Assembly: GCF_004118375.1 (NCBI RefSeq)
Contig: NZ_SDHX01000002.1
Span: 1,043,001-1,107,000 of the forward strand
Reading direction: 5' to 3'
Length of the DNA stretch: 64,000 bases
From: Oleiharenicola lentus
GTDB taxonomy: Bacteria > Verrucomicrobiota > Verrucomicrobiia > Opitutales > Opitutaceae
Shown: piece after piece, positions 1 to 64,000 of the stretch
Position numbering within the stretch: the stretch's first letter is position 1
Layout: each line of letters opens with the position of its first letter
Program-made: the position numbers and the translations under genes
The notes under the pieces: model-generated
What the model was told of the DNA's origin: nothing
The model's database searches: none
What the model saw: the letters and a program-made list of their open reading frames with translations, nothing else

Positions 1-1067
1 TTGATGTCGGGCAGGAAGGACTTGGCCCAGTTGCCGCAGTGGAAGAGCACGCACTTGTCGTCGGCCGCGCCGTAGTTGTTGTTCCAGTCCACGAGGGCGG
101 ACGGCGAGCTGGAGGCCAGCTGCATCGCATACATCGTGAGCACGCCGGTGACGTCCACCTCGCAGGCGCTGGGCAGGAAATTCTCGCTCATCATGCTCAT
201 CGAGGTGCAGACGTTGCAGCCGTGGTTGGCCTGCACGGAGGTCCAGCACTGGATGGCGGTGGCGTCGAGGTGGTTGGCCGCGACGAAGTCGTCGAGCACG
301 ATGCCGAGGCGTGCCATCTGCGCGAGCTTGGCGGGCGGGACGGCGGTGGCGTTGGCGTAGGCCTTGATCTCGTCCACCTTCGCCACGAGGCGCTTGTCGG
401 CGTCGGCGATCTTGCCGGCGGCGCCGAGGATCTCGGAGAGGTCCACCGTGGTGACGCTGATGCCGTTCCGCTCGAGGATCTTTTCGGAGTAGCGGACGGT
501 GTTGAACGCACCCGGACGCGCGCCGATGGCGCCGAGGCGCACGCCCCGCAGGCCGCGAACGACGCGGCACACGGCGACGAACTGCTGCAGGTCCGCGCGG
601 AACGAGGCGTCGAGCGGGTGGACGACGTGCTTCGTCGTGAGCGAGTAGGCGATGCCGGCCTGGCGGAGGTTGTTGCAGACGGAAATCTTGCCGCAGAACG
701 CGTCGCGCCGGCGGATGACGTCGAGCTTGTCGAGGTCGTCGGGGTAGCCCTGGACGAGGATGGGCACGTTGAGGCCGGAGAGCTTCATCACATCGGCCAC
801 GCCCTTCTCGTCGCCGAAGTTGGGCAGGCACACGAGCACGCCGGCGATCTGGTCGCGGTGGCGCTTGAAGAGGTCGGCGCACTTGCGCGCGTCGTTGTGG
901 GTCTCGACGCCGCCGAGCTTGGTCTCGGCCGGATCGAGCATCACGGCCTGGAGGCCGAGCTCGCCGAAGAGCTTTACGACGTCGGCGCGCGCCTCGGGCA
1001 CGAGCTTGTCGGGGAAGAAATCGCGGTTGCCGAAGATGACACCAAGGGTGAGCGGGGTGGGTTTCAT
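1..1067 (-). CDS. L-fucose/L-arabinose isomerase family protein, 3' part missing at window edge
   Basis: A minus-strand reading frame starts at the ATG at 1067 (MKPTPLTLGVIFGNRDFFPD) and stays open to the left edge, so the C-terminal part is missing. The visible part of about 355 residues resembles the N-terminal and central domains of FucI/AraA-type ketol isomerases, which convert an aldose such as L-fucose to its ketose in the cytoplasm. Typical segments are VLVCLPNFGDE, GYPDDLDKLD and GARPGAFNTVRYSEKI. The metal-binding C-terminal region cannot be judged. It follows the DUF1593 genes on the same strand after a 289-base gap filled by a palindromic element, so co-transcription is possible but not shown. 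Many relatives are of unknown substrate, and fucose or a similar 6-deoxy sugar is only a guess from the neighbouring GH95 and GH78 genes. Confidence 0.8.
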   Translation of the reverse strand, partial: MKPTPLTLGVIFGNRDFFPDKLVPEARADVVKLFGELGLQAVMLDPAETKLGGVETHNDARKCADLFKRHRDQIAGVLVCLPNFGDEKGVADVMKLSGLNVPILVQGYPDDLDKLDVIRRRDAFCGKISVCNNLRQAGIAYSLTTKHVVHPLDASFRADLQQFVAVCRVVRGLRGVRLGAIGARPGAFNTVRYSEKILERNGISVTTVDLSEILGAAGKIADADKRLVAKVDEIKAYANATAVPPAKLAQMARLGIVLDDFVAANHLDATAIQCWTSVQANHGCNVCTSMSMMSENFLPSACEVDVTGVLTMYAMQLASSSPSALVDWNNNYGAADDKCVLFHCGNWAKSFLPDI

Positions 1068-1204
1068 GACGTTGGGGAGAGGGACCGAGGCCGGGCAGGA
1101 AGCATCCGGCAAGGGGTTTGATAGATTAGCACAGGATTACGCAATGCTTCCTCCGGACTGTGCCGAAGAATCAACCATATCATAACATGGCTTGGAATGC
1201 GGGG

Positions 1205-1332
1205 CGGTGCCTGCGCCGAGCCACACCCCCGCCCTGTCTGGCACCCCTCTCCAAGAGGTGACCCAGAATCGCGGCAGCGAAAGCCCCCTCTTGAGAGGGG
1301 TGGCGCGAAGCGACGGGGTGTGTAGGTGTGTT
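1205..1332. repeat. Dispersed palindromic element, copy 1 (S-type)
   Basis: This fills most of the 289-base gap between the isomerase-like gene and the DUF1593 gene. Landmarks in order are CACACCCCCGCCCTG, GCACCCCTCTCC, GCGGCAGCGAAAG, CCCCTCTTGAGAGGGG and GGCGCGAAGCGACGGGGTG. The same landmarks in the opposite orientation occur at 56812-56935. The outer parts are roughly complementary, so a long imperfect hairpin is expected in RNA. I see no gene or clear promoter in the rest of 1068-1356. Confidence 0.75.
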
Positions 1333-1356
1333 GCACCGGAACAAGTCGGCGTCGAA

Positions 1357-2775
1357 TCATGGCACCACGTTGACTATGACACGCTGGTAACGGGTGAGCC
1401 GCGGGGTGCCGTGGTCGGTGACGGCGAGGATGATGTGCATCTCGCCGGTGCCGGGCGGCATGACGCGGGCGGTCGGCACGCTGAACCAGGCCCTGGGCTG
1501 GTCGAAATTTTTGATCTCGAGCGGCTGGCCGGAGCGGGCGCTGGAGAGCGGGAAGGTGCCGGCTTCGTTGTAGTAGAACCACGCGTAGGAGAGCGCGTCG
1601 CCGTCTGGGTCGGTCGTGCCCTCGGCGCTCAGCTCGATCCGCTGGCCGGGCTTGGCGGTGAGGCGCGCGGCGTGGCCGAGTTTCGGCGCGGGCGGGTGGT
1701 TCGCCTCCTTGTAGGGTTTGATCGTCCAATCCATGCGCGCGGCGAAGTCGTTCTGATACGCCTCGCGCCAGCGCCAGATCGTGGCGTGGTTGGTGTCGTG
1801 CCAGCGACCGTCGGCGCCCATGACTTCGTCGTCGGCGTCGGTGTAGATCGGGCGCGTCTCGGGCTGCGCGTGCCACTTCATCGGGCGCGGCGTGTAGAGT
1901 TCGTAGCGTCCGCCCCAGCCGCCGAAATCGGGCCGCTCGGGCACGTTGAGGCCGTTGGTGATCAGGCCGAGGAAGCTCGGGGTGTCGCCTTCCATGAGAT
2001 ATTCCCAGTGCGGATACTGCGCGCCGAGCGGGCCCTTCTTGCGGATGTTGCGCTCGAGCCACTCGTTGGTGACGAGCGTGAAATCCGCGCCCGGGCAACG
2101 GGCGTGGAAATAATCGCCGCTGATGCCACTCCACGTCGCATGGTGGTAGGCGCCGCCGGCGCTGAAGCCGGGACTGACGACGTAGAACAGGCCGGGGAAC
2201 TCCTTGCGCAGCCACGGGCCGGAATCGTCCTGGTCGGAGATGGCATAGACGCGGAGCTTGGCGACGGCCTTGGCCAGCGCCTCGGGCGAACGCGTCTGGC
2301 GGATTTTCCAGAGCGCCTGGCCGAGCACGTTCGGACCGCCCCAGACCGGCACCCAGAGCGGACGCGGGTCGTCGCGGTCGATCGCGCGGATCAGCATCTC
2401 GGAGCCGGGCGAATCGTGGCCCGCGCCGACGGCGAGCATGCCGTAGGTCGGCAAACCTTCGCTGACGAGGGCGAGCAGCTGGGCGCCGGTCGGATAGCCG
2501 GGCTCGTGCAGCTCGAGGTTGTCACGGACCTTGCCGTAGGCCTCGACGATGCGGCGGATCGTCTGCGGGGCGACGTGGCTGCGCTGGTGGATGGAGGTCG
2601 TGGCGATGAGGCCCTCGATATCGAAGTGGTTGGCGTAGGTCAGAAACCGCACGAGCGACATGGCATCGTCGGGCTCGTTCTCGATGTCGGTCAGGACGAA
2701 CACGCGGGGTTTCTCGGCGGCGAGCAGCGGCAGGCAGCAGGTCGCGAGCAGGAGGAAGAGACGCAGGGGTTTCAT
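1357..2775 (-). CDS. DUF1593 (Sde0182-like) secreted nucleoside-hydrolase-like protein 3
   Basis: The 472-residue protein begins with a Sec signal peptide ([20 protein letters not shown]). The N-terminal two thirds is a nucleoside-hydrolase-like fold, with the acidic signature [16 protein letters not shown] near residues 28-43, equivalent to the metal-binding DxDxxxDD loop of nucleoside hydrolases. The C-terminal part, from about residue 370, is a small beta domain with the [14 protein letters not shown] motif. This two-domain architecture is that of the cellulose-binding protein Sde182 of Saccharophagus. True substrates of the family are poorly known, and a glycoside or glycan-binding role outside the cytoplasm is inferred. 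It is the third of three tandem paralogues, 19 bases after the previous one, at the end of the ABC/lyase operon. Confidence 0.88.
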
Positions 2776-2794
2776 GGGGGGAAAAGCAGGAGGT

Positions 2795-4213
2795 TCAGGG
2801 GTTCACGGTGACGATGATGCGGCGGTAGCGGGAAAGGGCCGGGGTGCCCTTGTCGGTGACGCGGAGAATGAAGTGGAGCGTTTCGGGTTTGTTCACCTTG
2901 GGCGCGGTCACGTTGAAGCGGTCCGCGTTCTCGGCCCCGCCGGAGACGATCGGTTCGCGCCAGGTGCCGGCCTCGGGGTAATGAAACCAGAGGAAGCTGA
3001 TGCTGTCGCCGTCCGGGTCGTTGCTGCCGTAGGCATCGAGGGTGAAGCTCTCGCCGGATTTCACCGTGAGGTGGTCCGGGTGCCTGAGCTGCGGCACGGG
3101 CGGGTGGTTGGCTTCGGCGTAGGGCATGGTCGTCCAATCCATGCGCGCGGCGAAGTCGTGCTGGAAGTCATCGCGCCAGCGCCAGAGCGTCACGTGGTTG
3201 CCCGTGAAGCTCTTCTCGGCGCGCTTCACCGCCCGCTTGTAGAGGTTAGGCAGGTAGGGCGTCCAGGTGTCGGAGGCGTTGGTCCAGATCGGCCGCGTTA
3301 CCGGCTCGGGCACCACAATGGATGACTCGTCCTTCATCGTCTCGAAGGCCGGGATACCCAATTCGTAGCGACCACCCCAGCCACCCCAATCGGGGCGATC
3401 GGGTGTGTTCAGGCCGTTGGGGATGAGTCCGAGGTAGGCGGGCGTGTCGCCTTCCATGCCCCAGGCGGCGTCCGGGTAGGCGGCGCCGAGCGGACCGTGG
3501 CCTTGCTGGATATGCTGGGCCAGCCACGGGTTGCTGATCGTGGTGTTGTCGATGCCCTCGTAGGTGTTGTTGATCGCGATCCAGGTGGCCCGGCCGTAGT
3601 CGTCGCCCGGCGTCACGATGTAGAACAGCCCCGGAAACTCGCGACGCATCCATGCGCCGCTGTCGTCCTGGTCGGAGATGGTATAGACGCGGAGCTTGGC
3701 GACGAGGCGCGCCACTTCCGGCGCGGGGCGGGTGGCGCGCAGTTTGTGCAGGGCTTGCGCGAGGGTGTTCGCGCCGCCCCAGACCGAAATCCAAAGCGGC
3801 CGCGGGTCGTCGCGGTCGAGCTGCTGGATGATCCAGTCGGAGCCCTCGGAATCCCGGCCGTCCCCCACCCCGGTCAGACCGTATTTGGGCAGGCCGCGCT
3901 TCACCACCGCGCGCAGGGAGTCGGCGGTCGGATAGCCAGCCACATGCTGCAGCAGGTTGGGCTGCACCTTGGCGTAGGCGTCGAGAATGGTGGCGATGAA
4001 GTCCGGGCGGATGGCATGCTGCTGCCAGCACGAAGTCGTCGCCACGATGCCCTCGACGTCGATTTCGTTGGCGTAAAGTAGCAGCCGCACGAGCGATTGC
4101 TCGTCGTCGGGATCGGCGCCCATGTCGGTGAGGACGATGAGCCGGGACTTCTCGGCGGCGAAAGCGAGCGTGGCCAGGCTCGCGGTGAGCAGGATCAGAC
4201 GGAGGATTTTCAT
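2795..4213 (-). CDS. DUF1593 (Sde0182-like) secreted nucleoside-hydrolase-like protein 2
   Basis: The start is set at ATG 4213 rather than the longer frame from 4276. This ATG gives a good signal peptide ([20 protein letters not shown]) and overlaps the upstream stop codon as ATGA. The 472-residue protein has the same two-domain layout as its neighbour: a nucleoside-hydrolase-like domain with [16 protein letters not shown] near residues 27-42, and a C-terminal [14 protein letters not shown] domain. It shares motifs such as DQDDSG and GDTP..LGL with the next gene, consistent with tandem duplication. Translation is probably coupled to the gene upstream. Enzymatic activity is not established for this family. 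Confidence 0.9.
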
Positions 4214-5496
4214 GGCTTGGGGGTGCGGCAGCGTTCGAGGCGATCGGCGAAATCGCGGAGAAAATCTTCGCGCCATTGGTTGATGGTGCGGGCGCCAGGG
4301 ATCGCGCCTTCGCGCAGGTCGGGCGAGGGATCATCGGTCCACCAATTCGGCAACGCGGGATCGGGGCGCAGCGCCAGGTCGGGCGTCAGCGGCGCGGAGG
4401 TGATTTCGCCCTGGAGGCCGTCGAGCGCGGGCACGTTGCTGCGGATCGTGTAGCGGTAGAGCCTGGCCTCCTTCGGACAGAAGCGGAAGCGCACGGAGCC
4501 GTTGCCGTCGAGGTGGCCGGGAAGTTTTTGGTTCTCGATCTCCATCCGGGCCTCGGGCGCGGCCGGGGCACCGGCGCCGAGAGGCAGCACGAGCTCGAGG
4601 ATGCCGCAGTGCTCGACGCGGTCGGCGGCGGTCGTCAGCCGGTCGAAGCGCACATAGGGCCGCGTCCAGGCGCGCACGTAGCGTCCGCCCCAGCCCGGCT
4701 GGAAGGGCAGTTCGGGATTCCCGCGCAGCAGCCAAGCGACGGTCGGCGAGTCGCCCATCTTCACGGTCGTGCGCGTTTGCTCGTGAAAGCTGATCCCGCG
4801 GGCAAAGTAGTCGCCGAGCGCGCCGCGGCCCACGACGTGCCGGTTCACGAACTCCGCGTTGCCCCACCCGCCCGCCTGGTTGCCGCCGACGAACCAGCCA
4901 TAGTAGGTCGTGTTGGACTCGATCATCCACAGCGTCGGGTGGTGCGTGGCGATGTAGAGGTAGGCGTCGGGGCTCCATTTCTTGTTGGGCCCGCCGATGA
5001 AATACACGCGCAACTTCGGCAGGATGTCCGGCGCATCGTGCAGAGCCTGCGCAAGGTCCTCGATGCCGCCCCAGACGAGCACGTGGAGCGGGCGCGGGTC
5101 GTCGCGGCGGGCGCGTTCCACGATCCAGGCGGAGCCCTCGGTGGGGCGGCGCACGCCGGCATAGGGCGCGATCTCGGTCTCGCCCTGCTTGGTGATCGCG
5201 CGCAGGGCGTCGGGCGTCGGGTAGCGGTCCGACCAGGTTTTCAGGTTCGGGTAGTCGGTCGCGTAGCGGTCGATCACCGAGAGGATGTGCGACGTGCGCC
5301 CGCCGCCGTGGGGCGACGAGATCAGTCCCTCCAGGTCGAGCACATCGGCGTAGAGCAACACATGGACGAGGGACTGGAAGTCGTCGAAATCGGTGCCACC
5401 CGCGTCGGTCGAGACGATCACGCGATGGCGGGCGGGCTCGGTGGAGGCCAGCAGCAGCGCGGGTAAAAGCAGGAGGAAGAGGACGAAAGTTTTCAC
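4210..5496 (-). CDS. Divergent DUF1593-like secreted protein 1
   Basis: I choose GTG 5496 as the start. It overlaps the upstream stop in a GTGA junction and gives a signal peptide (VKTFVLFLLLLPALLLAS), making a 428-residue protein. The longer frame from 5595 begins with arginine-rich residues read from the neighbouring gene. The N-terminal domain keeps the nucleoside-hydrolase-like signature as VSTDAGGTDFDDFQSLVH and the WGG motifs, while the C-terminal part differs from its two paralogues and lacks the DPDGD segment. It may have a different substrate. It is coupled to the lyase gene upstream and the DUF1593 gene downstream by 4-base overlaps. Confidence 0.86.
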   Translation of the reverse strand: MKTFVLFLLLLPALLLASTEPARHRVIVSTDAGGTDFDDFQSLVHVLLYADVLDLEGLISSPHGGGRTSHILSVIDRYATDYPNLKTWSDRYPTPDALRAITKQGETEIAPYAGVRRPTEGSAWIVERARRDDPRPLHVLVWGGIEDLAQALHDAPDILPKLRVYFIGGPNKKWSPDAYLYIATHHPTLWMIESNTTYYGWFVGGNQAGGWGNAEFVNRHVVGRGALGDYFARGISFHEQTRTTVKMGDSPTVAWLLRGNPELPFQPGWGGRYVRAWTRPYVRFDRLTTAADRVEHCGILELVLPLGAGAPAAPEARMEIENQKLPGHLDGNGSVRFRFCPKEARLYRYTIRSNVPALDGLQGEITSAPLTPDLALRPDPALPNWWTDDPSPDLREGAIPGARTINQWREDFLRDFADRLERCRTPKP

Positions 5497-7556
5497 AGGG
5501 AGTTGAGATAGACTTCGAGGTTGTCGTAGCGCGCATCCAAGTCGCGGTCGATGGCGCGGCTGGTGGCGGGGTTGAGGCCGTGGGCGGTTTCCCAAGTGTC
5601 GGGGATGCCGTTGCCCGTTTGGTCGGCCGGTGCCCTGGCCGGCGCATAGCGGGCGAAACCGCCGTCGGGCCAGTCGTCGGGCGTGCCGGGAATGAAGCCG
5701 GTGCCGTCCCGCGCGGTTTGCGCCACGTAGGCCGTGATGCGGTCGCGCACGGGTTTCGTCGCGCCGCCCTCGGCGAGCACGCGGCGGAATGCCTCGGCGG
5801 CGGGGTCGGTGGTAACGGGGGCGAAGGCATGCGGACGGGAAAGGACGACGCCGGCCGGCGCCTCGAACACTCCCTCGAAGTCCGGCGGCAGCCGGTTGTC
5901 CTCGCTATAGGCCTGCCACCAGGCCCCGGTTCCGGAAAAGGCCGCGGTCACCGGGTCGGTGGAGTTCGGGCCCTTCTTCAGGACGTTGCCGACGTAGTTG
6001 ATCCGCCGCCCGTCGTTGTCGGAGCCGTAGCCGGTGCCGAGGAAATTATAGACGACGTTGTTGCGGAAATCGTAGTGGAGCATGTCGACGCGCGGATTGC
6101 GGCGCTCGGTGTGCGCTATGAGCGTGTGATGCACGGAAACCCAGCCCCAGCCGTCGCCGGCGGTCGTCATCGAGTGGTTGCCCTTCTCGTGGGTGGATTT
6201 TGTCGGCCCGCCATAGAGGTAGGACCACTGGAGCGTGACCGCCTGGCGCTGCACCGCGCCGTAGAAGTTGACGATCTGGTCGTTGGCGTAGGCCGCCTCG
6301 CAGTGGTCCACGATGAGGTTGATCCCGGAGAGGTCGAGGGCGTGCGTCTGCTCGCCCAGCACGCGGCGGAGCTCGCCGGGGCCCTTGATTTCCCCAACCC
6401 GGAGACGCAGGTGCCGGAGAATCACGTCGTGGGTCCGCACCCTGAGTCCCCAGTTGCGGATCTGGACACCCTCGCCGGGTGCGCTTTGTCCGGCGATCGT
6501 GATGTAGGGATGCTCGATGACCAGGTCGGCCTTCAGGCGGATGTCACCGGAGACCGCGAAGACGACGTAGCGCGGTCCCTCGGCCTCGATCGCCTCCCGC
6601 AAGGTCCCCCGGATGACCGGCTCGGCCGGCAGCGCCTCGACCGCGGGCAGCCGCGGGCGGCCTTGGCCGGGACGCGGCGTGCCGAGTGCGTCCACGTAGG
6701 GGCGCCAGTTGCCCTCGCCGAGGGTGAGGGCGTATTCGCTGGGCTGGCCATAGGTGCCCTCGCTGCGACCCGCGCGGGGTGCGGGCAGATAGTCCTCGAG
6801 CGAGGTCACCACAAAAACCTTTCCGCCGCGCCCGCCCAGGGCAAAACGCCCCGCGCCCTCCGCGCCCGGAAAGGCCGGGGTCTGCGCGCCCTCGAACCTC
6901 CGCACCGGCTCCGACGGAGTCAGCGCGATCTCGACGTAAGGCGAGCCGTTGGTCGAGCCGGTGAAGTTGGTCACGGTCATGATGAGACCGTTGGGCAGCG
7001 CGTATTCCGCCACGTGCGCATGTTCGCCCGGCCGCCGGCGGGCGCCGAAGCGCTCCAGGGATTTGGCGATGCCATCGAGCCGGGCCAGCAGCGGGGGAAT
7101 CACCGCGGCATCGAGAAAGGGAAACCGGCCCACCCCCCGGCGCGAGGCCGCCCGGGCCTCGACGCGGCCGTGCTGCATGTTGAAGAGCAGCGGACGCCCG
7201 ACGTGCAGCCGGATGACCGGACGCACGCGATCGAAGACGTAGAATTCCGATTCGTAAGCCACCTGGTCGAAGACCTTCTCACCGGGCCAGCCGTCGCGCT
7301 CGCGCTGGTCTTGGAAAAGGAGCGGATACGCGGCATTGCCCTGGGCCAGCCGCGGCGGGCGCGAGAAAAGGGCGCGGGCGAGATCGGCGGGCGCCTGTTC
7401 CCAAGGGGTTTCGGCGGTGAGCAGCCTGGCGAGCACAGGGAAGTCCTGCTGCAGGGCGGCGAGTTCCGCGGAGGCGCGGAGGGTCCCATCGCAAAAACCA
7501 TCGCTCGCGAGGGACGTCGCGAGCCCCAGCAGGGCGGCGATGGATTTGAGTTTCAC
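5493..7556 (-). CDS. PL1-like pectate lyase family protein with C-terminal Ca-binding-type motif
   Basis: The 687-residue protein starts with GTG at 7556, overlapping the permease stop as GTGA. It has a signal-like N-terminus (to about residue 22), an unassigned N-terminal region of roughly 220 residues, then a parallel beta-helix typical of pectate lyase-like proteins: AFPGAEGAGRFALGGRGGKVFVVT, TLREAIEAEGPRYVVFAVSG and DHCEAAYANDQIVNF. The C-terminus carries TGNGIPDTWETAHGLNP, a thrombospondin-3/dockerin-like loop common in secreted Verrucomicrobia and Bacteroidetes enzymes. It probably cleaves a polygalacturonate-type backbone outside the cytoplasm. The catalytic arginine was not confirmed. 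Being inside a sugar ABC operon suggests its products feed that transporter. Confidence 0.87.
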   Translation of the reverse strand: MKLKSIAALLGLATSLASDGFCDGTLRASAELAALQQDFPVLARLLTAETPWEQAPADLARALFSRPPRLAQGNAAYPLLFQDQRERDGWPGEKVFDQVAYESEFYVFDRVRPVIRLHVGRPLLFNMQHGRVEARAASRRGVGRFPFLDAAVIPPLLARLDGIAKSLERFGARRRPGEHAHVAEYALPNGLIMTVTNFTGSTNGSPYVEIALTPSEPVRRFEGAQTPAFPGAEGAGRFALGGRGGKVFVVTSLEDYLPAPRAGRSEGTYGQPSEYALTLGEGNWRPYVDALGTPRPGQGRPRLPAVEALPAEPVIRGTLREAIEAEGPRYVVFAVSGDIRLKADLVIEHPYITIAGQSAPGEGVQIRNWGLRVRTHDVILRHLRLRVGEIKGPGELRRVLGEQTHALDLSGINLIVDHCEAAYANDQIVNFYGAVQRQAVTLQWSYLYGGPTKSTHEKGNHSMTTAGDGWGWVSVHHTLIAHTERRNPRVDMLHYDFRNNVVYNFLGTGYGSDNDGRRINYVGNVLKKGPNSTDPVTAAFSGTGAWWQAYSEDNRLPPDFEGVFEAPAGVVLSRPHAFAPVTTDPAAEAFRRVLAEGGATKPVRDRITAYVAQTARDGTGFIPGTPDDWPDGGFARYAPARAPADQTGNGIPDTWETAHGLNPATSRAIDRDLDARYDNLEVYLNSL

Positions 7557-8536
7557 GAGGAATCGCGTTGGCGGGCGTTCAGGCGGTCGAGCGCGACGGC
7601 GAGCATGATGACGGCACCCTTGATCACCTGCTGCCAGAAGGGGGAGACGTTGAGCAGAAAGAGGCCGTTGTTCAGCACGCCGATGATGAGACAGCCAAGA
7701 ACCGTGCCAAGGATGGTGCCGCGTCCGCCGGAGAGCGACGCGCCGCCGATGACGACCGCCGCGATGGAATCCAGCTCATAGCCGAGACCGGCGTTGGGCT
7801 GCGCGGAGTCGAGGCGCGCCGTCACAATCAGGCCGGCCACACCCGCCAGCGCGCCGGCAAGCGTGTAAACCGCGAGCCGGATGCGCCCGATGCGCAACCC
7901 CGAGAAGCGCGCGGCGGTCTCGTTGCCGCCGACGGCATAGACCTGGCGGCCGAAAACCGCGTCGCGCATGATCAGGGCGAAGGCGGCCGCCAGCCCGCCG
8001 GAAATCCACACCGGCAGCGGCACGCCGAGCAGGGTGCCCGTGCCCAGGAAGCCGAAGGCGTCGCCGAGGCCCGTGATCGGGAAGCCGCCGGTCCACAGCA
8101 TGGTCAGCCCGCGGGCGATGCTGAGCATGCCAAGCGTCGCAATGAAAGACGGCAGGCGGAGCCGCGTGACCGCGAGGCCGTTGCCCCAGCCGAGCAGCGC
8201 ACCGACCGCGACGCCGGTCACTACCGCGCCCCAGGCGGTGAACTGCAGCTTCACACCGAGTGGCGCGAGCGGCAGCCCGTTTTTAAGGAGCCCGGCGGCC
8301 ACCGCCCCCGAAAGCGCTAGCACCGCGCCGATCGAGAGGTCGATGCCGCCGCTGACGATGACCAGCGTCATGCCGATCGACAGACAGAGGTTGACCGAGA
8401 TCTGGCGGAGAATGTTGAGGCCGTTGTCGGTCGTGAGGAACTTGTCGGACAGCAGGCTGAGCGCGACCACCATGAGCGCCAGCGCGATGAGCGACTGGAA
8501 CCGGGCGAGATTTTGCCGGGAAAACGCGGAGGTCAT
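7553..8536 (-). CDS. Ribose/xylose-type ABC transporter permease (RbsC-like)
   Basis: A 327-residue, strongly hydrophobic protein of the BPD_transp_2 (CUT2) family. It contains the signature SIGMTLVIVSGGIDLSIGAV near residues 53-72, and YAVGGNETAARFSGL and AVVIGGASLSGGRGTILGT further on. It forms the inner-membrane channel of a monosaccharide importer. It is coupled by ATGA to the DUF2291 gene and by GTGA to the lyase gene. In related operons an ATPase gene (RbsA) normally lies next to the permease. None is present here, so the transporter must borrow an ATPase encoded elsewhere or be non-functional. The sugar is unknown. Confidence 0.92.
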   Translation of the reverse strand: MTSAFSRQNLARFQSLIALALMVVALSLLSDKFLTTDNGLNILRQISVNLCLSIGMTLVIVSGGIDLSIGAVLALSGAVAAGLLKNGLPLAPLGVKLQFTAWGAVVTGVAVGALLGWGNGLAVTRLRLPSFIATLGMLSIARGLTMLWTGGFPITGLGDAFGFLGTGTLLGVPLPVWISGGLAAAFALIMRDAVFGRQVYAVGGNETAARFSGLRIGRIRLAVYTLAGALAGVAGLIVTARLDSAQPNAGLGYELDSIAAVVIGGASLSGGRGTILGTVLGCLIIGVLNNGLFLLNVSPFWQQVIKGAVIMLAVALDRLNARQRDSS

Positions 8537-9225
8537 CGGGCCGGGTGCGCCTCCACAAACACCGGGATGAGCGTGAGCAGCGGTCCGCCGGGCGCGGGGT
8601 CGGTCGCCTCGGCGCAGCCGACGAACTCGATGCGCGCCCCCATCGTGGCGAGCCGGCGCAGGTCGGGCAGCACGCGCTCCTCGACCAGCCGGTTCAACTC
8701 GGCGGACACGGCGTTGAAGTCGGCGAGCGACGGAAAGCTGTTCATGTCCAGCAGCCCCGGGCCATCGCGCACGACGTTGCCAAAGATCGCGCCCGTCTTC
8801 AGCGCGAAAGTCGCCCCGTCAGCGCCGTCCAGGGCGAGAACGATGACATTGCGTTCCACGGCGACGACCCGTCCCCTCCCACGCACATGAAAATACGCCG
8901 TGCCCAGGCCGACCGCGCGGGCATGGAGCCGGGCGGCCTCCGCCGGGTCGCGGCGCAATGCGGACGCGAGCACGGCGGCATCCACGGCGCGGACGCGGGC
9001 CGGCGGCAGGGTTTCCGTCCAGAAGCGCATGGCGGACTCCGCCGGACTGAAGGCGGCAGCCGCCGCCGGCGCGGGTGCGACAAGCGGCACGACCCGCCAA
9101 AGCGGGAAGAACCACAGCAGCGCCCCACCTGCCAGCGTGAAGCCGGCGAGACGGGCCCAGGGGAAGGAGGGCGCCGGATTCGATGGGCTCACCGCCAACG
9201 GGTCAGGGTTGGCCCTTGCGCCCAT
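8533..9225 (-). CDS. DUF2291 family membrane-anchored protein of sugar ABC operons
   Basis: The 230-residue protein has one N-terminal membrane segment ([20 protein letters not shown], about residues 29-48) followed by an extracytoplasmic domain with [22 protein letters not shown] and [12 protein letters not shown]. These match DUF2291, a predicted periplasmic family almost always found beside ribose-like ABC transporters; its role is unknown. The ATG start overlaps the binding-protein gene by 23 bases. A GTG at 9192 would remove the overlap. The 3' end overlaps the permease start by four bases. Usual order is binding protein, DUF2291, ATPase, permease, so the ATPase has been lost at exactly this junction. 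Confidence 0.85.
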
Positions 9226-10201
9226 AGTCGCCGAATTTCGCCACGTTGGCCTTGGTCACGAGCTCCACGGCAACGGGCACACGCTGCGGGAAGTTGCGCT
9301 CGCCCTTGAAATACTTGTCCGCGTTCTCCGCGGCCGTGCGCGCCATCGTCTTCGGGAACTGCATGACGGTGGCGGCGATCTTGCCCTCGGCGACGGCCTT
9401 CACGACATCGTCGGCGCCGTCGAAGCCAAAGACCTTTACCTTGTCGGCCTTGCCGGCGGCGAGCAGGGCCTGGTAGGCGCCCATGGCCATGGCATCGTTG
9501 CCGCAGAAGACGGCGTTGATGTCGGGATGGGCCTGGAGAATGGCCTCGAGGACCTCGAGGGCCTTGGTGCGGTCAAAATCGGCGCTCTGCTGTGCGACCA
9601 TCTTCAGGCCGGGGAAGCGGTCCACGACGGAGTGGAAGCCCTTGGAACGGTTCCAGGTGTTGGTGTCGGCCACGAGGCCGAGCAGCTCGACGTATTTGCC
9701 CTCCTCGCCGACCACCTCGACGAAATATTGCCCGAGGGCCACGCAGCCCGAGTAGTTGTCGGAGAGGATCTGCGAGACGGCCGCGTCGTTGGCCTCGATC
9801 TCGCGGTCCATGCAGAACACGGGGATGCCCGCGGCCTTGGCACGGCGGACGTTGGCGATGGAGCCCTTGGCGTCGGTGCAGTTGAAGAGCACGGCGCCAT
9901 AGCCCGAGGCGATGAGGTTGTCGAAATGCTGCGCCTCCTTCGCCGGGTCGTTCTGCGAGTCAAAGATCACGGCCTCGTAGCCGAGCTCCTTGGCGCGGTC
10001 GCGGGCGGTCTCGGCGAGCACGACGAACCAGGGGTTGTTCAGCGTGGATACGACGACCGCCACGCGGGAGGCCTTCGCCGGCTGGACGGGAGCGGCGGAC
10101 GAATTTCCCGCCGGAACGGCGGGCTTGCAGGCGGTGAGGAACAGGGCGGCAAGGAGCAAGGCTCCGACGGCCGCGAAACGAAGCGGAGGGATGGGGCACA
10201 T
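9203..10201 (-). CDS. Periplasmic sugar-binding lipoprotein, RbsB-like
   Basis: The start at 10201 gives a 332-residue precursor with a lipobox LTAC near residue 25 ([20 protein letters not shown]..). A longer frame to 10270 adds residues with no signal character. The mature part is a Peripla_BP_4 protein: [55 protein letters not shown] and [12 protein letters not shown]. It should capture a monosaccharide and deliver it to the RbsC-like permease. It is the first gene of the operon. A 13-base perfect inverted repeat lies about 50 bases upstream in the leader. Sugar specificity cannot be read from sequence alone. Confidence 0.92.
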
Positions 10202-10713
10202 GGGGAAAGCGGGCAGGAGGTTAGGACTGGGCGTTTTGAAATGAAAGCCCCGACACCGTGGCCGAGACATTCAGTTGAACGGCCACGGTGTCGAGGAACC
10301 CTGATCCAAAGTCAGTGCGGCAGCCGAACTGCCGGGAAGCGGCCCGGCCGCCTTCTGGCAAGGCCGACGGAGAAAATTGGCAGCACTAAGCTCATGGACA
10401 AAAATCGCGATGCCCGGGTGGGGGCGGCGAGGGTTGGGGGTGACATCCACCCTAGCAGACTTCTTTCCCGCTGTTCTCCCGGTCTGAAGGAAATAACCTG
10501 CGGCATCCTAAGCCCGGACCACGACGAACCGCCAGCGAGCCGAAGAAGACCGCTGCTGCCGCGGCCCAGAGCCTGAAACACTATTATCCCGGGAGTTATT
10601 GCGAAAAGTCCGGCAGATGCCCGCGGCCGTTTTTCGTATCTTAGCGACCGTTACCCTACCCCCCACCGGCGTCTCCACACCGGCGCCTGAGTTTAGTTTT
10701 GTCGAAACCTACC
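10202..10713. promoter_or_regulatory. Divergent intergenic region between ABC operon and TonB receptor 1
   Basis: These 512 bases separate two divergent transcription units and must hold both promoters. I can point to the inverted repeat at 10251-10293 on the ABC side. On the TonB side there is a relatively A/T-rich stretch near 10580-10660 and a CCCTACCCCCC box near 10655 that resembles one upstream of the second TonB receptor. An 89-codon minus-strand frame at 10312-10581 has no signal, motif or plausible composition, and I do not call it. Confidence 0.55.
10251..10293 (-). promoter_or_regulatory. Perfect 13-bp inverted repeat in the leader of the ABC operon
   Basis: CGACACCGTGGCC at 10251-10263 is perfectly mirrored by GGCCACGGTGTCG at 10281-10293, with 17 bases between. 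It begins 50 bases upstream of the binding-protein start codon. It could be an operator with two half-sites or a stem-loop in the mRNA leader. It is not followed by a U-tract on the minus strand, so it is not a simple terminator. Confidence 0.6.
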
Positions 10714-13700
10714 ATGAACCACCCCACCGTAAGCCGGTCGTTCGCGACCGCCGTTCCGTCGCGTCAGGATTCCTCCTGCCGCCTGTCCTCCCGCCCGAGC
10801 CGTCTCCTGCTGTGCGTGCTCGCCGCCGCGCTGGTCCCGGCCTCCGCCCTCGCCGCCGTCATCAGCGGCACCGTGAACAACAAGAACACCCAGAAGTACC
10901 TCGATCGCGCCGTGGTCGAGGTGGTCGGCACCGGCCTCAAGACCCTCACCACGCCCGACGGCCGTTTCTCGCTCAGTGGCGTGCCCGCCGGCACCCACAC
11001 GGTGACCGCCACCTACACCGGCCTGGACCCGAAATCGCAGACGATCACCGTCACCGAGGAGCAGGCCGCGGCCGTCAGCTTCGAGCTCACGTCGGACATC
11101 TATGAGCTGGATGCGCTCGTGGTCACCTCGACGATCGAAGGCACCGCCGCCGCCATCAACCAGCAGCGCCGCTCCGAGTCCGCCCTCAGCGTCTCGACGA
11201 TGGACGCCTTCGTGGACCAGTCCACCGGCAACCCCGGTGAGTTCCTGCGCAACATCTCCGGCATCCAGATGGACTACTCGCAGAACGAGCCGAACCGCAT
11301 CCGCATCCGCGGGCAGGATCCCGTGCTCACCTCCGTGACGATGGACGGCAACGAGATCGCCTCGGCCGCCTCCTCCGGCACCACCCGCAACCTCGAGGTG
11401 GACCAGCTCTCCATGGCCGCCATTGAGAGCGTCGAGGTCTTCAAGGCCCCGATTCCCTCCATGTCCGCCAACGCCATCGGCGGCGCCGTGAATTTCGTCA
11501 CGAAGAGCGCCTTCGACCAGAAGGGCCGCCGCGCCAGCCTGCAGCTGGGCGTGCTGACGGACTCGCACGACTTTTTCGGCCGTTACATCGGCCCCGGCCA
11601 CAACGACTCGGGCCGGAAAGTGTCCGCCTACCCGATCGGCCGCCTGACCTACTCGAATTCCTTCTTCAACAACCGCCTCGGCGTCGTCGCCTCGGTCGGT
11701 CGCGATGAGTCGTTCATGCTCGGCTCCAGCACGACCCACACGTTCAACGTCTATAATGCACCCGCCGGCACGGGAGAAATCACCCCGGCCAACGCGACGA
11801 TCTTCCGGAATCAGCTCCTCATCAACCCGAACCGCCAGCTGCGCACGCGCTCGGATTATTCGCTGAACCTCGACTTCCGCCTCAACGACGAGATCACGCT
11901 TTTCCTGAAGAACACCTTCACCCGCTACCACAGCACGAACCGCAACCACAGCTTCAACCTCACGCCGACCAACAGCCTCACCGCCTACACGCCCGACTCC
12001 ACCCTGGAAAAATACACGACCACCAACGGGCGCGCCGACCAGGGCGTCAGCGTGTTCAGCAAATACACCGACTCCTGGCAGATCAACCCGGGCCTGAAGT
12101 TCAAGTCCGGCCTCTGGCAGGCGGAGCTTGTCGGCGGTCTCTCGAAGTCCATCAACCACTACCGCAACGACGACAACTTCGGCTCGCTCAGTATCTTCAC
12201 CGCCACCGGCAACGGCTGGACCGTGACCACGCCGCGCGACAACGAGACGCCGACCGCCTTCGTGCAGAACAGCGGCCCGAGCGTCTATGACCTCTACAAC
12301 TACTTCCCGAACCAGGCCAATCTCGCCTCCACCAACGGCGAGCACCGCGCCAACCACGGCGGCATGGTCACGAGCAACATTCGCAATTCCTCCGAGGTGC
12401 GCTGGTCCGGCCGCCTCGACGTGCAGCGCGACTTCCAGCTCAGCTTCCCCTTCTACCTGAAGGCCGGCCTCGCCTACAACGAGACCATCCGCGACCGCTA
12501 CAACACGCCGAAGCGCTGGTATTGGGTCGGTGACGACGGCGTCGCCGGCACGGCGGACGATCTGACCACCGCCGCCCAGCTCGGCCGCTTCGCCGAGCGC
12601 GTGCCGGTCACCCAGGGCCTGCCGGACTTCCACATCCGCGAGGCGAATTACTTCAGCACGACCGAGCTCTTCCAATACTGGCAGAAGAACCCGAAGGTCC
12701 TCGTCGAGAACAAGGCCTACGCCCTAGACCAGTGGTTCCAGAACCGTCGCAAGGTGAACGAAAAGATCACCGGCTACTACCTGATGGGCAGCGGCAACCC
12801 GATCCCGAAGCTCAACGTGCTCGCCGGCCTCCGCATCGAGGAAACCGACGTCGCCGCCACCGGCATTCGCACCCTGCCCACCTCCGGCGCCACCAGCGTC
12901 CTCCCGGTCGGCGTGGACGCCAACTCCGTCGCCGGCATCAACGCCAAGTATCGCTTCATCACGAGCACCTCGAAATACCGCTCGGATCCGTTCCCCTACC
13001 TGCACCTGCGCTATGAGGTGCTGCCGAACCTCCAGGCCCGCGCCAGCTACACCGAGGCCATCGGCCGTCCCGACTTCGCGCAGATCCTCCCCTCGCTGAC
13101 CCAGAACGATACGCCGACCAGCGGCTTCGCGGGCACCATCACCTCGACCCGCGCCGGCCTGCTGCCCCAGCGCTCGCAGAACTTTGACTTCAGTCTGGAG
13201 TATTACACCAAGACCGCGGGCGAGTGGACCTTCGCGTGGTTCCGCCGCGACATCGACGACTACATCGCCAGCGCCACCGTCCCGATGACCTCCGAGCTGC
13301 TCGCCGAGCTGGGCCTGGGCAGCGAGTTCGCCAACTACCAGCTGGCCACCAGCGACAACCTGGGCAACGCCAACTGGGACGGCTACGAGCTGAGCGTCCG
13401 TCAGCGCCTGAGCGACTGGGAGTTCATGCCGGGCTTCCTCCGCGGCTTCGAGATCTGGGCCAACCACACCCGCATCTACAGCATGGAAGGCACCTTCACC
13501 GGCGGCACCACCGGCGCGACCATCACCCACCTCGCCAACGTCGTGGACTCGCAGTTCAACGCCGGCGTCAGCTACCGCTCGCCGCGCGGCCGGCTCTACG
13601 TCCACCTGAAGACCAACTTCCAGGCCGGCCGCCCGACCGCCAACATCCTCGCCACCGGCCCGTCCAACCGCGCCAACCCGCGCCTGGAGGACTACCAGTT

Positions 13701-13866
13701 CTGGGATGGCGAGCTGACCTACGCCCTGAAGCCGAACCTCCGCCTCACGGTCACCGCGCGCAATCTGCTCGCCGAACGCCAGAAGAACACGGAATACGGC
13801 CTCGTCCGCGCCCGCCAGCAGGACACCGGCATCTCGTGGATCTTCGGAGCGAAATACGACCTCTGA
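10714..13866 (+). CDS. TonB-dependent outer-membrane receptor 1 with carboxypeptidase-regulatory domain
   Basis: The ATG at 10714 is preferred over the upstream TTG at 10699. The 1050-residue protein has a long N-region signal peptide ending near ALAAVISG. Next comes a CarboxypepD_reg domain (about residues 40-125: GVPAGTHTVTATYTGL), a plug with the segment NPGEFLRNISGIQMDYSQNE and RIRIRGQDPVLTSVTMDG, and a 22-strand-type barrel ending in the aromatic-rich SWIFGAKYDL. It is expected to import an oligosaccharide across the outer membrane using TonB energy. It is divergent from the ABC operon and followed by a strong terminator, so it is probably monocistronic. I see no SusD-like partner, as is common outside Bacteroidetes. 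Confidence 0.93.
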   Translation: MNHPTVSRSFATAVPSRQDSSCRLSSRPSRLLLCVLAAALVPASALAAVISGTVNNKNTQKYLDRAVVEVVGTGLKTLTTPDGRFSLSGVPAGTHTVTATYTGLDPKSQTITVTEEQAAAVSFELTSDIYELDALVVTSTIEGTAAAINQQRRSESALSVSTMDAFVDQSTGNPGEFLRNISGIQMDYSQNEPNRIRIRGQDPVLTSVTMDGNEIASAASSGTTRNLEVDQLSMAAIESVEVFKAPIPSMSANAIGGAVNFVTKSAFDQKGRRASLQLGVLTDSHDFFGRYIGPGHNDSGRKVSAYPIGRLTYSNSFFNNRLGVVASVGRDESFMLGSSTTHTFNVYNAPAGTGEITPANATIFRNQLLINPNRQLRTRSDYSLNLDFRLNDEITLFLKNTFTRYHSTNRNHSFNLTPTNSLTAYTPDSTLEKYTTTNGRADQGVSVFSKYTDSWQINPGLKFKSGLWQAELVGGLSKSINHYRNDDNFGSLSIFTATGNGWTVTTPRDNETPTAFVQNSGPSVYDLYNYFPNQANLASTNGEHRANHGGMVTSNIRNSSEVRWSGRLDVQRDFQLSFPFYLKAGLAYNETIRDRYNTPKRWYWVGDDGVAGTADDLTTAAQLGRFAERVPVTQGLPDFHIREANYFSTTELFQYWQKNPKVLVENKAYALDQWFQNRRKVNEKITGYYLMGSGNPIPKLNVLAGLRIEETDVAATGIRTLPTSGATSVLPVGVDANSVAGINAKYRFITSTSKYRSDPFPYLHLRYEVLPNLQARASYTEAIGRPDFAQILPSLTQNDTPTSGFAGTITSTRAGLLPQRSQNFDFSLEYYTKTAGEWTFAWFRRDIDDYIASATVPMTSELLAELGLGSEFANYQLATSDNLGNANWDGYELSVRQRLSDWEFMPGFLRGFEIWANHTRIYSMEGTFTGGTTGATITHLANVVDSQFNAGVSYRSPRGRLYVHLKTNFQAGRPTANILATGPSNRANPRLEDYQFWDGELTYALKPNLRLTVTARNLLAERQKNTEYGLVRARQQDTGISWIFGAKYDL

Positions 13867-13892
13867 GCCGGGCCACGGCTGTTCTTTTCACC

Positions 13893-13926
13893 GGGGCCCT
13901 GAAGCAATTCAGGGCCCCTTTATTTT
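13893..13926 (+). terminator. Rho-independent terminator after TonB receptor 1
   Basis: Arms GGGGCCCTGAA (13893-13903) and TTCAGGGCCCC (13908-13918) pair perfectly around a GCAA tetraloop and are followed by TTTATTTTT. It lies 27 bases after the stop codon. Confidence 0.93.
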
Positions 13927-14129
13927 TCACCCTCGCCCTCAAGTCAGGTTCGCCCCGCCCCGGGATTCGAAACGCCCCGCCAACCGAGGACCCTCGCCCC
14001 GACCCGTCGCTTGACCATCCCTCCACCCAAAATTACTAATCCGCGTCATTCCGCTCCATCCGGCCGGCCTTTGCCCGCAGCCTAACCCGGACATCACAGT
14101 TATGAGCAATCCAGTCAGCCAACAGTCCG

Positions 14130-14194
14130 TCCGCCCTTCGGGCGGAGCGACTTGGTCGCGGTTCGCCCCGACAAAGTCGGCCCGCCAGGGCGAA
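14130..14194. repeat. Nested palindromic element upstream of the first AraC gene
   Basis: Several short stems are packed together: TCCGCCC/GGGCGGA at 14130-14146, GCGAC/GTCGC at 14147-14159, and an outer TTCGCCC/GGGCGAA pair at 14162-14194 enclosing CCGAC/GTCGG. No U-tract follows. It lies in the 365-base gap between TonB receptor 1 and the AraC gene. The rest of that gap (13927-14129) shows nothing I recognise. Confidence 0.55.
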
Positions 14195-14231
14195 TATTCC
14201 TCCATCTGGTTGTGAAAAATCCGGGCTAAGC

Positions 14232-15122
14232 ATGCACCAGTTCGATCCCGCCCGCCCCGACTTCACGCCCTACGGTTTCACCTGCGTGCGCTGGAGCCCT
14301 TCGCCCATGCGGCGGCCGGATCACCACAACGAGATCGAGCTCAACCTGCTCTACGCCGGCTGGGTCACCTACCTGCTCGGCGGCCAGAAGGTGCGCTTCG
14401 AGATCGGCAAGCTCGGGCTGTTCTGGGCGGCGATTCCGCACCAGATCATCGATTACGCCCCGGAGACGGAATACTTCGTCGCGACGATTCCGCTCTCCTG
14501 GTTCCTGCAGTGCGAGCTGCCGGAACGCCTCACGCAGCCGCTCATGCGCGGCGAGGTCATCATGGAACCCGACAGCCGCCGGGGCACCTCCGATCAGGGC
14601 CTGTTCGCCCAGTGGGAAACCGACCTCGCCGGCGGCCGCGCCGACACCAAGGACATCGTGATGCTCGAACTGGAGGCCCGCCTGCGGCGCCTCGCGGGCA
14701 GCATCCCCTCCTCCGCGATCCAAAAACGCCGCCGCCAGCGCCTCTCCGTGCAAAGCGGCGGGCTCAACAAGGTCGAGCAGATGGCCTGCTTCGTCGCCCA
14801 ACGCTACACCGATCCGCTCACTGTCACCGAGATCAGCCAGGCCGTGAGCCTGCATCCGAACTACGCGATGAACCTGTTCAAGAAAACCTTCGGCACGACG
14901 CTCATCGACTACCTCACGCACCACCGCATCTCGCACGCCCAGCGCCTGCTCGCGACCACCGACCAGAAAGTCCTCGAGATCGCCTTCGCCTCGGGCTTCA
15001 GCTCGCTGAGCCGCTTCAACGAGGCTTTCCGCCGCGCCTGCGGCTGCACCCCGCGCGAATACCGCGTCGAGCACGAGACCTCCGAGACCGACCGCGACCG
15101 CCCCGACGCCCGGGAGGATTGA
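14232..15122 (+). CDS. AraC-family transcriptional regulator (MelR-like) A
   Basis: The 296-residue protein has an N-terminal cupin-like sensing domain (DHHNEIELNLLYAGWVTYLLGG, FWAAIPHQIIDY) and a C-terminal double helix-turn-helix from about residue 180 (VTEISQAVSLHPNYAMNLFKKTFG and ATTDQKVLEIAFASGFSSLSRFNEAFRRACGCTPREYR). It should bind a sugar and activate nearby genes. It is a clear paralogue of the regulator at 21886-22743, with the same opening (FTPYGFTCVRWSPSPM) and the same LFKK.FGTTLID segment. It is convergent with the GH95 gene, with a palindromic repeat between. Confidence 0.92.
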   Translation: MHQFDPARPDFTPYGFTCVRWSPSPMRRPDHHNEIELNLLYAGWVTYLLGGQKVRFEIGKLGLFWAAIPHQIIDYAPETEYFVATIPLSWFLQCELPERLTQPLMRGEVIMEPDSRRGTSDQGLFAQWETDLAGGRADTKDIVMLELEARLRRLAGSIPSSAIQKRRRQRLSVQSGGLNKVEQMACFVAQRYTDPLTVTEISQAVSLHPNYAMNLFKKTFGTTLIDYLTHHRISHAQRLLATTDQKVLEIAFASGFSSLSRFNEAFRRACGCTPREYRVEHETSETDRDRPDARED

Positions 15123-15131
15123 GGGGGCGAA

Positions 15132-15218
15132 GGTGGTGCGCGTTGCTCCCCAACGCGCAAAGGACGTCCGCACCGGAAGAAGCGCCCTGGAGAGCAGGTC
15201 GCTCCACCCCCGCTTTCA
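15132..15218. repeat. Palindromic GGTGGAGCGCGTTGCTC-type repeat (T-type), degenerate copy 1
   Basis: The left arm resembles GTGCGCGTTGCTCCCC and the right arm GAGCAGGTCGCTCCACC, with an insert between. It fills the 96-base gap between the convergent AraC and GH95 genes and could act as a two-way transcription stop. Better-preserved copies lie at 17871-17952 and 19552-19637. Confidence 0.65.
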
Positions 15219-17729
15219 TCACCACCGCTGCACCCACTCGTCGCCGGCCTTCAGGTCGAGCGCCCACGACTGCTCGCCGCAGCGCACCGTCACCTTGCCG
15301 CTCTGTGTGGCGCGCACGACGGCGCTCACCAGTTTCCCGTCGCGCCAGGCAACATCCACGCTGTAGCCGCCCCGCGCACGCAGTCCGCGCGCCGCGCCCT
15401 CGCTCCACTGCGGCGGCAACGCCGGCAGCAGCCGGATCTCCGTGTAGGGCGGGATCGCTGATCCCGCCGCTGGAGGGCCGGTCTCCGCACCGGCCGTCTT
15501 TGGAGGGCTCGGCTCCCGCTGAGCCGCGGCCCGGCCGGAGCCGGGCCCTTCACTGCGGCTCTGGACGATCAGCTCCGCAATCACCGCGGGGCCGCCGAGG
15601 TTGCCATCAATCTGGAACGGCGGGTGCGCGCCAAAGAGATTCGCGTAAAGCCCGCCGGTCCACTGGCCGACCTTCTCGGTCGGCTTCGCCGGACGCAGGT
15701 GCTGCTTCAGCAGGTCGTGCGAGCGCGCGCCGTCCCCGAGGCGGGCCCACATGCCGAGCTTGAAGGCCGTGCCCCAACCGGTGCCCTCGTCGCCGCGCCC
15801 CTCAAGGGTCTTGCGCGCCGCCGCCGCCAGCGCGGGATCGGACCACGCGGTGAATTCATGGCCGGGATAAAGTCCCCAGAGGTGCGAGACGTGACGGTGA
15901 TGCGGCTCGGGCTCGGCGTATTCCTCCAGCCATTCCATCACGCGGCCGTCGCTTCCGATGCGCGTCGGCGCCAGCTGCGCGCGCTTGGCATCGAGTTCGC
16001 CCGCCAGCTCCGTATCCACGCCGAGCTCGCGCGCTGCGGTCGCGGTGGCGATGAACAGCTCGCGGACGAGCTGCTGGTCCATCGTCGCCCCGAGGCAGAT
16101 GTGGGCCTTGGTGCCGTCGGCCAGCTGGAAGGAATTTTCCGGAGAGTTCGACGGCGCGGTCACCAGCCAGCCGTGCTTCGGCTCGGCGATCAGCATGTCG
16201 AGGTAGAACTCGGCCGAACCTTTGAGGATCGGATAGGCAGTTTTCAGGAACTCCCGGTCGCGGGTGAACAGCCAGTGTTCCCACAGGTGCGTGCAGAGCC
16301 AGGCCGAACCCGAGCTGGTCGAGCCCCATTGCGCCGACTCGCCGGGCGAGGTGAAGCCCCAGGGATTGGTGATGACATGCGCCACCCAGCCGTCGGCGCC
16401 GTAGTAGGCGCGCGCGGTCTTCGCGCCCGGCTCCACCAGCGAGCCGATCAGGGCGAACAACGGACGATGCAGCTCCGGCAGACCCGCCACCTCGGCGAGC
16501 CAGTAGTTCATCTGGACGTTGATGTTGAGGTGCCAGTCGCCGTTCCACGGCGTGTTGATGCCGTCGGCCCAGATGCCCTGCAAATTCGCCGGCAACCCGC
16601 CCGGCCGCGACGACGAGATCAGCAGGTAACGCCCGAAATCAAAATACAGCGCGGCCAGCCCCGGGTCCGGCTGCCCCGCTTCGAACGCCAGCAACCGCGC
16701 CGGCGCGCTCAACGCCTCGGCCGCGGGATTCACCGGCCCGAGCTGCAGCGACACGCGGTCGAACCACTGGCGGTAGTCGGTGACGTGCGACGCGCGAACG
16801 GCGGAAAATCCCATCGAAGCCGCCCTCGCGACATCGTCCATTGCGACCGCCGGCAGAAATCCGGTCTTCCGTCCGGCAAAGCTGCGATTGCCGATATCGG
16901 TCACACCCGACACATAAATCACAACCTCGGTGGCCTCGCGCACTTGCAGAGTCGCTCCCGCAGCGCGCACCCTGCCGTCAGTCGGAGGCACCCAGACATT
17001 CGCCAGAAACCGCACCCCCTCGCCCCCGCGTCCATCATCCAGTGATCCCTCCATCAGCAGGGAGCTGGGTATCTTGCCAGCCAGGATTCCACCGTCTTCA
17101 GCCTTCGTGGTCGCCCGCTCCGAACGACCGAGGGTGAGATCGAACGACAACGCCTTGGGCTTGTCCGCCGTGAGCCGCAGCACGAACACCTCGTCCGGCG
17201 CACTGACGAACCCCTCGCGCGTGAAGCGCACGCCGCCCTGCACGTAGCTGAGCCGGGCCACGGCCTCGCCGAGGTCGAGTTCGCGCCGGTAGTCCGTGAA
17301 CGGTTCCGCGGCCGCGGCATGGACAAACTTCAGCTTCAGGTCGCCGAGCAGCTGGTAGCTGCCGTAGGGAATCGTCGCCCCGCGCCCGCGCCCCGAACCG
17401 CGGCCGGCGCAGGTGAAACGCTCGTTCACGAGCTTCTCCGCCTCCGCGTTCTTGCCCTCCAGCAGCAGCCGGCGGATCTCCGGCAGGGCCTCGGCCGCGT
17501 CGGCCCGATCCGCCTCCTGCGGCGAACCCGACCACATGCCGCTCTCGTTGAGCACGATCCGCTCCTCCGTCACGCCGCCGAAGAGCATGGCCCCGAGCCG
17601 GCCGTTGCCCAGCGGACTCGACTGCGTGAAATGCGTCGCCGGCTCGTCGAGCCGGATGACGCGCCCGGCGGCGAAGGAAACGGAGAGGCAAAGCGAGGCG
17701 AGAATCGCGAGTCGGGGGAGAAGCTTCAT
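15219..17729 (-). CDS. GH95 family alpha-L-fucosidase / alpha-L-galactosidase
   Basis: The 836-residue secreted protein has a signal peptide (MKLLPRLAILASLCLSVSFAAG). It then shows the N-terminal beta domain (SSPLGNGRLGAMLFGGV, LNESGMWSG) and the (alpha/alpha)6 catalytic domain of GH95. Family catalytic motifs are present: NINVQMNYW near residues 400-408 with the two asparagines, SPENSF near residue 528 with the acid glutamate, and QIDGNLGG near residue 707 with the aspartate. GH95 enzymes cleave alpha-1,2-L-fucose, or L-galactose as in RG-II side chains. Residues about 728-760 are encoded by a palindromic repeat cassette (15448-15547) and are unlike family members. The reading frame is intact. 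It is monocistronic, divergent from the esterase gene. Confidence 0.92.
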   Translation of the reverse strand: MKLLPRLAILASLCLSVSFAAGRVIRLDEPATHFTQSSPLGNGRLGAMLFGGVTEERIVLNESGMWSGSPQEADRADAAEALPEIRRLLLEGKNAEAEKLVNERFTCAGRGSGRGRGATIPYGSYQLLGDLKLKFVHAAAAEPFTDYRRELDLGEAVARLSYVQGGVRFTREGFVSAPDEVFVLRLTADKPKALSFDLTLGRSERATTKAEDGGILAGKIPSSLLMEGSLDDGRGGEGVRFLANVWVPPTDGRVRAAGATLQVREATEVVIYVSGVTDIGNRSFAGRKTGFLPAVAMDDVARAASMGFSAVRASHVTDYRQWFDRVSLQLGPVNPAAEALSAPARLLAFEAGQPDPGLAALYFDFGRYLLISSSRPGGLPANLQGIWADGINTPWNGDWHLNINVQMNYWLAEVAGLPELHRPLFALIGSLVEPGAKTARAYYGADGWVAHVITNPWGFTSPGESAQWGSTSSGSAWLCTHLWEHWLFTRDREFLKTAYPILKGSAEFYLDMLIAEPKHGWLVTAPSNSPENSFQLADGTKAHICLGATMDQQLVRELFIATATAARELGVDTELAGELDAKRAQLAPTRIGSDGRVMEWLEEYAEPEPHHRHVSHLWGLYPGHEFTAWSDPALAAAARKTLEGRGDEGTGWGTAFKLGMWARLGDGARSHDLLKQHLRPAKPTEKVGQWTGGLYANLFGAHPPFQIDGNLGGPAVIAELIVQSRSEGPGSGRAAAQREPSPPKTAGAETGPPAAGSAIPPYTEIRLLPALPPQWSEGAARGLRARGGYSVDVAWRDGKLVSAVVRATQSGKVTVRCGEQSWALDLKAGDEWVQRW
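15448..15547. repeat. Cluster of four short palindromes inside the GH95 coding sequence
   Basis: Four perfect stems follow each other: GGCGGGATC/GATCCCGCC (15448-15468), GGCCGGT/ACCGGCC (15476-15495), CGGCTC/GAGCCG (15510-15526) and GGCCCGGC/GCCGGGCC (15528-15547). The GGCCGGTCTCCGCACCGGCC unit also occurs in the intergenic element at 21802-21882. The cassette is read in frame and gives a Pro/Gly/Ala-rich loop in the protein. Confidence 0.85.
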
Positions 17730-17870
17730 GGGGTCCCGCGACTAAAGCCCGAGTCCTCCGTTTTTCACGCCGAATCCCATGGAGATTTCCGACAGGGCCT
17801 CACGCCAAGAACGCCTGAGCCGTATCGCTGCAATCGAACCCGATTCAGCTCTGAGTGCTTTTGCCATGGG

Positions 17871-17952
17871 GAGGTGGAGCGCGTTGCTCCCCAACGCGCT
17901 TGGCTCCGTCAGCTCCCAAACCAGCGCATTGGGGAGCAATGCGCTCCACCTT
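17871..17952. repeat. Palindromic T-type repeat, copy 2
   Basis: The left arm GGTGGAGCGCGTTGCTCCCC and the right arm GGGGAGCAATGCGCTCCACC are nearly perfect complements, separated by about 40 bases. It sits in the 337-base gap between the divergent GH95 and esterase genes. Apart from this repeat I see no gene in 17730-18066; both promoters must lie here. Confidence 0.85.
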
Positions 17953-18066
17953 CGCGCCCTTTGCGCGAGGCCATGCATGGGTGTTAAATCGCCAATTCCC
18001 CGTCACAATCCCGGAGCAATCCGAACGTGACGCCCACGCGCGTCACGCTTTGATGGCGTAACCCCG

Positions 18067-19554
18067 ATGCGCCCCCGTCTCCTTTGTCTGTTTCTGCTGC
18101 TTGCCGCCCTGCTCCGCGCCGACCTCGCCTGCCCGCCGATCTTTGGCGACCACATGGTGCTCCAGCGCGACCTGCCCGTCGCCGTGTGGGGCACGGCCGA
18201 ACCGGCCGCCACGGTGACCGTGCGCTTCGCCGATCAGGAGAAAGCCACCACGACCGACGCCAGCGGCCGCTGGCTCGTCCGCCTCGACGCCCTCCCCGCC
18301 TCCGCCGACCCGCGCGACCTCACCATCTCGGCCCTCAATCGAGAATCCAAAATCGAAAATCTAAAATTCGAGGACGTTCTCGTCGGCGAGGTCTGGTTTC
18401 TCTCCGGCCAGTCCAACATGGAAAAGCAGCTCGGCCCGCGCCGCGGCCAGCAGCCCACCGACGGCTATGAGGAGGAACTCACCCGCGCCGACTGCCCGCC
18501 GCTGCGCCTGTTCCAAGGGCTGCATGCCCTCAAGCCCAAGGAAGGCGACATCCTCCTGGAGTGGCGCCGTTGCTCGGCAGAGGCGTTGACCCGCATGGAA
18601 TTCTCGGCGGCCGGCTATTACTTCGGCCGGGAACTTGTCCGGGAACTCGGCGTGCCGGTCGGCCTGATTCACTCCAGCTTCGGCGGCACCCGGATCGAGG
18701 CCTGGATGCCGCCGGCGGCCTTCGCCTCCGACCCGGCTCTGCGCGGCCTGGAAAAGGTCCCGTACGATTCCTGGGTCAAGGGGGTGCAGGCCACCGAGCT
18801 GTGGACGGAGCGCGTGACCCCCTATGTGCCGTTCACCCTCCGGGGCTTCCTGTGGTATCAGGGCGAGGCCAACGTGATGAACGCCGAGCACCTCGAATAC
18901 GCCGTGAAAATGCGTGCGCTCATCGCCAGCTGGCGCGCGGCCTGGGGCCGGCCCGACGCGCCGTTCTACTTCGCCCAGCTCGCGCCCTTCACCTACTCGC
19001 GGATCAAGGTCTGGCCCAAGCAGCTGACCCCCGACTCCCTGCCCGCCGTCTGGGAAGCGCAGGCCGCCGCGCTCGATGTGCCGCACACGGGCCTCATCCC
19101 CACGACCGACCTGGTCGGCAACGTGAAGGACATCCACCCGACCAACAAACACGACGTCGGCCGGCGCTTCGCCCGGCTCGCGCTGGCGGAGACCTACGGA
19201 CGCAAGGAAAACGCCGTGCAGGCTCCTCGATTCCAGACGCTGCGCCGCCCGTGGTTCAGCCAGAAGCTCGAACTCACGTTCACGCCGGCCGTCGGTCTCC
19301 GCAGCCGCGACGGCCAGCCGCTCACCCTTTTCCAAATCGCCGGCGCCGACCGGAAGTTTCATCCGGCCGAGGCCGTGCTCAAGGGCGGCAAGGTCGTCGT
19401 GAGCAGCCCGGCGGTGCCGAAGCCCGTCGCCGTGCGCTTCGCGTGGGACGAAACCGCGAACCCCAATCTCGTGAACCCCGCCGGCCTGCCCGCGCTGCCC
19501 TTCCGCACCGACGACTGGCCACTGACGCTCGAGGTGCCGAAGGAAGCGAAGTAG
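18067..19554 (+). CDS. Sialate O-acetylesterase family (SASA) secreted carbohydrate esterase
   Basis: The 495-residue SGNH-type esterase has a signal peptide (MRPRLLCLFLLLAALLRA), an N-terminal beta domain (CPPIFGDHMVLQRDLPVAVWG), the nucleophile motif GQSNM with Ser about 116, the SSFGGTRIEAW and WYQGEAN blocks, and the Asp/His pair in DIHPTNK (about Asp355 and His357). It should remove acetyl esters from glycans outside the cytoplasm. Residues about 90-101 (NRESKIENLKF) are encoded by a seven-base tandem array at 18335-18369, just before the conserved VLVGEVWFLSGQSNM. The frame is intact and the array probably lies in a tolerant loop. It is divergent from GH95 and convergent with the beta-helix gene. 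Confidence 0.9.
   Translation: MRPRLLCLFLLLAALLRADLACPPIFGDHMVLQRDLPVAVWGTAEPAATVTVRFADQEKATTTDASGRWLVRLDALPASADPRDLTISALNRESKIENLKFEDVLVGEVWFLSGQSNMEKQLGPRRGQQPTDGYEEELTRADCPPLRLFQGLHALKPKEGDILLEWRRCSAEALTRMEFSAAGYYFGRELVRELGVPVGLIHSSFGGTRIEAWMPPAAFASDPALRGLEKVPYDSWVKGVQATELWTERVTPYVPFTLRGFLWYQGEANVMNAEHLEYAVKMRALIASWRAAWGRPDAPFYFAQLAPFTYSRIKVWPKQLTPDSLPAVWEAQAAALDVPHTGLIPTTDLVGNVKDIHPTNKHDVGRRFARLALAETYGRKENAVQAPRFQTLRRPWFSQKLELTFTPAVGLRSRDGQPLTLFQIAGADRKFHPAEAVLKGGKVVVSSPAVPKPVAVRFAWDETANPNLVNPAGLPALPFRTDDWPLTLEVPKEAK
18335..18369. repeat. Heptad array inside the esterase gene
   Basis: Five consecutive seven-base units: TCAATCG, AGAATCC, AAAATCG, AAAATCT, AAAATTC. The unit matches the array at the start of the second DUF3826 gene (57000-57034). 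Confidence 0.85.
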
Positions 19555-19637
19555 GTGGAGCGCGTTGCTCCCCAACGCGCCGCTTGGGTTCATGTCGCCC
19601 CGCCGATCAACGCACTGGGGAGCAGTGCGTTCCACCG
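19552..19637. repeat. Palindromic T-type repeat, copy 3
   Basis: It starts right after the esterase stop codon with GTGGAGCGCGTTGCTCCCC and closes with GGGGAGCAGTGCGTTCCACC. It lies between convergent genes and may act as a bidirectional terminator. Confidence 0.82.
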
Positions 19638-19661
19638 GTTAATGGATAAAACGCCCGAACC

Positions 19662-19747
19662 TGTCATTCTGAGCGCAGCGAAGAATCCAGGGGAGTCCGC
19701 ACCCCATTTCCGCCCAGGCTGGATTCTTCGCTGCGCTCAGAATGACA
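19662..19747. repeat. Dispersed inverted repeat, R-type, copy 1
   Basis: The left arm GTCATTCTGAGCGCAGCGAA and following GAATCCAG are the reverse complement of CTGGATTCTTCGC and TGCGCTCAGAATGAC on the right, around a variable core. When translated it gives SERSEES or ILSAAKNP peptides that are often mis-annotated as protein. Nine related elements occur in this window. Confidence 0.9.
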
Positions 19748-19785
19748 CGCTGCGAAAGCGGCTTGGCGGGACTTAGCCGCAACTT

Positions 19786-19838
19786 GTAGGTGCGTGGCCT
19801 TCCCACGTCCGCGGGCGCGCACGAGACGCGCCCCTACA
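19786..19838. repeat. Palindromic element GTAGG...CCTAC with two internal stems
   Basis: The outer TGTAGG/CCTACA pair encloses CGTGG/CCACG (19793-19807) and GGGCGCG/CGCGCCC (19813-19833). It lies just before the end of the convergent beta-helix gene. Together with the two preceding repeats it fills nearly all of 19555-19839, and I see no gene there. Confidence 0.65.
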
Positions 19839-19839
19839 C

Positions 19840-21702
19840 TCAATCCTGCCCGGCCCGGAACTCCGGCTGCAGCCCCGCAGCGGCTTTGATCTTCTCGCTC
19901 ACCATCGGACCGTTGTTTTCCCAGACGTTGCCCTCGCCGTTGGCGTTGCGGAGGAAACGCTCGGCCGGGCACCAGTTGTCGCGCCAGACGGTGAACGCCG
20001 TGCCCTCGTCGGCGTAGTAGTAGAACCAATGCTCCGGGTCATGCACCCACGGGCTGATCTTCACCTCGTCGGCGACATTCTCGCTGACGACCGTGCCGGG
20101 TTGCGACGACAGCGTGTAGATGGCAGCGGTGTCGGTGAGGCGCGTGGCGTAGCGGACGATGCGGTTGGCGCGGACGAGGTTGTTGCGCATGGCATTGGGC
20201 GAGCGCGTCCAGCCCCAGCCGAGGCTGATGCCGGTGTAGGAGGTGTCGGTGATCTCGTTGTGCTCGATCACGGAGTCGCGCACGAAGCCCGCGATCAGCG
20301 CCACGCCGCCCCAGTCCTCGTTGGCGCAGTCGGCGAGCCGGTTGTTGGTGAAACGCAGGCGCGTGCCGATGAGCCGTTCATCGGCCGGGTTCCACGGGAG
20401 GTGCGTCTCGAAGCCGCCCTCGCCGAAGAAGCCCGCCACGAGACCGTTGATGCCGATGTCGCGAAACAGGCAGCCCGTGACGGCCGTGTCCGAGACCGCG
20501 AGCCCGAGGTCGAGCCCGCTGGCCGCGGTGCCCTCGAAGCGGCAGCGCGTGAACGCGAGGTGTTGCGCGCCGGTGACCGTAACGGCCGCAGGCGGGCGCC
20601 CGATCCAGCCCTGGTTGTCGAGGCTGCGCCACTCGGGCGTGCCCTTGGGGTTCAGGCCGTAGGCATCGAGCAGGTAGAAACCCGCCTGCAACGGAACGTG
20701 ACCGGCGTGCGAAGGACGCAGCCAGGTCGTGTGCGCGAAACCGAGGCCCTCGACGGAGAAATGCTGCACCGGCCGGTCGGCCGTGCCCTCGATGCGCAAC
20801 ACGGTCTCGAGCGCCGGCACGATCACCCGCGCCTTCATCAAGTCCTCGCCCGCGCGCGGCCAGTAGTAAACCAAGCCGGCCTCGGCGTCAGCAAACCACT
20901 CGCCGGGTTCGTCGAGAAATTCCAGGGCGTTGGTCAGGAAAAACGGCGCGTTGCCGCGTTCGGCCGACATCACGGGCTGCGGCCAGGGATGCTCGAACTC
21001 CACCCGGCTCTCCGGTTCGTGGAAGGTCACGCGCGCCTGGTCGCCGACGCGGTCATGCGACTTCAGGCGCAACACGGCGACTTCCCACATCTGGAGCAGC
21101 ACCAGCTCCACCCCGTCGAGCCGCGCCGGCACGGGCAGGGCGGCGGGGATCCACGCCTCGCGTTTCGGCCGGTCCCACGCCACGAGCCGCGCCATGTCGC
21201 CCTCGCCGGGCGTGCGGGCGCGCACAGCCTTGGTGCCCTCGACCCAGAGCTGACGAAATTCCAGGCGCCGGCCGTTGTGGCGCGGGATCGGCGCCACCCA
21301 CACGTGGCCGCGGGCGACCGCCGGGAGCTGCGGCGGCGCCTCGAGCTTGTTCGTCCAGCCGTTCACCGCCACTCCGCCGCCGAGCACCGGTTTCTCGCCG
21401 GGCGCGGCCGCCAGCACCGTCGGCGCCAGCGGCGTGCCGCTGTCCTCGGGACGGATGAAGAGCGGTTCGTGCAGCAGGTAGTAACCGTCGCGCAGGATGA
21501 CGCGCACGCCGTTCTCCGCGGCCGGGTTCTTGAGCCGGCGCATTTCGCGGCCGAGGCGCAGGGCCTTCGTGGCGGTGGCCAGCGGCTGCTCGCGCGTACC
21601 GGGGTTGGTGTCGCTGCCGCCGGGGGCGACCCAGAATTCGGCCGCGACCAACGCATCCACCGCGGCCACGAGAAGAACGAAAAGGGAGAGCAGGCGTTTC
21701 AT
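19840..21702 (-). CDS. Secreted right-handed beta-helix protein, GH141-like
   Basis: The 620-residue protein has a signal peptide (MKRLLSLFVLLVAAVDALVAA), then FWVAPGGSDTNPGTREQPLATATKA, the usual opening of secreted parallel beta-helix glycan enzymes. Further on it has WRSLDNQGWIGRPPAAVTV, a helix-repeat core (FTRCRFEGTAASGLDLG, CANEDWGGVALIAGF, NEITDTSYTGISLGWGW) and a C-terminal region DEGTAFTVWRDNWC. The layout recalls GH141, which includes an alpha-L-fucosidase acting on rhamnogalacturonan II and xylanases. I recognise the architecture rather than specific catalytic residues, so the family is tentative. It is on the minus strand, 183 bases downstream of the second AraC gene. Confidence 0.8.
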   Translation of the reverse strand: MKRLLSLFVLLVAAVDALVAAEFWVAPGGSDTNPGTREQPLATATKALRLGREMRRLKNPAAENGVRVILRDGYYLLHEPLFIRPEDSGTPLAPTVLAAAPGEKPVLGGGVAVNGWTNKLEAPPQLPAVARGHVWVAPIPRHNGRRLEFRQLWVEGTKAVRARTPGEGDMARLVAWDRPKREAWIPAALPVPARLDGVELVLLQMWEVAVLRLKSHDRVGDQARVTFHEPESRVEFEHPWPQPVMSAERGNAPFFLTNALEFLDEPGEWFADAEAGLVYYWPRAGEDLMKARVIVPALETVLRIEGTADRPVQHFSVEGLGFAHTTWLRPSHAGHVPLQAGFYLLDAYGLNPKGTPEWRSLDNQGWIGRPPAAVTVTGAQHLAFTRCRFEGTAASGLDLGLAVSDTAVTGCLFRDIGINGLVAGFFGEGGFETHLPWNPADERLIGTRLRFTNNRLADCANEDWGGVALIAGFVRDSVIEHNEITDTSYTGISLGWGWTRSPNAMRNNLVRANRIVRYATRLTDTAAIYTLSSQPGTVVSENVADEVKISPWVHDPEHWFYYYADEGTAFTVWRDNWCPAERFLRNANGEGNVWENNGPMVSEKIKAAAGLQPEFRAGQD

Positions 21703-21801
21703 CCGGAAAGAAAACAGGGGGTGACAGGCTCATTGCTCCGTTGCCGCGCACCGCGCAACGCTGAACCTTAGGCGCCCGAAAATTCGGGACAGGGATTTGA
21801 C

Positions 21802-21882
21802 GGGTGGAGCCGACGCTCCGCGCCCGCTGCTGGGCCGGTCTCCGCACCGGCCGCAAGCCCGCTAAGGAGCGCGGGCTCCACC
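21802..21882. repeat. Composite palindrome with GGCCGGTCTCCGCACCGGCC core
   Basis: Outer arms GGTGGAGCC and GGGCTCCACC enclose the same 20-base core seen inside GH95. It lies in the gap between the AraC gene (ends 21886) and the beta-helix gene (starts 21702), both on the minus strand. Confidence 0.8.
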
Positions 21883-21885
21883 TTC

Positions 21886-22743
21886 TCAATCCCCGCCGGC
21901 GTGCTCCGTGCGGTAGGTGCGCGGGGTGCAGCCGCTGGCGCGGCGGAAGGCCTCGTTGAAGCGGCTGATCGAGCTGAAGCCCGAGCTGTAGGCCACGTCC
22001 ACGATCTTCTGGTCGGTGGTGGCGAGGAGGCGCTTGGCGTGGAAAACCCGGTGGTGCGTGATGTGGTCGATCAGCGTCGTGCCGAAAACCTTTTTGAACA
22101 GCCGCATCGCCGAGTTCGGATGCATGCCGACGGCCTTGCCAATGTCGTCCACCGTGATCGGCTCGAGGTAGCTGCGGGCGATGTAGCAGACGATCTGCTC
22201 GACCTTGTTGAGGCCGCCCATCTGCACCTTGGCCGGCGGGCGCAGCGCCGGGCCGGTCTGGTCGGCCTCGAGCGCGAGCCCGAGACGGCGCAGGCGGGTC
22301 TCCATCTCGCGGGTCACGATCTCGCGCAGCACGCGGTGGTTTTTCTTCAGGTCCTGCTCCCACTGGGCGAAGAGGGCGGCGTCCATCACGCTGCGTTCGG
22401 TGGAGGGCTCGGTCACGACCTCGCCGCGCATCAGCGGCTGGACCACGGCGTCGGGCAGCTGGCACTGGAGGAACCAGGCCAGCGGCAGGGTCGCCACGAA
22501 ATAGTCGGTGTCCTCCTCGTAATCGATGATCTGGTGGGGCATGGCCGCCCAAAAGGCCAGAAACTGCCCGACCGGCACCTTGGTTTTTACGCCCCCGATC
22601 ATGTAGGTCACCCGGCCCCGGCGCAGGAGGTTCAGCTGGATCTCGTTGTGGTGGTCCGGACCCGGCATGGGCGACGGATTCCACCGGACGCAGGAGAGTC
22701 CGTAAGTGGTAAACTGGGCGCGTTCCGTCTCGAACTTGGCCAT
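21886..22743 (-). CDS. AraC-family transcriptional regulator (MelR-like) B
   Basis: The 285-residue paralogue of the regulator at 14232 has an N-terminal cupin-like domain (FTTYGLSCVRWNPSPM, DHHNEIQLNLLRRGRVTYMIGG, FWAAMPHQIIDY) and a C-terminal DNA-binding domain (VDDIGKAVGMHPNSAMRLFKKVFG, DVAYSSGFSSISRFNEAFRRASGCTPRTYR). The conserved linker GGLNKVEQ is shared by both paralogues. It is divergent from the GH127 gene, so the 178-base gap 22744-22921 likely carries both promoters and perhaps its own operator. The inducer is unknown. Confidence 0.92.
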   Translation of the reverse strand: MAKFETERAQFTTYGLSCVRWNPSPMPGPDHHNEIQLNLLRRGRVTYMIGGVKTKVPVGQFLAFWAAMPHQIIDYEEDTDYFVATLPLAWFLQCQLPDAVVQPLMRGEVVTEPSTERSVMDAALFAQWEQDLKKNHRVLREIVTREMETRLRRLGLALEADQTGPALRPPAKVQMGGLNKVEQIVCYIARSYLEPITVDDIGKAVGMHPNSAMRLFKKVFGTTLIDHITHHRVFHAKRLLATTDQKIVDVAYSSGFSSISRFNEAFRRASGCTPRTYRTEHAGGD

Positions 22744-22921
22744 GGGTTAGTTTCCCGGAAGAAAAAACGCAGAACACGGCGGAAACAAAGCTTAAAACAT
22801 CCTATCATCCGTCTTCCACGCAGATTGCGCACCCCCGCGATAATCCGTGGACGACCTGACACGCGCCACGGGTTTGAGCTGGCGAATTGCCCCGGATCAT
22901 CCCCACGTCACCCTGTTGCCC

Positions 22922-24976
22922 ATGAAGACCCTGCCCCTGTTCCTCGGCCTGTTGGCCGGTTGCGCCAGCTTTGCTCCGCTTGCCGCCGCGGAAAAGTCCC
23001 TCATCGACACGACCCGCTCGCCCCACGCGAAGTTCTACATGCCCGACCTCGGCGACGTGCGCTGGAACGGCGGCCTGCTCGGCGACCGCTTCGAGGTCTG
23101 CCGCGACGTGATGATCCCGCACATGTGGACGATCCTCAGCAGCGAGAAGGACAGCCACGCCTGGCACAATTACCTGATCGCCGCCGGCGAGGTGCCCGGC
23201 AAGTTCCGCGGTCCGCCGTTCAACGACGGCGATTTCCTCAAGTGGTTCGAGGCGCTGATCCAGGTTTACGCCCTCACCAGGGAGCCCGCCCTCGAGGCCC
23301 AGATCGACCGGATCATCCCTGTCATCGCCAAGGCCCAGCGCGAGGACGGTTACCTGCACACGCAGAACATCATTCCCCAGCGCAACGGCGAGAAGCCCCG
23401 CGAATTCGTGGATCGCGAGCACTTCGAGACCTACAACATGGGCCACCTGATCACGACCGCCTGCGTGCATTACCGCATCACCGGCAAGCGCACGCTGCTC
23501 GAGTGCGCGATCAAGGCGGCCGACTACATCGACCGCCTCTGCAAGGAACGCCCGCAGGAACTGGCCCGCAACGCCATCTGCCCGTCCCACTACATGGGCG
23601 TGGTCGAGCTTTACCGCGTTACCCGCGAGCCGCGTTACCTGGAGCTCGCCAAACAGCTCATCGAGATCCGCAGCCTCGTCACCGAAAAGGACGGCTCCGA
23701 CCACAACCAGGACCGCACCCCCTTCCGCGAGACCACCGAGGCCGTCGGCCACGCGGTGCGCGCCAACTACCTCTACGCCGGGGTCGCCGACCTTTACGCC
23801 GAGAACGGCGATGCCACCCTGCTCAAGCCGTTGCTGGCCCTCTCCCAGGATGTCGCCGGCCAGAAACTCTACATCACCGGCATGACCGGCGCCCTCTACG
23901 ACGGCGCCTCGCCCGACGGCGTCCCCCACACCCAGCACAAATACATCAAGACCGTCCACCAGGCCTACGGCCGCGACTACCAGCTGCCGAACCTCACCGC
24001 CTACAACGAGACCTGCGCCACCATCGGCTACGGCATGTGGATGTGGCGCCAGCTCGCGCTCACCGGCGACGCCGCCTATGCCGACCTTTTCGAGCAGACC
24101 CTCTACAACGGCATCCTCCCGGGCATCAGCCTCGACGGAAAGGACTACTTCTACGTCAACCCGCTGAAGAAGCTCCACGATTTCGACATTCCCCTGCGCT
24201 GGTCTCGCACCCGCGTGCCCAACATTCCCGTCAGCTTCTGCTGCCCGCCCAATGTCGTCCGCACCATCGCCGAGGCGCACAACTACGTTTACTCGCTCTC
24301 GCCCGGCGCCGTCTGGGTCAACCTCTTCGCCGCGAGCACGCTCGACACCAAGTGGACCGACGGCTCCCGCATCAAGCTCCGCCAGGAAACCGACTACCCT
24401 TGGAACGGCGCCGTGAAGCTCGTCATCGAGGAAGCCCCCGCCGCCGTGACCGCGCTGAAGTTCCGCATTCCGGGCTGGCTCAGCCCCGACCAGGTTGCCG
24501 TGAAGCTCAACGGTGCGGTGCTCCCGTCCCAGTTCCAGCCCGGCACCTACGGCTTCATCCAGCGCGCCTGGAAAGCCGGTGACACGGTCGAGCTCGCGAT
24601 GGATTTCTCGCCGACCCTCTGGGAGGCCAACCCGCTCGTCGAGGAGACCGTCAACCAGGTCACGATCAAATACGGCCCGCTCGTCTATTGCGTCGAGTCC
24701 AACGACCTGCCCGAGGGCGTGCGGCTCGAGGACGTCGCGCTCTCGCTCACCACGCCCGCCGGCTTCAAGGCGCAGCGCGAAAAGATCGCCGGCGCCGACG
24801 TGCTCACCTTCACGCTCAACGGCCTGACCCTCCCGCGCCGCGACTGGGTGAAGGGCGAACTCTACCGCCCGGTCACGCCCGCCGCGCCGCGCCCCGTCAC
24901 CTTCAAGGCCGTCCCCTACTACGCCTGGGGCAACCGCGGCGACACCGAGATGAGCGTCTGGCTGCCCGCCCGCTGA
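22922..24976 (+). CDS. GH127/GH146-type beta-L-arabinofuranosidase
   Basis: The start is set at ATG 22922, not the in-frame ATG at 22847, because it opens directly into an export signal (MKTLPLFLGLLAGCASFAPLAAAEKS). LAGC could be a lipobox, otherwise cleavage is after AAA. The 684-residue protein has the (alpha/alpha)6 domain of GH127. The zinc/thiol active site is visible as NETC (Glu363, Cys365) and SFCCPPN (Cys440, Cys441), matching the cysteine nucleophile site of HypBA1. Known members release beta-L-arabinofuranose, and one acts on RG-II side chains. It is followed by the sugar porter after a repeat-filled gap of 221 bases. Confidence 0.93.
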   Translation: MKTLPLFLGLLAGCASFAPLAAAEKSLIDTTRSPHAKFYMPDLGDVRWNGGLLGDRFEVCRDVMIPHMWTILSSEKDSHAWHNYLIAAGEVPGKFRGPPFNDGDFLKWFEALIQVYALTREPALEAQIDRIIPVIAKAQREDGYLHTQNIIPQRNGEKPREFVDREHFETYNMGHLITTACVHYRITGKRTLLECAIKAADYIDRLCKERPQELARNAICPSHYMGVVELYRVTREPRYLELAKQLIEIRSLVTEKDGSDHNQDRTPFRETTEAVGHAVRANYLYAGVADLYAENGDATLLKPLLALSQDVAGQKLYITGMTGALYDGASPDGVPHTQHKYIKTVHQAYGRDYQLPNLTAYNETCATIGYGMWMWRQLALTGDAAYADLFEQTLYNGILPGISLDGKDYFYVNPLKKLHDFDIPLRWSRTRVPNIPVSFCCPPNVVRTIAEAHNYVYSLSPGAVWVNLFAASTLDTKWTDGSRIKLRQETDYPWNGAVKLVIEEAPAAVTALKFRIPGWLSPDQVAVKLNGAVLPSQFQPGTYGFIQRAWKAGDTVELAMDFSPTLWEANPLVEETVNQVTIKYGPLVYCVESNDLPEGVRLEDVALSLTTPAGFKAQREKIAGADVLTFTLNGLTLPRRDWVKGELYRPVTPAAPRPVTFKAVPYYAWGNRGDTEMSVWLPAR

Positions 24977-24984
24977 CGCGGCAA

Positions 24985-25031
24985 AATTCCAAACGCCAAA
25001 GCGCCAAACCCCAAAGAAACCCCAAACCCCG
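24985..25031. repeat. Degenerate heptad array after GH127
   Basis: Units of the form AAnnCCA: AATTCCA, AACGCCA, an eight-base AAGCGCCA, AACCCCA, an eleven-base slip, then AACCCCG. It begins nine bases after the stop codon. Confidence 0.7.
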
Positions 25032-25048
25032 GCATGATCACCCGTTCC

Positions 25049-25123
25049 GTCATCCTGAGCGCAGCGAAGGATCCAAGGAATCTCACGCACCCGCTTGGAT
25101 CCTTCGTCCGGCTCAGGATGACA
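25049..25123. repeat. Dispersed inverted repeat, R-type, copy 2
   Basis: GTCATCCTGAGCGCAGCGAA with GGATCCA on the left is mirrored by TTGGATCCTTCG and GGCTCAGGATGAC on the right. It is flanked by heptad arrays on both sides. Confidence 0.9.
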
Positions 25124-25150
25124 CGCTTCGGGAAAGTGTCCTTCTGAATT

Positions 25151-25192
25151 TCCCGATTTAGATTCCCGATGCCCGACTTCACGATCTCCCCC
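25151..25192. repeat. Heptad array before the MFS gene
   Basis: TCCCGAT, TTAGATT, CCCGATG, CCCGACT, TCACGAT, CTCCCCC end five bases before the ATG at 25198. The order of units closely matches the array before the CoA-transferase gene at 32313-32347. Confidence 0.75.
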
Positions 25193-25197
25193 ACCCC

Positions 25198-26475
25198 ATG
25201 ACCGCTCCCACCCCCGCCCCCTCCGCCGACACCGGCACCATCACCGCCCAGCAATGGAAATGGTCCGCCCTCGCCGGCATGGCCTCCTACCTCGACGCCG
25301 GCTCCATCGTCGCCCTCGGCGCGGGCCTCGCGCTCTTCCAAACCACCTTCGGCATGACCGACGGCGCAGTCGGTGCGCTCCAGGCCATCGGACCCAACGC
25401 CATCGGCTGCGCGCTGGGCGCGTTTCTGGGCGGCTGGCTCGGGGACAAACTCGGCCGCAAGCGCATCTACCAATACGACCTGCTGGTCTACATGGCCGGC
25501 ATCCTCATCATCGCGTTCTCCGCCAACAAGGAGATGCTCTTCGTGGGCACGTTCATTGTCGGCCTCGCCGTCGGCGCGGACATCCCGACTTCCCTCGCGC
25601 TCGTCGGTGAATTCGCCCCGGCCAAGGCGCGCGGCAAGCTCCTCGGCTTTACGCAGGTGGCATGGTGCCTCGGGCCGGCCATCGTGCTCTGGCTCGCCCT
25701 CGCCCTCGCCCCGCTCGGTCTGCTCGGCGTCCGCATCGTCTTCCTCCACCTCTTCGTCGTCGCCTTCGTCACCTGGGCGCTGCGGCGCGGCCTCGCGGAA
25801 TCCGCGCGCTGGACCGAAGCCGCCAAGTCGGCGACCCTGGTCCGCAACAAGGTTAGCGCGCTGTTCTCCGGGTCGAACTTCCGCGCGCTCGTCTGGACGG
25901 CCACGATCTACACCTTCTGGAACCTCGCGGCCGGCACGGCCGGCGCGTTCAACTCCTACCTCATCACCAAGCACAACGCCGACAGCCAGGCCCTGGGCGT
26001 CGGCCTGCCGAGCCTCGCCTTCGTCACCGCCATGGTCGTCACCGTGGCCGTGTTCATGAAATTCGCGGACCGCAGTTTCGCCGCCCGCAAGACCATGTGG
26101 GCCATCGGCTCCCTCACCCAGATCTTCGCCTACGGCCTGCTGATCGTCATGCCCTTCAGCATCCCGGTCATCATCGCCAACATCGTGCTGTTCGCCGCCG
26201 GCGGCGCGCTCGCGGGCGAGGCTTTCTACAAGGTCTTCAGCCAGGAACTCTTCCCCACGATGCTCCGCGGCACCGCCCAGGGCTTCACCTTCGGCTTCGC
26301 CCGCATCGCCGTCGGCGTCTGGAGCTTCTACGTCCCGGTCATTTCCAACTCCGGCATCGGCACGCTGGCCACGCTGCTCACGCTGTTCCTCGCGATCAGC
26401 GGTGCAGTCGGCTTCTTCTTCATGCCCGACACCTCCGGCAAGTCCCTCGAACAGATCGAGGCCGAGCGCGCCTGA
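25198..26475 (+). CDS. MFS sugar porter
   Basis: A 425-residue protein with about 12 membrane segments. The signature GGWLGDKLGRKRIYQ (about residues 79-93) between helices 2 and 3, and VGEFAPAKARGKLLGFTQ after helix 4, are typical of the major facilitator superfamily sugar/inositol-porter branch. It should import a free sugar with protons across the inner membrane, probably arabinose or rhamnose released by the flanking GH127 and GH78 enzymes (inference). No distinct promoter is visible. The gap upstream is a heptad-palindrome-heptad block, so it may be co-transcribed with GH127. Confidence 0.9.
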   Translation: MTAPTPAPSADTGTITAQQWKWSALAGMASYLDAGSIVALGAGLALFQTTFGMTDGAVGALQAIGPNAIGCALGAFLGGWLGDKLGRKRIYQYDLLVYMAGILIIAFSANKEMLFVGTFIVGLAVGADIPTSLALVGEFAPAKARGKLLGFTQVAWCLGPAIVLWLALALAPLGLLGVRIVFLHLFVVAFVTWALRRGLAESARWTEAAKSATLVRNKVSALFSGSNFRALVWTATIYTFWNLAAGTAGAFNSYLITKHNADSQALGVGLPSLAFVTAMVVTVAVFMKFADRSFAARKTMWAIGSLTQIFAYGLLIVMPFSIPVIIANIVLFAAGGALAGEAFYKVFSQELFPTMLRGTAQGFTFGFARIAVGVWSFYVPVISNSGIGTLATLLTLFLAISGAVGFFFMPDTSGKSLEQIEAERA

Positions 26476-26483
26476 GCTAAGCC

Positions 26484-26518
26484 GGGACCACTGACCACGG
26501 ACCAAAGACCAAGGACAC
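26484..26518. repeat. Heptad array after the MFS gene
   Basis: GGGACCA, CTGACCA, CGGACCA, AAGACCA, AGGACAC: the pattern nnGACCA repeats four times without slips. Nothing else is recognisable in the 92-base gap before GH78. Confidence 0.88.
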
Positions 26519-26567
26519 CCGATCCGCGGCCCTTCCCTTTCACCGCCACTTTCAGCTTTCCCCTCCG

Positions 26568-29420
26568 TTGTCCTTCGTCCGCATCACGCACCTCCGCTGC
26601 GAATACCTCGTCGCCCCGCTCGGGCTCGACGAGCGGACGCCCCGCCTGAGCTGGCAACTGGAATCCGCCGCGCGCGGCGTGCGCCAGACCGCCTACCGCA
26701 TCCGCGTTGCGAGCACCGCCGAGAAACTCGCCGCCGGCACCGCCGACCTCTGGGACTCCGGCCGCGTCGAATCAAACGCCACCACCCACATCGCCTACGC
26801 CGGCACCCCGCTCGCCTCCCGCCAACACTGCCACTGGCACGTCGAGGTCTGGATCGCCGATCCTCAGGTTTCAGATCTCAGGTCTCAGGTTTCTGCTCCC
26901 TCCCGCTGGACCATGGGCCTGCTGGAGAAATCCGACTGGTCCGCCAAGTGGATCGCCGCCGACCCGGAGATCATCCGCCGCGATCCGCAAGCCATCGCCC
27001 CGACGCTCACCGATCCCGGCACGCCCGCCCTCTTCCGCCGGGAGTTCGAGGTGCCCGGGCCGGTCGTGCGCGCGACCGTCTATGCCACCGCCCGCGGCCT
27101 GTTCGAACTCCGCGCCAACGGACGTCGCATCGGCGAGGACCTCTTCGCCCCGGAGTGGACCGACTACGACAAGCGCCTCCACTACCGCACCTACGACGTC
27201 ACCGGCCTGATCGCCCGCGGCCCCAACTGCCTCGCCGCCACCCTCGGTGACGGCTGGTGGTCCGGCTACGTCGGCTGGCAGGAAAAACGCGGCCGCTACG
27301 GCTCGCTGGAAAACAGCCTGCTCATCCAACTTGAGATCGAACTCGCCGACGGCGCACGCTTCACCCTCGCCACCGACGGCTCGTGGACCTGCAACACCGG
27401 CCCGATCCTCGCCTCGGACCTTCAGATGGGCGAAACCTATGACGCCCGACGGGAACACGCCGGATGGGACCTACCCAAAGAAACTCCACGGGTCGTGCTC
27501 AATGACGCTCCACCGGGATGGGCGGGGGTGGAGATTCAAGGATTCGCCAAACCCGCTGACTATGCTCGCCTCGCGAATTCCGATGCTTGGCTCCCTGCTC
27601 GTGAGGTGCCGCCACCTTCTGCAGTGCTTGTCGCCCAACGCGCCGAACCGGTTCGCATCATCGAAACTTTGGAGCCGGACCATATCGGAAACCCACCCAA
27701 GGGCACATATCTTTATGATTGTGGCCAGAATATCAGCGGCTGGGTCCGGCTGCACCTTGAGCATGTGCCCGCAGGCACTAAGATCACTTTACGCCACGGC
27801 GAACGCCTCACATCCGAAGGCTCTCTCTACACTGCGAATCTGCGTCGGGCAAAAGCTACCGATACTTATGTGGTGGCCGGCCGGCCCAAGGAAGTATGGC
27901 AACCTCATTTCACTTTCCACGGTTTCCAATATTTTGAGATCACAATTGATGGTCCACGCCCACCGCATGCTTTTATAAGGGCCATCGCCTGCGTCATCCA
28001 CTCGGCCACGCCTCCGGCCGGGCATTTCGAATGCTCGAACGCCCACGTGAACCGGCTCTGGCTGAACGGCCTCTGGTCGCAACGCGACAACTTCCTGTCC
28101 GTGCCCACCGACTGCCCGCAGCGCGACGAGCGCCTCGGCTGGATGGGCGACGCCCAGGTTTTCTGCCGCACCGCCATGTGCAACATGGACGTCGCCGCGT
28201 TCTTCACGAAGTGGATGACCGACGTCGAGGACGCCCAGACGGCCGAGGGAATTTTCCCGGATGTCGCCCCGCGTCTGCGCGAGGACATCCATTACGTCGG
28301 CCTCGGCAACCTCGGTGGCGGCGCCGCCTGGGCCGACGCCGGCATCATCATTCCCTACACGCTCTGGCGCGTCTATGGCGACCTTCGCCTTGTCGAGCGC
28401 CACTGGGGCGCCATGGTCCGCTGGCTCGACTGGATCGAGCGCCACAATCCCGACGGTCTCCGCCTCAACCAGCTTTTCAACAACTACGGCGACTGGCTCT
28501 GCATCCCGAGTGACACCTCCTTCGGCACGCACTCGCCGATGAAGAACCTGCTCGCGACCGCCTACTGGGCCGACGACGCCGCCAAGATGGCCCGTCTCGC
28601 CCGCGCCCTCGGTCGCGAGTCGGAGGCCGCGCGTTTCCAGGCGATGTTCGAGCGCGTCCGCGCCGCCTTCCAGAAGGAGTGGCTGAAGCCCGACGGCCGC
28701 CTCGCCGTCGAAACCCAAACCGCCTACCTGCTCGCCCTCGCCTTCGACCTGCTGCCGCCGAACCTGCGCGCCGCCGCCACCGAACACCTCGTCGCGAACA
28801 TCCGCAACCTCGACTGGCACCTCAGCACGGGCTTCGTCGGCATCAGCCACCTCAATCCGCAGCTCACGCTCGCCGGCCACGCCGATGTCGCCTACCGGCT
28901 CCTGCTGCAGGAAACCTATCCATCGTGGCTCTTCCCCGTGCTCCAGGGCGCCACCACGATCTGGGAACGCTGGGACAGCTGGACCATCGCCGGCGGTTTC
29001 CACAAGGACGGCATGAACTCTTTCAACCACTACTCGCTTGGTTCCGTCGGCGAGTGGTTGTTCCGCCACGTCGCCGGCATCGAGCTCGACCCCGAGGTGC
29101 CCGGCTACCAGCGGTTCGTGCTGCAACCGCATCTCGGCGCCGGCTTGGATTTCGCCCGCGCCACCTACCGCACGATGCACGGCGAAATCGCCAGCGCCTG
29201 GCGCCGCGAAGGCGACAAGCTCACGTGGACCGTTACCGTCCCGCCCAACACCACCGCGCAGGTCTTCATCCCGAGCGAACCCGGCACCGACGTGCACGCC
29301 GACGGCCTCACGGTCACCGGCCGCGAAGGCCGCTTCGCCCGCTGCGAAGCCCCCGCCGGCACCTACACGTTCACGAGCACCTATAAAGTGGAGGGCCCAG
29401 CTCCCGCTGGGCCGGTTTGA
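26568..29420 (+). CDS. GH78 alpha-L-rhamnosidase 1
   Basis: The 950-residue protein starts with TTG at 26568; no better ATG precedes it. It has an N-terminal beta domain (LRCEYLVAPLGLDERTPRLSWQL), the Bac_rhamnosid_N domain (AKWIAADPE... FRREFEV), the (alpha/alpha)6 catalytic domain with TDCPQRDERLGWMGDAQVF (general acid Glu in RDERLGW), ATTIWERWDSW (second carboxylate), and a C-terminal beta domain. It removes terminal alpha-L-rhamnose. No signal peptide is visible, so it may act in the cytoplasm on imported oligosaccharides. Two oddities are a heptad array coding residues about 100-110, and a central stretch 27470-27990 with visibly lower GC and different codon choice. Confidence 0.93.
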   Translation: MSFVRITHLRCEYLVAPLGLDERTPRLSWQLESAARGVRQTAYRIRVASTAEKLAAGTADLWDSGRVESNATTHIAYAGTPLASRQHCHWHVEVWIADPQVSDLRSQVSAPSRWTMGLLEKSDWSAKWIAADPEIIRRDPQAIAPTLTDPGTPALFRREFEVPGPVVRATVYATARGLFELRANGRRIGEDLFAPEWTDYDKRLHYRTYDVTGLIARGPNCLAATLGDGWWSGYVGWQEKRGRYGSLENSLLIQLEIELADGARFTLATDGSWTCNTGPILASDLQMGETYDARREHAGWDLPKETPRVVLNDAPPGWAGVEIQGFAKPADYARLANSDAWLPAREVPPPSAVLVAQRAEPVRIIETLEPDHIGNPPKGTYLYDCGQNISGWVRLHLEHVPAGTKITLRHGERLTSEGSLYTANLRRAKATDTYVVAGRPKEVWQPHFTFHGFQYFEITIDGPRPPHAFIRAIACVIHSATPPAGHFECSNAHVNRLWLNGLWSQRDNFLSVPTDCPQRDERLGWMGDAQVFCRTAMCNMDVAAFFTKWMTDVEDAQTAEGIFPDVAPRLREDIHYVGLGNLGGGAAWADAGIIIPYTLWRVYGDLRLVERHWGAMVRWLDWIERHNPDGLRLNQLFNNYGDWLCIPSDTSFGTHSPMKNLLATAYWADDAAKMARLARALGRESEAARFQAMFERVRAAFQKEWLKPDGRLAVETQTAYLLALAFDLLPPNLRAAATEHLVANIRNLDWHLSTGFVGISHLNPQLTLAGHADVAYRLLLQETYPSWLFPVLQGATTIWERWDSWTIAGGFHKDGMNSFNHYSLGSVGEWLFRHVAGIELDPEVPGYQRFVLQPHLGAGLDFARATYRTMHGEIASAWRREGDKLTWTVTVPPNTTAQVFIPSEPGTDVHADGLTVTGREGRFARCEAPAGTYTFTSTYKVEGPAPAGPV
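26864..26898. repeat. Heptad array inside GH78 gene 1
   Basis: TCAGGTT, TCAGATC, TCAGGTC, TCAGGTT, TCTGCTC are read in frame as QVSDLRSQVSA, directly before the conserved PSRWTMGLL. Confidence 0.9.
27470..27990 (+). other. Compositionally distinct patch inside GH78 gene 1
   Basis: The coding frame is continuous, but A/T-ending codons (GAT, TAT, CTT, ACT, CCT, ATA) become common here and are rare before and after. The encoded part (about residues 301-474) still fits GH78, including GNPPKGTYLYDCGQNISGW. This suggests replacement by homologous recombination from a lower-GC relative. Confidence 0.7.
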
Positions 29421-29427
29421 TCCGCGC

Positions 29428-29868
29428 TCACCCCTTCCGCTTCACCAGCAGCAGATGTTCCGCCGCCAACACCGTTTCCCCGCGCTGGTTCAGCGCCTCG
29501 ACCAGCTCGACGACCACGCCGAGCGTCGGGCGCTTGGGGTCGTCGCGCTTCTCCTTCACGGTGCAGCGCGAGGTGATCGTGTCGCCGATGAACACCGGCT
29601 TGATGAACCGCACGCGGTCGTAGCCATAGGAAAACGCCTCGGGGTTGATCTCGCCCGCGGTCTGGCCGACGGCCACCGCGAAGATCAGCGTGCCGTGCGC
29701 GATGCGCTGCTTGAACGGCTGCGTCTTGCACCACTCGGCGTCCATGTGGTGCGGGTAGAAATCACCGGTCTGGCCGGCGTGCAGCACGACGTCGGCCTCG
29801 GTGATCGTGCGGCCCGTCGAGGTGCGGCTCGTGCCCGGCGCGTAGTCTTCGAAAAAGAGCGTCTTCAT
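29428..29868 (-). CDS. MaoC-like (R)-specific enoyl-CoA hydratase / acyl dehydratase
   Basis: The 146-residue single hot-dog-fold protein has the hydratase-2 style motif [19 protein letters not shown] (about residues 34-52), with Asp and His in the expected spacing, followed by IAHGTL. Such enzymes hydrate or dehydrate acyl-CoA thioesters in the cytoplasm. It ends seven bases from the GH78 stop (convergent) and is divergent from the Gfo/Idh gene, only 47 bases away, so the two likely share a control region. Together with the CoA-transferase three genes on, it suggests a CoA-linked step in the pathway. Confidence 0.9.
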
Positions 29869-29915
29869 GATGTGCGGCGCAGCGTGAGCCGCGTCCGTCC
29901 GGAGGGCAATCCCGC

Positions 29916-30992
29916 TTGAGGCTTATGGCGCCGTGCCACGTCCCGCTTCCTTCCGTCTCGCGCCCGATCGTCTCGATCGGCGCCGGCGGCATCGTGCGCG
30001 ACGCCCATCTGCCGGCCTACCGGCTCGCAGGCTTTCCCGTGGCGGGCGTCTTCGACCCCGACACCGCCAAGGCCGCGAAGCTTGCCGCCGACTTCGGTAT
30101 TCCGCGCGTGTTTGCCTCGCTGGCCGAGGCCGTCGCCCAGGCCCCGGCCCACGCCTTGTTCGACGTGGCCGTGCCGGCCTCCGCCCTGCCTGACGTCCTG
30201 CCCGCCCTGCCCGACGGCGCGCCGGTGCTGATTCAGAAACCCTTCGGCGAAAACCTCGCTGCCGCGCGCCAGCTCCTCGCGCTCTGCGAGCACAAGCGCC
30301 TCTCGGCCGCGGTGAACTTCCAGCTGCGCACCTCGCCCGGCGTCGTCGAGGCGCGCCGGTTGATCGCCGCTGGCGCGATCGGCGACCTGCACGACCTCGA
30401 GGTGCGCGTGACGGTTTACACGCCGTGGCAGCTCTGGACCTTCCTTGAGGGCATCCCGCGCGTGGAAATCCTCTACCACAGCATCCACTACGTGGACCTC
30501 GTGCGCAGTTTTCTCGGCGAACCGACCGGCGTTCACGCCAAGACCACGCGCCACCCGGCCGCGCCGAAACTCGCCGCCACGCGCACGACGATGGCGCTCG
30601 AATACGGCGAAGACCTGCGCGCCACGATCACCACGAACCACGGCCACAACTTCGGCGGCGCCCACCAGGAGAGCTATGTGAAATGGGAGGGCACCCGCGG
30701 CGCGCTCAAGCTCCGCCTCGGCCTGCTGCTCGACTACCCGCACGGCGAGCCCGACACCCTCGAACTCTGCCCGCTCGGGGCCGACGGCCGGCCGGGCGCC
30801 TGGCAGCCTGTGCCGCTCGCGGGCAACTGGTTTCCCCACGCCTTCATCGGCCCGATGGCCGCGCTCCAGCGTTTCGCCGCCGGCGAGAGCCCCGACCTGC
30901 CCACGCGCGTGGCCGACGCGTTCCGCACGATGGCCGTCGTCGAGGCTGCCTACGAATCCAGCGCCCGCGGCGCCACGCCGATTCCCGCATGA
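29916..30992 (+). CDS. Gfo/Idh/MocA family oxidoreductase A
   Basis: A 358-residue NAD(P)-dependent dehydrogenase. The Rossmann motif is [18 protein letters not shown] (about residues 19-36), the cofactor/active-site lysine lies in the IQKPFGENL segment (usually EKP), and there is a C-terminal alpha/beta domain with [22 protein letters not shown]. The start is uncertain: TTG 29916 has GGAGGG nine bases upstream, while ATG 29925 lies 18 bases from it. I keep the TTG. It could oxidise a sugar or inositol to a lactone or ketone; D-apiose dehydrogenase is one known member. The next gene starts in its stop codon (ATGA), so they are coupled. Confidence 0.9.
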
Positions 30993-32152
30993 GCACTTCC
31001 GTCCAGCTTCGCGGCATGACCTGGGGCCACACGCGCGGCTTTTTGCCCGTCGTCGCCACCGCCCAGCGCTTCGGCGAGCTGAACCCCGGCGTCGAAATCG
31101 TCTGGGAGAAGCGCTCGCTGAAGGCCTTCGAGGAGTTCCCCGTGGAGAAACTCGCCGCCGACTACGACCTGATCGTGCTCGACCACCCCTTCGTCGGCTA
31201 CGCCGCCGCGCACGGTCCGCTGCTGCCGCTCGACGAACACCTGCCGGCCGCCTTCCTCGCCGACCAGGCCGCCAACTCCGTCGGCGCCTCGCACCCGAGC
31301 TACACCTACGGCGGCCACCACTGGGCGCTGGCCATCGACGCAGCCACGCCGGTCGCCTTCTGGCGCGAGGACCTGCTGGCCCGGCACGGCGTCGCGGTGC
31401 CGCGCACCTGGGACGACCTGCTTGGTCTCGCTCGCGCCGGCCGCGTGGAGATCCCCGCCGCACCAATCAACTGCCTGATGAATTTCTACACGTTCTGCGT
31501 GGCCCACGGCGAAACGCCCTTCGCCACCCGCGAACGCGTGGCCTCCGCCGACACCGGCCGCGCCGCCCTCGCCAGTCTGCGTGAACTCATCTCGCTCTGC
31601 GACCCGGGCTGCTGGGCGCGCAACCCGATCGCCTCGCACGACCTCGTGGCCTCCGCCGCGAACACGCAGGTCGCCTACTGCCCTCTCGCCTACGGCTACT
31701 CCAACTACGCGCGCGCCGGCTACGCCGCCCACCGCCTGACCTTCGGCGAGCCCCCGCTCCACCGCGGCGCCCCGCTGCGCACCACCCTCGGCGGGACCGG
31801 CCTCGCCGTGTCGGCGCTGCGGCCGCACCGCGCCACCGCCCTCGCCTACGCGCAGTTCGCCGCCTCGGCGGAGATTCAGCGCACGCTCTACACCGCCGCC
31901 GGCGGCCAGCCCGGCCACCGCAAGGCGTGGACCGACGCCGACAACAATGCGCTCACCGGCGGTTGCTTCATCCGCACGCTGCCGGTGCTCGACCGCGCCT
32001 TCCTGCGTCCGCGCCATAACGGCTACATGGCCTTCCAAGAGCACGCCGGGCAGGTCGTGCACGCCGCGCTGCGTGGCCAGACAGACGAAGCCTCGGCCCT
32101 GAACCAACTCGATGCGCTCTACCGCGCATCGCTGGGCAATCGTGAAAACTGA
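30989..32152 (+). CDS. Family 1 extracellular solute-binding protein homologue lacking a signal peptide
   Basis: The 387-residue protein resembles family 1 (MalE/UgpB-like) binding proteins: LNPGVEIVWEKRSLKAFEEFPVEKL, YDLIVLDHPFVGYAA, AIDAATPVAFWREDLLARHG and TLGGTGLAVSA. However, it begins [18 protein letters not shown] with no hydrophobic signal and no lipobox. It overlaps the dehydrogenase stop by four bases, which fixes the start, and no permease or ATPase is nearby. It may therefore work in the cytoplasm as a ligand-binding or sensor protein, or it may be a relic. The last residues, REN, are encoded by a 12-base sequence that also ends the GH43-like gene at 48665. Confidence 0.82.
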   Translation: MSTSVQLRGMTWGHTRGFLPVVATAQRFGELNPGVEIVWEKRSLKAFEEFPVEKLAADYDLIVLDHPFVGYAAAHGPLLPLDEHLPAAFLADQAANSVGASHPSYTYGGHHWALAIDAATPVAFWREDLLARHGVAVPRTWDDLLGLARAGRVEIPAAPINCLMNFYTFCVAHGETPFATRERVASADTGRAALASLRELISLCDPGCWARNPIASHDLVASAANTQVAYCPLAYGYSNYARAGYAAHRLTFGEPPLHRGAPLRTTLGGTGLAVSALRPHRATALAYAQFAASAEIQRTLYTAAGGQPGHRKAWTDADNNALTGGCFIRTLPVLDRAFLRPRHNGYMAFQEHAGQVVHAALRGQTDEASALNQLDALYRASLGNREN

Positions 32153-32203
32153 GATTCTCCGAGGCTATTCGATATGGTGATTTACCCTCAAACTCCCCCC
32201 GCC

Positions 32204-32277
32204 GTCATCCTGAGTGAAACGAAGGATCCAAGGGAATCCGCGCATCTCCTTGGATGCTTCGCACGGCTCAGCATGAC
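32204..32277. repeat. Dispersed inverted repeat, R-type, copy 3 (degenerate)
   Basis: GTCATCCTGAGTGAAACGAA with GGATCCAAGG on the left is mirrored by CCTTGGATGCTTCG and GGCTCAGCATGAC on the right, with a few mismatches. Confidence 0.85.
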
Positions 32278-32312
32278 GCTCCGCGGATTTGATCCGGCTG
32301 AAACTGTGGGGC

Positions 32313-32347
32313 TTCGATTCCCGATGCCCGATTTCAAGATTTCCCTC
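32313..32347. repeat. Heptad array before the CoA-transferase gene
   Basis: TTCGATT, CCCGATG, CCCGATT, TCAAGAT, TTCCCTC end five bases before the ATG at 32353. A 17-base part is identical to the array at 47501-47542. Confidence 0.78.
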
Positions 32348-32352
32348 CCCGC

Positions 32353-33495
32353 ATGAAACCGCTCGAAGGTCTCCTCGTTCTCGATTTCGCCCAGTTTCTC
32401 GCCGGGCCCTGGGCCGCCACGCGCCTCGCCGACCTCGGCGCGCGCGTCATCAAGATTGAGCGCCCGGGCACGGGCGACATCGGCCGCCAGCTCTACATCT
32501 CCAACCTCGCGCTCGACGGCGACAGCACGCTCTTCCACTCGATCAACCGCAACAAGCAGAGCTACGCCGCGGACCTCAAGAACCCGGCCGACCTCGCGAA
32601 GGTGAAGCAGCTCATCGCGCGGGCCGACGTGCTCATCCAGAACTTCCGCCCCGGCGTGATGGAGCGCATCGGCCTCGGCCCGGAGCAGTGCGCCGCGCTC
32701 AACCCGCGCCTCGTCTATGGCGTCGTCACCGGCTACGGCCGCACCGGCCCGTGGGTGGAGAAACCCGGCCAGGACCTCCTCGCGCAGTCCGTTTCCGGCC
32801 TCGTCCACCTCAACGGCAACGCCGGCGACCCGCCGCTGCCCTTCGGCCTCGCCGTCGCCGACCTCACCGCGAGCGCCCACCTCGTGCAGGGCCTGCTCGC
32901 CGCCCTCGTGCGCCGCGGCGTCACGGGCAAGGGCGGCCTCGTCGAGGTCAGCCTGCTCGAATCCATCCTCGACCTGCAGTTCGAGGTCACGACGACCTTC
33001 CTCAACGACGGTGGCCGCGTGCCGCAGCGCAGCGCGGTGAACAACGGCCACGCCTACCTCGGCGCGCCCTATGGCATCTATGCCACCGCCGACGGCTTTC
33101 TCGCGCTCGCGATGGGTTCGATCACGAAGCTTGGTGAACTGCTCGCGCTACCCTCGCTCGCCGCCTTCGCCGACCCGGCCACGTGGTTCACGCGCCGCGA
33201 TGAGATCAAGCGCCTCCTCGCCGACCACCTCAAGACGCAGCCGACCAAGCACTGGCTCGCCCGCCTCGAACCCGCCGACTACTGGTGCGCCGAGGTCCAC
33301 TCCTGGCCGCAGCTCTGGGAGACCGACGCGTTCAAGGCCCTCGACTTCGTGCAGGAAGTCACCCGTGACGGCGGCCCGACGCTCCGCACCACCCGCTGCC
33401 CGATCACGATCGACGGCCAGCGCTTCAAGTCCCCGCGCGGCGCCCCCCGCGTCGGCCAGCACACCGCGGCCATCCAAACCGAATTCGGCCTGTGA
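32353..33495 (+). CDS. Family III CoA-transferase (CaiB/BaiF)
   Basis: The 380-residue cytoplasmic enzyme has the family opening LEGLLVLDFAQFLAGPWAATRLADLGARVIKIE, the NKQSYAADLKN and IQNFRPGVMERIGLG blocks, and the catalytic aspartate in PGQDLLAQSVSG (about Asp141). The downstream block NGHAYLGAPYGIYATADGFLALAMG is also typical. It moves CoA between acids such as formate, carnitine or 2-hydroxy acids; the substrate here is unknown. It follows the binding-protein homologue after a 200-base repeat block and precedes RhaT. With the MaoC gene it implies that an acid intermediate is activated as a CoA ester. Confidence 0.92.
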   Translation: MKPLEGLLVLDFAQFLAGPWAATRLADLGARVIKIERPGTGDIGRQLYISNLALDGDSTLFHSINRNKQSYAADLKNPADLAKVKQLIARADVLIQNFRPGVMERIGLGPEQCAALNPRLVYGVVTGYGRTGPWVEKPGQDLLAQSVSGLVHLNGNAGDPPLPFGLAVADLTASAHLVQGLLAALVRRGVTGKGGLVEVSLLESILDLQFEVTTTFLNDGGRVPQRSAVNNGHAYLGAPYGIYATADGFLALAMGSITKLGELLALPSLAAFADPATWFTRRDEIKRLLADHLKTQPTKHWLARLEPADYWCAEVHSWPQLWETDAFKALDFVQEVTRDGGPTLRTTRCPITIDGQRFKSPRGAPRVGQHTAAIQTEFGL

Positions 33496-33521
33496 GTCCC
33501 TTCCTTTCAATTCTCGCCCCC

Positions 33522-33608
33522 TGTCATTCTGAGCGCAGCGAAGAATCCAGCCTCAGCACGCGCGCCCTCACGCCGGACTCTGGATCCTTCGCTCCGCTCA
33601 GGATGACA
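33522..33608. repeat. Dispersed inverted repeat, R-type, copy 4
   Basis: TGTCATTCTGAGCGCAGCGA with AGAATCCAG on the left is mirrored by CTGGATCCTTCGC and CGCTCAGGATGACA on the right. It lies between the CoA-transferase and RhaT genes and has no heptad arrays. Confidence 0.9.
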
Positions 33609-33628
33609 CGCTGCTAACGCCCCACCCC

Positions 33629-34690
33629 ATGTTACCCCCCGACCCCAATCCCCTGCTCGGCACCGCCTACCACGCCGTCGGCGCCGGCAGCGCGGCGCTG
33701 TGCTACGCCCCGCAGCGCCACCTGCACAAGTGGAGCTGGCAAACCTACTGGCTCACGCAGGCGGCCGGGTGCTGGCTGGTTTTCCCGTGGCTTTTCGCGT
33801 GGGCCACCATCCCCGAACTCGGCACCGTGCTGCGCGAGGCGCCGGCCGCAGCCATGTGGAAATCCTGGGCCCTCGGCGCAGTCTATGGCGTGGGTGGCAT
33901 CGCGTTTGGCGTCGCCATCCGCTACATCGGCTACTCGCTCACCTACGCGCTCGCCATCAGCATCTCCTGCGTGCTCGGCACGCTGCTCCCGCCGTTCCTC
34001 GCGGGCAAACTCGGCGAAACGCTCTCGTCCAGTGCCGGTCTGCTCGTCATCGCGGGCGTGCTGGTGGGCGGCGTGGCGATGATCGTGACCGGCTACGCGG
34101 GCTTCCGCCGCGAGAGCGAAACGGCCCATGATGCCAACAAGACGCCCTTCAACGCCCGCCTCGGTCTCCCGATCGTGCTGCTCGCCGGCGTGCTGTCGGC
34201 CGTCTTCAGCTTCGCGCTGGCCGCGGCGCAACCCGTGGCCGACATCGCCGCGAAGCACGGCGCCGGTCACTTCCAGGGCAACGTCATCTACCTGTTCTCC
34301 AACAGCGGCGCCTTCACGACCACGCTGCTCTACGCCGGCTGGCTCGCCACGCGTGAGCGCACCTGGGGCGAATTCTTCCGCACGCCCGACGGCACCGGCC
34401 TCGGCCGCAACTACCTGCTCTCCGCCCTCACCGGCCTGCTCTGGTATCTGCAGTTCTTCTTCTACGGCCTCGGCCATGTGCGGATGGGCCGCTTCGAATT
34501 CTCCAGCTGGGCCATCCACATGATCATCCTGATCCTGCTGAGCTGCGGCTTCGGCGTCGCCATCGGAGAATGGAAATCCGCCCGCCCCGCCACCAAGGCC
34601 CTTGTCTTCGCCTCCATCGCCCTCCTTCTCGGCGCCGTCGGCCTCATCAGCTACGGCAACACCCTGGCCTCCGCCCCCGCCGCCCACTGA
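33629..34690 (+). CDS. rhaT: L-rhamnose/proton symporter RhaT family transporter
   Basis: The 353-residue protein has about ten membrane helices. It shows RhaT features: GTAYHAVGAGSAALCYAPQRHLHKWSWQTYWL at the N-terminus, GVGGIAFGVAIRYIGYSLTYALAISISCVLGTL in the middle and GLLWYLQFFFYGLGHVRMG near the C-terminus. Known RhaT imports L-rhamnose with protons. Position next to rhamnosidase genes supports that, although the neighbouring lactonase, dehydratase and RuBisCO-like genes leave open a different 6-deoxy or branched sugar. It is followed by two identical palindromes, one right after its stop codon and one before the next gene. Confidence 0.9.
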   Translation: MLPPDPNPLLGTAYHAVGAGSAALCYAPQRHLHKWSWQTYWLTQAAGCWLVFPWLFAWATIPELGTVLREAPAAAMWKSWALGAVYGVGGIAFGVAIRYIGYSLTYALAISISCVLGTLLPPFLAGKLGETLSSSAGLLVIAGVLVGGVAMIVTGYAGFRRESETAHDANKTPFNARLGLPIVLLAGVLSAVFSFALAAAQPVADIAAKHGAGHFQGNVIYLFSNSGAFTTTLLYAGWLATRERTWGEFFRTPDGTGLGRNYLLSALTGLLWYLQFFFYGLGHVRMGRFEFSSWAIHMIILILLSCGFGVAIGEWKSARPATKALVFASIALLLGAVGLISYGNTLASAPAAH

Positions 34691-34697
34691 CCAACCC

Positions 34698-34718
34698 AAT
34701 GTTCGTAATACGAACATT
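34698..34718. promoter_or_regulatory. Palindromic operator candidate, copy 1
   Basis: Perfect arms AATGTTCGT and ACGAACATT around AAT, seven bases after the RhaT stop codon. An identical copy lies 122 bases downstream. The GTTCG-n5-CGAAC layout is typical of binding sites for dimeric repressors of the GntR or IclR type; no such regulator gene is in this window. Confidence 0.75.
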
Positions 34719-34819
34719 CAACCGATGCCCCCTGAGACCACACCTGTCGCCTTCCGAGCCGTTTCCCCAACGGTGGCGCACGGCCAGGCCGTCGTCCGGG
34801 CGAAAAGTCCACCCCGCCC

Positions 34820-34840
34820 AATGTTCGTAATACGAACATT
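34820..34840. promoter_or_regulatory. Palindromic operator candidate, copy 2
   Basis: Identical to copy 1 and ending six bases before the ATG of the amidohydrolase gene, so a bound protein could block a promoter or the 5' leader. Bases around both copies are also similar (CCCAAT before, CATTCA after). The 100 bases between the copies show no gene. Confidence 0.78.
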
Positions 34841-34846
34841 CACCCC

Positions 34847-35695
34847 ATGCACCTGATCGACACGCACCAACACCTCTGGAACTTGCAGCAGTTCCCCTAC
34901 GCGTGGTGCGCGGGCATCCCGGCGCTGAACCGCAGCTTCCTGCCCGGCGACTATGCCGCCGCGGCCGCGGGCACGGGCATTACGCGCACGGTGTTTGTCG
35001 AATGCGACGTGGACGAGCCGCACGCCCTGGCCGAGGCGCAACACATCCAGTCGCTCGCCTCCGTTTCCCCGGCCATCGCCGGCATTGTCGCCAGCGGGCG
35101 CCCGGAAAACGAAAATTTCCGCACCCACCTCGAGGCGCTCGCCCAACTGCCCAAGGTCCGCGGCTTCCGCCGCGTGCTGCACACCCAGCCCGACGAGCTC
35201 TCGGCCCAATCGCGTTTCATCGAGCACGTCCGCCTGCTGCCGGAGTTCGGTCTCAGCTTCGACCTCTGCGTGCTGGCCCGGCAGCTGCCGCAGGCCATCG
35301 CGCTGGTGGACGCCTGTCCGCATGTCTCCTTCATCCTCGACCACGCCGGCGTGCCCGACGTGAAGGGCCGAGCCTTCGACCCGTGGCGCGAACACCTCCG
35401 CGCCCTCGCGGAACGCCCCAACGTCGCGTGCAAGCTCAGTGGCCTCGTCGCCTACGCCGGCCCGGACTGGACCGTCGCCGACCTGCAGCCGTGGGTGGAG
35501 CACGTCATCGCCTGCTTCGGCTGGGACCGTGTGGCGTGGGGCGGCGACTGGCCGGTCTGCACGCTCGGCGCGTCGCTCGCGCGCTGGGTCGAGGCCACCC
35601 GCGAACTCACCGCCGGCGCCAGCGAAAGCGAGCGCGCCCGCCTCTTCCATCGCAACGCCGAACGCCTTTACCGGCTGGAGGTCGCTTCGTCATGA
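34847..35695 (+). CDS. Amidohydrolase_2 family lactonase (sugar-acid lactonase-like)
   Basis: The 282-residue TIM-barrel protein opens with the metal-binding motif IDTHQHLWN (about residues 4-12). It continues with FVECDVDEPHALAEAQ, RGFRRVLHTQPDE, FILDHAGVPD and WGGDWPVCT, the pattern of COG3618 enzymes such as L-fucono-1,5-lactonase and L-rhamnono-lactonase. It probably opens an aldonolactone to the free acid. It is the first gene behind the palindromic operator and overlaps the next gene by ATGA, so lactonase and dehydratase are made together. Substrate identity is inferred from neighbours only. Confidence 0.9.
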   Translation: MHLIDTHQHLWNLQQFPYAWCAGIPALNRSFLPGDYAAAAAGTGITRTVFVECDVDEPHALAEAQHIQSLASVSPAIAGIVASGRPENENFRTHLEALAQLPKVRGFRRVLHTQPDELSAQSRFIEHVRLLPEFGLSFDLCVLARQLPQAIALVDACPHVSFILDHAGVPDVKGRAFDPWREHLRALAERPNVACKLSGLVAYAGPDWTVADLQPWVEHVIACFGWDRVAWGGDWPVCTLGASLARWVEATRELTAGASESERARLFHRNAERLYRLEVASS

Positions 35696-36804
35696 AAATC
35701 ACCCGGCTCGTTCCGATCATTCTTCATGCGCCGGTCACCCGCGGCAGCATTGCCGACAGCACGCACAGCATCACCCACTGGGGCGCCCCGGGCGTGGCGA
35801 TCGAAACCGACGCGGGCCTCACGGGCTACGGCTTTTCCGGCACCCATGCGCATCTGGCCACCGACCGGCTGATCGTGGACTGCGCGGTGCACAGCTACGG
35901 CCCGCTGCTCCTCGGCGAGGACCCGCGCGAAGTGCGCGCGCTCTGGGAAAAACTCCACAAGCACGCTCCGGTGCAATGGGTCGGCCGCGCGGGCCTCACG
36001 CACCTCGCGCTCGGCGCCATCGACATCGCCCTCTGGGATCTCAAGGCCAAGGCCGCCGGCCAGCCGCTCTGGAAACTCCTCGGCGGGTCGGCCGCGAAGA
36101 AGGTCGAGGCCTACAACACCGACGGCGGCTGGCTCAACTGGCCGATCGAGACGCTCGTCAGCGACTGCCGGCGGTTGGTCGAGTCGGAGGGCTACCGCGC
36201 CGTGAAGATCAAGGTCGGCAGCCCCGACCCCGCCACCGACCTGCGCCGCCTCGAGGCCGTCCGTGCCGCGATCGGCCCGGGCGTCCGGCTCATGACCGAC
36301 GCCAACGGCAAGCTCACCCTGCCCGAGGCCATCCGCCTTGGCCGCCGGCTCGCCGACTATGACGTCGTGTGGTTCGAGGAACCCACCGCCTTTGACGACG
36401 TGCTCGCCCACCGCCGCCTCGTGGAGGCCATCGAGACGCCCATCGCGCTCGGCGAACAGCTCTACCTCGCGGCCCAGTTCCGCGACTTTATCCACGCCGG
36501 GGCGGTCCATTTCGTGCAACCCGACGTCGTGCGCCTCGCCGGCATCACCGAGTTCTGGCAGGTCGCCGACCTCGCCCACAGTTACAGCCTGCCGGTCGTG
36601 CCGCACGTCGGCGACATGTGCCAGGTGCACCAACACCTGTGTTTCGCGCACCCGGGTTGCCGGCTGCTGGAATACATCCCGTGGCTGCGCGACTGGATGA
36701 AACATCCCGCCCAAATCCGCGACGGCCACTTCATCGCGCCCGAGGCCCCCGGTGCCGGCATGGAGCCGACCGCCGACGCCCTCGCCCGCATCAACCGTGC
36801 CTGA
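35692..36804 (+). CDS. Enolase superfamily acid-sugar dehydratase (mandelate racemase subgroup)
   Basis: The 370-residue protein has the full mandelate-racemase-type active site: VKIKVG (Lys172 and Lys174), metal ligands Asp203 (TDANG), Glu229 (FEEP) and Glu255 (GEQLY), and the base His305 in PHVGD. The N-terminal capping domain has ETDAGLTGYGFSG. Members dehydrate sugar acids such as L-rhamnonate, L-fuconate or D-galactonate to 2-keto-3-deoxy acids. The start overlaps the lactonase stop by four bases, and the RuBisCO-like gene begins two bases after its stop. The lactonase, dehydratase order matches non-phosphorylative sugar oxidation. Confidence 0.92.
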   Translation: MKITRLVPIILHAPVTRGSIADSTHSITHWGAPGVAIETDAGLTGYGFSGTHAHLATDRLIVDCAVHSYGPLLLGEDPREVRALWEKLHKHAPVQWVGRAGLTHLALGAIDIALWDLKAKAAGQPLWKLLGGSAAKKVEAYNTDGGWLNWPIETLVSDCRRLVESEGYRAVKIKVGSPDPATDLRRLEAVRAAIGPGVRLMTDANGKLTLPEAIRLGRRLADYDVVWFEEPTAFDDVLAHRRLVEAIETPIALGEQLYLAAQFRDFIHAGAVHFVQPDVVRLAGITEFWQVADLAHSYSLPVVPHVGDMCQVHQHLCFAHPGCRLLEYIPWLRDWMKHPAQIRDGHFIAPEAPGAGMEPTADALARINRA

Positions 36805-36806
36805 AC

Positions 36807-38054
36807 ATGGAACGCGTCACCGCCACCTACCACATTGAAACCGCGCTGCCCGTCGCAAAGGCCGCCGCCACCCTCGCCGGCGAGCAATCCTCCGGCACCT
36901 TCGTCGCCGTGCCCGGCGAGACCGCCGAGCTGAAGGCCCGCTTCGCCGCGCGCGTCGAAAGAATCACCGAGCTCGACTCCGTCGCCATCCCTTCGCTTCC
37001 GACCGGCCGCCCCCTCGCCGCCAGCTATCGCCGCGCCGAGGTCGTTGTGTCGTGGTCCGTCGAGAACTTCGGCCCCAATCTCCCCACGCTCGTCTCCACC
37101 CTGCAGGGCAACCTCTACGAGCTCGCGCAGTTCTCCGGGCTCAAGCTCGTGGACTTCGACGTGCCGCCGGGTTTCGCCGCCGCGTTCCGCGGCCCGGCCT
37201 TTGGCATCGCCGGCTGCCGCCGTCTCACGGGCGTCACAGGTCGCCCGCTGATCGGCACGATCATCAAGCCGAGCATCGGCCTCTCGCCCGACCAGACCGC
37301 CGCAATGGTAAAGGAACTCGTCGAGGCCGGCATCGATTTCCTCAAGGACGACGAGCTGATGGCCAACCCGCCGCACTCGCCGTTCGACGCGCGCGTGGAC
37401 GCCGTGATGCGCGTCATCAACGACCACGCCCAGCGCACCGGGAAGAAGGCGATGTATGCCTTCAACGTCAGCGACGAGCTCGACGCGATGTCTCGCCACT
37501 ACGACAAGGTCGTGGCCACCGGCGGAACCTGCGCGATGCTCAGCCTGAACAGCGTGGGCCTCGCCGCCGCCAAAAAGATCTGCGACCGCGGCCAGCTCGC
37601 CATCCACGGCCACCGCAACGGCTGGGGCATGCTCAACCGCCACCCGCTGCTCGGCATGGAGTTCCCCGCCTACCAGAAACTCTGGCGCCTCGCCGGTGTG
37701 GACCAGCTCCACGTCAACGGCATCGCCAACAAGTTCTGGGAACCCGACGACTCCGTCGTGCGCTCGATCACCGCGTGCCTCGCCGCCGAGCCGCTGGGCA
37801 AGCCGCTGCTGCCCGTGGTGTCCTCGGGCCAGTGGGGCGGCCAGGCGCCCGAGACCTTCCGCCGCACGCGCACCACCGACCTGCTCTACATGGCCGGCGG
37901 CGGCATCCAGGCGCACCCCGACGGCCCGGCCGCGGGCGTCGAATCCCTCCGCCTCTGGTGGCAGGCCGCCACCGAGGGGCTCGACTACGATCAGTCGCTC
38001 GCACGCTACCCGGGGCTGGCAAAGTCGGCCGCGAAGTTCGGAGGTCCTTTATAG
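36807..38054 (+). CDS. RuBisCO-like protein (form IV), probable acid-sugar-phosphate decarboxylase or hydrolase
   Basis: The 415-residue RuBisCO large-chain homologue starts at ATG 36807, two bases after the dehydratase stop; the longer frame upstream is a shadow. Active-site features of true RuBisCO are kept: a lysine in TIIKPSIG (about 153), the carbamate/metal motif DFLKDDE (about Lys180, Asp182, Glu183), GHRNGWG (about 267) and a loop-6-like lysine in ANKFWEP (about 308). The rest is of the short RuBisCO-like type (FVAVPGETAELKARFAARVE). No small subunit or phosphoribulokinase is nearby, so CO2 fixation is unlikely. Relatives paired with DUF1537 kinases act on 3-oxo-isoapionate-4-phosphate. 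Confidence 0.92.
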   Translation: MERVTATYHIETALPVAKAAATLAGEQSSGTFVAVPGETAELKARFAARVERITELDSVAIPSLPTGRPLAASYRRAEVVVSWSVENFGPNLPTLVSTLQGNLYELAQFSGLKLVDFDVPPGFAAAFRGPAFGIAGCRRLTGVTGRPLIGTIIKPSIGLSPDQTAAMVKELVEAGIDFLKDDELMANPPHSPFDARVDAVMRVINDHAQRTGKKAMYAFNVSDELDAMSRHYDKVVATGGTCAMLSLNSVGLAAAKKICDRGQLAIHGHRNGWGMLNRHPLLGMEFPAYQKLWRLAGVDQLHVNGIANKFWEPDDSVVRSITACLAAEPLGKPLLPVVSSGQWGGQAPETFRRTRTTDLLYMAGGGIQAHPDGPAAGVESLRLWWQAATEGLDYDQSLARYPGLAKSAAKFGGPL

Positions 38055-38089
38055 GCCCTATACGACCCATAAGTCCCATAGGTCTTATA
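38054..38089. repeat. Nonamer array between the RuBisCO-like and DUF1537 genes
   Basis: Four nine-base units, GGCCCTATA, CGACCCATA, AGTCCCATA and GGTCTTATA, begin at the last base of the stop codon and fill most of the 45-base gap. Period nine sets it apart from the heptad arrays elsewhere. Confidence 0.8.
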
Positions 38090-38099
38090 CAAAATCCCC

Positions 38100-39362
38100 A
38101 TGCTCCACCTCGCCTACTTCGCCGACGACTTCACGGGCGCGACCGACGCGCTCGAGACCCTCGCGCAATCCGGACGACGCACCCGGCTTTTCCTCTATCC
38201 CCCGACGCCGGCCCAATGCGCCGGCCTGGAGGCCGTCGGGGTCGCCGGGCTCACGCGCTCGCTCGCTCCGGACGCGATGGAGGCCGTGCTGCGGCCGGCC
38301 TTCGCCGCCCTGCGCACGCTCAACCCGCGCCATGTTTACTACAAGGTCTGCTCGACCTTCGATTCGTCGCCGACCGTCGGCAGCATCGGCCGCGCGATCG
38401 AGGTCGGCCGGGCCGTCTTCGGCGGCGGCGTCACGCCCGTGGTCGTCGCCGCGCCCGCGCTCGGACGTTACTGCGCCTTTGGCAATCTCTTCGCCCGCTA
38501 CGGCATCGGCAGTGACGGCCCCATCTACCGGCTCGACCGGCATCCGGCCACCAGCAAGCACGTGGTCACGCCCATGACCGAGGCGGACCTGCGCCTGCAC
38601 CTTGCCGCCCAAACCACCCTCCGCATCGGCCTGGTCTCGCTGCCCTCGATCGAAGGCGACCCGGAACGCGTCCACCAGGCCGTGCTCGCCCAGGCGGGCG
38701 GAGGGGCGGAGATCGTGTTCATCGATGCCTTGACCAACACCCATCTCGACCTGATCGGCGGTGCCCTGGGCTCCCTCGCCCCGGCCGATCGCCCCTTGTT
38801 TTCGGTGGGTTCCTCCGGCCTCGGAACCGCCCTGGCAGCCTACTTCGCCACCATTCCGGCGAAGCCCGCCGCCGTTCCCCCCGGCCCCGTGCTCGTCCTG
38901 TCCGGCAGCTGCTCGCCGGTCACCGGCGGGCAGGTCGATCACGCTTTGGCCCACGGCTTCACCGGCGTGGCCCTCGACCCCGCGACGCCCGACACCCCGG
39001 CCATCCGCGAACAAATTGTGGCCGCCCTGCGCACCGGCCGCCCGGTGATCGCTTATACCGCGCGCGGCTCAAGCGACCGGCCCCCGGTCGGCGCCGCCGA
39101 GCTTGGCGCCGCCCTCGGCCGCCTCGCGCGTGAGGCCGTAGCCGCCACCGGCTTGCGCCGCGTGGTGTTCGCCGGTGGCGACACGTCCAGCTACGCCGCC
39201 CGTGCCCTCGGCCTCCAGTCCATCGAATGGCTCGCGCCCCTGGCCCCCGGCGCGCCCTGGTGCCGCGCCCATGCTCCCGGTTCCCCCATCGACGGCCTCG
39301 CCCTCAACTTCAAGGGCGGCCAGGTCGGCGCCCCCGACTACTTCACCGCCGCCCTCGGCTGA
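38100..39362 (+). CDS. DUF1537 four-carbon acid sugar kinase family protein
   Basis: The 420-residue protein has the N-terminal sugar-binding motif YFADDFTGATDALETLA (about residues 6-22), YKVCSTFDSSPTVGSIG, and the C-terminal nucleotide-binding motifs SGSCSPVTGGQ, VFAGGDTSSYAARALG and NFKGGQVGAPDYF. DUF1537 enzymes phosphorylate acid sugars, for example 3-oxo-tetronates, D-threonate or 3-oxo-isoapionate. Placed directly after the RuBisCO-like gene, it probably makes that enzyme's phosphorylated substrate, as in characterised D-apionate pathways. The exact substrate here is not determined. Confidence 0.92.
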   Translation: MLHLAYFADDFTGATDALETLAQSGRRTRLFLYPPTPAQCAGLEAVGVAGLTRSLAPDAMEAVLRPAFAALRTLNPRHVYYKVCSTFDSSPTVGSIGRAIEVGRAVFGGGVTPVVVAAPALGRYCAFGNLFARYGIGSDGPIYRLDRHPATSKHVVTPMTEADLRLHLAAQTTLRIGLVSLPSIEGDPERVHQAVLAQAGGGAEIVFIDALTNTHLDLIGGALGSLAPADRPLFSVGSSGLGTALAAYFATIPAKPAAVPPGPVLVLSGSCSPVTGGQVDHALAHGFTGVALDPATPDTPAIREQIVAALRTGRPVIAYTARGSSDRPPVGAAELGAALGRLAREAVAATGLRRVVFAGGDTSSYAARALGLQSIEWLAPLAPGAPWCRAHAPGSPIDGLALNFKGGQVGAPDYFTAALG

Positions 39363-39398
39363 CTTTCCCCTCTCCTTCCCTTTACCCTCACCGCTCCC

Positions 39399-40067
39399 AT
39401 GCCCGGCAAAACCCTCGCCCTCATCCATACCTCCGCGACCCTCGTCCCGGTGTTCCAACAGCTCTGCCGCGACAAACTGCCCGGCGTGGACACGTTCAAC
39501 ATCGTGGACGACAGCCTCGTCCGCCAGATCGGCGCGCAGGGCGGCATCACGCCCGCCATCGCCGCGCGCGTGGCCGCCTACATCGGCTCGGCTGCCTCCG
39601 GCGGGGCCGACCACATCCTCGTCACCTGCTCCTCCATCGGCCCGGCCGTGGAGGCGGCCGCCCCGTCGGTCAAGGTGCCGGTGCTCCGCGTGGACCAGCC
39701 CATGGCCGATCTCGCGGTGCGCACCGGGAAACGCATCGGCGTCATCGCCACCCTGCCCACCACGCTCAACCCGACCGCGGATCTCGTGCGCCGCCGTGCG
39801 GCCGCGGCGGGCCAGTCCATCGAGCTGACCATGCGCCTCTGCGAGGGTGCCTTCGAGGCGCTCATGGCGGGCAACGCCGCCGCGCACGACACGCGGGTCC
39901 GCGCCGCTTTGGTCGAACTTTCCACGCAAGTGGATGTCATCGTGCTGGCCCAGGCCTCGATGGCGCAGGTCGTCGCCACCCTCACCCCCGAACAGCGCCG
40001 CATCCCCATCCTCGCCAGCCCGCCCCTCGCCATCGACCATCTGGCCACCCTCCTTTCGGCTTCGTGA
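39399..40067 (+). CDS. Asp/Glu/hydantoin racemase superfamily protein with only one active-site cysteine
   Basis: The 222-residue protein has the superfamily fold: IHTSATLVPVFQQL at the start, VTCSSIGPAVEAA (about residues 69-81) with the first cysteine, GVIATLPTT, and VIVLAQASMA where the second catalytic cysteine normally sits but alanine is found. Two-cysteine members racemise amino acids. One-cysteine members such as arylmalonate decarboxylase use other chemistry, though in that enzyme it is the second cysteine that remains. A decarboxylase, isomerase or lyase step on an acid intermediate is possible. It lies between the DUF1537 and SBF genes with short gaps (36 and 29 bases). Confidence 0.82.
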   Translation: MPGKTLALIHTSATLVPVFQQLCRDKLPGVDTFNIVDDSLVRQIGAQGGITPAIAARVAAYIGSAASGGADHILVTCSSIGPAVEAAAPSVKVPVLRVDQPMADLAVRTGKRIGVIATLPTTLNPTADLVRRRAAAAGQSIELTMRLCEGAFEALMAGNAAAHDTRVRAALVELSTQVDVIVLAQASMAQVVATLTPEQRRIPILASPPLAIDHLATLLSAS

Positions 40068-40096
40068 ACTGAACTACCCCAACCCAGCACCACCCC

Positions 40097-41377
40097 ATGC
40101 TGCTCTTCCGCCGGATCTGCCTTGTCCTCGCCGCCGTCGCCGCGCTCGCCCTGGTGGCCGGACTTGCCACCGGCTCCTCCCCTCTCTGGCAACCCGCCGC
40201 CGTGGTCGCCAGCATCGGCCTCGCCATCGGGCTCGGCGCACTGCCGGCCGTGGCCAGCTACCAGTTCACCGCCTGGATCCTCGCCACCGTCGTCTGCGGC
40301 CTGCTCTATCCGCACGAGGTCATCCACTGGGGTGACGTGGATCTCACCAACAAGTGGATCCGCCTCGTCGCGGTCCAGATGGTGATGTTCGGCATGGGCA
40401 CACAGATGGGCGTGCGCGACTTCGCCGGCGTGCTGAAACAGCCCTGGGGCGTGGCCGTCGCCGTGATGTCGCAATTCACCGTCATGCCGCTCGTCGGCTG
40501 GATGCTGATCAAAACTTTTCCGCTCGAGCCGGAGATCGCCGCCGGCGTCATCCTCATCGGCTCCTGCAGCAGCGGCCTGGCCTCGAACGTCATGTGCTAC
40601 ATCGCCAAGGCCAACCTGCCGCTCTCCGTCACGGCCACCGCCTGCACCACGATGCTGGCGCCGCTCATGACCCCGCTCTGGATGAAGCTGCTCGCCGGCA
40701 CCCTCGTGAGCGTGAGCTTCGTCGGCATGATGACCGAGATCATCAAGATCGTGCTCGTGCCCATCGGCGCCGGCCTGCTCCACGACTGGCTCAAGTGGGC
40801 CTCGCCCGCCGCCACCCGCCGGCTGAAACTCGCCCAGGCCGCCTGCGGCACCGCCGTGGTCCTGCTGTTCCTCACCCGTGACCGCTGGGGCGCCCTCCCG
40901 CCCAACGTCGCCCTGCTGGTCGAGCTTTTCGGCTTTCTGCTCGGGGCCGTGGCCTTCGGCGTGTTCTACCACCAGCTGACGAAACTCCTGCCCAAGCTCG
41001 ACGGTTGGATGCCGGTGGCCTCGATGATGGGCATCATGTATTTCACGTCGGTCACGACCGCCGTGGGCCGCGACCACCTCATGCGCATCGGCGGCGTGCT
41101 GTTCCTCGTCGCCGCCCTGCACAACGCCTTCGGCTACATCCTCGGCTACTGGCTGGGCCGCGCGGGCGGACTCGACCGGAACTCCGCGCGCACCGTCGCC
41201 ATCGAGGTCGGCCTGCAGAACGGCGGCATGGCCTCGGGCCTCGCCGGCAGCATGGGCAAGCTCGCCACCGTCGGCCTCGCCGCCGCGGTCTTCGGCGCGT
41301 GGATGAACATCTCCGGCTCCATCCTGGCCAACTACTGGAAACGCCGGCCCGTGACCCCGGAAACCCCACCTTCATGA
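40097..41377 (+). CDS. SBF (bile acid:sodium symporter) family transporter
   Basis: A 426-residue membrane protein with about ten helices. Family motifs are QMVMFGMGTQMGVRDFAGVL, VILIGSCSSGLASNVMCYIAKAN and the sodium-site-like EVGLQNGGMASGLAGSMG near residue 375. The superfamily carries organic anions (bile acids, pantoate, keto acids) with sodium. In this operon it most likely moves an acidic sugar or keto acid, in or out. The next gene starts within its stop codon (ATGA), so expression of the following unknown proteins is tied to this catabolic operon. Confidence 0.9.
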   Translation: MLLFRRICLVLAAVAALALVAGLATGSSPLWQPAAVVASIGLAIGLGALPAVASYQFTAWILATVVCGLLYPHEVIHWGDVDLTNKWIRLVAVQMVMFGMGTQMGVRDFAGVLKQPWGVAVAVMSQFTVMPLVGWMLIKTFPLEPEIAAGVILIGSCSSGLASNVMCYIAKANLPLSVTATACTTMLAPLMTPLWMKLLAGTLVSVSFVGMMTEIIKIVLVPIGAGLLHDWLKWASPAATRRLKLAQAACGTAVVLLFLTRDRWGALPPNVALLVELFGFLLGAVAFGVFYHQLTKLLPKLDGWMPVASMMGIMYFTSVTTAVGRDHLMRIGGVLFLVAALHNAFGYILGYWLGRAGGLDRNSARTVAIEVGLQNGGMASGLAGSMGKLATVGLAAAVFGAWMNISGSILANYWKRRPVTPETPPS

Positions 41378-42606
41378 AGAACGCCAAGCTCGCCCTGCTC
41401 GGGCTGTCGCTCGCCGCCAACGCGGCGCTCGGCGCGTGGCTGCTGCGATCCCCCGCCGCTCCCGCCGGGGCGCCACCGGCGACCGTCCCGGTTTCCGTCC
41501 CTCCACCCGCCCCCGTTGACCCGCTGACCCAGCCCGTCACCGCCGAGACCTGGCCGCAGATCACCGCCCTCTCCGACGCCGACTACCGGCAGCGCCTCAA
41601 GCGCGAGGGCCTGTCCCCGGCGCTGATTCGCTCGCTGCTGCAGGCGCGCGTGGCGGCCCGTTACGCCGACCGGCTCAAGGCCCTGGAATCCACCGGCCAG
41701 GACGAATACTGGCGGCGCAGCTTCCGTTTCCCCGGCAGCCAGTCCAACCTCAGCCCCGAGACCCGCCGCGAGCGGCGCGCGCTCTACCGCGAGATGGGCG
41801 ACGAAATGAAGGCCATCATGGGCGACGACTTTGAGCTGGCCTCGCCGTTCGAGCGCAGCCGCCGCGAGCGCAACTTCGGCAATCTCCCCGCCGACAAGAT
41901 CGCCCAGATCGAGGCCATCAGCGCCGACTATCAGGATCTGCGGGGCGCGGTCAGCGAGCAAACGCAGGGCATCATCCTCCCCGAGGACCGCGCCCAGCTC
42001 CGCCTGCTGGAGCAGGAACAGCGCGCCGACCTCGCCGCCGTGCTCACGCCGGAGGAACTGCTGGAACTCGACCTGCGGAGCAGTCCCTCGGCGCAGAGCC
42101 TGCGCATGCAGCTGGCCTTTTTCGAGCCCACCGAGGAGGAATACCGCGCCCTGGCCCAGCAGCGTCTCGCCTTCGACCGCCAGTTCGGCGGCAACTACCT
42201 CAGCGAGGAGGAGCAGGCCCGGCGGCGCGCCGCCGAGGGCACCCTGCTCGAACAGGCCCGCACGGTGCTCTCGCCCGAGCGCTTCGCCGACTACGAGCTC
42301 GTCTCCAGCCAGGACTTCCGCAACACGGCCATGGCCCTCGGACGCTACAACTACGACCAGACCGTCGCCCGCGAGGTCTTCAAACTCCGGCGCGACATCA
42401 CCGCCCGCGCCGCCGCCGTCGAGGCCCAGTCCCTCTACTCGGCCGAGCAGCGCGCCGCGGAGCTGGCCGCCCTCTATCGCGAGGCCTCGGCCGCGCTGAC
42501 CACGCGGCTCGGCCAACCAGCCGCGGCCTCCTTCGAACGTGAGGGCGCCGGCAATTGGCTGCGCAAACTGAAACCCCAAACCGCCCCGGGAGGGAGCCCA
42601 CGATGA
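41374..42606 (+). CDS. Membrane-anchored helical protein of unknown function, paralogue 1
   Basis: The 410-residue protein starts at ATG 41374 in an ATGA overlap; the longer frame upstream is a shadow. One N-terminal membrane segment (LALLGLSLAANAALGAWLL) is followed by a Pro/Ala linker and a long, charged, mostly helical region probably in the periplasm. Two similar motifs recur, LTPEELLELDLRSSPSAQSLRMQL and LSPERFADYELVSSQDF, each followed by a predicted helix. The next gene encodes a clear paralogue (FFEPTEEEYRAL here against NFRPTEAEYLALY there). I do not recognise the family. The L.PE..A.YE motif is reminiscent of extracytoplasmic stress-sensing or scaffolding helical proteins, but that is only an impression. 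Confidence 0.82.
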   Translation: MKNAKLALLGLSLAANAALGAWLLRSPAAPAGAPPATVPVSVPPPAPVDPLTQPVTAETWPQITALSDADYRQRLKREGLSPALIRSLLQARVAARYADRLKALESTGQDEYWRRSFRFPGSQSNLSPETRRERRALYREMGDEMKAIMGDDFELASPFERSRRERNFGNLPADKIAQIEAISADYQDLRGAVSEQTQGIILPEDRAQLRLLEQEQRADLAAVLTPEELLELDLRSSPSAQSLRMQLAFFEPTEEEYRALAQQRLAFDRQFGGNYLSEEEQARRRAAEGTLLEQARTVLSPERFADYELVSSQDFRNTAMALGRYNYDQTVAREVFKLRRDITARAAAVEAQSLYSAEQRAAELAALYREASAALTTRLGQPAAASFEREGAGNWLRKLKPQTAPGGSPR

Positions 42607-43832
42607 AAGCCTTGCTGCCGCTGCTGCTCGTCTCGCTGGCCGCCAACGTCGCGCTCGGCACGCTCCTCGTCCGCCAGAAATCCACCGCGACCACGACGGC
42701 CCCCGCCACGCCGGCCTCGGCTCCGACGCCGGCGGCCACCACCCACCCAACGCCGGCCGCACCGGCAACCGCCGGCTCCGCCGCCCCCACCCGTGAGCCG
42801 CTCTGGGCCGGCCTCCCGGTTGACTCCTTTGACGAGGCGATCACCCGCCTGCGCGCCGCCGGCTGTCCGCCGCGCGAGATCGCCGCCGTTCTCCGCGCCA
42901 TGATCCAGGCCTGGACGATGGAGCGCCGCCAGGCACTCGGCTTCGCCAACGAAAACCTGCCCTACTGGAAGGGTTCGACGTTTTTCGCCAGCCCACGGCC
43001 CAACGACGAAATGACCAAGGTCTGGCTCGAAGCCCAGCGACTGGAACGCACCTACCTGCTGACGCCGGAGCTGTTCGGCACCGACGAGGCCCAGCTGCGC
43101 AACTACCGCGAGCGCTTCGGCGCACTCGACCTCGAGAAGCTGCGCCGCCTCGCCGTCCTCGAGTCTGAATTCAACGAGAAGAACATGCAGCGGATGTTGG
43201 CCAGCCGTTCCTCCCAGGCCGGTGCCTCGGCTTACTCCCCCGATCCCCAGCAACAGGAGCAGGCCCAGAAGGAGCGCGAAGCCGCCATCCAGGCGATCCT
43301 CAGCCCCGAGGAATACGCCGCCTACGAGGTGCGCAACGGCAGCGTCGCCAACTCCCTCCGTTTCCGCCTGGAGAACTTCCGCCCCACCGAGGCCGAATAC
43401 CTCGCCCTCTACGCCATCGAGAAAAGGCGCCGCGACGCCACCTCCGGCACCACCGCGCTCACGCCCCAGCAGCGCAAGGAGGCCAATGACGCCTATCAGG
43501 CCGAGATCAAGGCGGCCCTGGGCTCCGAGCGCTATGCTGATTACGAGGCCGTGAGCCGGGCCGGCAGCGACCGGCTGCCCGCCCTCGTCCATCGTCTCAA
43601 TCTCCCGCTTACCACCATTTCCGCCGTCAATGCCGTGCGCGACGACACCAACGTCCGCGCCAAGACCATCCGCGACAACGCCGCGCTCTCCGCCGAACAG
43701 CGCGCCGCCCAGCTCGCCGCCCTCGCCGCCGAGGCCGAGACCGACCTGCGCACGCTCTTCGTGACTCCGCGCGGCCTCGACGCCTACAAGGACATCAAGG
43801 GCGAGTGGCTCCGCAACCTCGCGAAACCCTGA
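42603..43832 (+). CDS. Membrane-anchored helical protein of unknown function, paralogue 2
   Basis: The 409-residue protein is coupled to the previous gene by ATGA. It has an N-terminal membrane anchor (ALLPLLLVSLAANVALGTLLV), a Pro/Thr/Ala-rich linker, then a helical domain with LSPEEYAAYEVRNGSVANSLRFRL and LGSERYADYEAVSR. It aligns with its neighbour over most of its length, so the pair arose by tandem duplication. The two could form a hetero-complex at the membrane. Both lie in one operon with an inactive peptidase homologue, and no function is known to me. Confidence 0.82.
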   Translation: MKALLPLLLVSLAANVALGTLLVRQKSTATTTAPATPASAPTPAATTHPTPAAPATAGSAAPTREPLWAGLPVDSFDEAITRLRAAGCPPREIAAVLRAMIQAWTMERRQALGFANENLPYWKGSTFFASPRPNDEMTKVWLEAQRLERTYLLTPELFGTDEAQLRNYRERFGALDLEKLRRLAVLESEFNEKNMQRMLASRSSQAGASAYSPDPQQQEQAQKEREAAIQAILSPEEYAAYEVRNGSVANSLRFRLENFRPTEAEYLALYAIEKRRRDATSGTTALTPQQRKEANDAYQAEIKAALGSERYADYEAVSRAGSDRLPALVHRLNLPLTTISAVNAVRDDTNVRAKTIRDNAALSAEQRAAQLAALAAEAETDLRTLFVTPRGLDAYKDIKGEWLRNLAKP

Positions 43833-43875
43833 CCGTCCCGCACGCGGGCACCGCTTCTCCTTCCTGATCATTTTC

Positions 43876-46245
43876 ATGTTCCGACCGCTCTTCCTCCTCA
43901 CCCTCGCCTTGCCGATCGCCGCGCAGGAAACCGCCCCGGCCGCGGCCGCGCCCATTCCGGCCGCCCCGGCCCCCGCGGCGCCGGTCGAGCAGATCCTCCG
44001 CCCGCCCGAACCGGGCCGGTTCGCCGAGCTGTTCCGCCGTTTCCGCACCGAACACGCCGCGCTCTCGCCCGACGGACGCTACGTCGCCTACTCCGTCCGC
44101 AACGACGAGGAAATCTCGGTCGTCGTCCTCGACCGCGAACAGCCGGATGCGCTGAAGACCCGCGTGGTCGTGATCAATGACGACGCGGCCACCCCGATGC
44201 TCTCCGAGCAGCAGCGCGAGAAAACCCCCGGCCGCATCCGCTGGATGCGCTGGGTCACGCCCAACCGCCTCGTGCTGGAAACCAACCGCGTCCACGTGGG
44301 CGGCTCCGGCGGCGCCTGGGCCAGCCAGGTCGGTGCGGTCCTTGCCTTCGACGCCGACGGCGCCAACGCCCGGCAGATCGCCAGCCCCGAGGACATCCCC
44401 GAGCTGGTCATGGATGGCGGCACCCAGAGCCTGTTCTCGACCGCCCGCGGCAACAGCGCCGGCTTCAACAGCCGCGTTTGGACTCCCGACCAGCCCGTGC
44501 CGTCACCCGGCGACGACACGCCCGATGAAGCCGATCCGCTCCAGCCGGCGATCGCCGGTGACGCCGACCTGGCCGGGGCCGATCTCAGCGTCACCCTGCC
44601 GCGCAGCCTGCGCGTGCTCGAACTGGATGCACAGCGCGCGGGGGCTGTCACCCTCGTCTCCACCGGCGCCGCGCGGGCCACCGGTTCCCGCGGCGTGGGT
44701 TTTCATTCCCTCGACGCCACCACGGGCAAGCTGACCAATCTCCACGACCAGCTCGTCGCCCTCAACCGCCACCACCTGCTCGACCGCCTCGGCCGGCCGC
44801 GGCTGGCCCTGCCCAACCACAGCATCGCCTCCTTCCCGTTTGACTACGAATACCTCGGCCCCGAGGGCCGCAGCCGGGCCCGCCCGCTGGGTGAGGTCTC
44901 CGGCCTGGGCGGATTCCGCCTGTCGCCGGAGAATTTCTTCGGCGAACGCGCCATCCCCGTGGGTTTCGACGAGAACCCGGACATCCTCTACTACGCGAGC
45001 AACGTCGGCCGTGACACCTTCGCGCTCTACAGCTGGAACCTCGCCACCAATCAGCGCGGTAGCTTCGCCCTCGAAAACCCCGGCTACGACCTCGTGGCCG
45101 CACCCGCCGCGGGTTACGGCGAGGGGAGCACGCTGGTGTTCGACCGCTACACCCGCTCCCTCACGGGTGTGCGCTATCAGGCCACGCTGCGCACCACCGC
45201 CTGGCTGCGCCCGGAGTGGCGGGCGGTGCAGGCCGACCTGGAGAAGGCCCTGCCCGGCCGCTGCGTGGACCTGCTGGAATGGGACGAAAGCGGCCGCCAC
45301 TTCCTCGTCAGCACCGAGGGCCCGGCCGACCCCGGCGCCTTTTATTTCTACGACCGCACCACGGCGCGGCTCACGGAGTTCGTGCGCCGCGCGCCCTGGA
45401 TCGATCGCGAGCACCTCCACGCCACGGTGCCCTTCGGCTTCACCACGACCGCCGGGCACCGGATCAGCGGCCTCGTCACGGTGCCGTCCCAGCCGCGCAT
45501 GAAGCCCATTCCCCTGCTCGTGCTCTGCCCGGACCAGCCCTGGGAGCGCGTGACCCCCGATTTTCACACCGAGGTGAACGCGCTCGCCGGCATGGGCTTT
45601 GCCGTGGTGCAGTTCAACGGGCGCGGCACCTGGGGCTACGGCCTGAAACAGCGGCAGGCCCTGACCGCCGGCTATGATCTGGTGCAGGTGGAGGACGTGG
45701 TCACCACCGTCGAGACGCTCTCGCAGCTCTTCAACGTGAACCGGAACCGCGTCGCGCTGCTGGGCCGCGGCCACGGCGGCTTCATCGCGCTCCGCGCGCT
45801 CCAGGCGCACCCCGACCTGTTCCGCTGTGCCGTCGCCATCGACGCACCGGTGGACCTCGGCGACTGGCTGAACAAGATGAAGTGGACCGACGAGGACGTC
45901 TTTCCGCACCTCACCCGCGCCTGGCTGGGCGACGCGGACCGCCTCAAGGCGGCACCGTTGACGCGCCAGGCCGGTGCCATCACCAAGCCGATCCTGCTCC
46001 TCACCTACCCGGGCCCCGACGGGGCGCCCCGCCGCCCGCTCTACCTGGCGAACCGTCGGTTCGCCGCCGACGTGAGTCGCGCCGGCACGACGGCCGAACT
46101 GGAGGAACTGCCCCTCGACTATGTGCGCGGCCTGCCCCGGGCCCGCGCCGAGGTCTTCGACCACATCGAGGGCTTCCTCAACGAGCACATCTACGACTAT
46201 AAGGTGAAGCTCGGCGACCTGAAGGTTCTCCCCGAAAAGAAATGA
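43876..46245 (+). CDS. S9 prolyl-oligopeptidase family protein lacking the catalytic serine
   Basis: The 789-residue secreted protein has a short signal (MFRPLFLLTLALPIAAQ), a Pro/Ala linker, an N-terminal beta-propeller (HAALSPDGRYVAYSV, RIRWMRWVTPNRLVLETN) and a C-terminal alpha/beta-hydrolase domain (IPLLVLCPDQPW, AVVQFNGRGTWGYGLKQRQAL). At the nucleophile elbow the family consensus G-x-S-x-G-G reads GRGHGG (about residues 630-635), so serine is glycine. The usual C-terminal histidine is also not found before DHIEGFLNEH. It is probably a non-hydrolytic binding protein. The frame is intact, arguing against a decaying pseudogene. It follows the two anchored paralogues by 43 bases and overlaps the next gene by four. 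Confidence 0.88.
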   Translation: MFRPLFLLTLALPIAAQETAPAAAAPIPAAPAPAAPVEQILRPPEPGRFAELFRRFRTEHAALSPDGRYVAYSVRNDEEISVVVLDREQPDALKTRVVVINDDAATPMLSEQQREKTPGRIRWMRWVTPNRLVLETNRVHVGGSGGAWASQVGAVLAFDADGANARQIASPEDIPELVMDGGTQSLFSTARGNSAGFNSRVWTPDQPVPSPGDDTPDEADPLQPAIAGDADLAGADLSVTLPRSLRVLELDAQRAGAVTLVSTGAARATGSRGVGFHSLDATTGKLTNLHDQLVALNRHHLLDRLGRPRLALPNHSIASFPFDYEYLGPEGRSRARPLGEVSGLGGFRLSPENFFGERAIPVGFDENPDILYYASNVGRDTFALYSWNLATNQRGSFALENPGYDLVAAPAAGYGEGSTLVFDRYTRSLTGVRYQATLRTTAWLRPEWRAVQADLEKALPGRCVDLLEWDESGRHFLVSTEGPADPGAFYFYDRTTARLTEFVRRAPWIDREHLHATVPFGFTTTAGHRISGLVTVPSQPRMKPIPLLVLCPDQPWERVTPDFHTEVNALAGMGFAVVQFNGRGTWGYGLKQRQALTAGYDLVQVEDVVTTVETLSQLFNVNRNRVALLGRGHGGFIALRALQAHPDLFRCAVAIDAPVDLGDWLNKMKWTDEDVFPHLTRAWLGDADRLKAAPLTRQAGAITKPILLLTYPGPDGAPRRPLYLANRRFAADVSRAGTTAELEELPLDYVRGLPRARAEVFDHIEGFLNEHIYDYKVKLGDLKVLPEKK

Positions 46246-47342
46246 CCATGAAACGACTCGGACTCGGCGTCCTCGGCCTCGGCGAAGGCCGCTCCATCAT
46301 CTCCGCCGGCCTGCACAGCGACCGCTGGCAGGTCGCCGCCCTCTGCGACCTCAACGCGGAACTCGGCCGCGAGCGCTGCGCGGAATTCGGTCTCGATCCC
46401 ACAGTGTTCACGACCTCGCTCGACGCGCTGCTCGCCAACGCCGCCGTGGACGTCGTCGGCATCTACACGCCCGACCACCTGCACGCCGACCACATCCTGC
46501 GCTGCCTGCGCGCCGGCAAGCACGTCGTCTGCACCAAACCCTTCCTCCACGACCTCAGCCGCGCCCGCGAGGTGCTCGACACCGCGCGCGCCACCGGCAA
46601 ACGCGTGATGGTCGGCCAGAGCTCGCGCTTCTTCGCGCCGTTCAAGCGCCAGCGCGAGCACTTCGCCACCGGCTTCCTCGGCGAACTCAACACGGTCGAG
46701 GCCTACTACAACGCCGACCACCGCTGGTTCCTCGCCAAGCCCTGGGCGCGCACTGACGCCTTCAAGTGGCTCTACGGCGGTCTCAGCCACCCGGTGGACT
46801 TCATTCGCTGGTATCTGCCCGACATCGAAGAGGTCATGGGCTACTCGCGCCTCAGCGAGAACGGCCAGGCCGGCGGCCTCGCCCACGACGACACCTTCCA
46901 TTTCATCTACAAGGCGAAGTCCGGCCGCATCGCGCGCGTCAGCGGCACCTACAGCGCGCCGGTCACGCCCACCGCGCGCGACAGCAACATGAGCTGCGTC
47001 CTGCGCGGCTCGCTCGGCGCCAGCCAGGGCGATTACTACGACCTGCGCTACGCCTGGAAGACCGACGCCCAGTCGGCCGTCGAGACCTTCGAGGACGAGG
47101 ACGCCTTTTTCTTCCGCTTCGGCGGCCACTCGCACCACGCCGGCGAATACCAGCGCTACATCGAGTATTTCGCCGACTGCCTCGCGCAGGGCACCGTGCC
47201 CACACCCGACCCCGCCGAGGGCATCGTCACCGTCGCCCTCATGCAGGCGATGGAGGAAGCCTGCACCACCGGCGGCCCCGTGAAAGTCCGCGCCGTGCTC
47301 GCACGGTATGGGCTGGAGGATTTGGTGCAGGCCTCATCGTGA
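46242..47342 (+). CDS. Gfo/Idh/MocA family oxidoreductase B
   Basis: A 366-residue NAD(P)-dependent dehydrogenase homologue. It has the Rossmann motif LGLGVLGLGEGRSIISAG, then VVGIYTPDHLHADHILRCLRAGKHVVCTKPF with the conserved lysine (TKP), and the substrate-domain block WLYGGLSHPVDFIRWYLPD containing the usual GxxxHxxD-like histidine and aspartate. It is exported by no visible signal and so acts in the cytoplasm. It is coupled to the S9-like gene by ATGA. The product probably oxidises or epimerises a sugar from this island. It is not closely similar to the first Gfo/Idh protein (29916). Confidence 0.9.
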   Translation: MTMKRLGLGVLGLGEGRSIISAGLHSDRWQVAALCDLNAELGRERCAEFGLDPTVFTTSLDALLANAAVDVVGIYTPDHLHADHILRCLRAGKHVVCTKPFLHDLSRAREVLDTARATGKRVMVGQSSRFFAPFKRQREHFATGFLGELNTVEAYYNADHRWFLAKPWARTDAFKWLYGGLSHPVDFIRWYLPDIEEVMGYSRLSENGQAGGLAHDDTFHFIYKAKSGRIARVSGTYSAPVTPTARDSNMSCVLRGSLGASQGDYYDLRYAWKTDAQSAVETFEDEDAFFFRFGGHSHHAGEYQRYIEYFADCLAQGTVPTPDPAEGIVTVALMQAMEEACTTGGPVKVRAVLARYGLEDLVQASS

Positions 47343-47375
47343 AATCAGCCATCGGAAATCTGTAATTTCGAACCA
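47341..47375. repeat. Heptad array after Gfo/Idh gene B
   Basis: GAAATCA, GCCATCG, GAAATCT, GTAATTT, CGAACCA begin inside the TGA stop codon. Confidence 0.78.
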
Positions 47376-47393
47376 CCCATGCCCCACGCTTCC

Positions 47394-47476
47394 GTCATCC
47401 TGAGCCGTGCGAAGGATCCAAGGGAAGGGACAGACGTGCGCCGACCGCTTGGATCCTTCGCGCGGCTCAGGATGAC
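47394..47476. repeat. Dispersed inverted repeat, R-type, copy 5
   Basis: GTCATCCTGAGCCGTGCGAA with GGATCCAAG on the left is mirrored by CTTGGATCCTTCGC and GCGGCTCAGGATGAC on the right. Heptad arrays flank it on both sides. Confidence 0.9.
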
Positions 47477-47500
47477 GTGGGCAAAAATTGTTTCTGAATT

Positions 47501-47542
47501 CGCCGATGCCCGATTCCCGATGTCCGATTTCAAGATTTCCGT
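47501..47542. repeat. Heptad array overlapping the start of the GH43-like gene
   Basis: CGCCGAT, GCCCGAT, TCCCGAT, GTCCGAT, TTCAAGA, TTTCCGT. The ATG start codon at 47520 is made by the junction of the third and fourth units, so the first codons (MSDFKIS) are repeat-derived. Confidence 0.85.
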
Positions 47543-48665
47543 CGTCTCCCTCGCCGTGCTCGCCCTCCTCTGCGCGGCGGGATCGCCAAGCCTCCACGCC
47601 GAAAACGCCACCGAGCGCCCGGCCGTCCTCCCCTTCCCCACCGGCAAGCCGCGCCTGGTCTCCAATCAAACCATGCGTGAAATCCACGCGCAGGTGCAGA
47701 CACCGCACAAATACGGCGTCGTGCTCCCGGCCGCCGAGGGCGAACTCCTCGACTGCCCCAACGTCTTCCGCCACGGCGGGCGCTGGTTCATGGTGTTCAT
47801 CGCGAACAAGGACAAGGTCGGCTACGAAACCCACCTCGCCGTGAGCGACGACCTGCTGCAGTGGGAGCGCCTCGGCCCGATCCTGCCCTTCGCCAAAACC
47901 GGCTGGGATGCCTGGCAGGCCGCCGGCGGGCTCGCGCTTTACGATCCGCGCTGGGACGGCGCCACCCACGAACTCGGCACGCACGAAGGAAAATATTGGC
48001 TCAGCTACCTCGGCGGCGAGAAACAGGGCTATGAGCCCGACCCGCTTGCCATCGGCCTCGCGCACACCGCCGACCCGACGGCCGTCCGCCCGTGGACCCG
48101 CCTGCCGGAGAACCCCGTGCTCTCGCCCGCCCAGGCCGACACGCGCGACTTCGAGCACACCACGCTCTACAAGAGCGCCATCATCCGCGACGAGGCGCGC
48201 ACGCTCGGCGCACCGTTCGTGATGGCCTACAACGGCAAGGCCCCGCCCTACGGTCAGGAACAGATCGGCCTCGCGATCAGCGACGACTTGCGCACGTGGC
48301 GCCGTTACGGCCCCGGCCCGGTCGTGAACAACGTCGGCACCTCCCCGTGGGCGATCAGCGGCGACCCGCAGCTCGTGAAGCTCGGCGACGTGTGGGTCAT
48401 GTTTTATTTCGGCGCCTTCTGGAAACCCGGCGCCTTCGACACTTTCGCCGCCTCCTATGACCTCGTGCACTGGACCAAGTGGGACGGCCCGCACCTCGTC
48501 GAGCCGGGCGAATCCTACGACAAGCAGTTCGCCCACAAGCCCTGGGTGCTGAAGCACGACGGCGTCGTCTATCACTTCTACTGCGCCGTCGGCGACCAGG
48601 GCCGCGTGATCGCCCTGGCGACATCGAAGGACCTTCGACCGAAGGAGGAACAGCGTGAAAACTGA
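47520..48665 (+). CDS. Secreted GH43-like five-bladed beta-propeller glycosidase
   Basis: I start at ATG 47520, giving a signal peptide (MSDFKISVVSLAVLALLCAAGSPSLHA) and a 381-residue protein. The longer frame from 47379 only translates the palindromic repeat. The domain has propeller motifs DCPNVFRHGGRWFMVFIANK, YETHLAVSDDLLQWERLGP, EGKYWLSYLGG, LYKSAIIRDEA, ISGDPQLVKLGDVWVMFYFG and HKPWVLKHDGVVYHFYCAVG. This is the clan of GH43, GH62, GH117 and GH130, which often act on arabinofuranosides or related glycans. I cannot assign the family with certainty. The C-terminal REN is encoded by repeat sequence. Confidence 0.83.
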   Translation: MSDFKISVVSLAVLALLCAAGSPSLHAENATERPAVLPFPTGKPRLVSNQTMREIHAQVQTPHKYGVVLPAAEGELLDCPNVFRHGGRWFMVFIANKDKVGYETHLAVSDDLLQWERLGPILPFAKTGWDAWQAAGGLALYDPRWDGATHELGTHEGKYWLSYLGGEKQGYEPDPLAIGLAHTADPTAVRPWTRLPENPVLSPAQADTRDFEHTTLYKSAIIRDEARTLGAPFVMAYNGKAPPYGQEQIGLAISDDLRTWRRYGPGPVVNNVGTSPWAISGDPQLVKLGDVWVMFYFGAFWKPGAFDTFAASYDLVHWTKWDGPHLVEPGESYDKQFAHKPWVLKHDGVVYHFYCAVGDQGRVIALATSKDLRPKEEQREN

Positions 48666-48698
48666 TAATCGGGCATCAGCAATCTGAAATCTCGATCC
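48664..48698. repeat. Heptad array after the GH43-like gene
   Basis: GATAATC, GGGCATC, AGCAATC, TGAAATC, TCGATCC begin inside the TGA stop codon. Confidence 0.78.
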
Positions 48699-48718
48699 AT
48701 TCCATGACTCCCGCCTCC

Positions 48719-48801
48719 GTCATCCTGAGCCGCGCGAAGGATCCAAGCCCGAGACGCACGTCCGATGTTCCCCTTGGATCCTTCGCAGGGCTCAGGATGA
48801 C
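48719..48801. repeat. Dispersed inverted repeat, R-type, copy 6
   Basis: GTCATCCTGAGCCGCGCGAA with GGATCCAAG on the left is mirrored by CTTGGATCCTTCGC and GGGCTCAGGATGAC on the right. Confidence 0.9.
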
Positions 48802-48828
48802 GCGGTTCCAGATCAGATTCCCATTCCT

Positions 48829-48857
48829 GTCATTCTGAGCGCAGCGAAGAATCCAAG
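48829..48857. repeat. Single arm of an R-type repeat
   Basis: TGTCATTCTGAGCGCAGCGA followed by AGAATCCAA stands alone without a matching right arm and runs straight into a heptad array. Confidence 0.82.
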
Positions 48858-48865
48858 CTTAAGCC

Positions 48866-48928
48866 CCGAACTCCAATCTCCCAACTCTCAACTCCTAACT
48901 CCGAACTCCGATTTCCGAACTCCGACCC
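48866..48928. repeat. Nine-unit heptad array abutting the GPH start codon
   Basis: CCGAACT, CCAATCT, CCCAACT, CTCAACT, CCTAACT, CCGAACT, CCGATTT, CCGAACT, CCGACCC run without any slip, and the next base is the G of the GTG start at 48929. Confidence 0.92.
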
Positions 48929-50275
48929 GTGTCCCGCACCTCCTACCCCACCCGTTTCAGCTACGCCTCGACCGATATCGCGTGCCAGCTCGTCTTCGCG
49001 CCGATCTCGTTCTACCTGCTGAAATTCTACACCGACGTCTATGGCCTCGCCGCCGGCGTCGCGGGCACGATCATGCTGGTGGCGCGCTTCATCGACGCGG
49101 CCGACGCGCCGCTCTGGGGCATCCTCTTCGAACGCACGCGCAGCCGCTGGGGCAAGATCCGCCCGTGGTTCCTCTGGCTCTGCGGCCCCTTCGCGCTCTT
49201 CGGCATCCTGACTTTCGTGACGCCCGACCTGGAGGGGAGCGCCAAGATCGCCTACGCCGCCGGCACCTACATCCTCGTCAACATCCTCTACACCGGCATC
49301 AACACGCCGGTCACCGCCATCCTCGCCGTGCTGACGGCGAATCCGCAGGAGCGCGTCGTGCTGACCTGCTTCCGCATGTTCGGCTCCAAGCTCGGCGTGC
49401 TGCTCGTCAACCTCAGCTTCATGAAGCTCGTCGGCTGGCTCGGCGAGGGCGACGACCGCCGCGGCTACCTGCTCACCGTGCCGATCTACTGCGCGGTCGC
49501 CGTCGGCCTCTTCCTGCTCGCCTTCCGCAACCTGAAGGAGGTCGTGCCCACGGAGGAAAAACGAACCCCGATGCTGTCGGGCTTCGGCGCGTTGCGCGGC
49601 AACTGGCCATGGTGGATCATCGCCACGAGCAGCCTCCTGTTCTGGATCGCCTTCATCGCGCGCGTCGCCGCGGCGCCCTACTTCTTTGAATACACGCTCG
49701 GCCGCGCGGACCTCATCCCGCTCGCCTTCGCCCTCGACTTCATCTCGCTCGGCACCGTCCTCGGCCTGCCCTGGCTCTGCCGCACTTTTTCCAAAACCAC
49801 CGTGTGGGCCGCCGGCCTCGCCGGCCTGATCGTCGGCCAGCTCATCATGGCCTGGGGCCTCGCCCAGGGGAACTCACTCCCGATCGTCATGACCGGCTGG
49901 GCCCTCGGCTTCCTCGCCAGCGGCGCGGCGATGGCCATGCCGTTCTCGATCCTCTCCGACAGCGTGGACTACGGCGAGTGGAAGACCGGCATCCGCGCCG
50001 CCGGCCTGCTCGCGGCCATCGGCGCGGCGTTCTGCCTGAAGGCCGGCGCCGGCCTTGGCGGCGCGCTGCCCGGCTGGATTCTCCAAGCCTGCGACTACGT
50101 GCCGAAAGCCGCCCAGACCGCCACCGTGCTCCGCGGCATCGAGTTCAGTGTCGTCTGGCTGCCGGCGATCGCCTTCGCCGCCGCCCTCGGGCCCGTGCTC
50201 TTCTACGGCAAATACGAGCGCCAGGAGGCGCAGATCCACGCCGACCTCACGGCCCGGCGGGAAACAGGGAAGTGA
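48929..50275 (+). CDS. GPH family (glycoside-pentoside-hexuronide) cation symporter
   Basis: The 448-residue protein has about 12 helices. The family signature lies after helix 2: DAADAPLWGILFERTRSRWGKIRPWFLW (about residues 56-83). Other typical segments are FRMFGSKLGVLLVNL and ILSDSVDYGEWKTGIRAAGL. These carriers import glycosides, pentosides or hexuronides with sodium or protons. The likely start is GTG 48929, directly after a nine-unit heptad array that takes the place of a normal ribosome-binding region. It follows the GH43-like enzyme in the same direction, suggesting uptake of its product. Confidence 0.9.
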   Translation: MSRTSYPTRFSYASTDIACQLVFAPISFYLLKFYTDVYGLAAGVAGTIMLVARFIDAADAPLWGILFERTRSRWGKIRPWFLWLCGPFALFGILTFVTPDLEGSAKIAYAAGTYILVNILYTGINTPVTAILAVLTANPQERVVLTCFRMFGSKLGVLLVNLSFMKLVGWLGEGDDRRGYLLTVPIYCAVAVGLFLLAFRNLKEVVPTEEKRTPMLSGFGALRGNWPWWIIATSSLLFWIAFIARVAAAPYFFEYTLGRADLIPLAFALDFISLGTVLGLPWLCRTFSKTTVWAAGLAGLIVGQLIMAWGLAQGNSLPIVMTGWALGFLASGAAMAMPFSILSDSVDYGEWKTGIRAAGLLAAIGAAFCLKAGAGLGGALPGWILQACDYVPKAAQTATVLRGIEFSVVWLPAIAFAAALGPVLFYGKYERQEAQIHADLTARRETGK

Positions 50276-50281
50276 ACCGTT

Positions 50282-50377
50282 TGTCATCCTGAGCAGAGCG
50301 TAGGATCCAGTCGGATGTGCGCCGCCGGCATTCGCTCCGGTAGTCTTGCTGGATTCTTCGCTGCGCTCAGAATGACA
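50282..50377. repeat. Dispersed inverted repeat, R-type, copy 7
   Basis: TGTCATCCTGAGCAGAGCGT with AGGATCCAG on the left is mirrored by CTGGATTCTTCGC and GCGCTCAGAATGACA on the right. It starts seven bases after the GPH stop codon. Confidence 0.88.
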
Positions 50378-50645
50378 GCTGCTGTGTTCATCGCGGAATC
50401 CGGGTAACTTCAGCTCCGCCCGCCAGACGTCGGGCGATTCGGCCACCGCGGGGGCCGACGCGCCCGCAAATTCGTAAAAATTCAACCCTTGAAACCGAGG
50501 TTAGAATACCGAATATTCCGGCCGTATTCTGGGAAGAATCTCCCGTTACCCCGTGGTATAACCGCTATGGTCCCCTACCACCCTTTACCCTCGGGACGGA
50601 GCGCAGGCTCCTTCTCACCCTAACCCCCAAACCCACGAGAATCGT
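50378..50645 (+). promoter_or_regulatory. Leader region of TonB receptor 2
   Basis: After the repeat, these 268 bases carry no gene. GAATAC...GTATTC arms (50504-50528) flank CCGAATATTCCGG. A TATAAC -10-like sequence occurs at 50557, followed by CCCTACCACCC, which resembles CCCTACCCCCC before TonB receptor 1. A half palindrome GGAGCGCAGGCTCC lies near 50597. The promoter call is tentative. Confidence 0.4.
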
Positions 50646-53600
50646 ATGTGCTGCACATCCCTTAACCGGGCCGGTCTCTTCGCGTCTACGCGCGGACTGA
50701 TCCGCTCCGTCGTATCCGTGCTGGCGGCGGTCGCACTTTGCGTGCCGGCCTTCGCCCAGTCACCCGCCACCGGTGTCATCCGGGGCAAAATCCAGAACGC
50801 CTCAAATGGCGCCTACCTCGAAAACGCCACCGTGGAAATCGAGGGCACCAGCCGCATCGCCGTCACCAACGGCTACGGCGAATTTGAAATCCGCGGCGTG
50901 CCTGCCGGCGAGGTCACGCTCAAGGCCAGCTACGTCGGTCAACCCGTCCAGATGGCCACCGTCACCGTCGCCGAAAATGGCGAGGTGAACCAGGACTTCA
51001 CCTTCCGCGGCGCCGCCGGCAAGGACGGCGTGGTCCAGCTCGACCCCTTCACCGTCAACGTCGAGCGTTACTCCAACGCCCGCGCCGTCGCCATCGCGGC
51101 CGAGCGCAATGCGGTGAACATCAAGAACGTCGTCTCCATCGAGGAGTTCGGCGAAATCCCGAGCGGCAACGTCGGCGAGTTCGTGAAGTTCCTGCCCGGC
51201 ATCCAGATCGACTACGGTTCTTCCAACGGCAACAACCAGGGCTACTCCGAAAACCGCGCCAACGGCGTCTCCGTCCGCGGCTTCGGCCCCGAGGACACCA
51301 CCATCCTCATCGACGGTCTGCCCGTCGCCGCCACCGTGCCCGGCAACCTCACCCGCCAGGTCGGACTCGACCAGATGTCCATCAACAACGCCTCCCGCGT
51401 CGAGCTCATCAAGGTCGCCACCCCCGACATTCCCGCCAACTCCGTCGGCGGCCAGATCAACCTCATCACCCGCAGCTCCTTCGAATTCCCCAAGCCGTCT
51501 TACAGCGCCAGCTTCTTCTTCAACTTCAACCCCGACTACTTCGACTTTGAGAAGACCCCCGGCCCGGTGAACAAGAGCACCTTCAAGATGTCGCCTGGCA
51601 CCAACTTCAGCGCTTCCTATCCGTTCTCCAAGACCTTCGGTGTCACGCTCTCCGGTTCCATCCAGCAGGAATACTCGCAAAACTTCCGCGCCCAGCCGGT
51701 TTGGAACAACAGCTGGAACGCCTCGTTCAACAACGCCACCGCCATCGTCAACGGTGCCGGCGTGCGTGCCTCCATCGCCAACCCGCTGATGACCCGCTAT
51801 CAGGTGACCGACGCACCCAGCATCACCGACACGCAGTCGGCCAACCTGCGCGTTGATTGGAAGCCCTCGCCCAACCAGAACCTGCGCGCCAACGTCCAAT
51901 ACAGCACCTACGAGACCGCCGAGGCCCAGCGCCGCCTCGACTTCCGCCCGACCCTGGCCGCCGGCGCCGACTGGAATGAGTTCCAGTCCATCGGCACCAC
52001 CGCCAACAGCACCACGGCGATGACGCTGACCACCCGCGACCGCATCGGCGATACCGTCAGCGCCTCGGTCAACTACGACATCAACCTTCTCGGCTTCAAG
52101 ATCGAGGTCGCCGGCAGCACCTCCAAGTCGGTCAGCGACTTCAAGGACGAGGAGAATGGCCACTACTCCGGCCTCGACCTGAACCTCAATCCGAGCCGCG
52201 TGGCCCTTTATCTCGGCGAAGACGGCATCCCCTCCAACGTCGAGACCTACTGGCGCGCCGGCGGCACCAACACCACCTCGACGATCAAGGACTACACCCA
52301 GATCGCCAACTGGTCCATCGCCGACGCCAAGGCCTTCTCCGGCGAGTCGCACAACGAGCGCACCATCAATCTCTACAAGGTGGATGTGTCCCGCGCGATC
52401 GACTTCCTCCCCTTCCTCCAGCGCAACCCGGTTAACCTGAAGTTCGGCGCCCGCCGCGACGAAGAGGAAAACGTCAAGGACGGCCGCGGCACCGGTTACC
52501 GCCAGGTGCTCAAGACCGGCGCCACCTTCGTGACCGCCGACATCATCGACGACCACTACGTCGGCTACTCCCCCGGCTTCGGTCTGCGCCCGCAGCAGTG
52601 GGCCTCGACCTACAAGCTGTTTGAACTGAACAAGGCCAACAACCTCTTCGAAGAGCCCCTCGACGGCGCCGATGCGGTCAACAACTACAACAGCTTCGTC
52701 AATCAGAACAAGCAGCTCAAGGAGACCACGGATGCTTGGTATGCCATGCTCACCGGCAGCTTCCTCGATGGCCGCCTGTCCCTCGTGGGCGGCGCCCGCC
52801 AGGAAAGCCGCGCCCGCGTCGGCCGCACGCCCTTCACCGACAGCAAGTGGAATTACCTGAAGCAGGCCGACGGCTCAATCTGGACCAACGCCACCCTCGC
52901 GCCCAACGGCGTGCGCATCAACAGCACGGCGGACAATCTCTTCGCCACCGGCGCGACCGGCGACGCCCTCCGCGCCGCCCTCACCGCCGCCGGCATTTCG
53001 TTCCCGACCGCCATCTACGGTGCGCAAACCACCGACATCCGCTCCGCGAAGCTATTCAAGCAGCCGCTGCGTGAGATCAACCAGAAGGTGACGGGTGACC
53101 CGTCCTACAGCCTCAACGCCGCCTTCAAGCTGACCAAGAAGATCGACCTCAAGGTCGCCTACTCGCGCTCCTTTAAGCAGCAGCCCCTGGAAGACGGCAG
53201 CGTCGGTGTGCTCTCCGGCAACAACCTCACGATCGTGGAATACACGGTCGCCGAGCAGGCCAGCCAGAACGGCGCCCTCGGCCAGATCACCGTGGCCAAC
53301 CCGGGCCTCAAGCCCGAGACCGCGCAGAACTGGGACTTCGAGGTGGCTTACTACACCGACAGCGGCGGCAAGTTCACCGCCTCCTACTACACCAAGGAAG
53401 TGAAGAACGCCACGCAGAGCTTCACCACCTACTCCGGCACGCCCGGCTTCGACCAGGCGCTCTCCGCCCTCGGCTTTGCCCCGGCCGAGTTCGACGGCTG
53501 GCGCATGGTGACCTCCGCCAACAGCACGCGCCTGCAGAAGACCTCCGGCTGGGAATTCTTTGCCAGCCAGGACTTCAGCAAGCTCGGTGACTGGGGTCGC

Positions 53601-54074
53601 CGTTTCTCGGCCTTCGTGAGCTTCGCCATGACCGACTTCCCGCCGCCGTCGCCGGCCGAGCCCTACACGATCACCAACCCGAACGGCACGACGACCACGC
53701 TCACGCCGGCCATCGCCACCGTGACGCTGCGCGCCGACCGCTTCGGCGGCGCCGGCCTGCAGTTCTCAGGTGAACGTTTCAGCGCCCAAATCCGCGGCAC
53801 CTACCGCAATGACAACCAGAACGGCAGCACCACCGTGCTCAATGATGGCACCGAGATGCGCCGCATCGATCCGGGCGAAACCCGCATCGACGTGAACTTG
53901 GGCTTCATGATCTCGAAGAACTACAGCCTCTTCGCCAGCGGCCGCGACGTCTTCAACGGCGAGCGCGACCAGATCTGGCGCCACAGCGCCGGCCTCCTGC
54001 CCGACTACGCCTCGCTCGCTGACCGCAAGCGCTTCGGCGCCGCCTGGTCGGTCGGTGTCCGCGGCACCTGGTAA
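50646..54074 (+). CDS. TonB-dependent outer-membrane receptor 2 with carboxypeptidase-regulatory domain
   Basis: The 1142-residue precursor has a signal peptide ending AFAQ (about residue 38) and a CarboxypepD_reg domain (GVIRGKIQNASNGAYLENATVEIEG to about residue 125). The plug contains GNVGEFVKFLPGIQIDYG, NGVSVRGFGPEDTTILIDGLPVA and IPANSVGGQINLITRSSFEF, and a long barrel ends in SVGVRGTW with the terminal aromatic residue. It probably takes up a different oligosaccharide from receptor 1, with which it shares only family-level similarity. A perfect terminator follows at once, so it is likely monocistronic. Confidence 0.94.
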   Translation: MCCTSLNRAGLFASTRGLIRSVVSVLAAVALCVPAFAQSPATGVIRGKIQNASNGAYLENATVEIEGTSRIAVTNGYGEFEIRGVPAGEVTLKASYVGQPVQMATVTVAENGEVNQDFTFRGAAGKDGVVQLDPFTVNVERYSNARAVAIAAERNAVNIKNVVSIEEFGEIPSGNVGEFVKFLPGIQIDYGSSNGNNQGYSENRANGVSVRGFGPEDTTILIDGLPVAATVPGNLTRQVGLDQMSINNASRVELIKVATPDIPANSVGGQINLITRSSFEFPKPSYSASFFFNFNPDYFDFEKTPGPVNKSTFKMSPGTNFSASYPFSKTFGVTLSGSIQQEYSQNFRAQPVWNNSWNASFNNATAIVNGAGVRASIANPLMTRYQVTDAPSITDTQSANLRVDWKPSPNQNLRANVQYSTYETAEAQRRLDFRPTLAAGADWNEFQSIGTTANSTTAMTLTTRDRIGDTVSASVNYDINLLGFKIEVAGSTSKSVSDFKDEENGHYSGLDLNLNPSRVALYLGEDGIPSNVETYWRAGGTNTTSTIKDYTQIANWSIADAKAFSGESHNERTINLYKVDVSRAIDFLPFLQRNPVNLKFGARRDEEENVKDGRGTGYRQVLKTGATFVTADIIDDHYVGYSPGFGLRPQQWASTYKLFELNKANNLFEEPLDGADAVNNYNSFVNQNKQLKETTDAWYAMLTGSFLDGRLSLVGGARQESRARVGRTPFTDSKWNYLKQADGSIWTNATLAPNGVRINSTADNLFATGATGDALRAALTAAGISFPTAIYGAQTTDIRSAKLFKQPLREINQKVTGDPSYSLNAAFKLTKKIDLKVAYSRSFKQQPLEDGSVGVLSGNNLTIVEYTVAEQASQNGALGQITVANPGLKPETAQNWDFEVAYYTDSGGKFTASYYTKEVKNATQSFTTYSGTPGFDQALSALGFAPAEFDGWRMVTSANSTRLQKTSGWEFFASQDFSKLGDWGRRFSAFVSFAMTDFPPPSPAEPYTITNPNGTTTTLTPAIATVTLRADRFGGAGLQFSGERFSAQIRGTYRNDNQNGSTTVLNDGTEMRRIDPGETRIDVNLGFMISKNYSLFASGRDVFNGERDQIWRHSAGLLPDYASLADRKRFGAAWSVGVRGTW

Positions 54075-54096
54075 TCAGCCCGCTTGTCACTTCCGA

Positions 54097-54128
54097 GGCC
54101 CGGTCTGATTCCAGACCGGGCCTTTTTT
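54097..54128 (+). terminator. Rho-independent terminator after TonB receptor 2
   Basis: Arms GGCCCGGTCTG (54097-54107) and CAGACCGGGCC (54112-54122) pair perfectly around ATTC and are followed by six T residues. It lies 22 bases after the stop codon. Confidence 0.95.
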
Positions 54129-54191
54129 ATCGGTTAGTTGCGGCATCGTAACTTCCACGCAACCTTCGCCCGAAATCCCCGTCTCCCCCGT

Positions 54192-54845
54192 ATGCACCCC
54201 CGTCTGTTGCCCGCTCTGCTGGTTATTCTGCTGTCTGTTGCCCCCGCCCTGCGCGCCGGCGACACCCCGCCGCCGCCCCCGCCCGAGCTGGTCCAGCGCG
54301 CCGACAAGATCGTCGCCGCCCTCCAGCTCGCCGACGCCGCCCAGGCCGCCCGCGTCAGTGACCTCGTGGCCCGGCAATACGCCGCCCTGCGCCTCGTCCA
54401 CGAAACCCGCGACACCGGCCTGAAGCTGGCCGGTGAGCTCACCGACAAGACCGAAGCCGAACAGGCCAAGGCCCGTATCAAAGACACCGCCACCGCCCGC
54501 CAGGCCGCGCTGCACTACGCCTTCGTCGCCGCGCTCTCCGCCGAACTCACCCCGGCCCAGGTGGACGGCGTTAAGGACGGCATGACCTACGGCGTGCTGC
54601 CCAACACCTTCAAGGTTTACCAGGAAATGCTCCCAAACCTCACCGCCGAACAGAAGCGCCAGATCCTCGCCTGGCTCACCGAGGCCCGCGAACACGCGAT
54701 GGATGCCTCCACCTCCGACGAGAAGCACGGCTGGTTCGGCAAATACAAGGGCCGCATCAACAACTACCTCGCCCAGGCCGGCATCGACATGAAGCAGGCC
54801 GAGAAAGACATGTTCGCGCGGAAGAAAACCAAACAAGACAACTGA
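54192..54845 (+). CDS. DUF3826 family secreted protein 1
   Basis: The start at ATG 54192 gives a 217-residue protein with a signal peptide (MHPRLLPALLVILLSVAPALRAG). The longer frame from 54138 adds non-signal residues. The mature part is helical: ADKIVAALQLADAAQAARVSDLVARQYAALR, ALSAELTPAQVDGVKDGMTYG, MLPNLTAEQKRQILAWLTEAREHAMDASTSDEKHGWFGKYKGRINNYLAQAG. This matches DUF3826, a family of unknown function found in polysaccharide-degradation loci. A second copy lies on the other side of the PL1 gene, so the three genes form a set acting outside the cytoplasm. Confidence 0.85.
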   Translation: MHPRLLPALLVILLSVAPALRAGDTPPPPPPELVQRADKIVAALQLADAAQAARVSDLVARQYAALRLVHETRDTGLKLAGELTDKTEAEQAKARIKDTATARQAALHYAFVAALSAELTPAQVDGVKDGMTYGVLPNTFKVYQEMLPNLTAEQKRQILAWLTEAREHAMDASTSDEKHGWFGKYKGRINNYLAQAGIDMKQAEKDMFARKKTKQDN

Positions 54846-54936
54846 CCACCGTCCACGGACCACCCGACATCTTCACTTCCCAGTCTGTAGTCTGTGGTCT
54901 GTGGTCTGTGGTCTGTGGTCTGTAGTCCTTCGTCCC
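54843..54936. repeat. Two opposed heptad arrays before the PL1 gene
   Basis: TGACCAC, CGTCCAC, GGACCAC, CCGACAT (54843-54870) begin in the stop codon of the DUF3826 gene. After ten bases come CAGTCTG, TAGTCTG, four TGGTCTG, TAGTCCT and TCGTCCC (54881-54936). The GGACCAC and GTGGTCT words are near reverse complements, so the two arrays could fold on each other. The PL1 start follows nine bases later. Confidence 0.92.
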
Positions 54937-54945
54937 TCTCCCCCC

Positions 54946-56760
54946 ATGCGCTCCCTCCGCCCCACGCTCGTTCTTTCGCTGGCCTTCACACTGGCCGTCT
55001 CTGCCTTCGCGCAAGGCTACCCCAAAGTCCCCCCCGACCTGCAGGCCGCGATGAACGCTCGCAAGGCCGCGGCCGACCGGCGTTCCGACGAAATCTTCGC
55101 GTCGCACCAGGCCGAACTCGCCGCTTGGGCCGCCCAGGGCAAACCCTACCTGCCAGGCGCCGCCAAGCCCGCCGATCTGCCGCAAGCCTCCATCCCCGCC
55201 TTCCCCGGCGCCTGGGGCGGCGGCATGTATTCCTTCGGCGGCCGTGGCGGCAAAATCTACGTCGTCACCAATCTCAACGACTCCGGCCCCGGCTCCTTCC
55301 GCGAGGCCTGTGAGGCCGCCGGCCCGCGCACCGTCGTGTTCAACGTCGCCGGCGTCATCCACCTGAAGGAGCGCATCCGCATCCGCGCGCCCTACATCAC
55401 GATCAGCGGCGCCACCGCGCCGGGCGACGGCATCTGCTTCGCCGGCAAGACCGTGGAGGTCGAGACGCACGACGTCGTCATCCGCCATCTCCGCTTCCGC
55501 CGCGGCAACACCGACCCGGCCGACCGCGACGACTCCCTCGGCGGCAACCCCGTGGGCAACGTCATCGTGGACCACGTCTCCACCTCGTGGAGCCTCGACG
55601 AAAACATCTCGATGTATCGCCACATGTTCGACCACGACGGCGACCCCCGCACCCCGGCGCGCAAACTCCCGACCGTCAACATCACCATCCAGCACAGCAT
55701 CTCGTCGGAATCGCTCAGCACCTACCACCACGCCTTCGGCTCCACCATCGGCGGCCACAACAGCACCTTCCACCACAACCTCTGGGCCAGCAACACCGGC
55801 CGCAACCCGAGCGTCGGCATGGACGGCGACTTCACCTTCGTGAACAACGTGCTCTTCAACTGGCGCCACCGCACCGTGGACGGCGGCGACCACCGCAGCC
55901 GCTACAACATCATCAACAATTATTTCAAACCCGGCCCCGGCACGCCCGACAACGATGTGCGCTACCGCCTCCTCAAGCCCGAGTCCGAGCGCAGCCAGAC
56001 CGTCGTGAACAATTTCGGCCGCGCCTTCGTCGCCGGCAACGTCGTCGAGGGCAACGAGCGCGTGACCCGCGACAACTGGGACGGTGGCGTCCAGCCCGAT
56101 GTCGCCACCCGCGAGGAAAAGCTGCGCGACCTCCTGCCCTTCGCCCCGAAGGACGAGGCCAAGCGCGCCGACTACCTCGAGAAGAGCAGGGCCAAGGTCG
56201 CCGCCCTCAAATTTCTCACCGAGGATCCCGCCGAGGCGCTCGCCGCCATCCGCGTCAACGAGCCCTTCCCGCACGCCCTGCTGCCCGTCGTCTCCGCGTC
56301 GGAGGCCTACGCCTACGTGCTCGCCAACGCCGGCGCCACCCTCCCGCGTCGCGACTCCGTGGACCAACGCATCATCGAGAGCGTCCGCACCGGCGTCATC
56401 CCGCCGCGCACCGTGGATGCCGGCACCGCCGAGAAGGCCCGTTTCTACGGCTACGAAGAAAAGTGGGTGAAGGCCCTGAGCGAATACGTCACCAAGGGTT
56501 ACGTCACCCACCCCAACGAGGTCGGCGGCTGGCCCGACTACCAGGGCACGCCCTATGTGGACTCAGACGGTGACGGCCTGCCCGACACTTGGGAAAGCGC
56601 CCACGGCCTGAACCCTCAGGATCCCGCCGACGCCTCCGCCGATCTCAACGGCGACGGCTACACCAACATCGAGGATTTCCTCAACGGCCTCGACCCCCGC
56701 GCCCCCAAGACTGACTGGACCGACCTGAAGAACAACCGCGACCCGCGCCACACGATGTAG
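54946..56760 (+). CDS. PL1-like pectate lyase family protein 2
   Basis: The 604-residue protein starts at ATG 54946 with a signal peptide (MRSLRPTLVLSLAFTLAVSAFAQ); the upstream in-frame residues are repeat translation. The beta-helix has AFPGAWGGGMYSFGGRGGKIYVVTNL, GSFREACEAAGPRTVVFNVAGVIHL, YITISGATAPGDGICFAGK, VIVDHVSTSWSLDENISMY and HNLWASNTGRNPSVGMDG, as in pectate lyase family proteins. A C-terminal segment DSDGDGLPDTWESAHGLNP plus DLNGDGYTNIEDFLNGLDP forms a calcium-binding dockerin-like pair. It probably cleaves pectic backbones in the periplasm or outside. It is flanked by two DUF3826 genes. Confidence 0.9.
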   Translation: MRSLRPTLVLSLAFTLAVSAFAQGYPKVPPDLQAAMNARKAAADRRSDEIFASHQAELAAWAAQGKPYLPGAAKPADLPQASIPAFPGAWGGGMYSFGGRGGKIYVVTNLNDSGPGSFREACEAAGPRTVVFNVAGVIHLKERIRIRAPYITISGATAPGDGICFAGKTVEVETHDVVIRHLRFRRGNTDPADRDDSLGGNPVGNVIVDHVSTSWSLDENISMYRHMFDHDGDPRTPARKLPTVNITIQHSISSESLSTYHHAFGSTIGGHNSTFHHNLWASNTGRNPSVGMDGDFTFVNNVLFNWRHRTVDGGDHRSRYNIINNYFKPGPGTPDNDVRYRLLKPESERSQTVVNNFGRAFVAGNVVEGNERVTRDNWDGGVQPDVATREEKLRDLLPFAPKDEAKRADYLEKSRAKVAALKFLTEDPAEALAAIRVNEPFPHALLPVVSASEAYAYVLANAGATLPRRDSVDQRIIESVRTGVIPPRTVDAGTAEKARFYGYEEKWVKALSEYVTKGYVTHPNEVGGWPDYQGTPYVDSDGDGLPDTWESAHGLNPQDPADASADLNGDGYTNIEDFLNGLDPRAPKTDWTDLKNNRDPRHTM

Positions 56761-56811
56761 GGCCGGTCTTCGACCGGCCGCCTAGCCGGTATATTTCACC
56801 CGCAGTCATGT

Positions 56812-56935
56812 CCACCCCACGCACCCCGTCGCTTCGCGCCACCCCTCTTCATGAGGGGATCCAAGCTTTCGCAGCGAAAAATCCCCTCTTGAGAGGGGTG
56901 CCCGCAGGGCGGGGTGTGGAGAAACCGTCCGCCGG
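56812..56935. repeat. Dispersed palindromic element, copy 2 (S-type, inverted relative to copy 1)
   Basis: Landmarks are CACCCCGTCGCTTCGCGCC, CACCCCTCTTCATGAGGGG, TTTCGCAGCGAAA, CCCCTCTTGAGAGGGG and GCAGGGCGGGGTGTGG. A small GGCCGGTCTTCGACCGGCC hairpin directly after the PL1 stop (56762-56780) may serve as terminator. With 56760-56997 largely explained by these repeats, I see no gene in the gap. Confidence 0.78.
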
Positions 56936-56997
56936 CCGGTGAAATATTCGGGCTAGTCAGCCTCTTATTCTCCCAATCTCTGAACACCCCTCACCCC

Positions 56998-57687
56998 ATG
57001 AAATCGAAAATCGAGAATCAAAAATCGAAAATTCTCCTCCCCTTCCTCGCCGCCTTCGCCCTGGCCTGCGCCACACTCGTTCCTTCCTCCGCCGCGACGA
57101 TCGACGCCGCCACCCAGAAGCGCCTCGACGGCAAAACCACGAAGATCATCGGCGCCCTCAAGCTCGACGATACCGCCAAGGTCGAGCGCGTGAAGGTCCT
57201 GCTCGGCGACTGGTTCGTCACGCTCTGGGCCTGGCACGAGCAGCATGACCCGCAGCTCAAGGAACTTTGGACCAAGTGGAACGCCGCCCGGGCCGTCGTG
57301 CCCAAGGACGAATTCCCCGCCGAGGTCATCGCCTACCAGATTGACGACGTCTATGCCTCGCTCCGCCCGGCCCGAGACGCCTTCATCGCGAAACTCGCCG
57401 CCGAGCTCACGCCCGAGCAACTGGATGCCTTCAAGGAGAACTGGAGCCGCAGCCCCGGCCTGAAGCGCACCTATAACGCCTTCCTCGAAATCGCCCCCGA
57501 CCTCACCGAGGAACAGAAGAAGGTGATCTTCGACCACCTCAACCGCGCCCGCGAGGCCGCCCTGCTCACCGACGCCGACAAGGAGATCGTGAACATCTTC
57601 AAGCGCCACAAGGTCAAGGCCGAGGCCTACGTCGGCACCCTCGAGTGGGCCAAACTCCACCGGGCCTTCGCGAACAAGGGGAAGTGA
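56998..57687 (+). CDS. DUF3826 family secreted protein 2
   Basis: The 229-residue protein has helices and conserved blocks like the first copy: TTKIIGALKLDDTAKVERVKVLLGDWFVTLWAWHE, KLAAELTPEQLDAFKENWS, IAPDLTEEQKKVIFDHLNRAREAALLTDADKE. Its N-terminal signal peptide begins MKSKIENQKSKILLPFLAAFALA, where the first eleven codons are made by a heptad array (57000-57034) that overlaps the start codon. The array supplies the positively charged n-region of the signal. Function unknown; location and pairing suggest a role with the PL1 enzyme. Confidence 0.85.
   Translation: MKSKIENQKSKILLPFLAAFALACATLVPSSAATIDAATQKRLDGKTTKIIGALKLDDTAKVERVKVLLGDWFVTLWAWHEQHDPQLKELWTKWNAARAVVPKDEFPAEVIAYQIDDVYASLRPARDAFIAKLAAELTPEQLDAFKENWSRSPGLKRTYNAFLEIAPDLTEEQKKVIFDHLNRAREAALLTDADKEIVNIFKRHKVKAEAYVGTLEWAKLHRAFANKGK
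57000..57034. repeat. Heptad array overlapping the start of DUF3826 gene 2
   Basis: GAAATCG, AAAATCG, AGAATCA, AAAATCG, AAAATTC. The first base is the G of the ATG start codon. The units match those inside the esterase gene at 18335-18369. Confidence 0.88.
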
Positions 57688-57710
57688 GCCGGTCCCCCGT
57701 GGGCAGCGCG

Positions 57711-57830
57711 CTTGGCGCGCCAAAAGGTGGAGCCCGCGCTCCGCGCGGGCTGGTCCGAACTGGAGGCGGGACTGTTTGTAGCCGCGCTTGAGTCCCGCGC
57801 CCGCGGGACGAAAGCGTGGCCGAACCCGGA
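57711..57830. repeat. Palindromic elements between convergent DUF3826 and GH106 genes
   Basis: Stems include GCGCGC/GCGCGC near 57715, GCCCGCGCTCC/GCGCGGGC near 57730-57750 and GTCCCGCG/CGCGGGAC near 57794-57810. They fill about half of the 229-base convergent gap. No gene is visible there. Confidence 0.6.
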
Positions 57831-57916
57831 CCACCTTGTCGCTGTGCTCCAAGGCGGCTACGGCTGGCGGACGCATCTTGGGCGGAGCCGCGGATTGACC
57901 CACGATCGACTCTCCT

Positions 57917-60900
57917 TCACCGCTTCAGCCTCACGCGCACCGGATTAAGCAACCGCACGGGACCCAGCAAGCCGGAGGCGAGCAGCGGTTCGTCCTTGTC
58001 GTAGAAATTCCACGTGGTGAAACCCACGCGGCCGCCGGCGGGCTTCGGTTTCCCGCTCCGATACCAGTCGGGCAGCACCGTGATGCCGTGCGGGTCGTTG
58101 CCGTGCTCGTCGCGCAGGCCATAGTCGTTTTCCGGCGGGAGCTGCTCGTCGCCGATCAGGCGGTTGGGCCAGAGCGTGGTCACGCGCACCTCAAGGTCGT
58201 TGGCGCCGGCGCGCAAGAAATCCGTCACGTCGAGGCGGTAGGGCTCCTTCCACACGTCGCCGACCCGTTTGCCGTTCAGCCACACCTCGGCGAGCACCTC
58301 GACGCGGCCGAGATCGAGCACGACCCGGCGGTCCGCGGCGAGCCAGACCGCCGGCACGTCGAGCTGGCGGGTGTAAGAAGCGGTGCCGGCGAAATGTTTC
58401 ACACCGGGCTCCGCGTGTAGATGCAGCGAACGCAGCGCGGGCAGCGTGATCCCCTCGGGCGCGCCACGCCCGGACTGGAACGTCACGCGCCACGGGCCTT
58501 CCACTGCGACCGGCTCGGGCACCGCTATGCTGACGGGTTTCGCCACGTCGAGGGCGTAAGCGCCGCTCTGCCACACCAGTGCGCGGGCACCCCCTTCTTC
58601 CTGGCTCAGCCCGGTCACCGTGGGGATCTCCGGCGCGGGCAGACCGGCGGCAAAGAGAGCCTTGATCTCATCGGCCGCCATATCCTTGAGCTGCTGCGGA
58701 CGAACCAAGTTGCCCTCGAAGAAATAAACCTGACCCCGCGACGGCGGCGGCGGTTCGCCCGTCGCGCGCGTGAGCGATTCGATCGCCGGGAAGTGCAGCA
58801 CGTAGTCCACGGGCGGCCGGTGCGAATTCGTGCCACTGAGCACCGTTTTGCCCGAAACGAGGCCTTCCTTGATTTTCTCGCCGTTTACAAAGAGCGACGG
58901 CCGGCCGTCGCGATACACGACCGCCACATGCGTCCAACCCGACACCTTCATCGGCGCAACGAGCACGGCAGGGCAGCTGTCAAAGGACCGCTCAACCACA
59001 AAGATACCGTTGCGCCCGACCGCCAGGCCGGCCCGGGCGAAGTCCGACCCGCGCTCCCCGGGCGCAGCGGGGATCGCGTAGAATTTGCCCGTTTCGTCGA
59101 TGCGGCCCGTCGTGGACTCCTTCGGCATCACGCGGAGATCGGTGTCCGGCTTGACCCAGATCGACATGGTGAAGCTCATCGCGGGCTCGCGCATGCCGCC
59201 CAAGGTCGGCGCCGGGGTGGCAATCGGCTGACCGTCCCGCACCAGGCTGCCGAAGGCCGGATCTGCCGGACGGCGGAAGAGCACGAACACCGACTCGCCG
59301 GGCTCGAGCCTCAGCGGCAGTTCCACCCGGCCGAACGACGTTCCGAACAGGGCCGCGTCGCTTCGTTCTCCGGTCTCCGGCCTCCAGATCTCGGGCTGCC
59401 GACCGCCCATGCCGCGGAAGGAAACCGCGACCTCTTCAACCCGTCGCTGGCGGTTGCCGAGAAAATAGAGATCCCCGTCAGGCAGACGGCGATGCTGCCA
59501 CGAAAGCGCGGCGCCTCGCTCGCGGCCGCTGTACTCGACATCCGGCATCACCTGGAGCCGCGCAAGCGCGTCGCCGATCGTGCCCGTGGCAAACACGCGG
59601 CCCGGTCCCTTCCGGTCCGGTGCCCAGACCTCGTCGGCGAGGCGGAGCATTTCCGTTTCGCTCTCCGGGTAGCCCTCGAGCGTGGGCGAGAAGACGGGCT
59701 TCGGCCCCAGAATCGCTCCGCCGGCCGCGACGAATTCGTGCAGTTTGCGCATCAGTGCCGGGCGCATGGCCTTCAGGTTCGGCGGCAGCACCAGCAGCCG
59801 GTAGCGTCCGCCCTCGGGCAGTACGTAGTCGCCGTCACGCACGCTGAGGCGGTTGAGCAGGACGTCGGTGTTGACGAGGTCGTAGGTGTAACCCTCCGGC
59901 AGCACCGGCATGGCAAACGACGACGGTTCCGGCGAGCGCTCGCCGGTGAAATACAGCACGTCGGCAACATACGTCCCCTGTTGGAGCAGGAAGTGCGTGC
60001 GCGCGAGCGTGTCGAGCCAGGGCTTCGCCGAGGCAAACCAGGTGTTGGTGCGCGCGAAGGCGAAACCGTAGGGCCCGAGCGTCACGGCGGGCGCAGCGCT
60101 GGGATGCGGCTGGTGGACGTAACTGTGAAAGACAAACCGGTTCACCCCCGCCGCCGACATGTCGTCGCCGAGGATCTTCAGCGAATACGGATACTCCAGC
60201 CACCGCGAGGTGCGGAACTCGCCGGTAAACGCCTCGGCCCCGACCACGGGCTTGCCATAGACGTGCGCGGCCGAGGTGACCATTTTGACCACGCGGTTCG
60301 GCGTCCAAGGCGTGCGCGTCCAAAACTCGGTCACCGGCACGTCGGGCGAGCCGGCCACCTTGAGTTCGTCGAAGTTGCCCGAGCCGTAGCCCTCGACGTA
60401 GAACGGCAGCCCGCGGTCCCTCGCGAGCGCGTGCATGCGCCCGTAGTAATTCTCCGCCACCAGGTCCGCCTGCACGCGGCGAAAATCGAACAGGAAGCGC
60501 TCCGTGATGCCCGCACTCCCCACCACGCGGCCAAACAGCGCCGGCAGGTAGCCCGTGAGATCGTAACCCGCGCGCCGGCGGAACTCCGCGGGGAAGTTCG
60601 TCGTCCAGTTCTGCAGGCCGGCCTCGTAACTGTCGATCGTCAGGAACCCGAGGCCCTTCGTGCCCGCCGCGCGCGCATCCGCCTGCACGCGGTCGATCAC
60701 GTGGCGAAAGTGGAACTCCGCCGCGGCGGGATTGAACTTGTCCACCTCGAGGCCGCGGCCGGCGGCGGAGGCCGCGACATTGGTCTTGCCCGTGGTCGTG
60801 TGACCGATGCGCAGAACGGTCCACTCGCCCGCGGGCGCGTCCCATTCCAGCCGGTCACTCTGCAGCCGGGACGTGAGGTCGATAACGTGGGCGGGAGCGA

Positions 60901-61513
60901 CGGCCGCCGCGGCGGGGACCTCCGCCGGCAGCGCGAGCTGGCCGGTGACCCGGTAGCGGTGATTGGCCTTCGTCTGCCAGTCCGCCACGCGCGAGGCGTC
61001 CGGCGCGAGCGCGGGGACGGCGATGACGTAGGCGTCGCGGTAGAAATCGAGCGTGGCCGGGGGCCGGGCCAGATCGAGGACCACCCGTCCGCCGCCAGTG
61101 ACGTTGGTCTCCGTCCAGACAAGCTTCTGCATCGACATTTCCGGGGTGACCCACGGGCCGCCGCTGCTGGACCAGCCGGGGCCGTTGTGCATGCCCACCT
61201 CGAGGCCGAGCCGTTCGCCCTCCTTGATCGCGTGGGTCATCAGCTCGCGCCAGTGCGGATCCAGGTAGTTGGCCGGACCGGCCGGCAGGTAGTCGCTGCC
61301 GTCGAAGATCATCACGCCCGCGACGCCGACCTTGGCCATCGCCTCGAGATCGAGCGTGATGCCCTCGCGCGTGACGTTCCCGTTCATCCAGTGCCAGAAC
61401 GTCTGTGGGCGGGCCGTCTTAGGCGGAGCATCGAAACCGGCGGCCAACGGATCACTTTCCACAGCCCATAGCAATTCTGGCAAAAGTATACTCAGCGCTC
61501 CTAGCAGCGTCAT
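57917..61513 (-). CDS. GH106-type alpha-L-rhamnosidase with LamG-like insert
   Basis: I start at ATG 61513, giving 1198 residues and a signal-like N-terminus ([20 protein letters not shown]). The 46 extra residues of the longer frame translate an R-type palindrome ([10 protein letters not shown]). Core motifs of GH106 are near the start: [55 protein letters not shown] and the later [25 protein letters not shown] LamG/jelly-roll-like domain ([15 protein letters not shown] ... [21 protein letters not shown]) lies at about residues 790-930, and a C-terminal carbohydrate-binding beta domain ends the protein. It removes alpha-L-rhamnose from pectic side chains, as known members do. Confidence 0.9.
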
Positions 61514-61603
61514 CCTGAGCCGCGCGAAGGATCCAGAGAAATGTCCGTCACCCTTTCCCGTTACGCGTATCCGACTGGATTCTTCGCTGCGCTCAGAATG
61601 ACA
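61509..61603. repeat. Dispersed inverted repeat, R-type, copy 8, overlapping the GH106 start codon
   Basis: GTCATCCTGAGCCGCGCGAA with GGATCCAG on the left is mirrored by CTGGATTCTTCGC and GCGCTCAGAATGAC on the right. On the minus strand the ATG of GH106 (61513) lies inside the element's end. Confidence 0.9.
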
Positions 61604-61644
61604 GGGATGGGTCATGACAATTGAATCGAAGGCCAAGCCGGCGC

Positions 61645-64000
61645 TCACCACGCCGTCTCAAACTCGTGCGTGCCCGATTCCACCGGCTGGCCGACCGGGG
61701 AGCCTTCCTTCACCGGCAGGTAAACCGTCGCGGTCGTGTTCGCGGGGATCGTGACCTTCAGCTTGAACTTCCCGTCGGCGCGGTCCCAGCGGACCTTGAT
61801 CGGTCCGTGCACGGACTGGTGCGTGGCCTCGACCCAGCTTAGGTCACCGGCGGGCTGCGGCCTGATGATGACGTGCTTGAAGCCGGGCGCCTTTTCGTCG
61901 GGCTGGATGCCGGCGAGGTCGTGGTAGAACCACTCGGTCACCTGCCCGAGGAAGAAATGGTTGTGCGAGGCGCCGAGGTAGGCGGGCCAGGATTCGGCGA
62001 GGCTCGTCAGGCCCTGCTTCACCTGCAGCGCATAGCCCGGCATGTCGGGATTGGTGATCAGGCGGAAGAGCCGGTCCATGTGCCCCTCGTCGGTGAGCAC
62101 ACGGAACAGATAGCGCGTGCCGACCGCACCGGTCGTGGCGTGGCCGCGCGCATCCATGTCCTTGAACACCGCGGCGAGCAACGCGGCCCGGTCCGCCGGC
62201 TCGGCGAGCCCGAAGGCCAGCGGGAGCAGCTGCGCGGTCTGCGAGCCGCTGCCGTAGAGCTCGGGCGTGCCGGGCTTGAAGAGCTCGCGGTTGAAGACGT
62301 CACGGATTTCCGCCGCCTTGCCGGTGAAATCCGCCGCTTCGTCGGCGAGCCCGAGCGCGGTGGCGATTTTCGCCAGGGTGCGCGCGTTTTCGTAGAGGAA
62401 GGCCGTCGCCGTGACCGCGGGCGGCGTGAGGTTGGGCCGGCCGGTCTTTTCGAGGATCACGTCATACCAGTCGCCGAGGCCGTCCTGAAGCAGGCCGCCG
62501 GCGGCGCGGCTCTCGAGATGGGCGAAGTAGCGCTTCATCGCCTCGTAATGCTCGCGCAGCAGCGAGTCGTCGCCGGTGAAGAGATACTGCTGCCACGGCA
62601 CCTGGATGAACGAGGCGCCCCACTCCGCCGCCGTGCGGAAGGTGTTCTTGAAGGTCACGTATTCGGGCGCGATGTTCGGCAGCAGGCCGTCGGGCTCCTG
62701 CGCCTCGGCCATGTCGCGAACATTCTTGGCGAATAGCCGGGTGACGTCCCACTCGTAGCGCAGCGCGGGTCCGCAAAGGTGGTTCTGCTCCAGCCAGCCG
62801 AGCTTCTCGCGGTGCGGGCAGTCGGTGAGGATGGAGACCATGTTCGACCGCTGCGCCCAGCGCACGAGGTCACGGATGCGGTTGAGCAGCGGGTCCGACG
62901 TGGCGAACTGGCCGGCCGGCGCGGCGGTCGAATGGACAATGACCATCTCGACGGAATCCACCGTGGGCAGCTCGCCGCCGGCCACCGCCGGGATCAATTC
63001 CGTGTAGAGGTAACGCGAGCCGAGGTAGTAGAACTGCGGGAACCAGATCTCGTCCAGGTCCGTGGACTTGGTGTATTGCCACCAGGCGCTGCCGCGGTGC
63101 GCGCCGCCCATCGTGCCACGGTTGATCGTGCCGTCGGCGTTGACAACCTCGCCGGCGGTCAGCTTCACGACGGAGCCGGCCGGACCGCTGACCCGCAGGC
63201 GTGGCATGAAGGAGGCGTTCTGGCCGAAATCATAGAGCACGACTCCGGGCGCCGGGCGACGCGAGGCCTTGACGACCCGCGTCTCGATCGGCGCCACCGG
63301 TTCGGCCGCGAAGCTCAGTCCGCGCAGCACACCCTGCTCCCCGGTGAACTCCACCGCCGCCGGCCAGGCGCTGTCGTCGAAGCCGGAGCGCTTCCATCCG
63401 GGCGGCACAAGGCGCGCGTCGAAATCCTCGCCGCCGAAGATACTGGAGAAAGTGATCGGGCCGGCGTGCGTCTTCCAGCCCTCGTCGGTCACGAGCGTCT
63501 CGACGGTGCCGTCGGCATACTCGAGCCGCAGGTGCAGGATGGCGCGCTGCGGGCCCATCGAACCGACGAATTTGGCGAAGCGCCCCTCCGGCCGCACGAC
63601 GTGCAGCATGCCGTTGCCCAGCGCGAGCCCGACGGCGTTTGGGCCCTCGTAAAGGAATTCGGTCACGTCCTTCGTGTCGTAGAGGATCGTGTCCCGATAA
63701 TCCGTCCAGCCGGGCGAAAGCACGTCGCGGCCGGCCTTGGCGCCATTGAGGAACAGCTCGTAGTGGCCGAGTCCCGTCACGTGCGCCAGCGCACGGCGCA
63801 GACCGGGCTTCACCACGAACTCACGACGCAGCAGCGTGTTTTCCAAGCGGGCCTCGCCCGCCGCCGTGATCCACTTCGCCCCCCAGACCGTCGCGACTTG
63901 GTCCGTCGTCTGTGGTCCGTCGTCTGTGGTCCGGGGCATGGCCCCGACCAGCCCCATCGTCCACATCGCCGGGGCGCTCCAGGCGGAGGGTTGGTCGGCG
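61645..64000 (-). CDS. GH78 alpha-L-rhamnosidase 2, N-terminus beyond the window
   Basis: The frame runs to the right edge. Although an ATG exists at 63966, residues upstream in frame ([11 protein letters not shown]) match the usual GH78 lead-in to WTMGL, so the gene is truncated by the window. Visible domains are the Bac_rhamnosid_N region ([24 protein letters not shown]), a beta domain, the catalytic domain with [17 protein letters not shown] (acid Glu in HREKLGW) and [20 protein letters not shown], and a C-terminal beta domain. It is a different subtype from GH78 1. Residues encoded by 63898-63932 ([10 protein letters not shown]) derive from a heptad array. It is upstream of GH106 on the same strand. 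Confidence 0.9.
63898..63932. repeat. Heptad array inside GH78 gene 2
   Basis: TTGGTCC, GTCGTCT, GTGGTCC, GTCGTCT, GTGGTCC are read in frame on the minus strand between the conserved WTMGL and GAKWI blocks. Confidence 0.9.

Follow-up and report, generated by a model that had tools for sequence, protein, structure and literature searches.

What a RuBisCO-like protein (RLP) may do together with a DUF1537 kinase, a racemase homologue and a carrier is the question raised by a row of seven genes in a 64,000-nucleotide stretch of Oleiharenicola lentus DNA, here called the window. On the forward strand a first-pass annotation had listed a RhaT-like sugar symporter (33629-34690), a lactonase-like amidohydrolase-2 (34847-35695), an enolase-superfamily (MR/MLE) protein (35692-36804), the RLP (36807-38054), the DUF1537 kinase (38100-39362), a one-cysteine homologue of Asp/Glu racemases (39399-40067) and an SBF-family carrier (40097-41377), and its coordinates, frames and families proved correct throughout. 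Of the several ATGA overlaps it described, one is present, between the lactonase and enolase genes (35692-35695), and there is no other among the seven genes; the enolase-superfamily and RLP genes are 2 nt apart, and the remaining gaps measure 29-156 nt. The order RLP-kinase-racemase homologue-SBF carrier is more than a chance one, as it recurs in Bacteroidota, Planctomycetota and Verrucomicrobiota. These four genes constitute the conserved core, and RhaT, lactonase and dehydratase lie outside it.

The reading favoured here, with a probability of roughly two in three, is that the core would serve the intracellular catabolism of L-aceric acid (3-C-carboxy-5-deoxy-L-xylose), a rare plant cell-wall sugar, derived from rhamnogalacturonan II (RG-II). 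Aceric acid is probably the substrate, a well-supported prediction that, like all the reactions proposed below, is based on gene content, clades, motifs, co-occurrence and the absence of the apionate accessory genes. That an RLP and a kinase of the apionate type form the basis of an acid-sugar pathway, and that this may be a new route, had already been suggested, with aceric acid among the sugars to be tried; this part of the earlier view is upheld, the route being probably new.

The RLP, its kinase and the apionate pathway

According to PMC6302742, Carter et al. (2018) described a D-apionate pathway with a kinase, OiaK, and an RLP, OiaX. The window pair resembles this system, since a DUF1537 kinase gene adjoins the RLP gene, the RLP catalytic motifs are shared and decarboxylation of a 2-hydroxy-3-oxo acid phosphate is predicted in both; however, RLP and kinase fall in separate clades. 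Indeed, the RLP phylogeny, which had been proposed as a check, places the window protein in a supported clade of its own, here termed clade A (45 rows, support 100/99), separate from the apionate OiaX type; two relatives (L081, L036) with a matched length of 300 or less were left out of the tree. Clade A had first been grouped by neighbourhoods and identity, before the tree, and matches the tree clade exactly. The window RLP is the sole PF00016 match in the genome (206.3 bits) and scores 502.9 bits with the OiaX model, under the cut-off of 700; scores of 454-551 are also reached by 10 further RLPs, of which eight belong neither to clade A nor to its sister, so this NCBIfam score does not discriminate between clades. 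The protein keeps the RuBisCO metal and base motifs: the equivalents of K175, K201-D203-E204, H294-R295, H327, K334 and S379, in what we take to be the RuBisCO numbering and with sites placed by motif, are present in it and are the majority residues in the 45 clade-A and 39 other rows. Position 300 is Gln in 98% of the 45 clade-A rows versus His in 39/39 others.

RLP, methionine-salvage enolase and RuBisCO have a superfamily in common, but that the window protein is a methionine-salvage enolase or a true RuBisCO is extremely improbable: it scores 110.1 bits (cut-off 513.6) and 152 bits (cut-off 409) with the MtnW models, far below what a grouping with methionine-salvage enolases, the outcome named beforehand as counter-evidence, would imply, and 207.1 bits (cut-off 497.45) with the type III RuBisCO model. 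Current annotation gives the group no more specific name than 'ribulose-bisphosphate carboxylase large subunit family'. The kinase (PF07005/PF17042) reaches 328 bits with the OiaK model (cut-off 700), and the 43 kinases compared from clade A fall into a single clan that contains no other sequences (support 0.88), in a tree from which L045 and L061 are absent; comparison of the clade-A kinases gave no clade-specific residues over the cut.

The loci differ also in their accessory genes. D-apionate loci contain ApnL, Gfo/Idh and PGDH_C genes, whereas the clade-A module has the racemase homologue and the SBF carrier in their stead. The neighbourhood scan covered the best 80 of 131 relatives; in its comparison of 44 clade-A loci with 37 other RLP loci the racemase homologue was found in 39/44 clade-A versus 2/37 other loci and the SBF carrier in 35/44 versus 1/37, while PGDH_C was found in 0/44 versus 22/37 and ApnL in 0/44 versus 13/37. 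The lack of the usual apionate lactonase, already pointed out, extends to the whole O. lentus genome, which has no match to ApnL (NF049900); the oxidoisomerase is likewise missing genome-wide, as judged by the PGDH_C dehydrogenase of canonical apionate loci (no match at E 1e-15), a candidate for ApnO to which the description as xylose-isomerase-like does not apply. A canonical apionate cluster was thus discarded, both ApnL and PGDH_C being missing.

A variant of D-apiose or D-apionate degradation, in which kinase and RLP would act on 3-oxo-isoapionate made without ApnO by the racemase homologue or another enzyme, is unlikely. OiaX/OiaK is the nearest characterised family, ApnL-like and PGDH_C genes each occur in 5/43 clade-A genomes, and in Croceibacterium a 50% racemase homologue diverges from a neighbouring gene for an apiosidase-domain protein. 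Against this variant, RLP and kinase clades are separate from the apionate type, 38/43 clade-A genomes lack ApnL and PGDH_C, and an apparently complete non-oxidative apiose set adjoins the module in many clade-A loci; an apiosidase-like query matched, mostly partially, in 2/44 clade-A and 3/37 other loci (best 80 of 131 relatives), a weak indication from a single sequence.

The aceric acid hydrolase homologue

The most telling gene for the meaning of the locus lies outside the coordinates of the first-pass annotation and was missed there. Some 12 kb before the RLP gene, it encodes a GH127 protein (22847-24976, forward strand) with GH127 Pfam domains and 889.5 bits for NF049879 (curated cut-off 950); the coordinates are those of the listed frame, inside which the true start probably lies, and the signal sequence was read by eye. 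According to PMC5698469 and PMC10850190, BT1003 (BtGH127) of Bacteroides thetaiotaomicron is an aceric acid hydrolase that frees L-aceric acid from RG-II, and the GH127 Cys3-Glu (zinc-cysteine) motif is described in the latter (PMC10850190). The window protein is homologous to BT1003 and keeps this motif, E388, C390, C465 and C466 being invariant in 19 rows, but stays under the curated cut-off; Bacteroidota hydrolases tied to the same module reach 1056-1176 bits.

The tie to this hydrolase sets the clade-A module apart from OiaK/OiaX. Among the best 80 of 131 relatives, a homologue was present in the fetched flanks of 18/44 clade-A loci versus 0/37 others. Genome-wide, in a search that left L070 outside, it was found in 39 of the 43 genomes or records of clade A, with 34 matches reaching at least 830 bits and 5 being partial, and at 797 bits or more in 4/37 non-clade-A RLP genomes, both lines having been set after the scores were known; four clade-A genomes (G395, G409, G424, G426) gave no hydrolase-grade match genome-wide, and three genomes (G441, G431, G449) combine a hydrolase with a sole RLP of non-A type. 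In Verrucomicrobiota, the RLP (at least 72%) occurs in 12/387 genomes and the hydrolase in 14/387 at 873 bits or more, a line also placed once the scores were known, in the gap from 873.8 to 762.4; 12/12 RLP carriers have the hydrolase, and 950 bits is passed by one genome of the 387 (G143), which is without the RLP. In Bacteroidota, the RLP occurs in 8/395 and a hydrolase over the curated cut-off in 20/395, with the hydrolase in 8/8 RLP carriers. Fisher p values, which ignore kinship, are 4.6e-21 and 9.2e-12, respectively; the samples overlap in at least four places (G388/G260, G389/G140, G391/G085, G410/G119). The association is one-way, the hydrolase being found without the RLP in 2/14 Verrucomicrobiota and in 12/20 Bacteroidota, and because of this last proportion the BT1003 system gave no pointer to the fate of the sugar.

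At least five genomes (L066, G545, G751, G010, G091), which represent two phyla, have the hydrolase gene immediately 5' of the RLP gene, with a match gap of 29-49 nt. Among 72,556 plasmid records, the best matches for RLP, racemase homologue and hydrolase are all on one Rufibacter plasmid. The Rufibacter tibetensis plasmid NZ_CP012644.1 carries the four genes in the same order (RLP 69%, kinase 51%, racemase homologue 66%, SBF 58%) together with the hydrolase; unlike in the window, its RLP has no neighbouring enolase-superfamily or lactonase gene.

Since the hydrolase is a general marker of RG-II use, any RG-II sugar pathway would co-occur with it, and the module could then be directed to another RG-II acid or branched sugar, an explanation to which we assign a small probability. 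It agrees with the GH78, GH106, GH95, GH2 and GH88 genes in clade-A loci and with the FGGY-kinase and transketolase genes often found there, which are linked nearly as often as the hydrolase (16/44 and 14/44 clade-A loci among the best 80 of 131 relatives). However, the position of the hydrolase directly before the RLP argues against it, and the kinase/RLP pair would need a 2-hydroxy-3-oxo acid with its carboxylate on the branch carbon, for which aceric acid appears to be the best-fitting RG-II sugar.

A putative route for aceric acid

In the proposed pathway, the exported GH127 protein would free aceric acid and the SBF carrier (PF01758; 190.1 bits with the PanS model, cut-off 400) would import it; the racemase homologue would convert the aldose to the ketose HOOC-C(OH)(CHOH-CH3)-CO-CH2OH, whose terminal CH2OH would be phosphorylated by the kinase; the RLP would then decarboxylate the 2-hydroxy-3-oxo acid, giving 5-deoxypentulose-1-phosphate and CO2, and a class II aldolase, here most likely the RhaD-type bifunctional enzyme, would produce DHAP and acetaldehyde. 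This chemistry fits the known kinase/RLP pair, because the ketose of aceric acid corresponds to 3-oxo-isoapionate with one additional methyl group. The isomerase and aldolase steps are the least certain; a complete, dedicated L-aceric acid pathway, with the RLP removing the branch carboxylate and the racemase homologue acting as aldose-ketose isomerase, is proposed tentatively.

The isomerisation by itself, given the rest of the route, comes somewhat short of even odds. The racemase homologue (PF01177) occupies the place that the PGDH_C dehydrogenase, the presumed oxidoisomerase, has in apionate loci. Its predicted model (pLDDT 95.1) has the Asp/Glu racemase fold, with TM 0.75-0.76 to 2dx7 and 1jfl; the alignment used for folding was without L075, L072 and L079, whose start codons were not found by the rule used, and L089, L046 and L012 were likewise outside the folded set. 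A PDB sequence search returned no match at E 0.01. The one-cysteine character that had been noted is borne out, the two-cysteine pair being absent: C77 is the sole invariant cysteine (42/42 homologues), and Ala186 stands in 42/42 at what is presumably the second cysteine position, assigned by motif and not by superposition. A single cysteine would suit a one-base 1,2-proton shift, unlike two-base racemisation; to our knowledge, aldose-ketose isomerisation has no precedent in the Asp/Glu racemase superfamily. As to homologues elsewhere, the 50% one on the Croceibacterium plasmid, a divergent neighbour of the apiosidase-domain protein, speaks mildly against aceric acid, and the Rhizobium plasmid context of a more distant one is uninformative.

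As regards the aldolase, the genome encodes RhaD, which scores 1113.6 bits against a cut-off of 634; L133, the first match to class II aldolases, was rejected as the AraD epimerase, and no aldolase gene was noticed in the clusters that were annotated. Conversion of 5-deoxypentulose-1-phosphate to DHAP and acetaldehyde would be shared with 5'-deoxyadenosine/5-deoxyribose salvage, as proposed in PMC6302742, while origin, stereochemistry and upstream enzymes differ. The same paper reports both decarboxylation and hydrolysis/transcarboxylation for apionate RLPs, that of Xanthobacter being of the latter type (PMC6302742), and the RLP motifs fail to separate the two; hence the window RLP might hydrolyse or transcarboxylate a substrate derived from aceric acid, which seems rather improbable. 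Nothing specific speaks against this option; however, decarboxylation would yield the aldolase substrate directly, and RhaD is available.

An enzyme releasing aceric acid is known in bacteria, but no account of the sugar's later cellular fate and no microbial catabolic route for it were found among the papers listed in a search of mainly open-access literature. The module offers four genes, a chemical route and culturable carrier species (Rufibacter tibetensis, Pelobium manganitolerans, Verrucomicrobia bacterium IMCC26134) for testing aceric acid catabolism. If the aceric acid pathway is correct, it would add a new substrate to the RuBisCO superfamily and possibly a new reaction to the Asp/Glu racemase fold, and the RLP group would split into apionate-type and aceric-type members.

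Genes around the core

The lactonase and the dehydratase had been described as rhamnonate-type, a label that finds no support: the best model for the former is L-fucono-1,5-lactonase (141.8 bits, cut-off 400) and for the latter talarate/galactarate dehydratase (251.2 bits, cut-off 500), with 92.0 bits for the L-rhamnonate dehydratase model. Nor is it supported that they define the pathway, both being mostly missing from clade-A loci: among the best 80 of 131 relatives, the enolase-superfamily gene is found at 83-90% identity in 8/44 such loci, close relatives of the window in which it stands beside the RLP as an accessory gene, and the lactonase has a single homologue (24%) in the 44. A route in which RhaT, lactonase and dehydratase start from a rhamnonate-like acid and supply the RLP and its kinase, as first envisaged, is consistent with the gene order and the ATGA overlap in the window but very unlikely, since nearly all clade-A loci lack lactonase and RhaT and the genome has RhaD. 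An L-rhamnonate route was set aside, the enolase not being near that dehydratase family, as was direct action of the enolase on aceric acid, whose carboxylate-bearing carbon would have no H to abstract.

Lactonase and RhaT (PF06379; 51% to Anditalea RhaT) are more likely members of a second gene set, which comprises a CoA-transferase III (32353-33495; PF02515, Anditalea 56%), a solute-binding-fold protein (30989-32152; PF13416, 48%) and a Gfo/Idh/MocA oxidoreductase (29916-30992; 48%) on the forward strand, and a MaoC dehydratase (29428-29868; PF01575, 61%) on the reverse strand. Indeed, in Anditalea a lactonase-like gene and RhaT stand among MaoC, Gfo/Idh, SBP and CoA-transferase genes, and Rufibacter has the same set with RhaT, without an annotated lactonase in the stretch shown. 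Further upstream, a GH78 alpha-L-rhamnosidase (26568-29420, forward) and a GH141-domain protein (19840-21702, reverse; PF21231) provide an RG-II/pectin context; an AraC-family regulator (21886-22743) and a GH95 glycoside hydrolase (15219-17729; PF22124) lie on the reverse strand, and an MFS transporter (25198-26475, forward) recurs in 11/44 clade-A loci among the best 80 of 131 relatives.

The RuBisCO-like protein and its companion genes

The seven genes read by the first-pass annotation as a single acid-sugar row at 33629-41377 (RhaT, lactonase, enolase-superfamily protein, RuBisCO-like protein, DUF1537 kinase, one-cysteine racemase homologue and SBF carrier) are all present and correctly identified, with one overlapping pair among them rather than several ATGA overlaps. 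The RuBisCO-like protein (RLP; 36807-38054, + strand) is the sole PF00016 match in the 4.71 Mb genome. In a tree of 94 RLP rows it falls in a clade of 45 (clade A; support 100/99), apart from the loci with apionate lactonase-like (ApnL-like) and PGDH_C genes. Neighbourhoods were compared for the best 80 of 131 relatives plus plasmid loci, 44 in clade A and 37 outside. ApnL-like lactonase, Gfo/Idh and PGDH_C dehydrogenase, the last a candidate for the apionate oxidoisomerase, occur in 13, 10 and 22 of the 37 outside loci, respectively; none of these families was found in the 44 clade-A loci. ApnL-like and PGDH_C genes are also present in five of the 43 clade-A genomes (G394, G396, G397, G398 and G414). 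The kinases split as the RLPs do, all 43 clade-A kinases forming one clan without outsiders, on a short branch (support 0.88). Twelve RLP positions, by a cut that we set, distinguish clade A, including Gln100; the sharpest difference is at position 300, where 98% of clade A carry Gln and 39/39 others carry His.

By tblastn, the racemase homologue is found in 39/44 clade-A loci versus 2/37 others (L089 and L113), and the SBF carrier in 35/44 versus 1/37. L113, which carries both, belongs with L105 and L109 to the sister group of clade A (support 83/73). The enolase (83-90% identity) is present in 8/44 clade-A loci; the lactonase is found there in Anditalea alone, as a 24% homologue, where it and RhaT are grouped with MaoC, a solute-binding protein (SBP), two CoA-transferases and Gfo/Idh. 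Rufibacter has the same type of set (MaoC, SBP, CoA-transferase, Gfo/Idh, RhaT), with no annotated lactonase in the stretch shown. Thus, these distributions divide the row into two gene sets and an accessory enolase: the association of RLP with racemase homologue and carrier recurs, while lactonase and RhaT more likely belong to the second set.

The second set (window 29428-35695; L063, 2866-9798; L161, 8998-16514) comprises MaoC, Gfo/Idh, one or two CoA-transferases III, RhaT and a solute-binding-fold protein that, read by eye, seems to lack a signal peptide, with a lactonase-like amidohydrolase in the window and Anditalea; the SBP and CoA-transferase pairing occurs in Roseateles too. This composition suggests a CoA-linked pathway for a sugar acid, apparently undescribed. 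The enolase-superfamily protein (35692-36804) has PDB entries 3tj4/4h19 as closest matches (445 bits), and a 60% homologue lies among TRAP transporter and dehydrogenase genes in Thalassospira marina.

Co-occurrence with an aceric acid hydrolase homologue

Outside the annotated row, at 22847-24976 (+ strand), a frame aligns with positions 2-656 of the 657 in the NCBIfam model 'aceric acid hydrolase' and scores 889.5 bits (cut-off 950); it lies beneath a longer opposite-strand frame (22805-25090) with no Pfam match. This protein and 18 homologues share an invariant GH127 Glu/Cys motif. The surrounding genes encode GH78, GH141, GH95 and SASA-esterase proteins, two TonB receptors and AraC regulators, a locus of pectin/RG-II type.

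The hydrolase is found in the fetched flanks of 18/44 clade-A loci versus 0/37 others; an apiosidase-domain protein, a weak single-sequence control, matched in 2/44 and 3/37. At least five genomes have the hydrolase gene immediately before that of the RLP, in the same orientation. Genome-wide, counting partial matches, it is present in 39/43 clade-A genomes or records: 34 at ≥830 bits, four partial at 650-774 bits, and G419, where a partial match, scoring 303 bits across 229 positions, lies at a contig edge immediately before the RLP. The search found none in G395, G409, G424 and G426. Among genomes with other RLPs, 4/37 reach ≥797 bits (G441, G431, G449 and G462, the last being that of L113), and in G454, that of L105, a partial match scores 325 bits. 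In Verrucomicrobiota, the RLP occurs at ≥72% identity in 12/387 genomes (seven more hold only distant relatives, 28-33%) and the hydrolase at ≥873 bits in 14/387 (next best 762); all 12 RLP genomes are among those 14. The five other genomes of the window's genus lack the RLP, with a best GH127 score of 427 bits. In Bacteroidota, all eight RLP genomes of 395 (65-68% identity) are among the 20 with a hydrolase above the curated cut-off. Fisher p values, uncorrected for kinship and from partly overlapping sets, are 4.6e-21 for Verrucomicrobiota, 9.2e-12 for Bacteroidota (1.8e-10 when the centre genome is left out) and 1.1e-13 when clade A is set against other RLP genomes.

The converse association fails: the hydrolase occurs without the RLP in 12/20 Bacteroidota and 2/14 Verrucomicrobiota (G143 and G351). 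Both Verrucomicrobiota homologues, G143:C27:658950-660929 (L117; above the curated cut-off) and G351:C88:2153-4141, are from the window's family; these two genomes may leave the sugar unused or handle it by another route. Since the hydrolase is a marker of RG-II use in general, co-occurrence alone cannot name the sugar; the naming of aceric acid rests on operon adjacency and the chemical match.

A proposed route for aceric acid

3-Oxo-isoapionate is HOOC-C(OH)(CH2OH)-CO-CH2OH; the ketose of aceric acid would be HOOC-C(OH)(CHOH-CH3)-CO-CH2OH, apparently one methyl apart. Apionate RLPs decarboxylate or transcarboxylate/hydrolyse the 4-phosphate of 3-oxo-isoapionate (PMC6302742). The kinase/RLP logic is known from the apionate pathway; here, kinase and RLP would yield CO2 and 5-deoxypentulose-1-phosphate, which a class II aldolase could cleave to DHAP and acetaldehyde. 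The window's genome encodes a bifunctional RhaD-type enzyme (1113.6 bits), whose stereochemistry would suit a 5-deoxy-L-xylulose phosphate.

An isomerase must supply the ketose, and the candidate, the weakest link of the scheme, is the racemase homologue, whose gene comes after that of the kinase, at the place taken in other loci by the PGDH_C gene. The homologue has a predicted Asp/Glu racemase fold and, in agreement with its "one-cysteine" description, a single invariant cysteine, with invariant LAQAS at the expected position of the second. No catabolic route for aceric acid was found in the open-access literature searched, which is not proof of absence.

Possible apiose genes and a repeated palindrome

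A Fucose_iso_C-like isomerase, split transketolase halves and a glycerol-kinase-like FGGY kinase adjoin the RLP module in 9-16 of the 44 clade-A loci, L044, L060, L065, L067, L068 and L070 among them. The linkage of FGGY kinase (16/44) and split transketolase (14/44) is about as frequent as that of the hydrolase. These genes may represent the non-oxidative apiose route; with such a route alongside, the RLP would be free for another sugar.

A 19-bp palindrome, ATGTTCGT(A/T)(A/T)TACGAACAT, occurs as a pair at 34699-34717 and 34821-34839, flanking the rhaT/lactonase gap. The window's genome has 52 matches at ≤2 mismatches (reversed control, 0); 48 of the 50 listed matches are exact, and most lie in pairs about 50-140 bp apart. 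It may be a REPIN-like element or a set of sites bound by a global DNA-binding protein; in the ten loci read, the flanks have little in common apart from a short edge.
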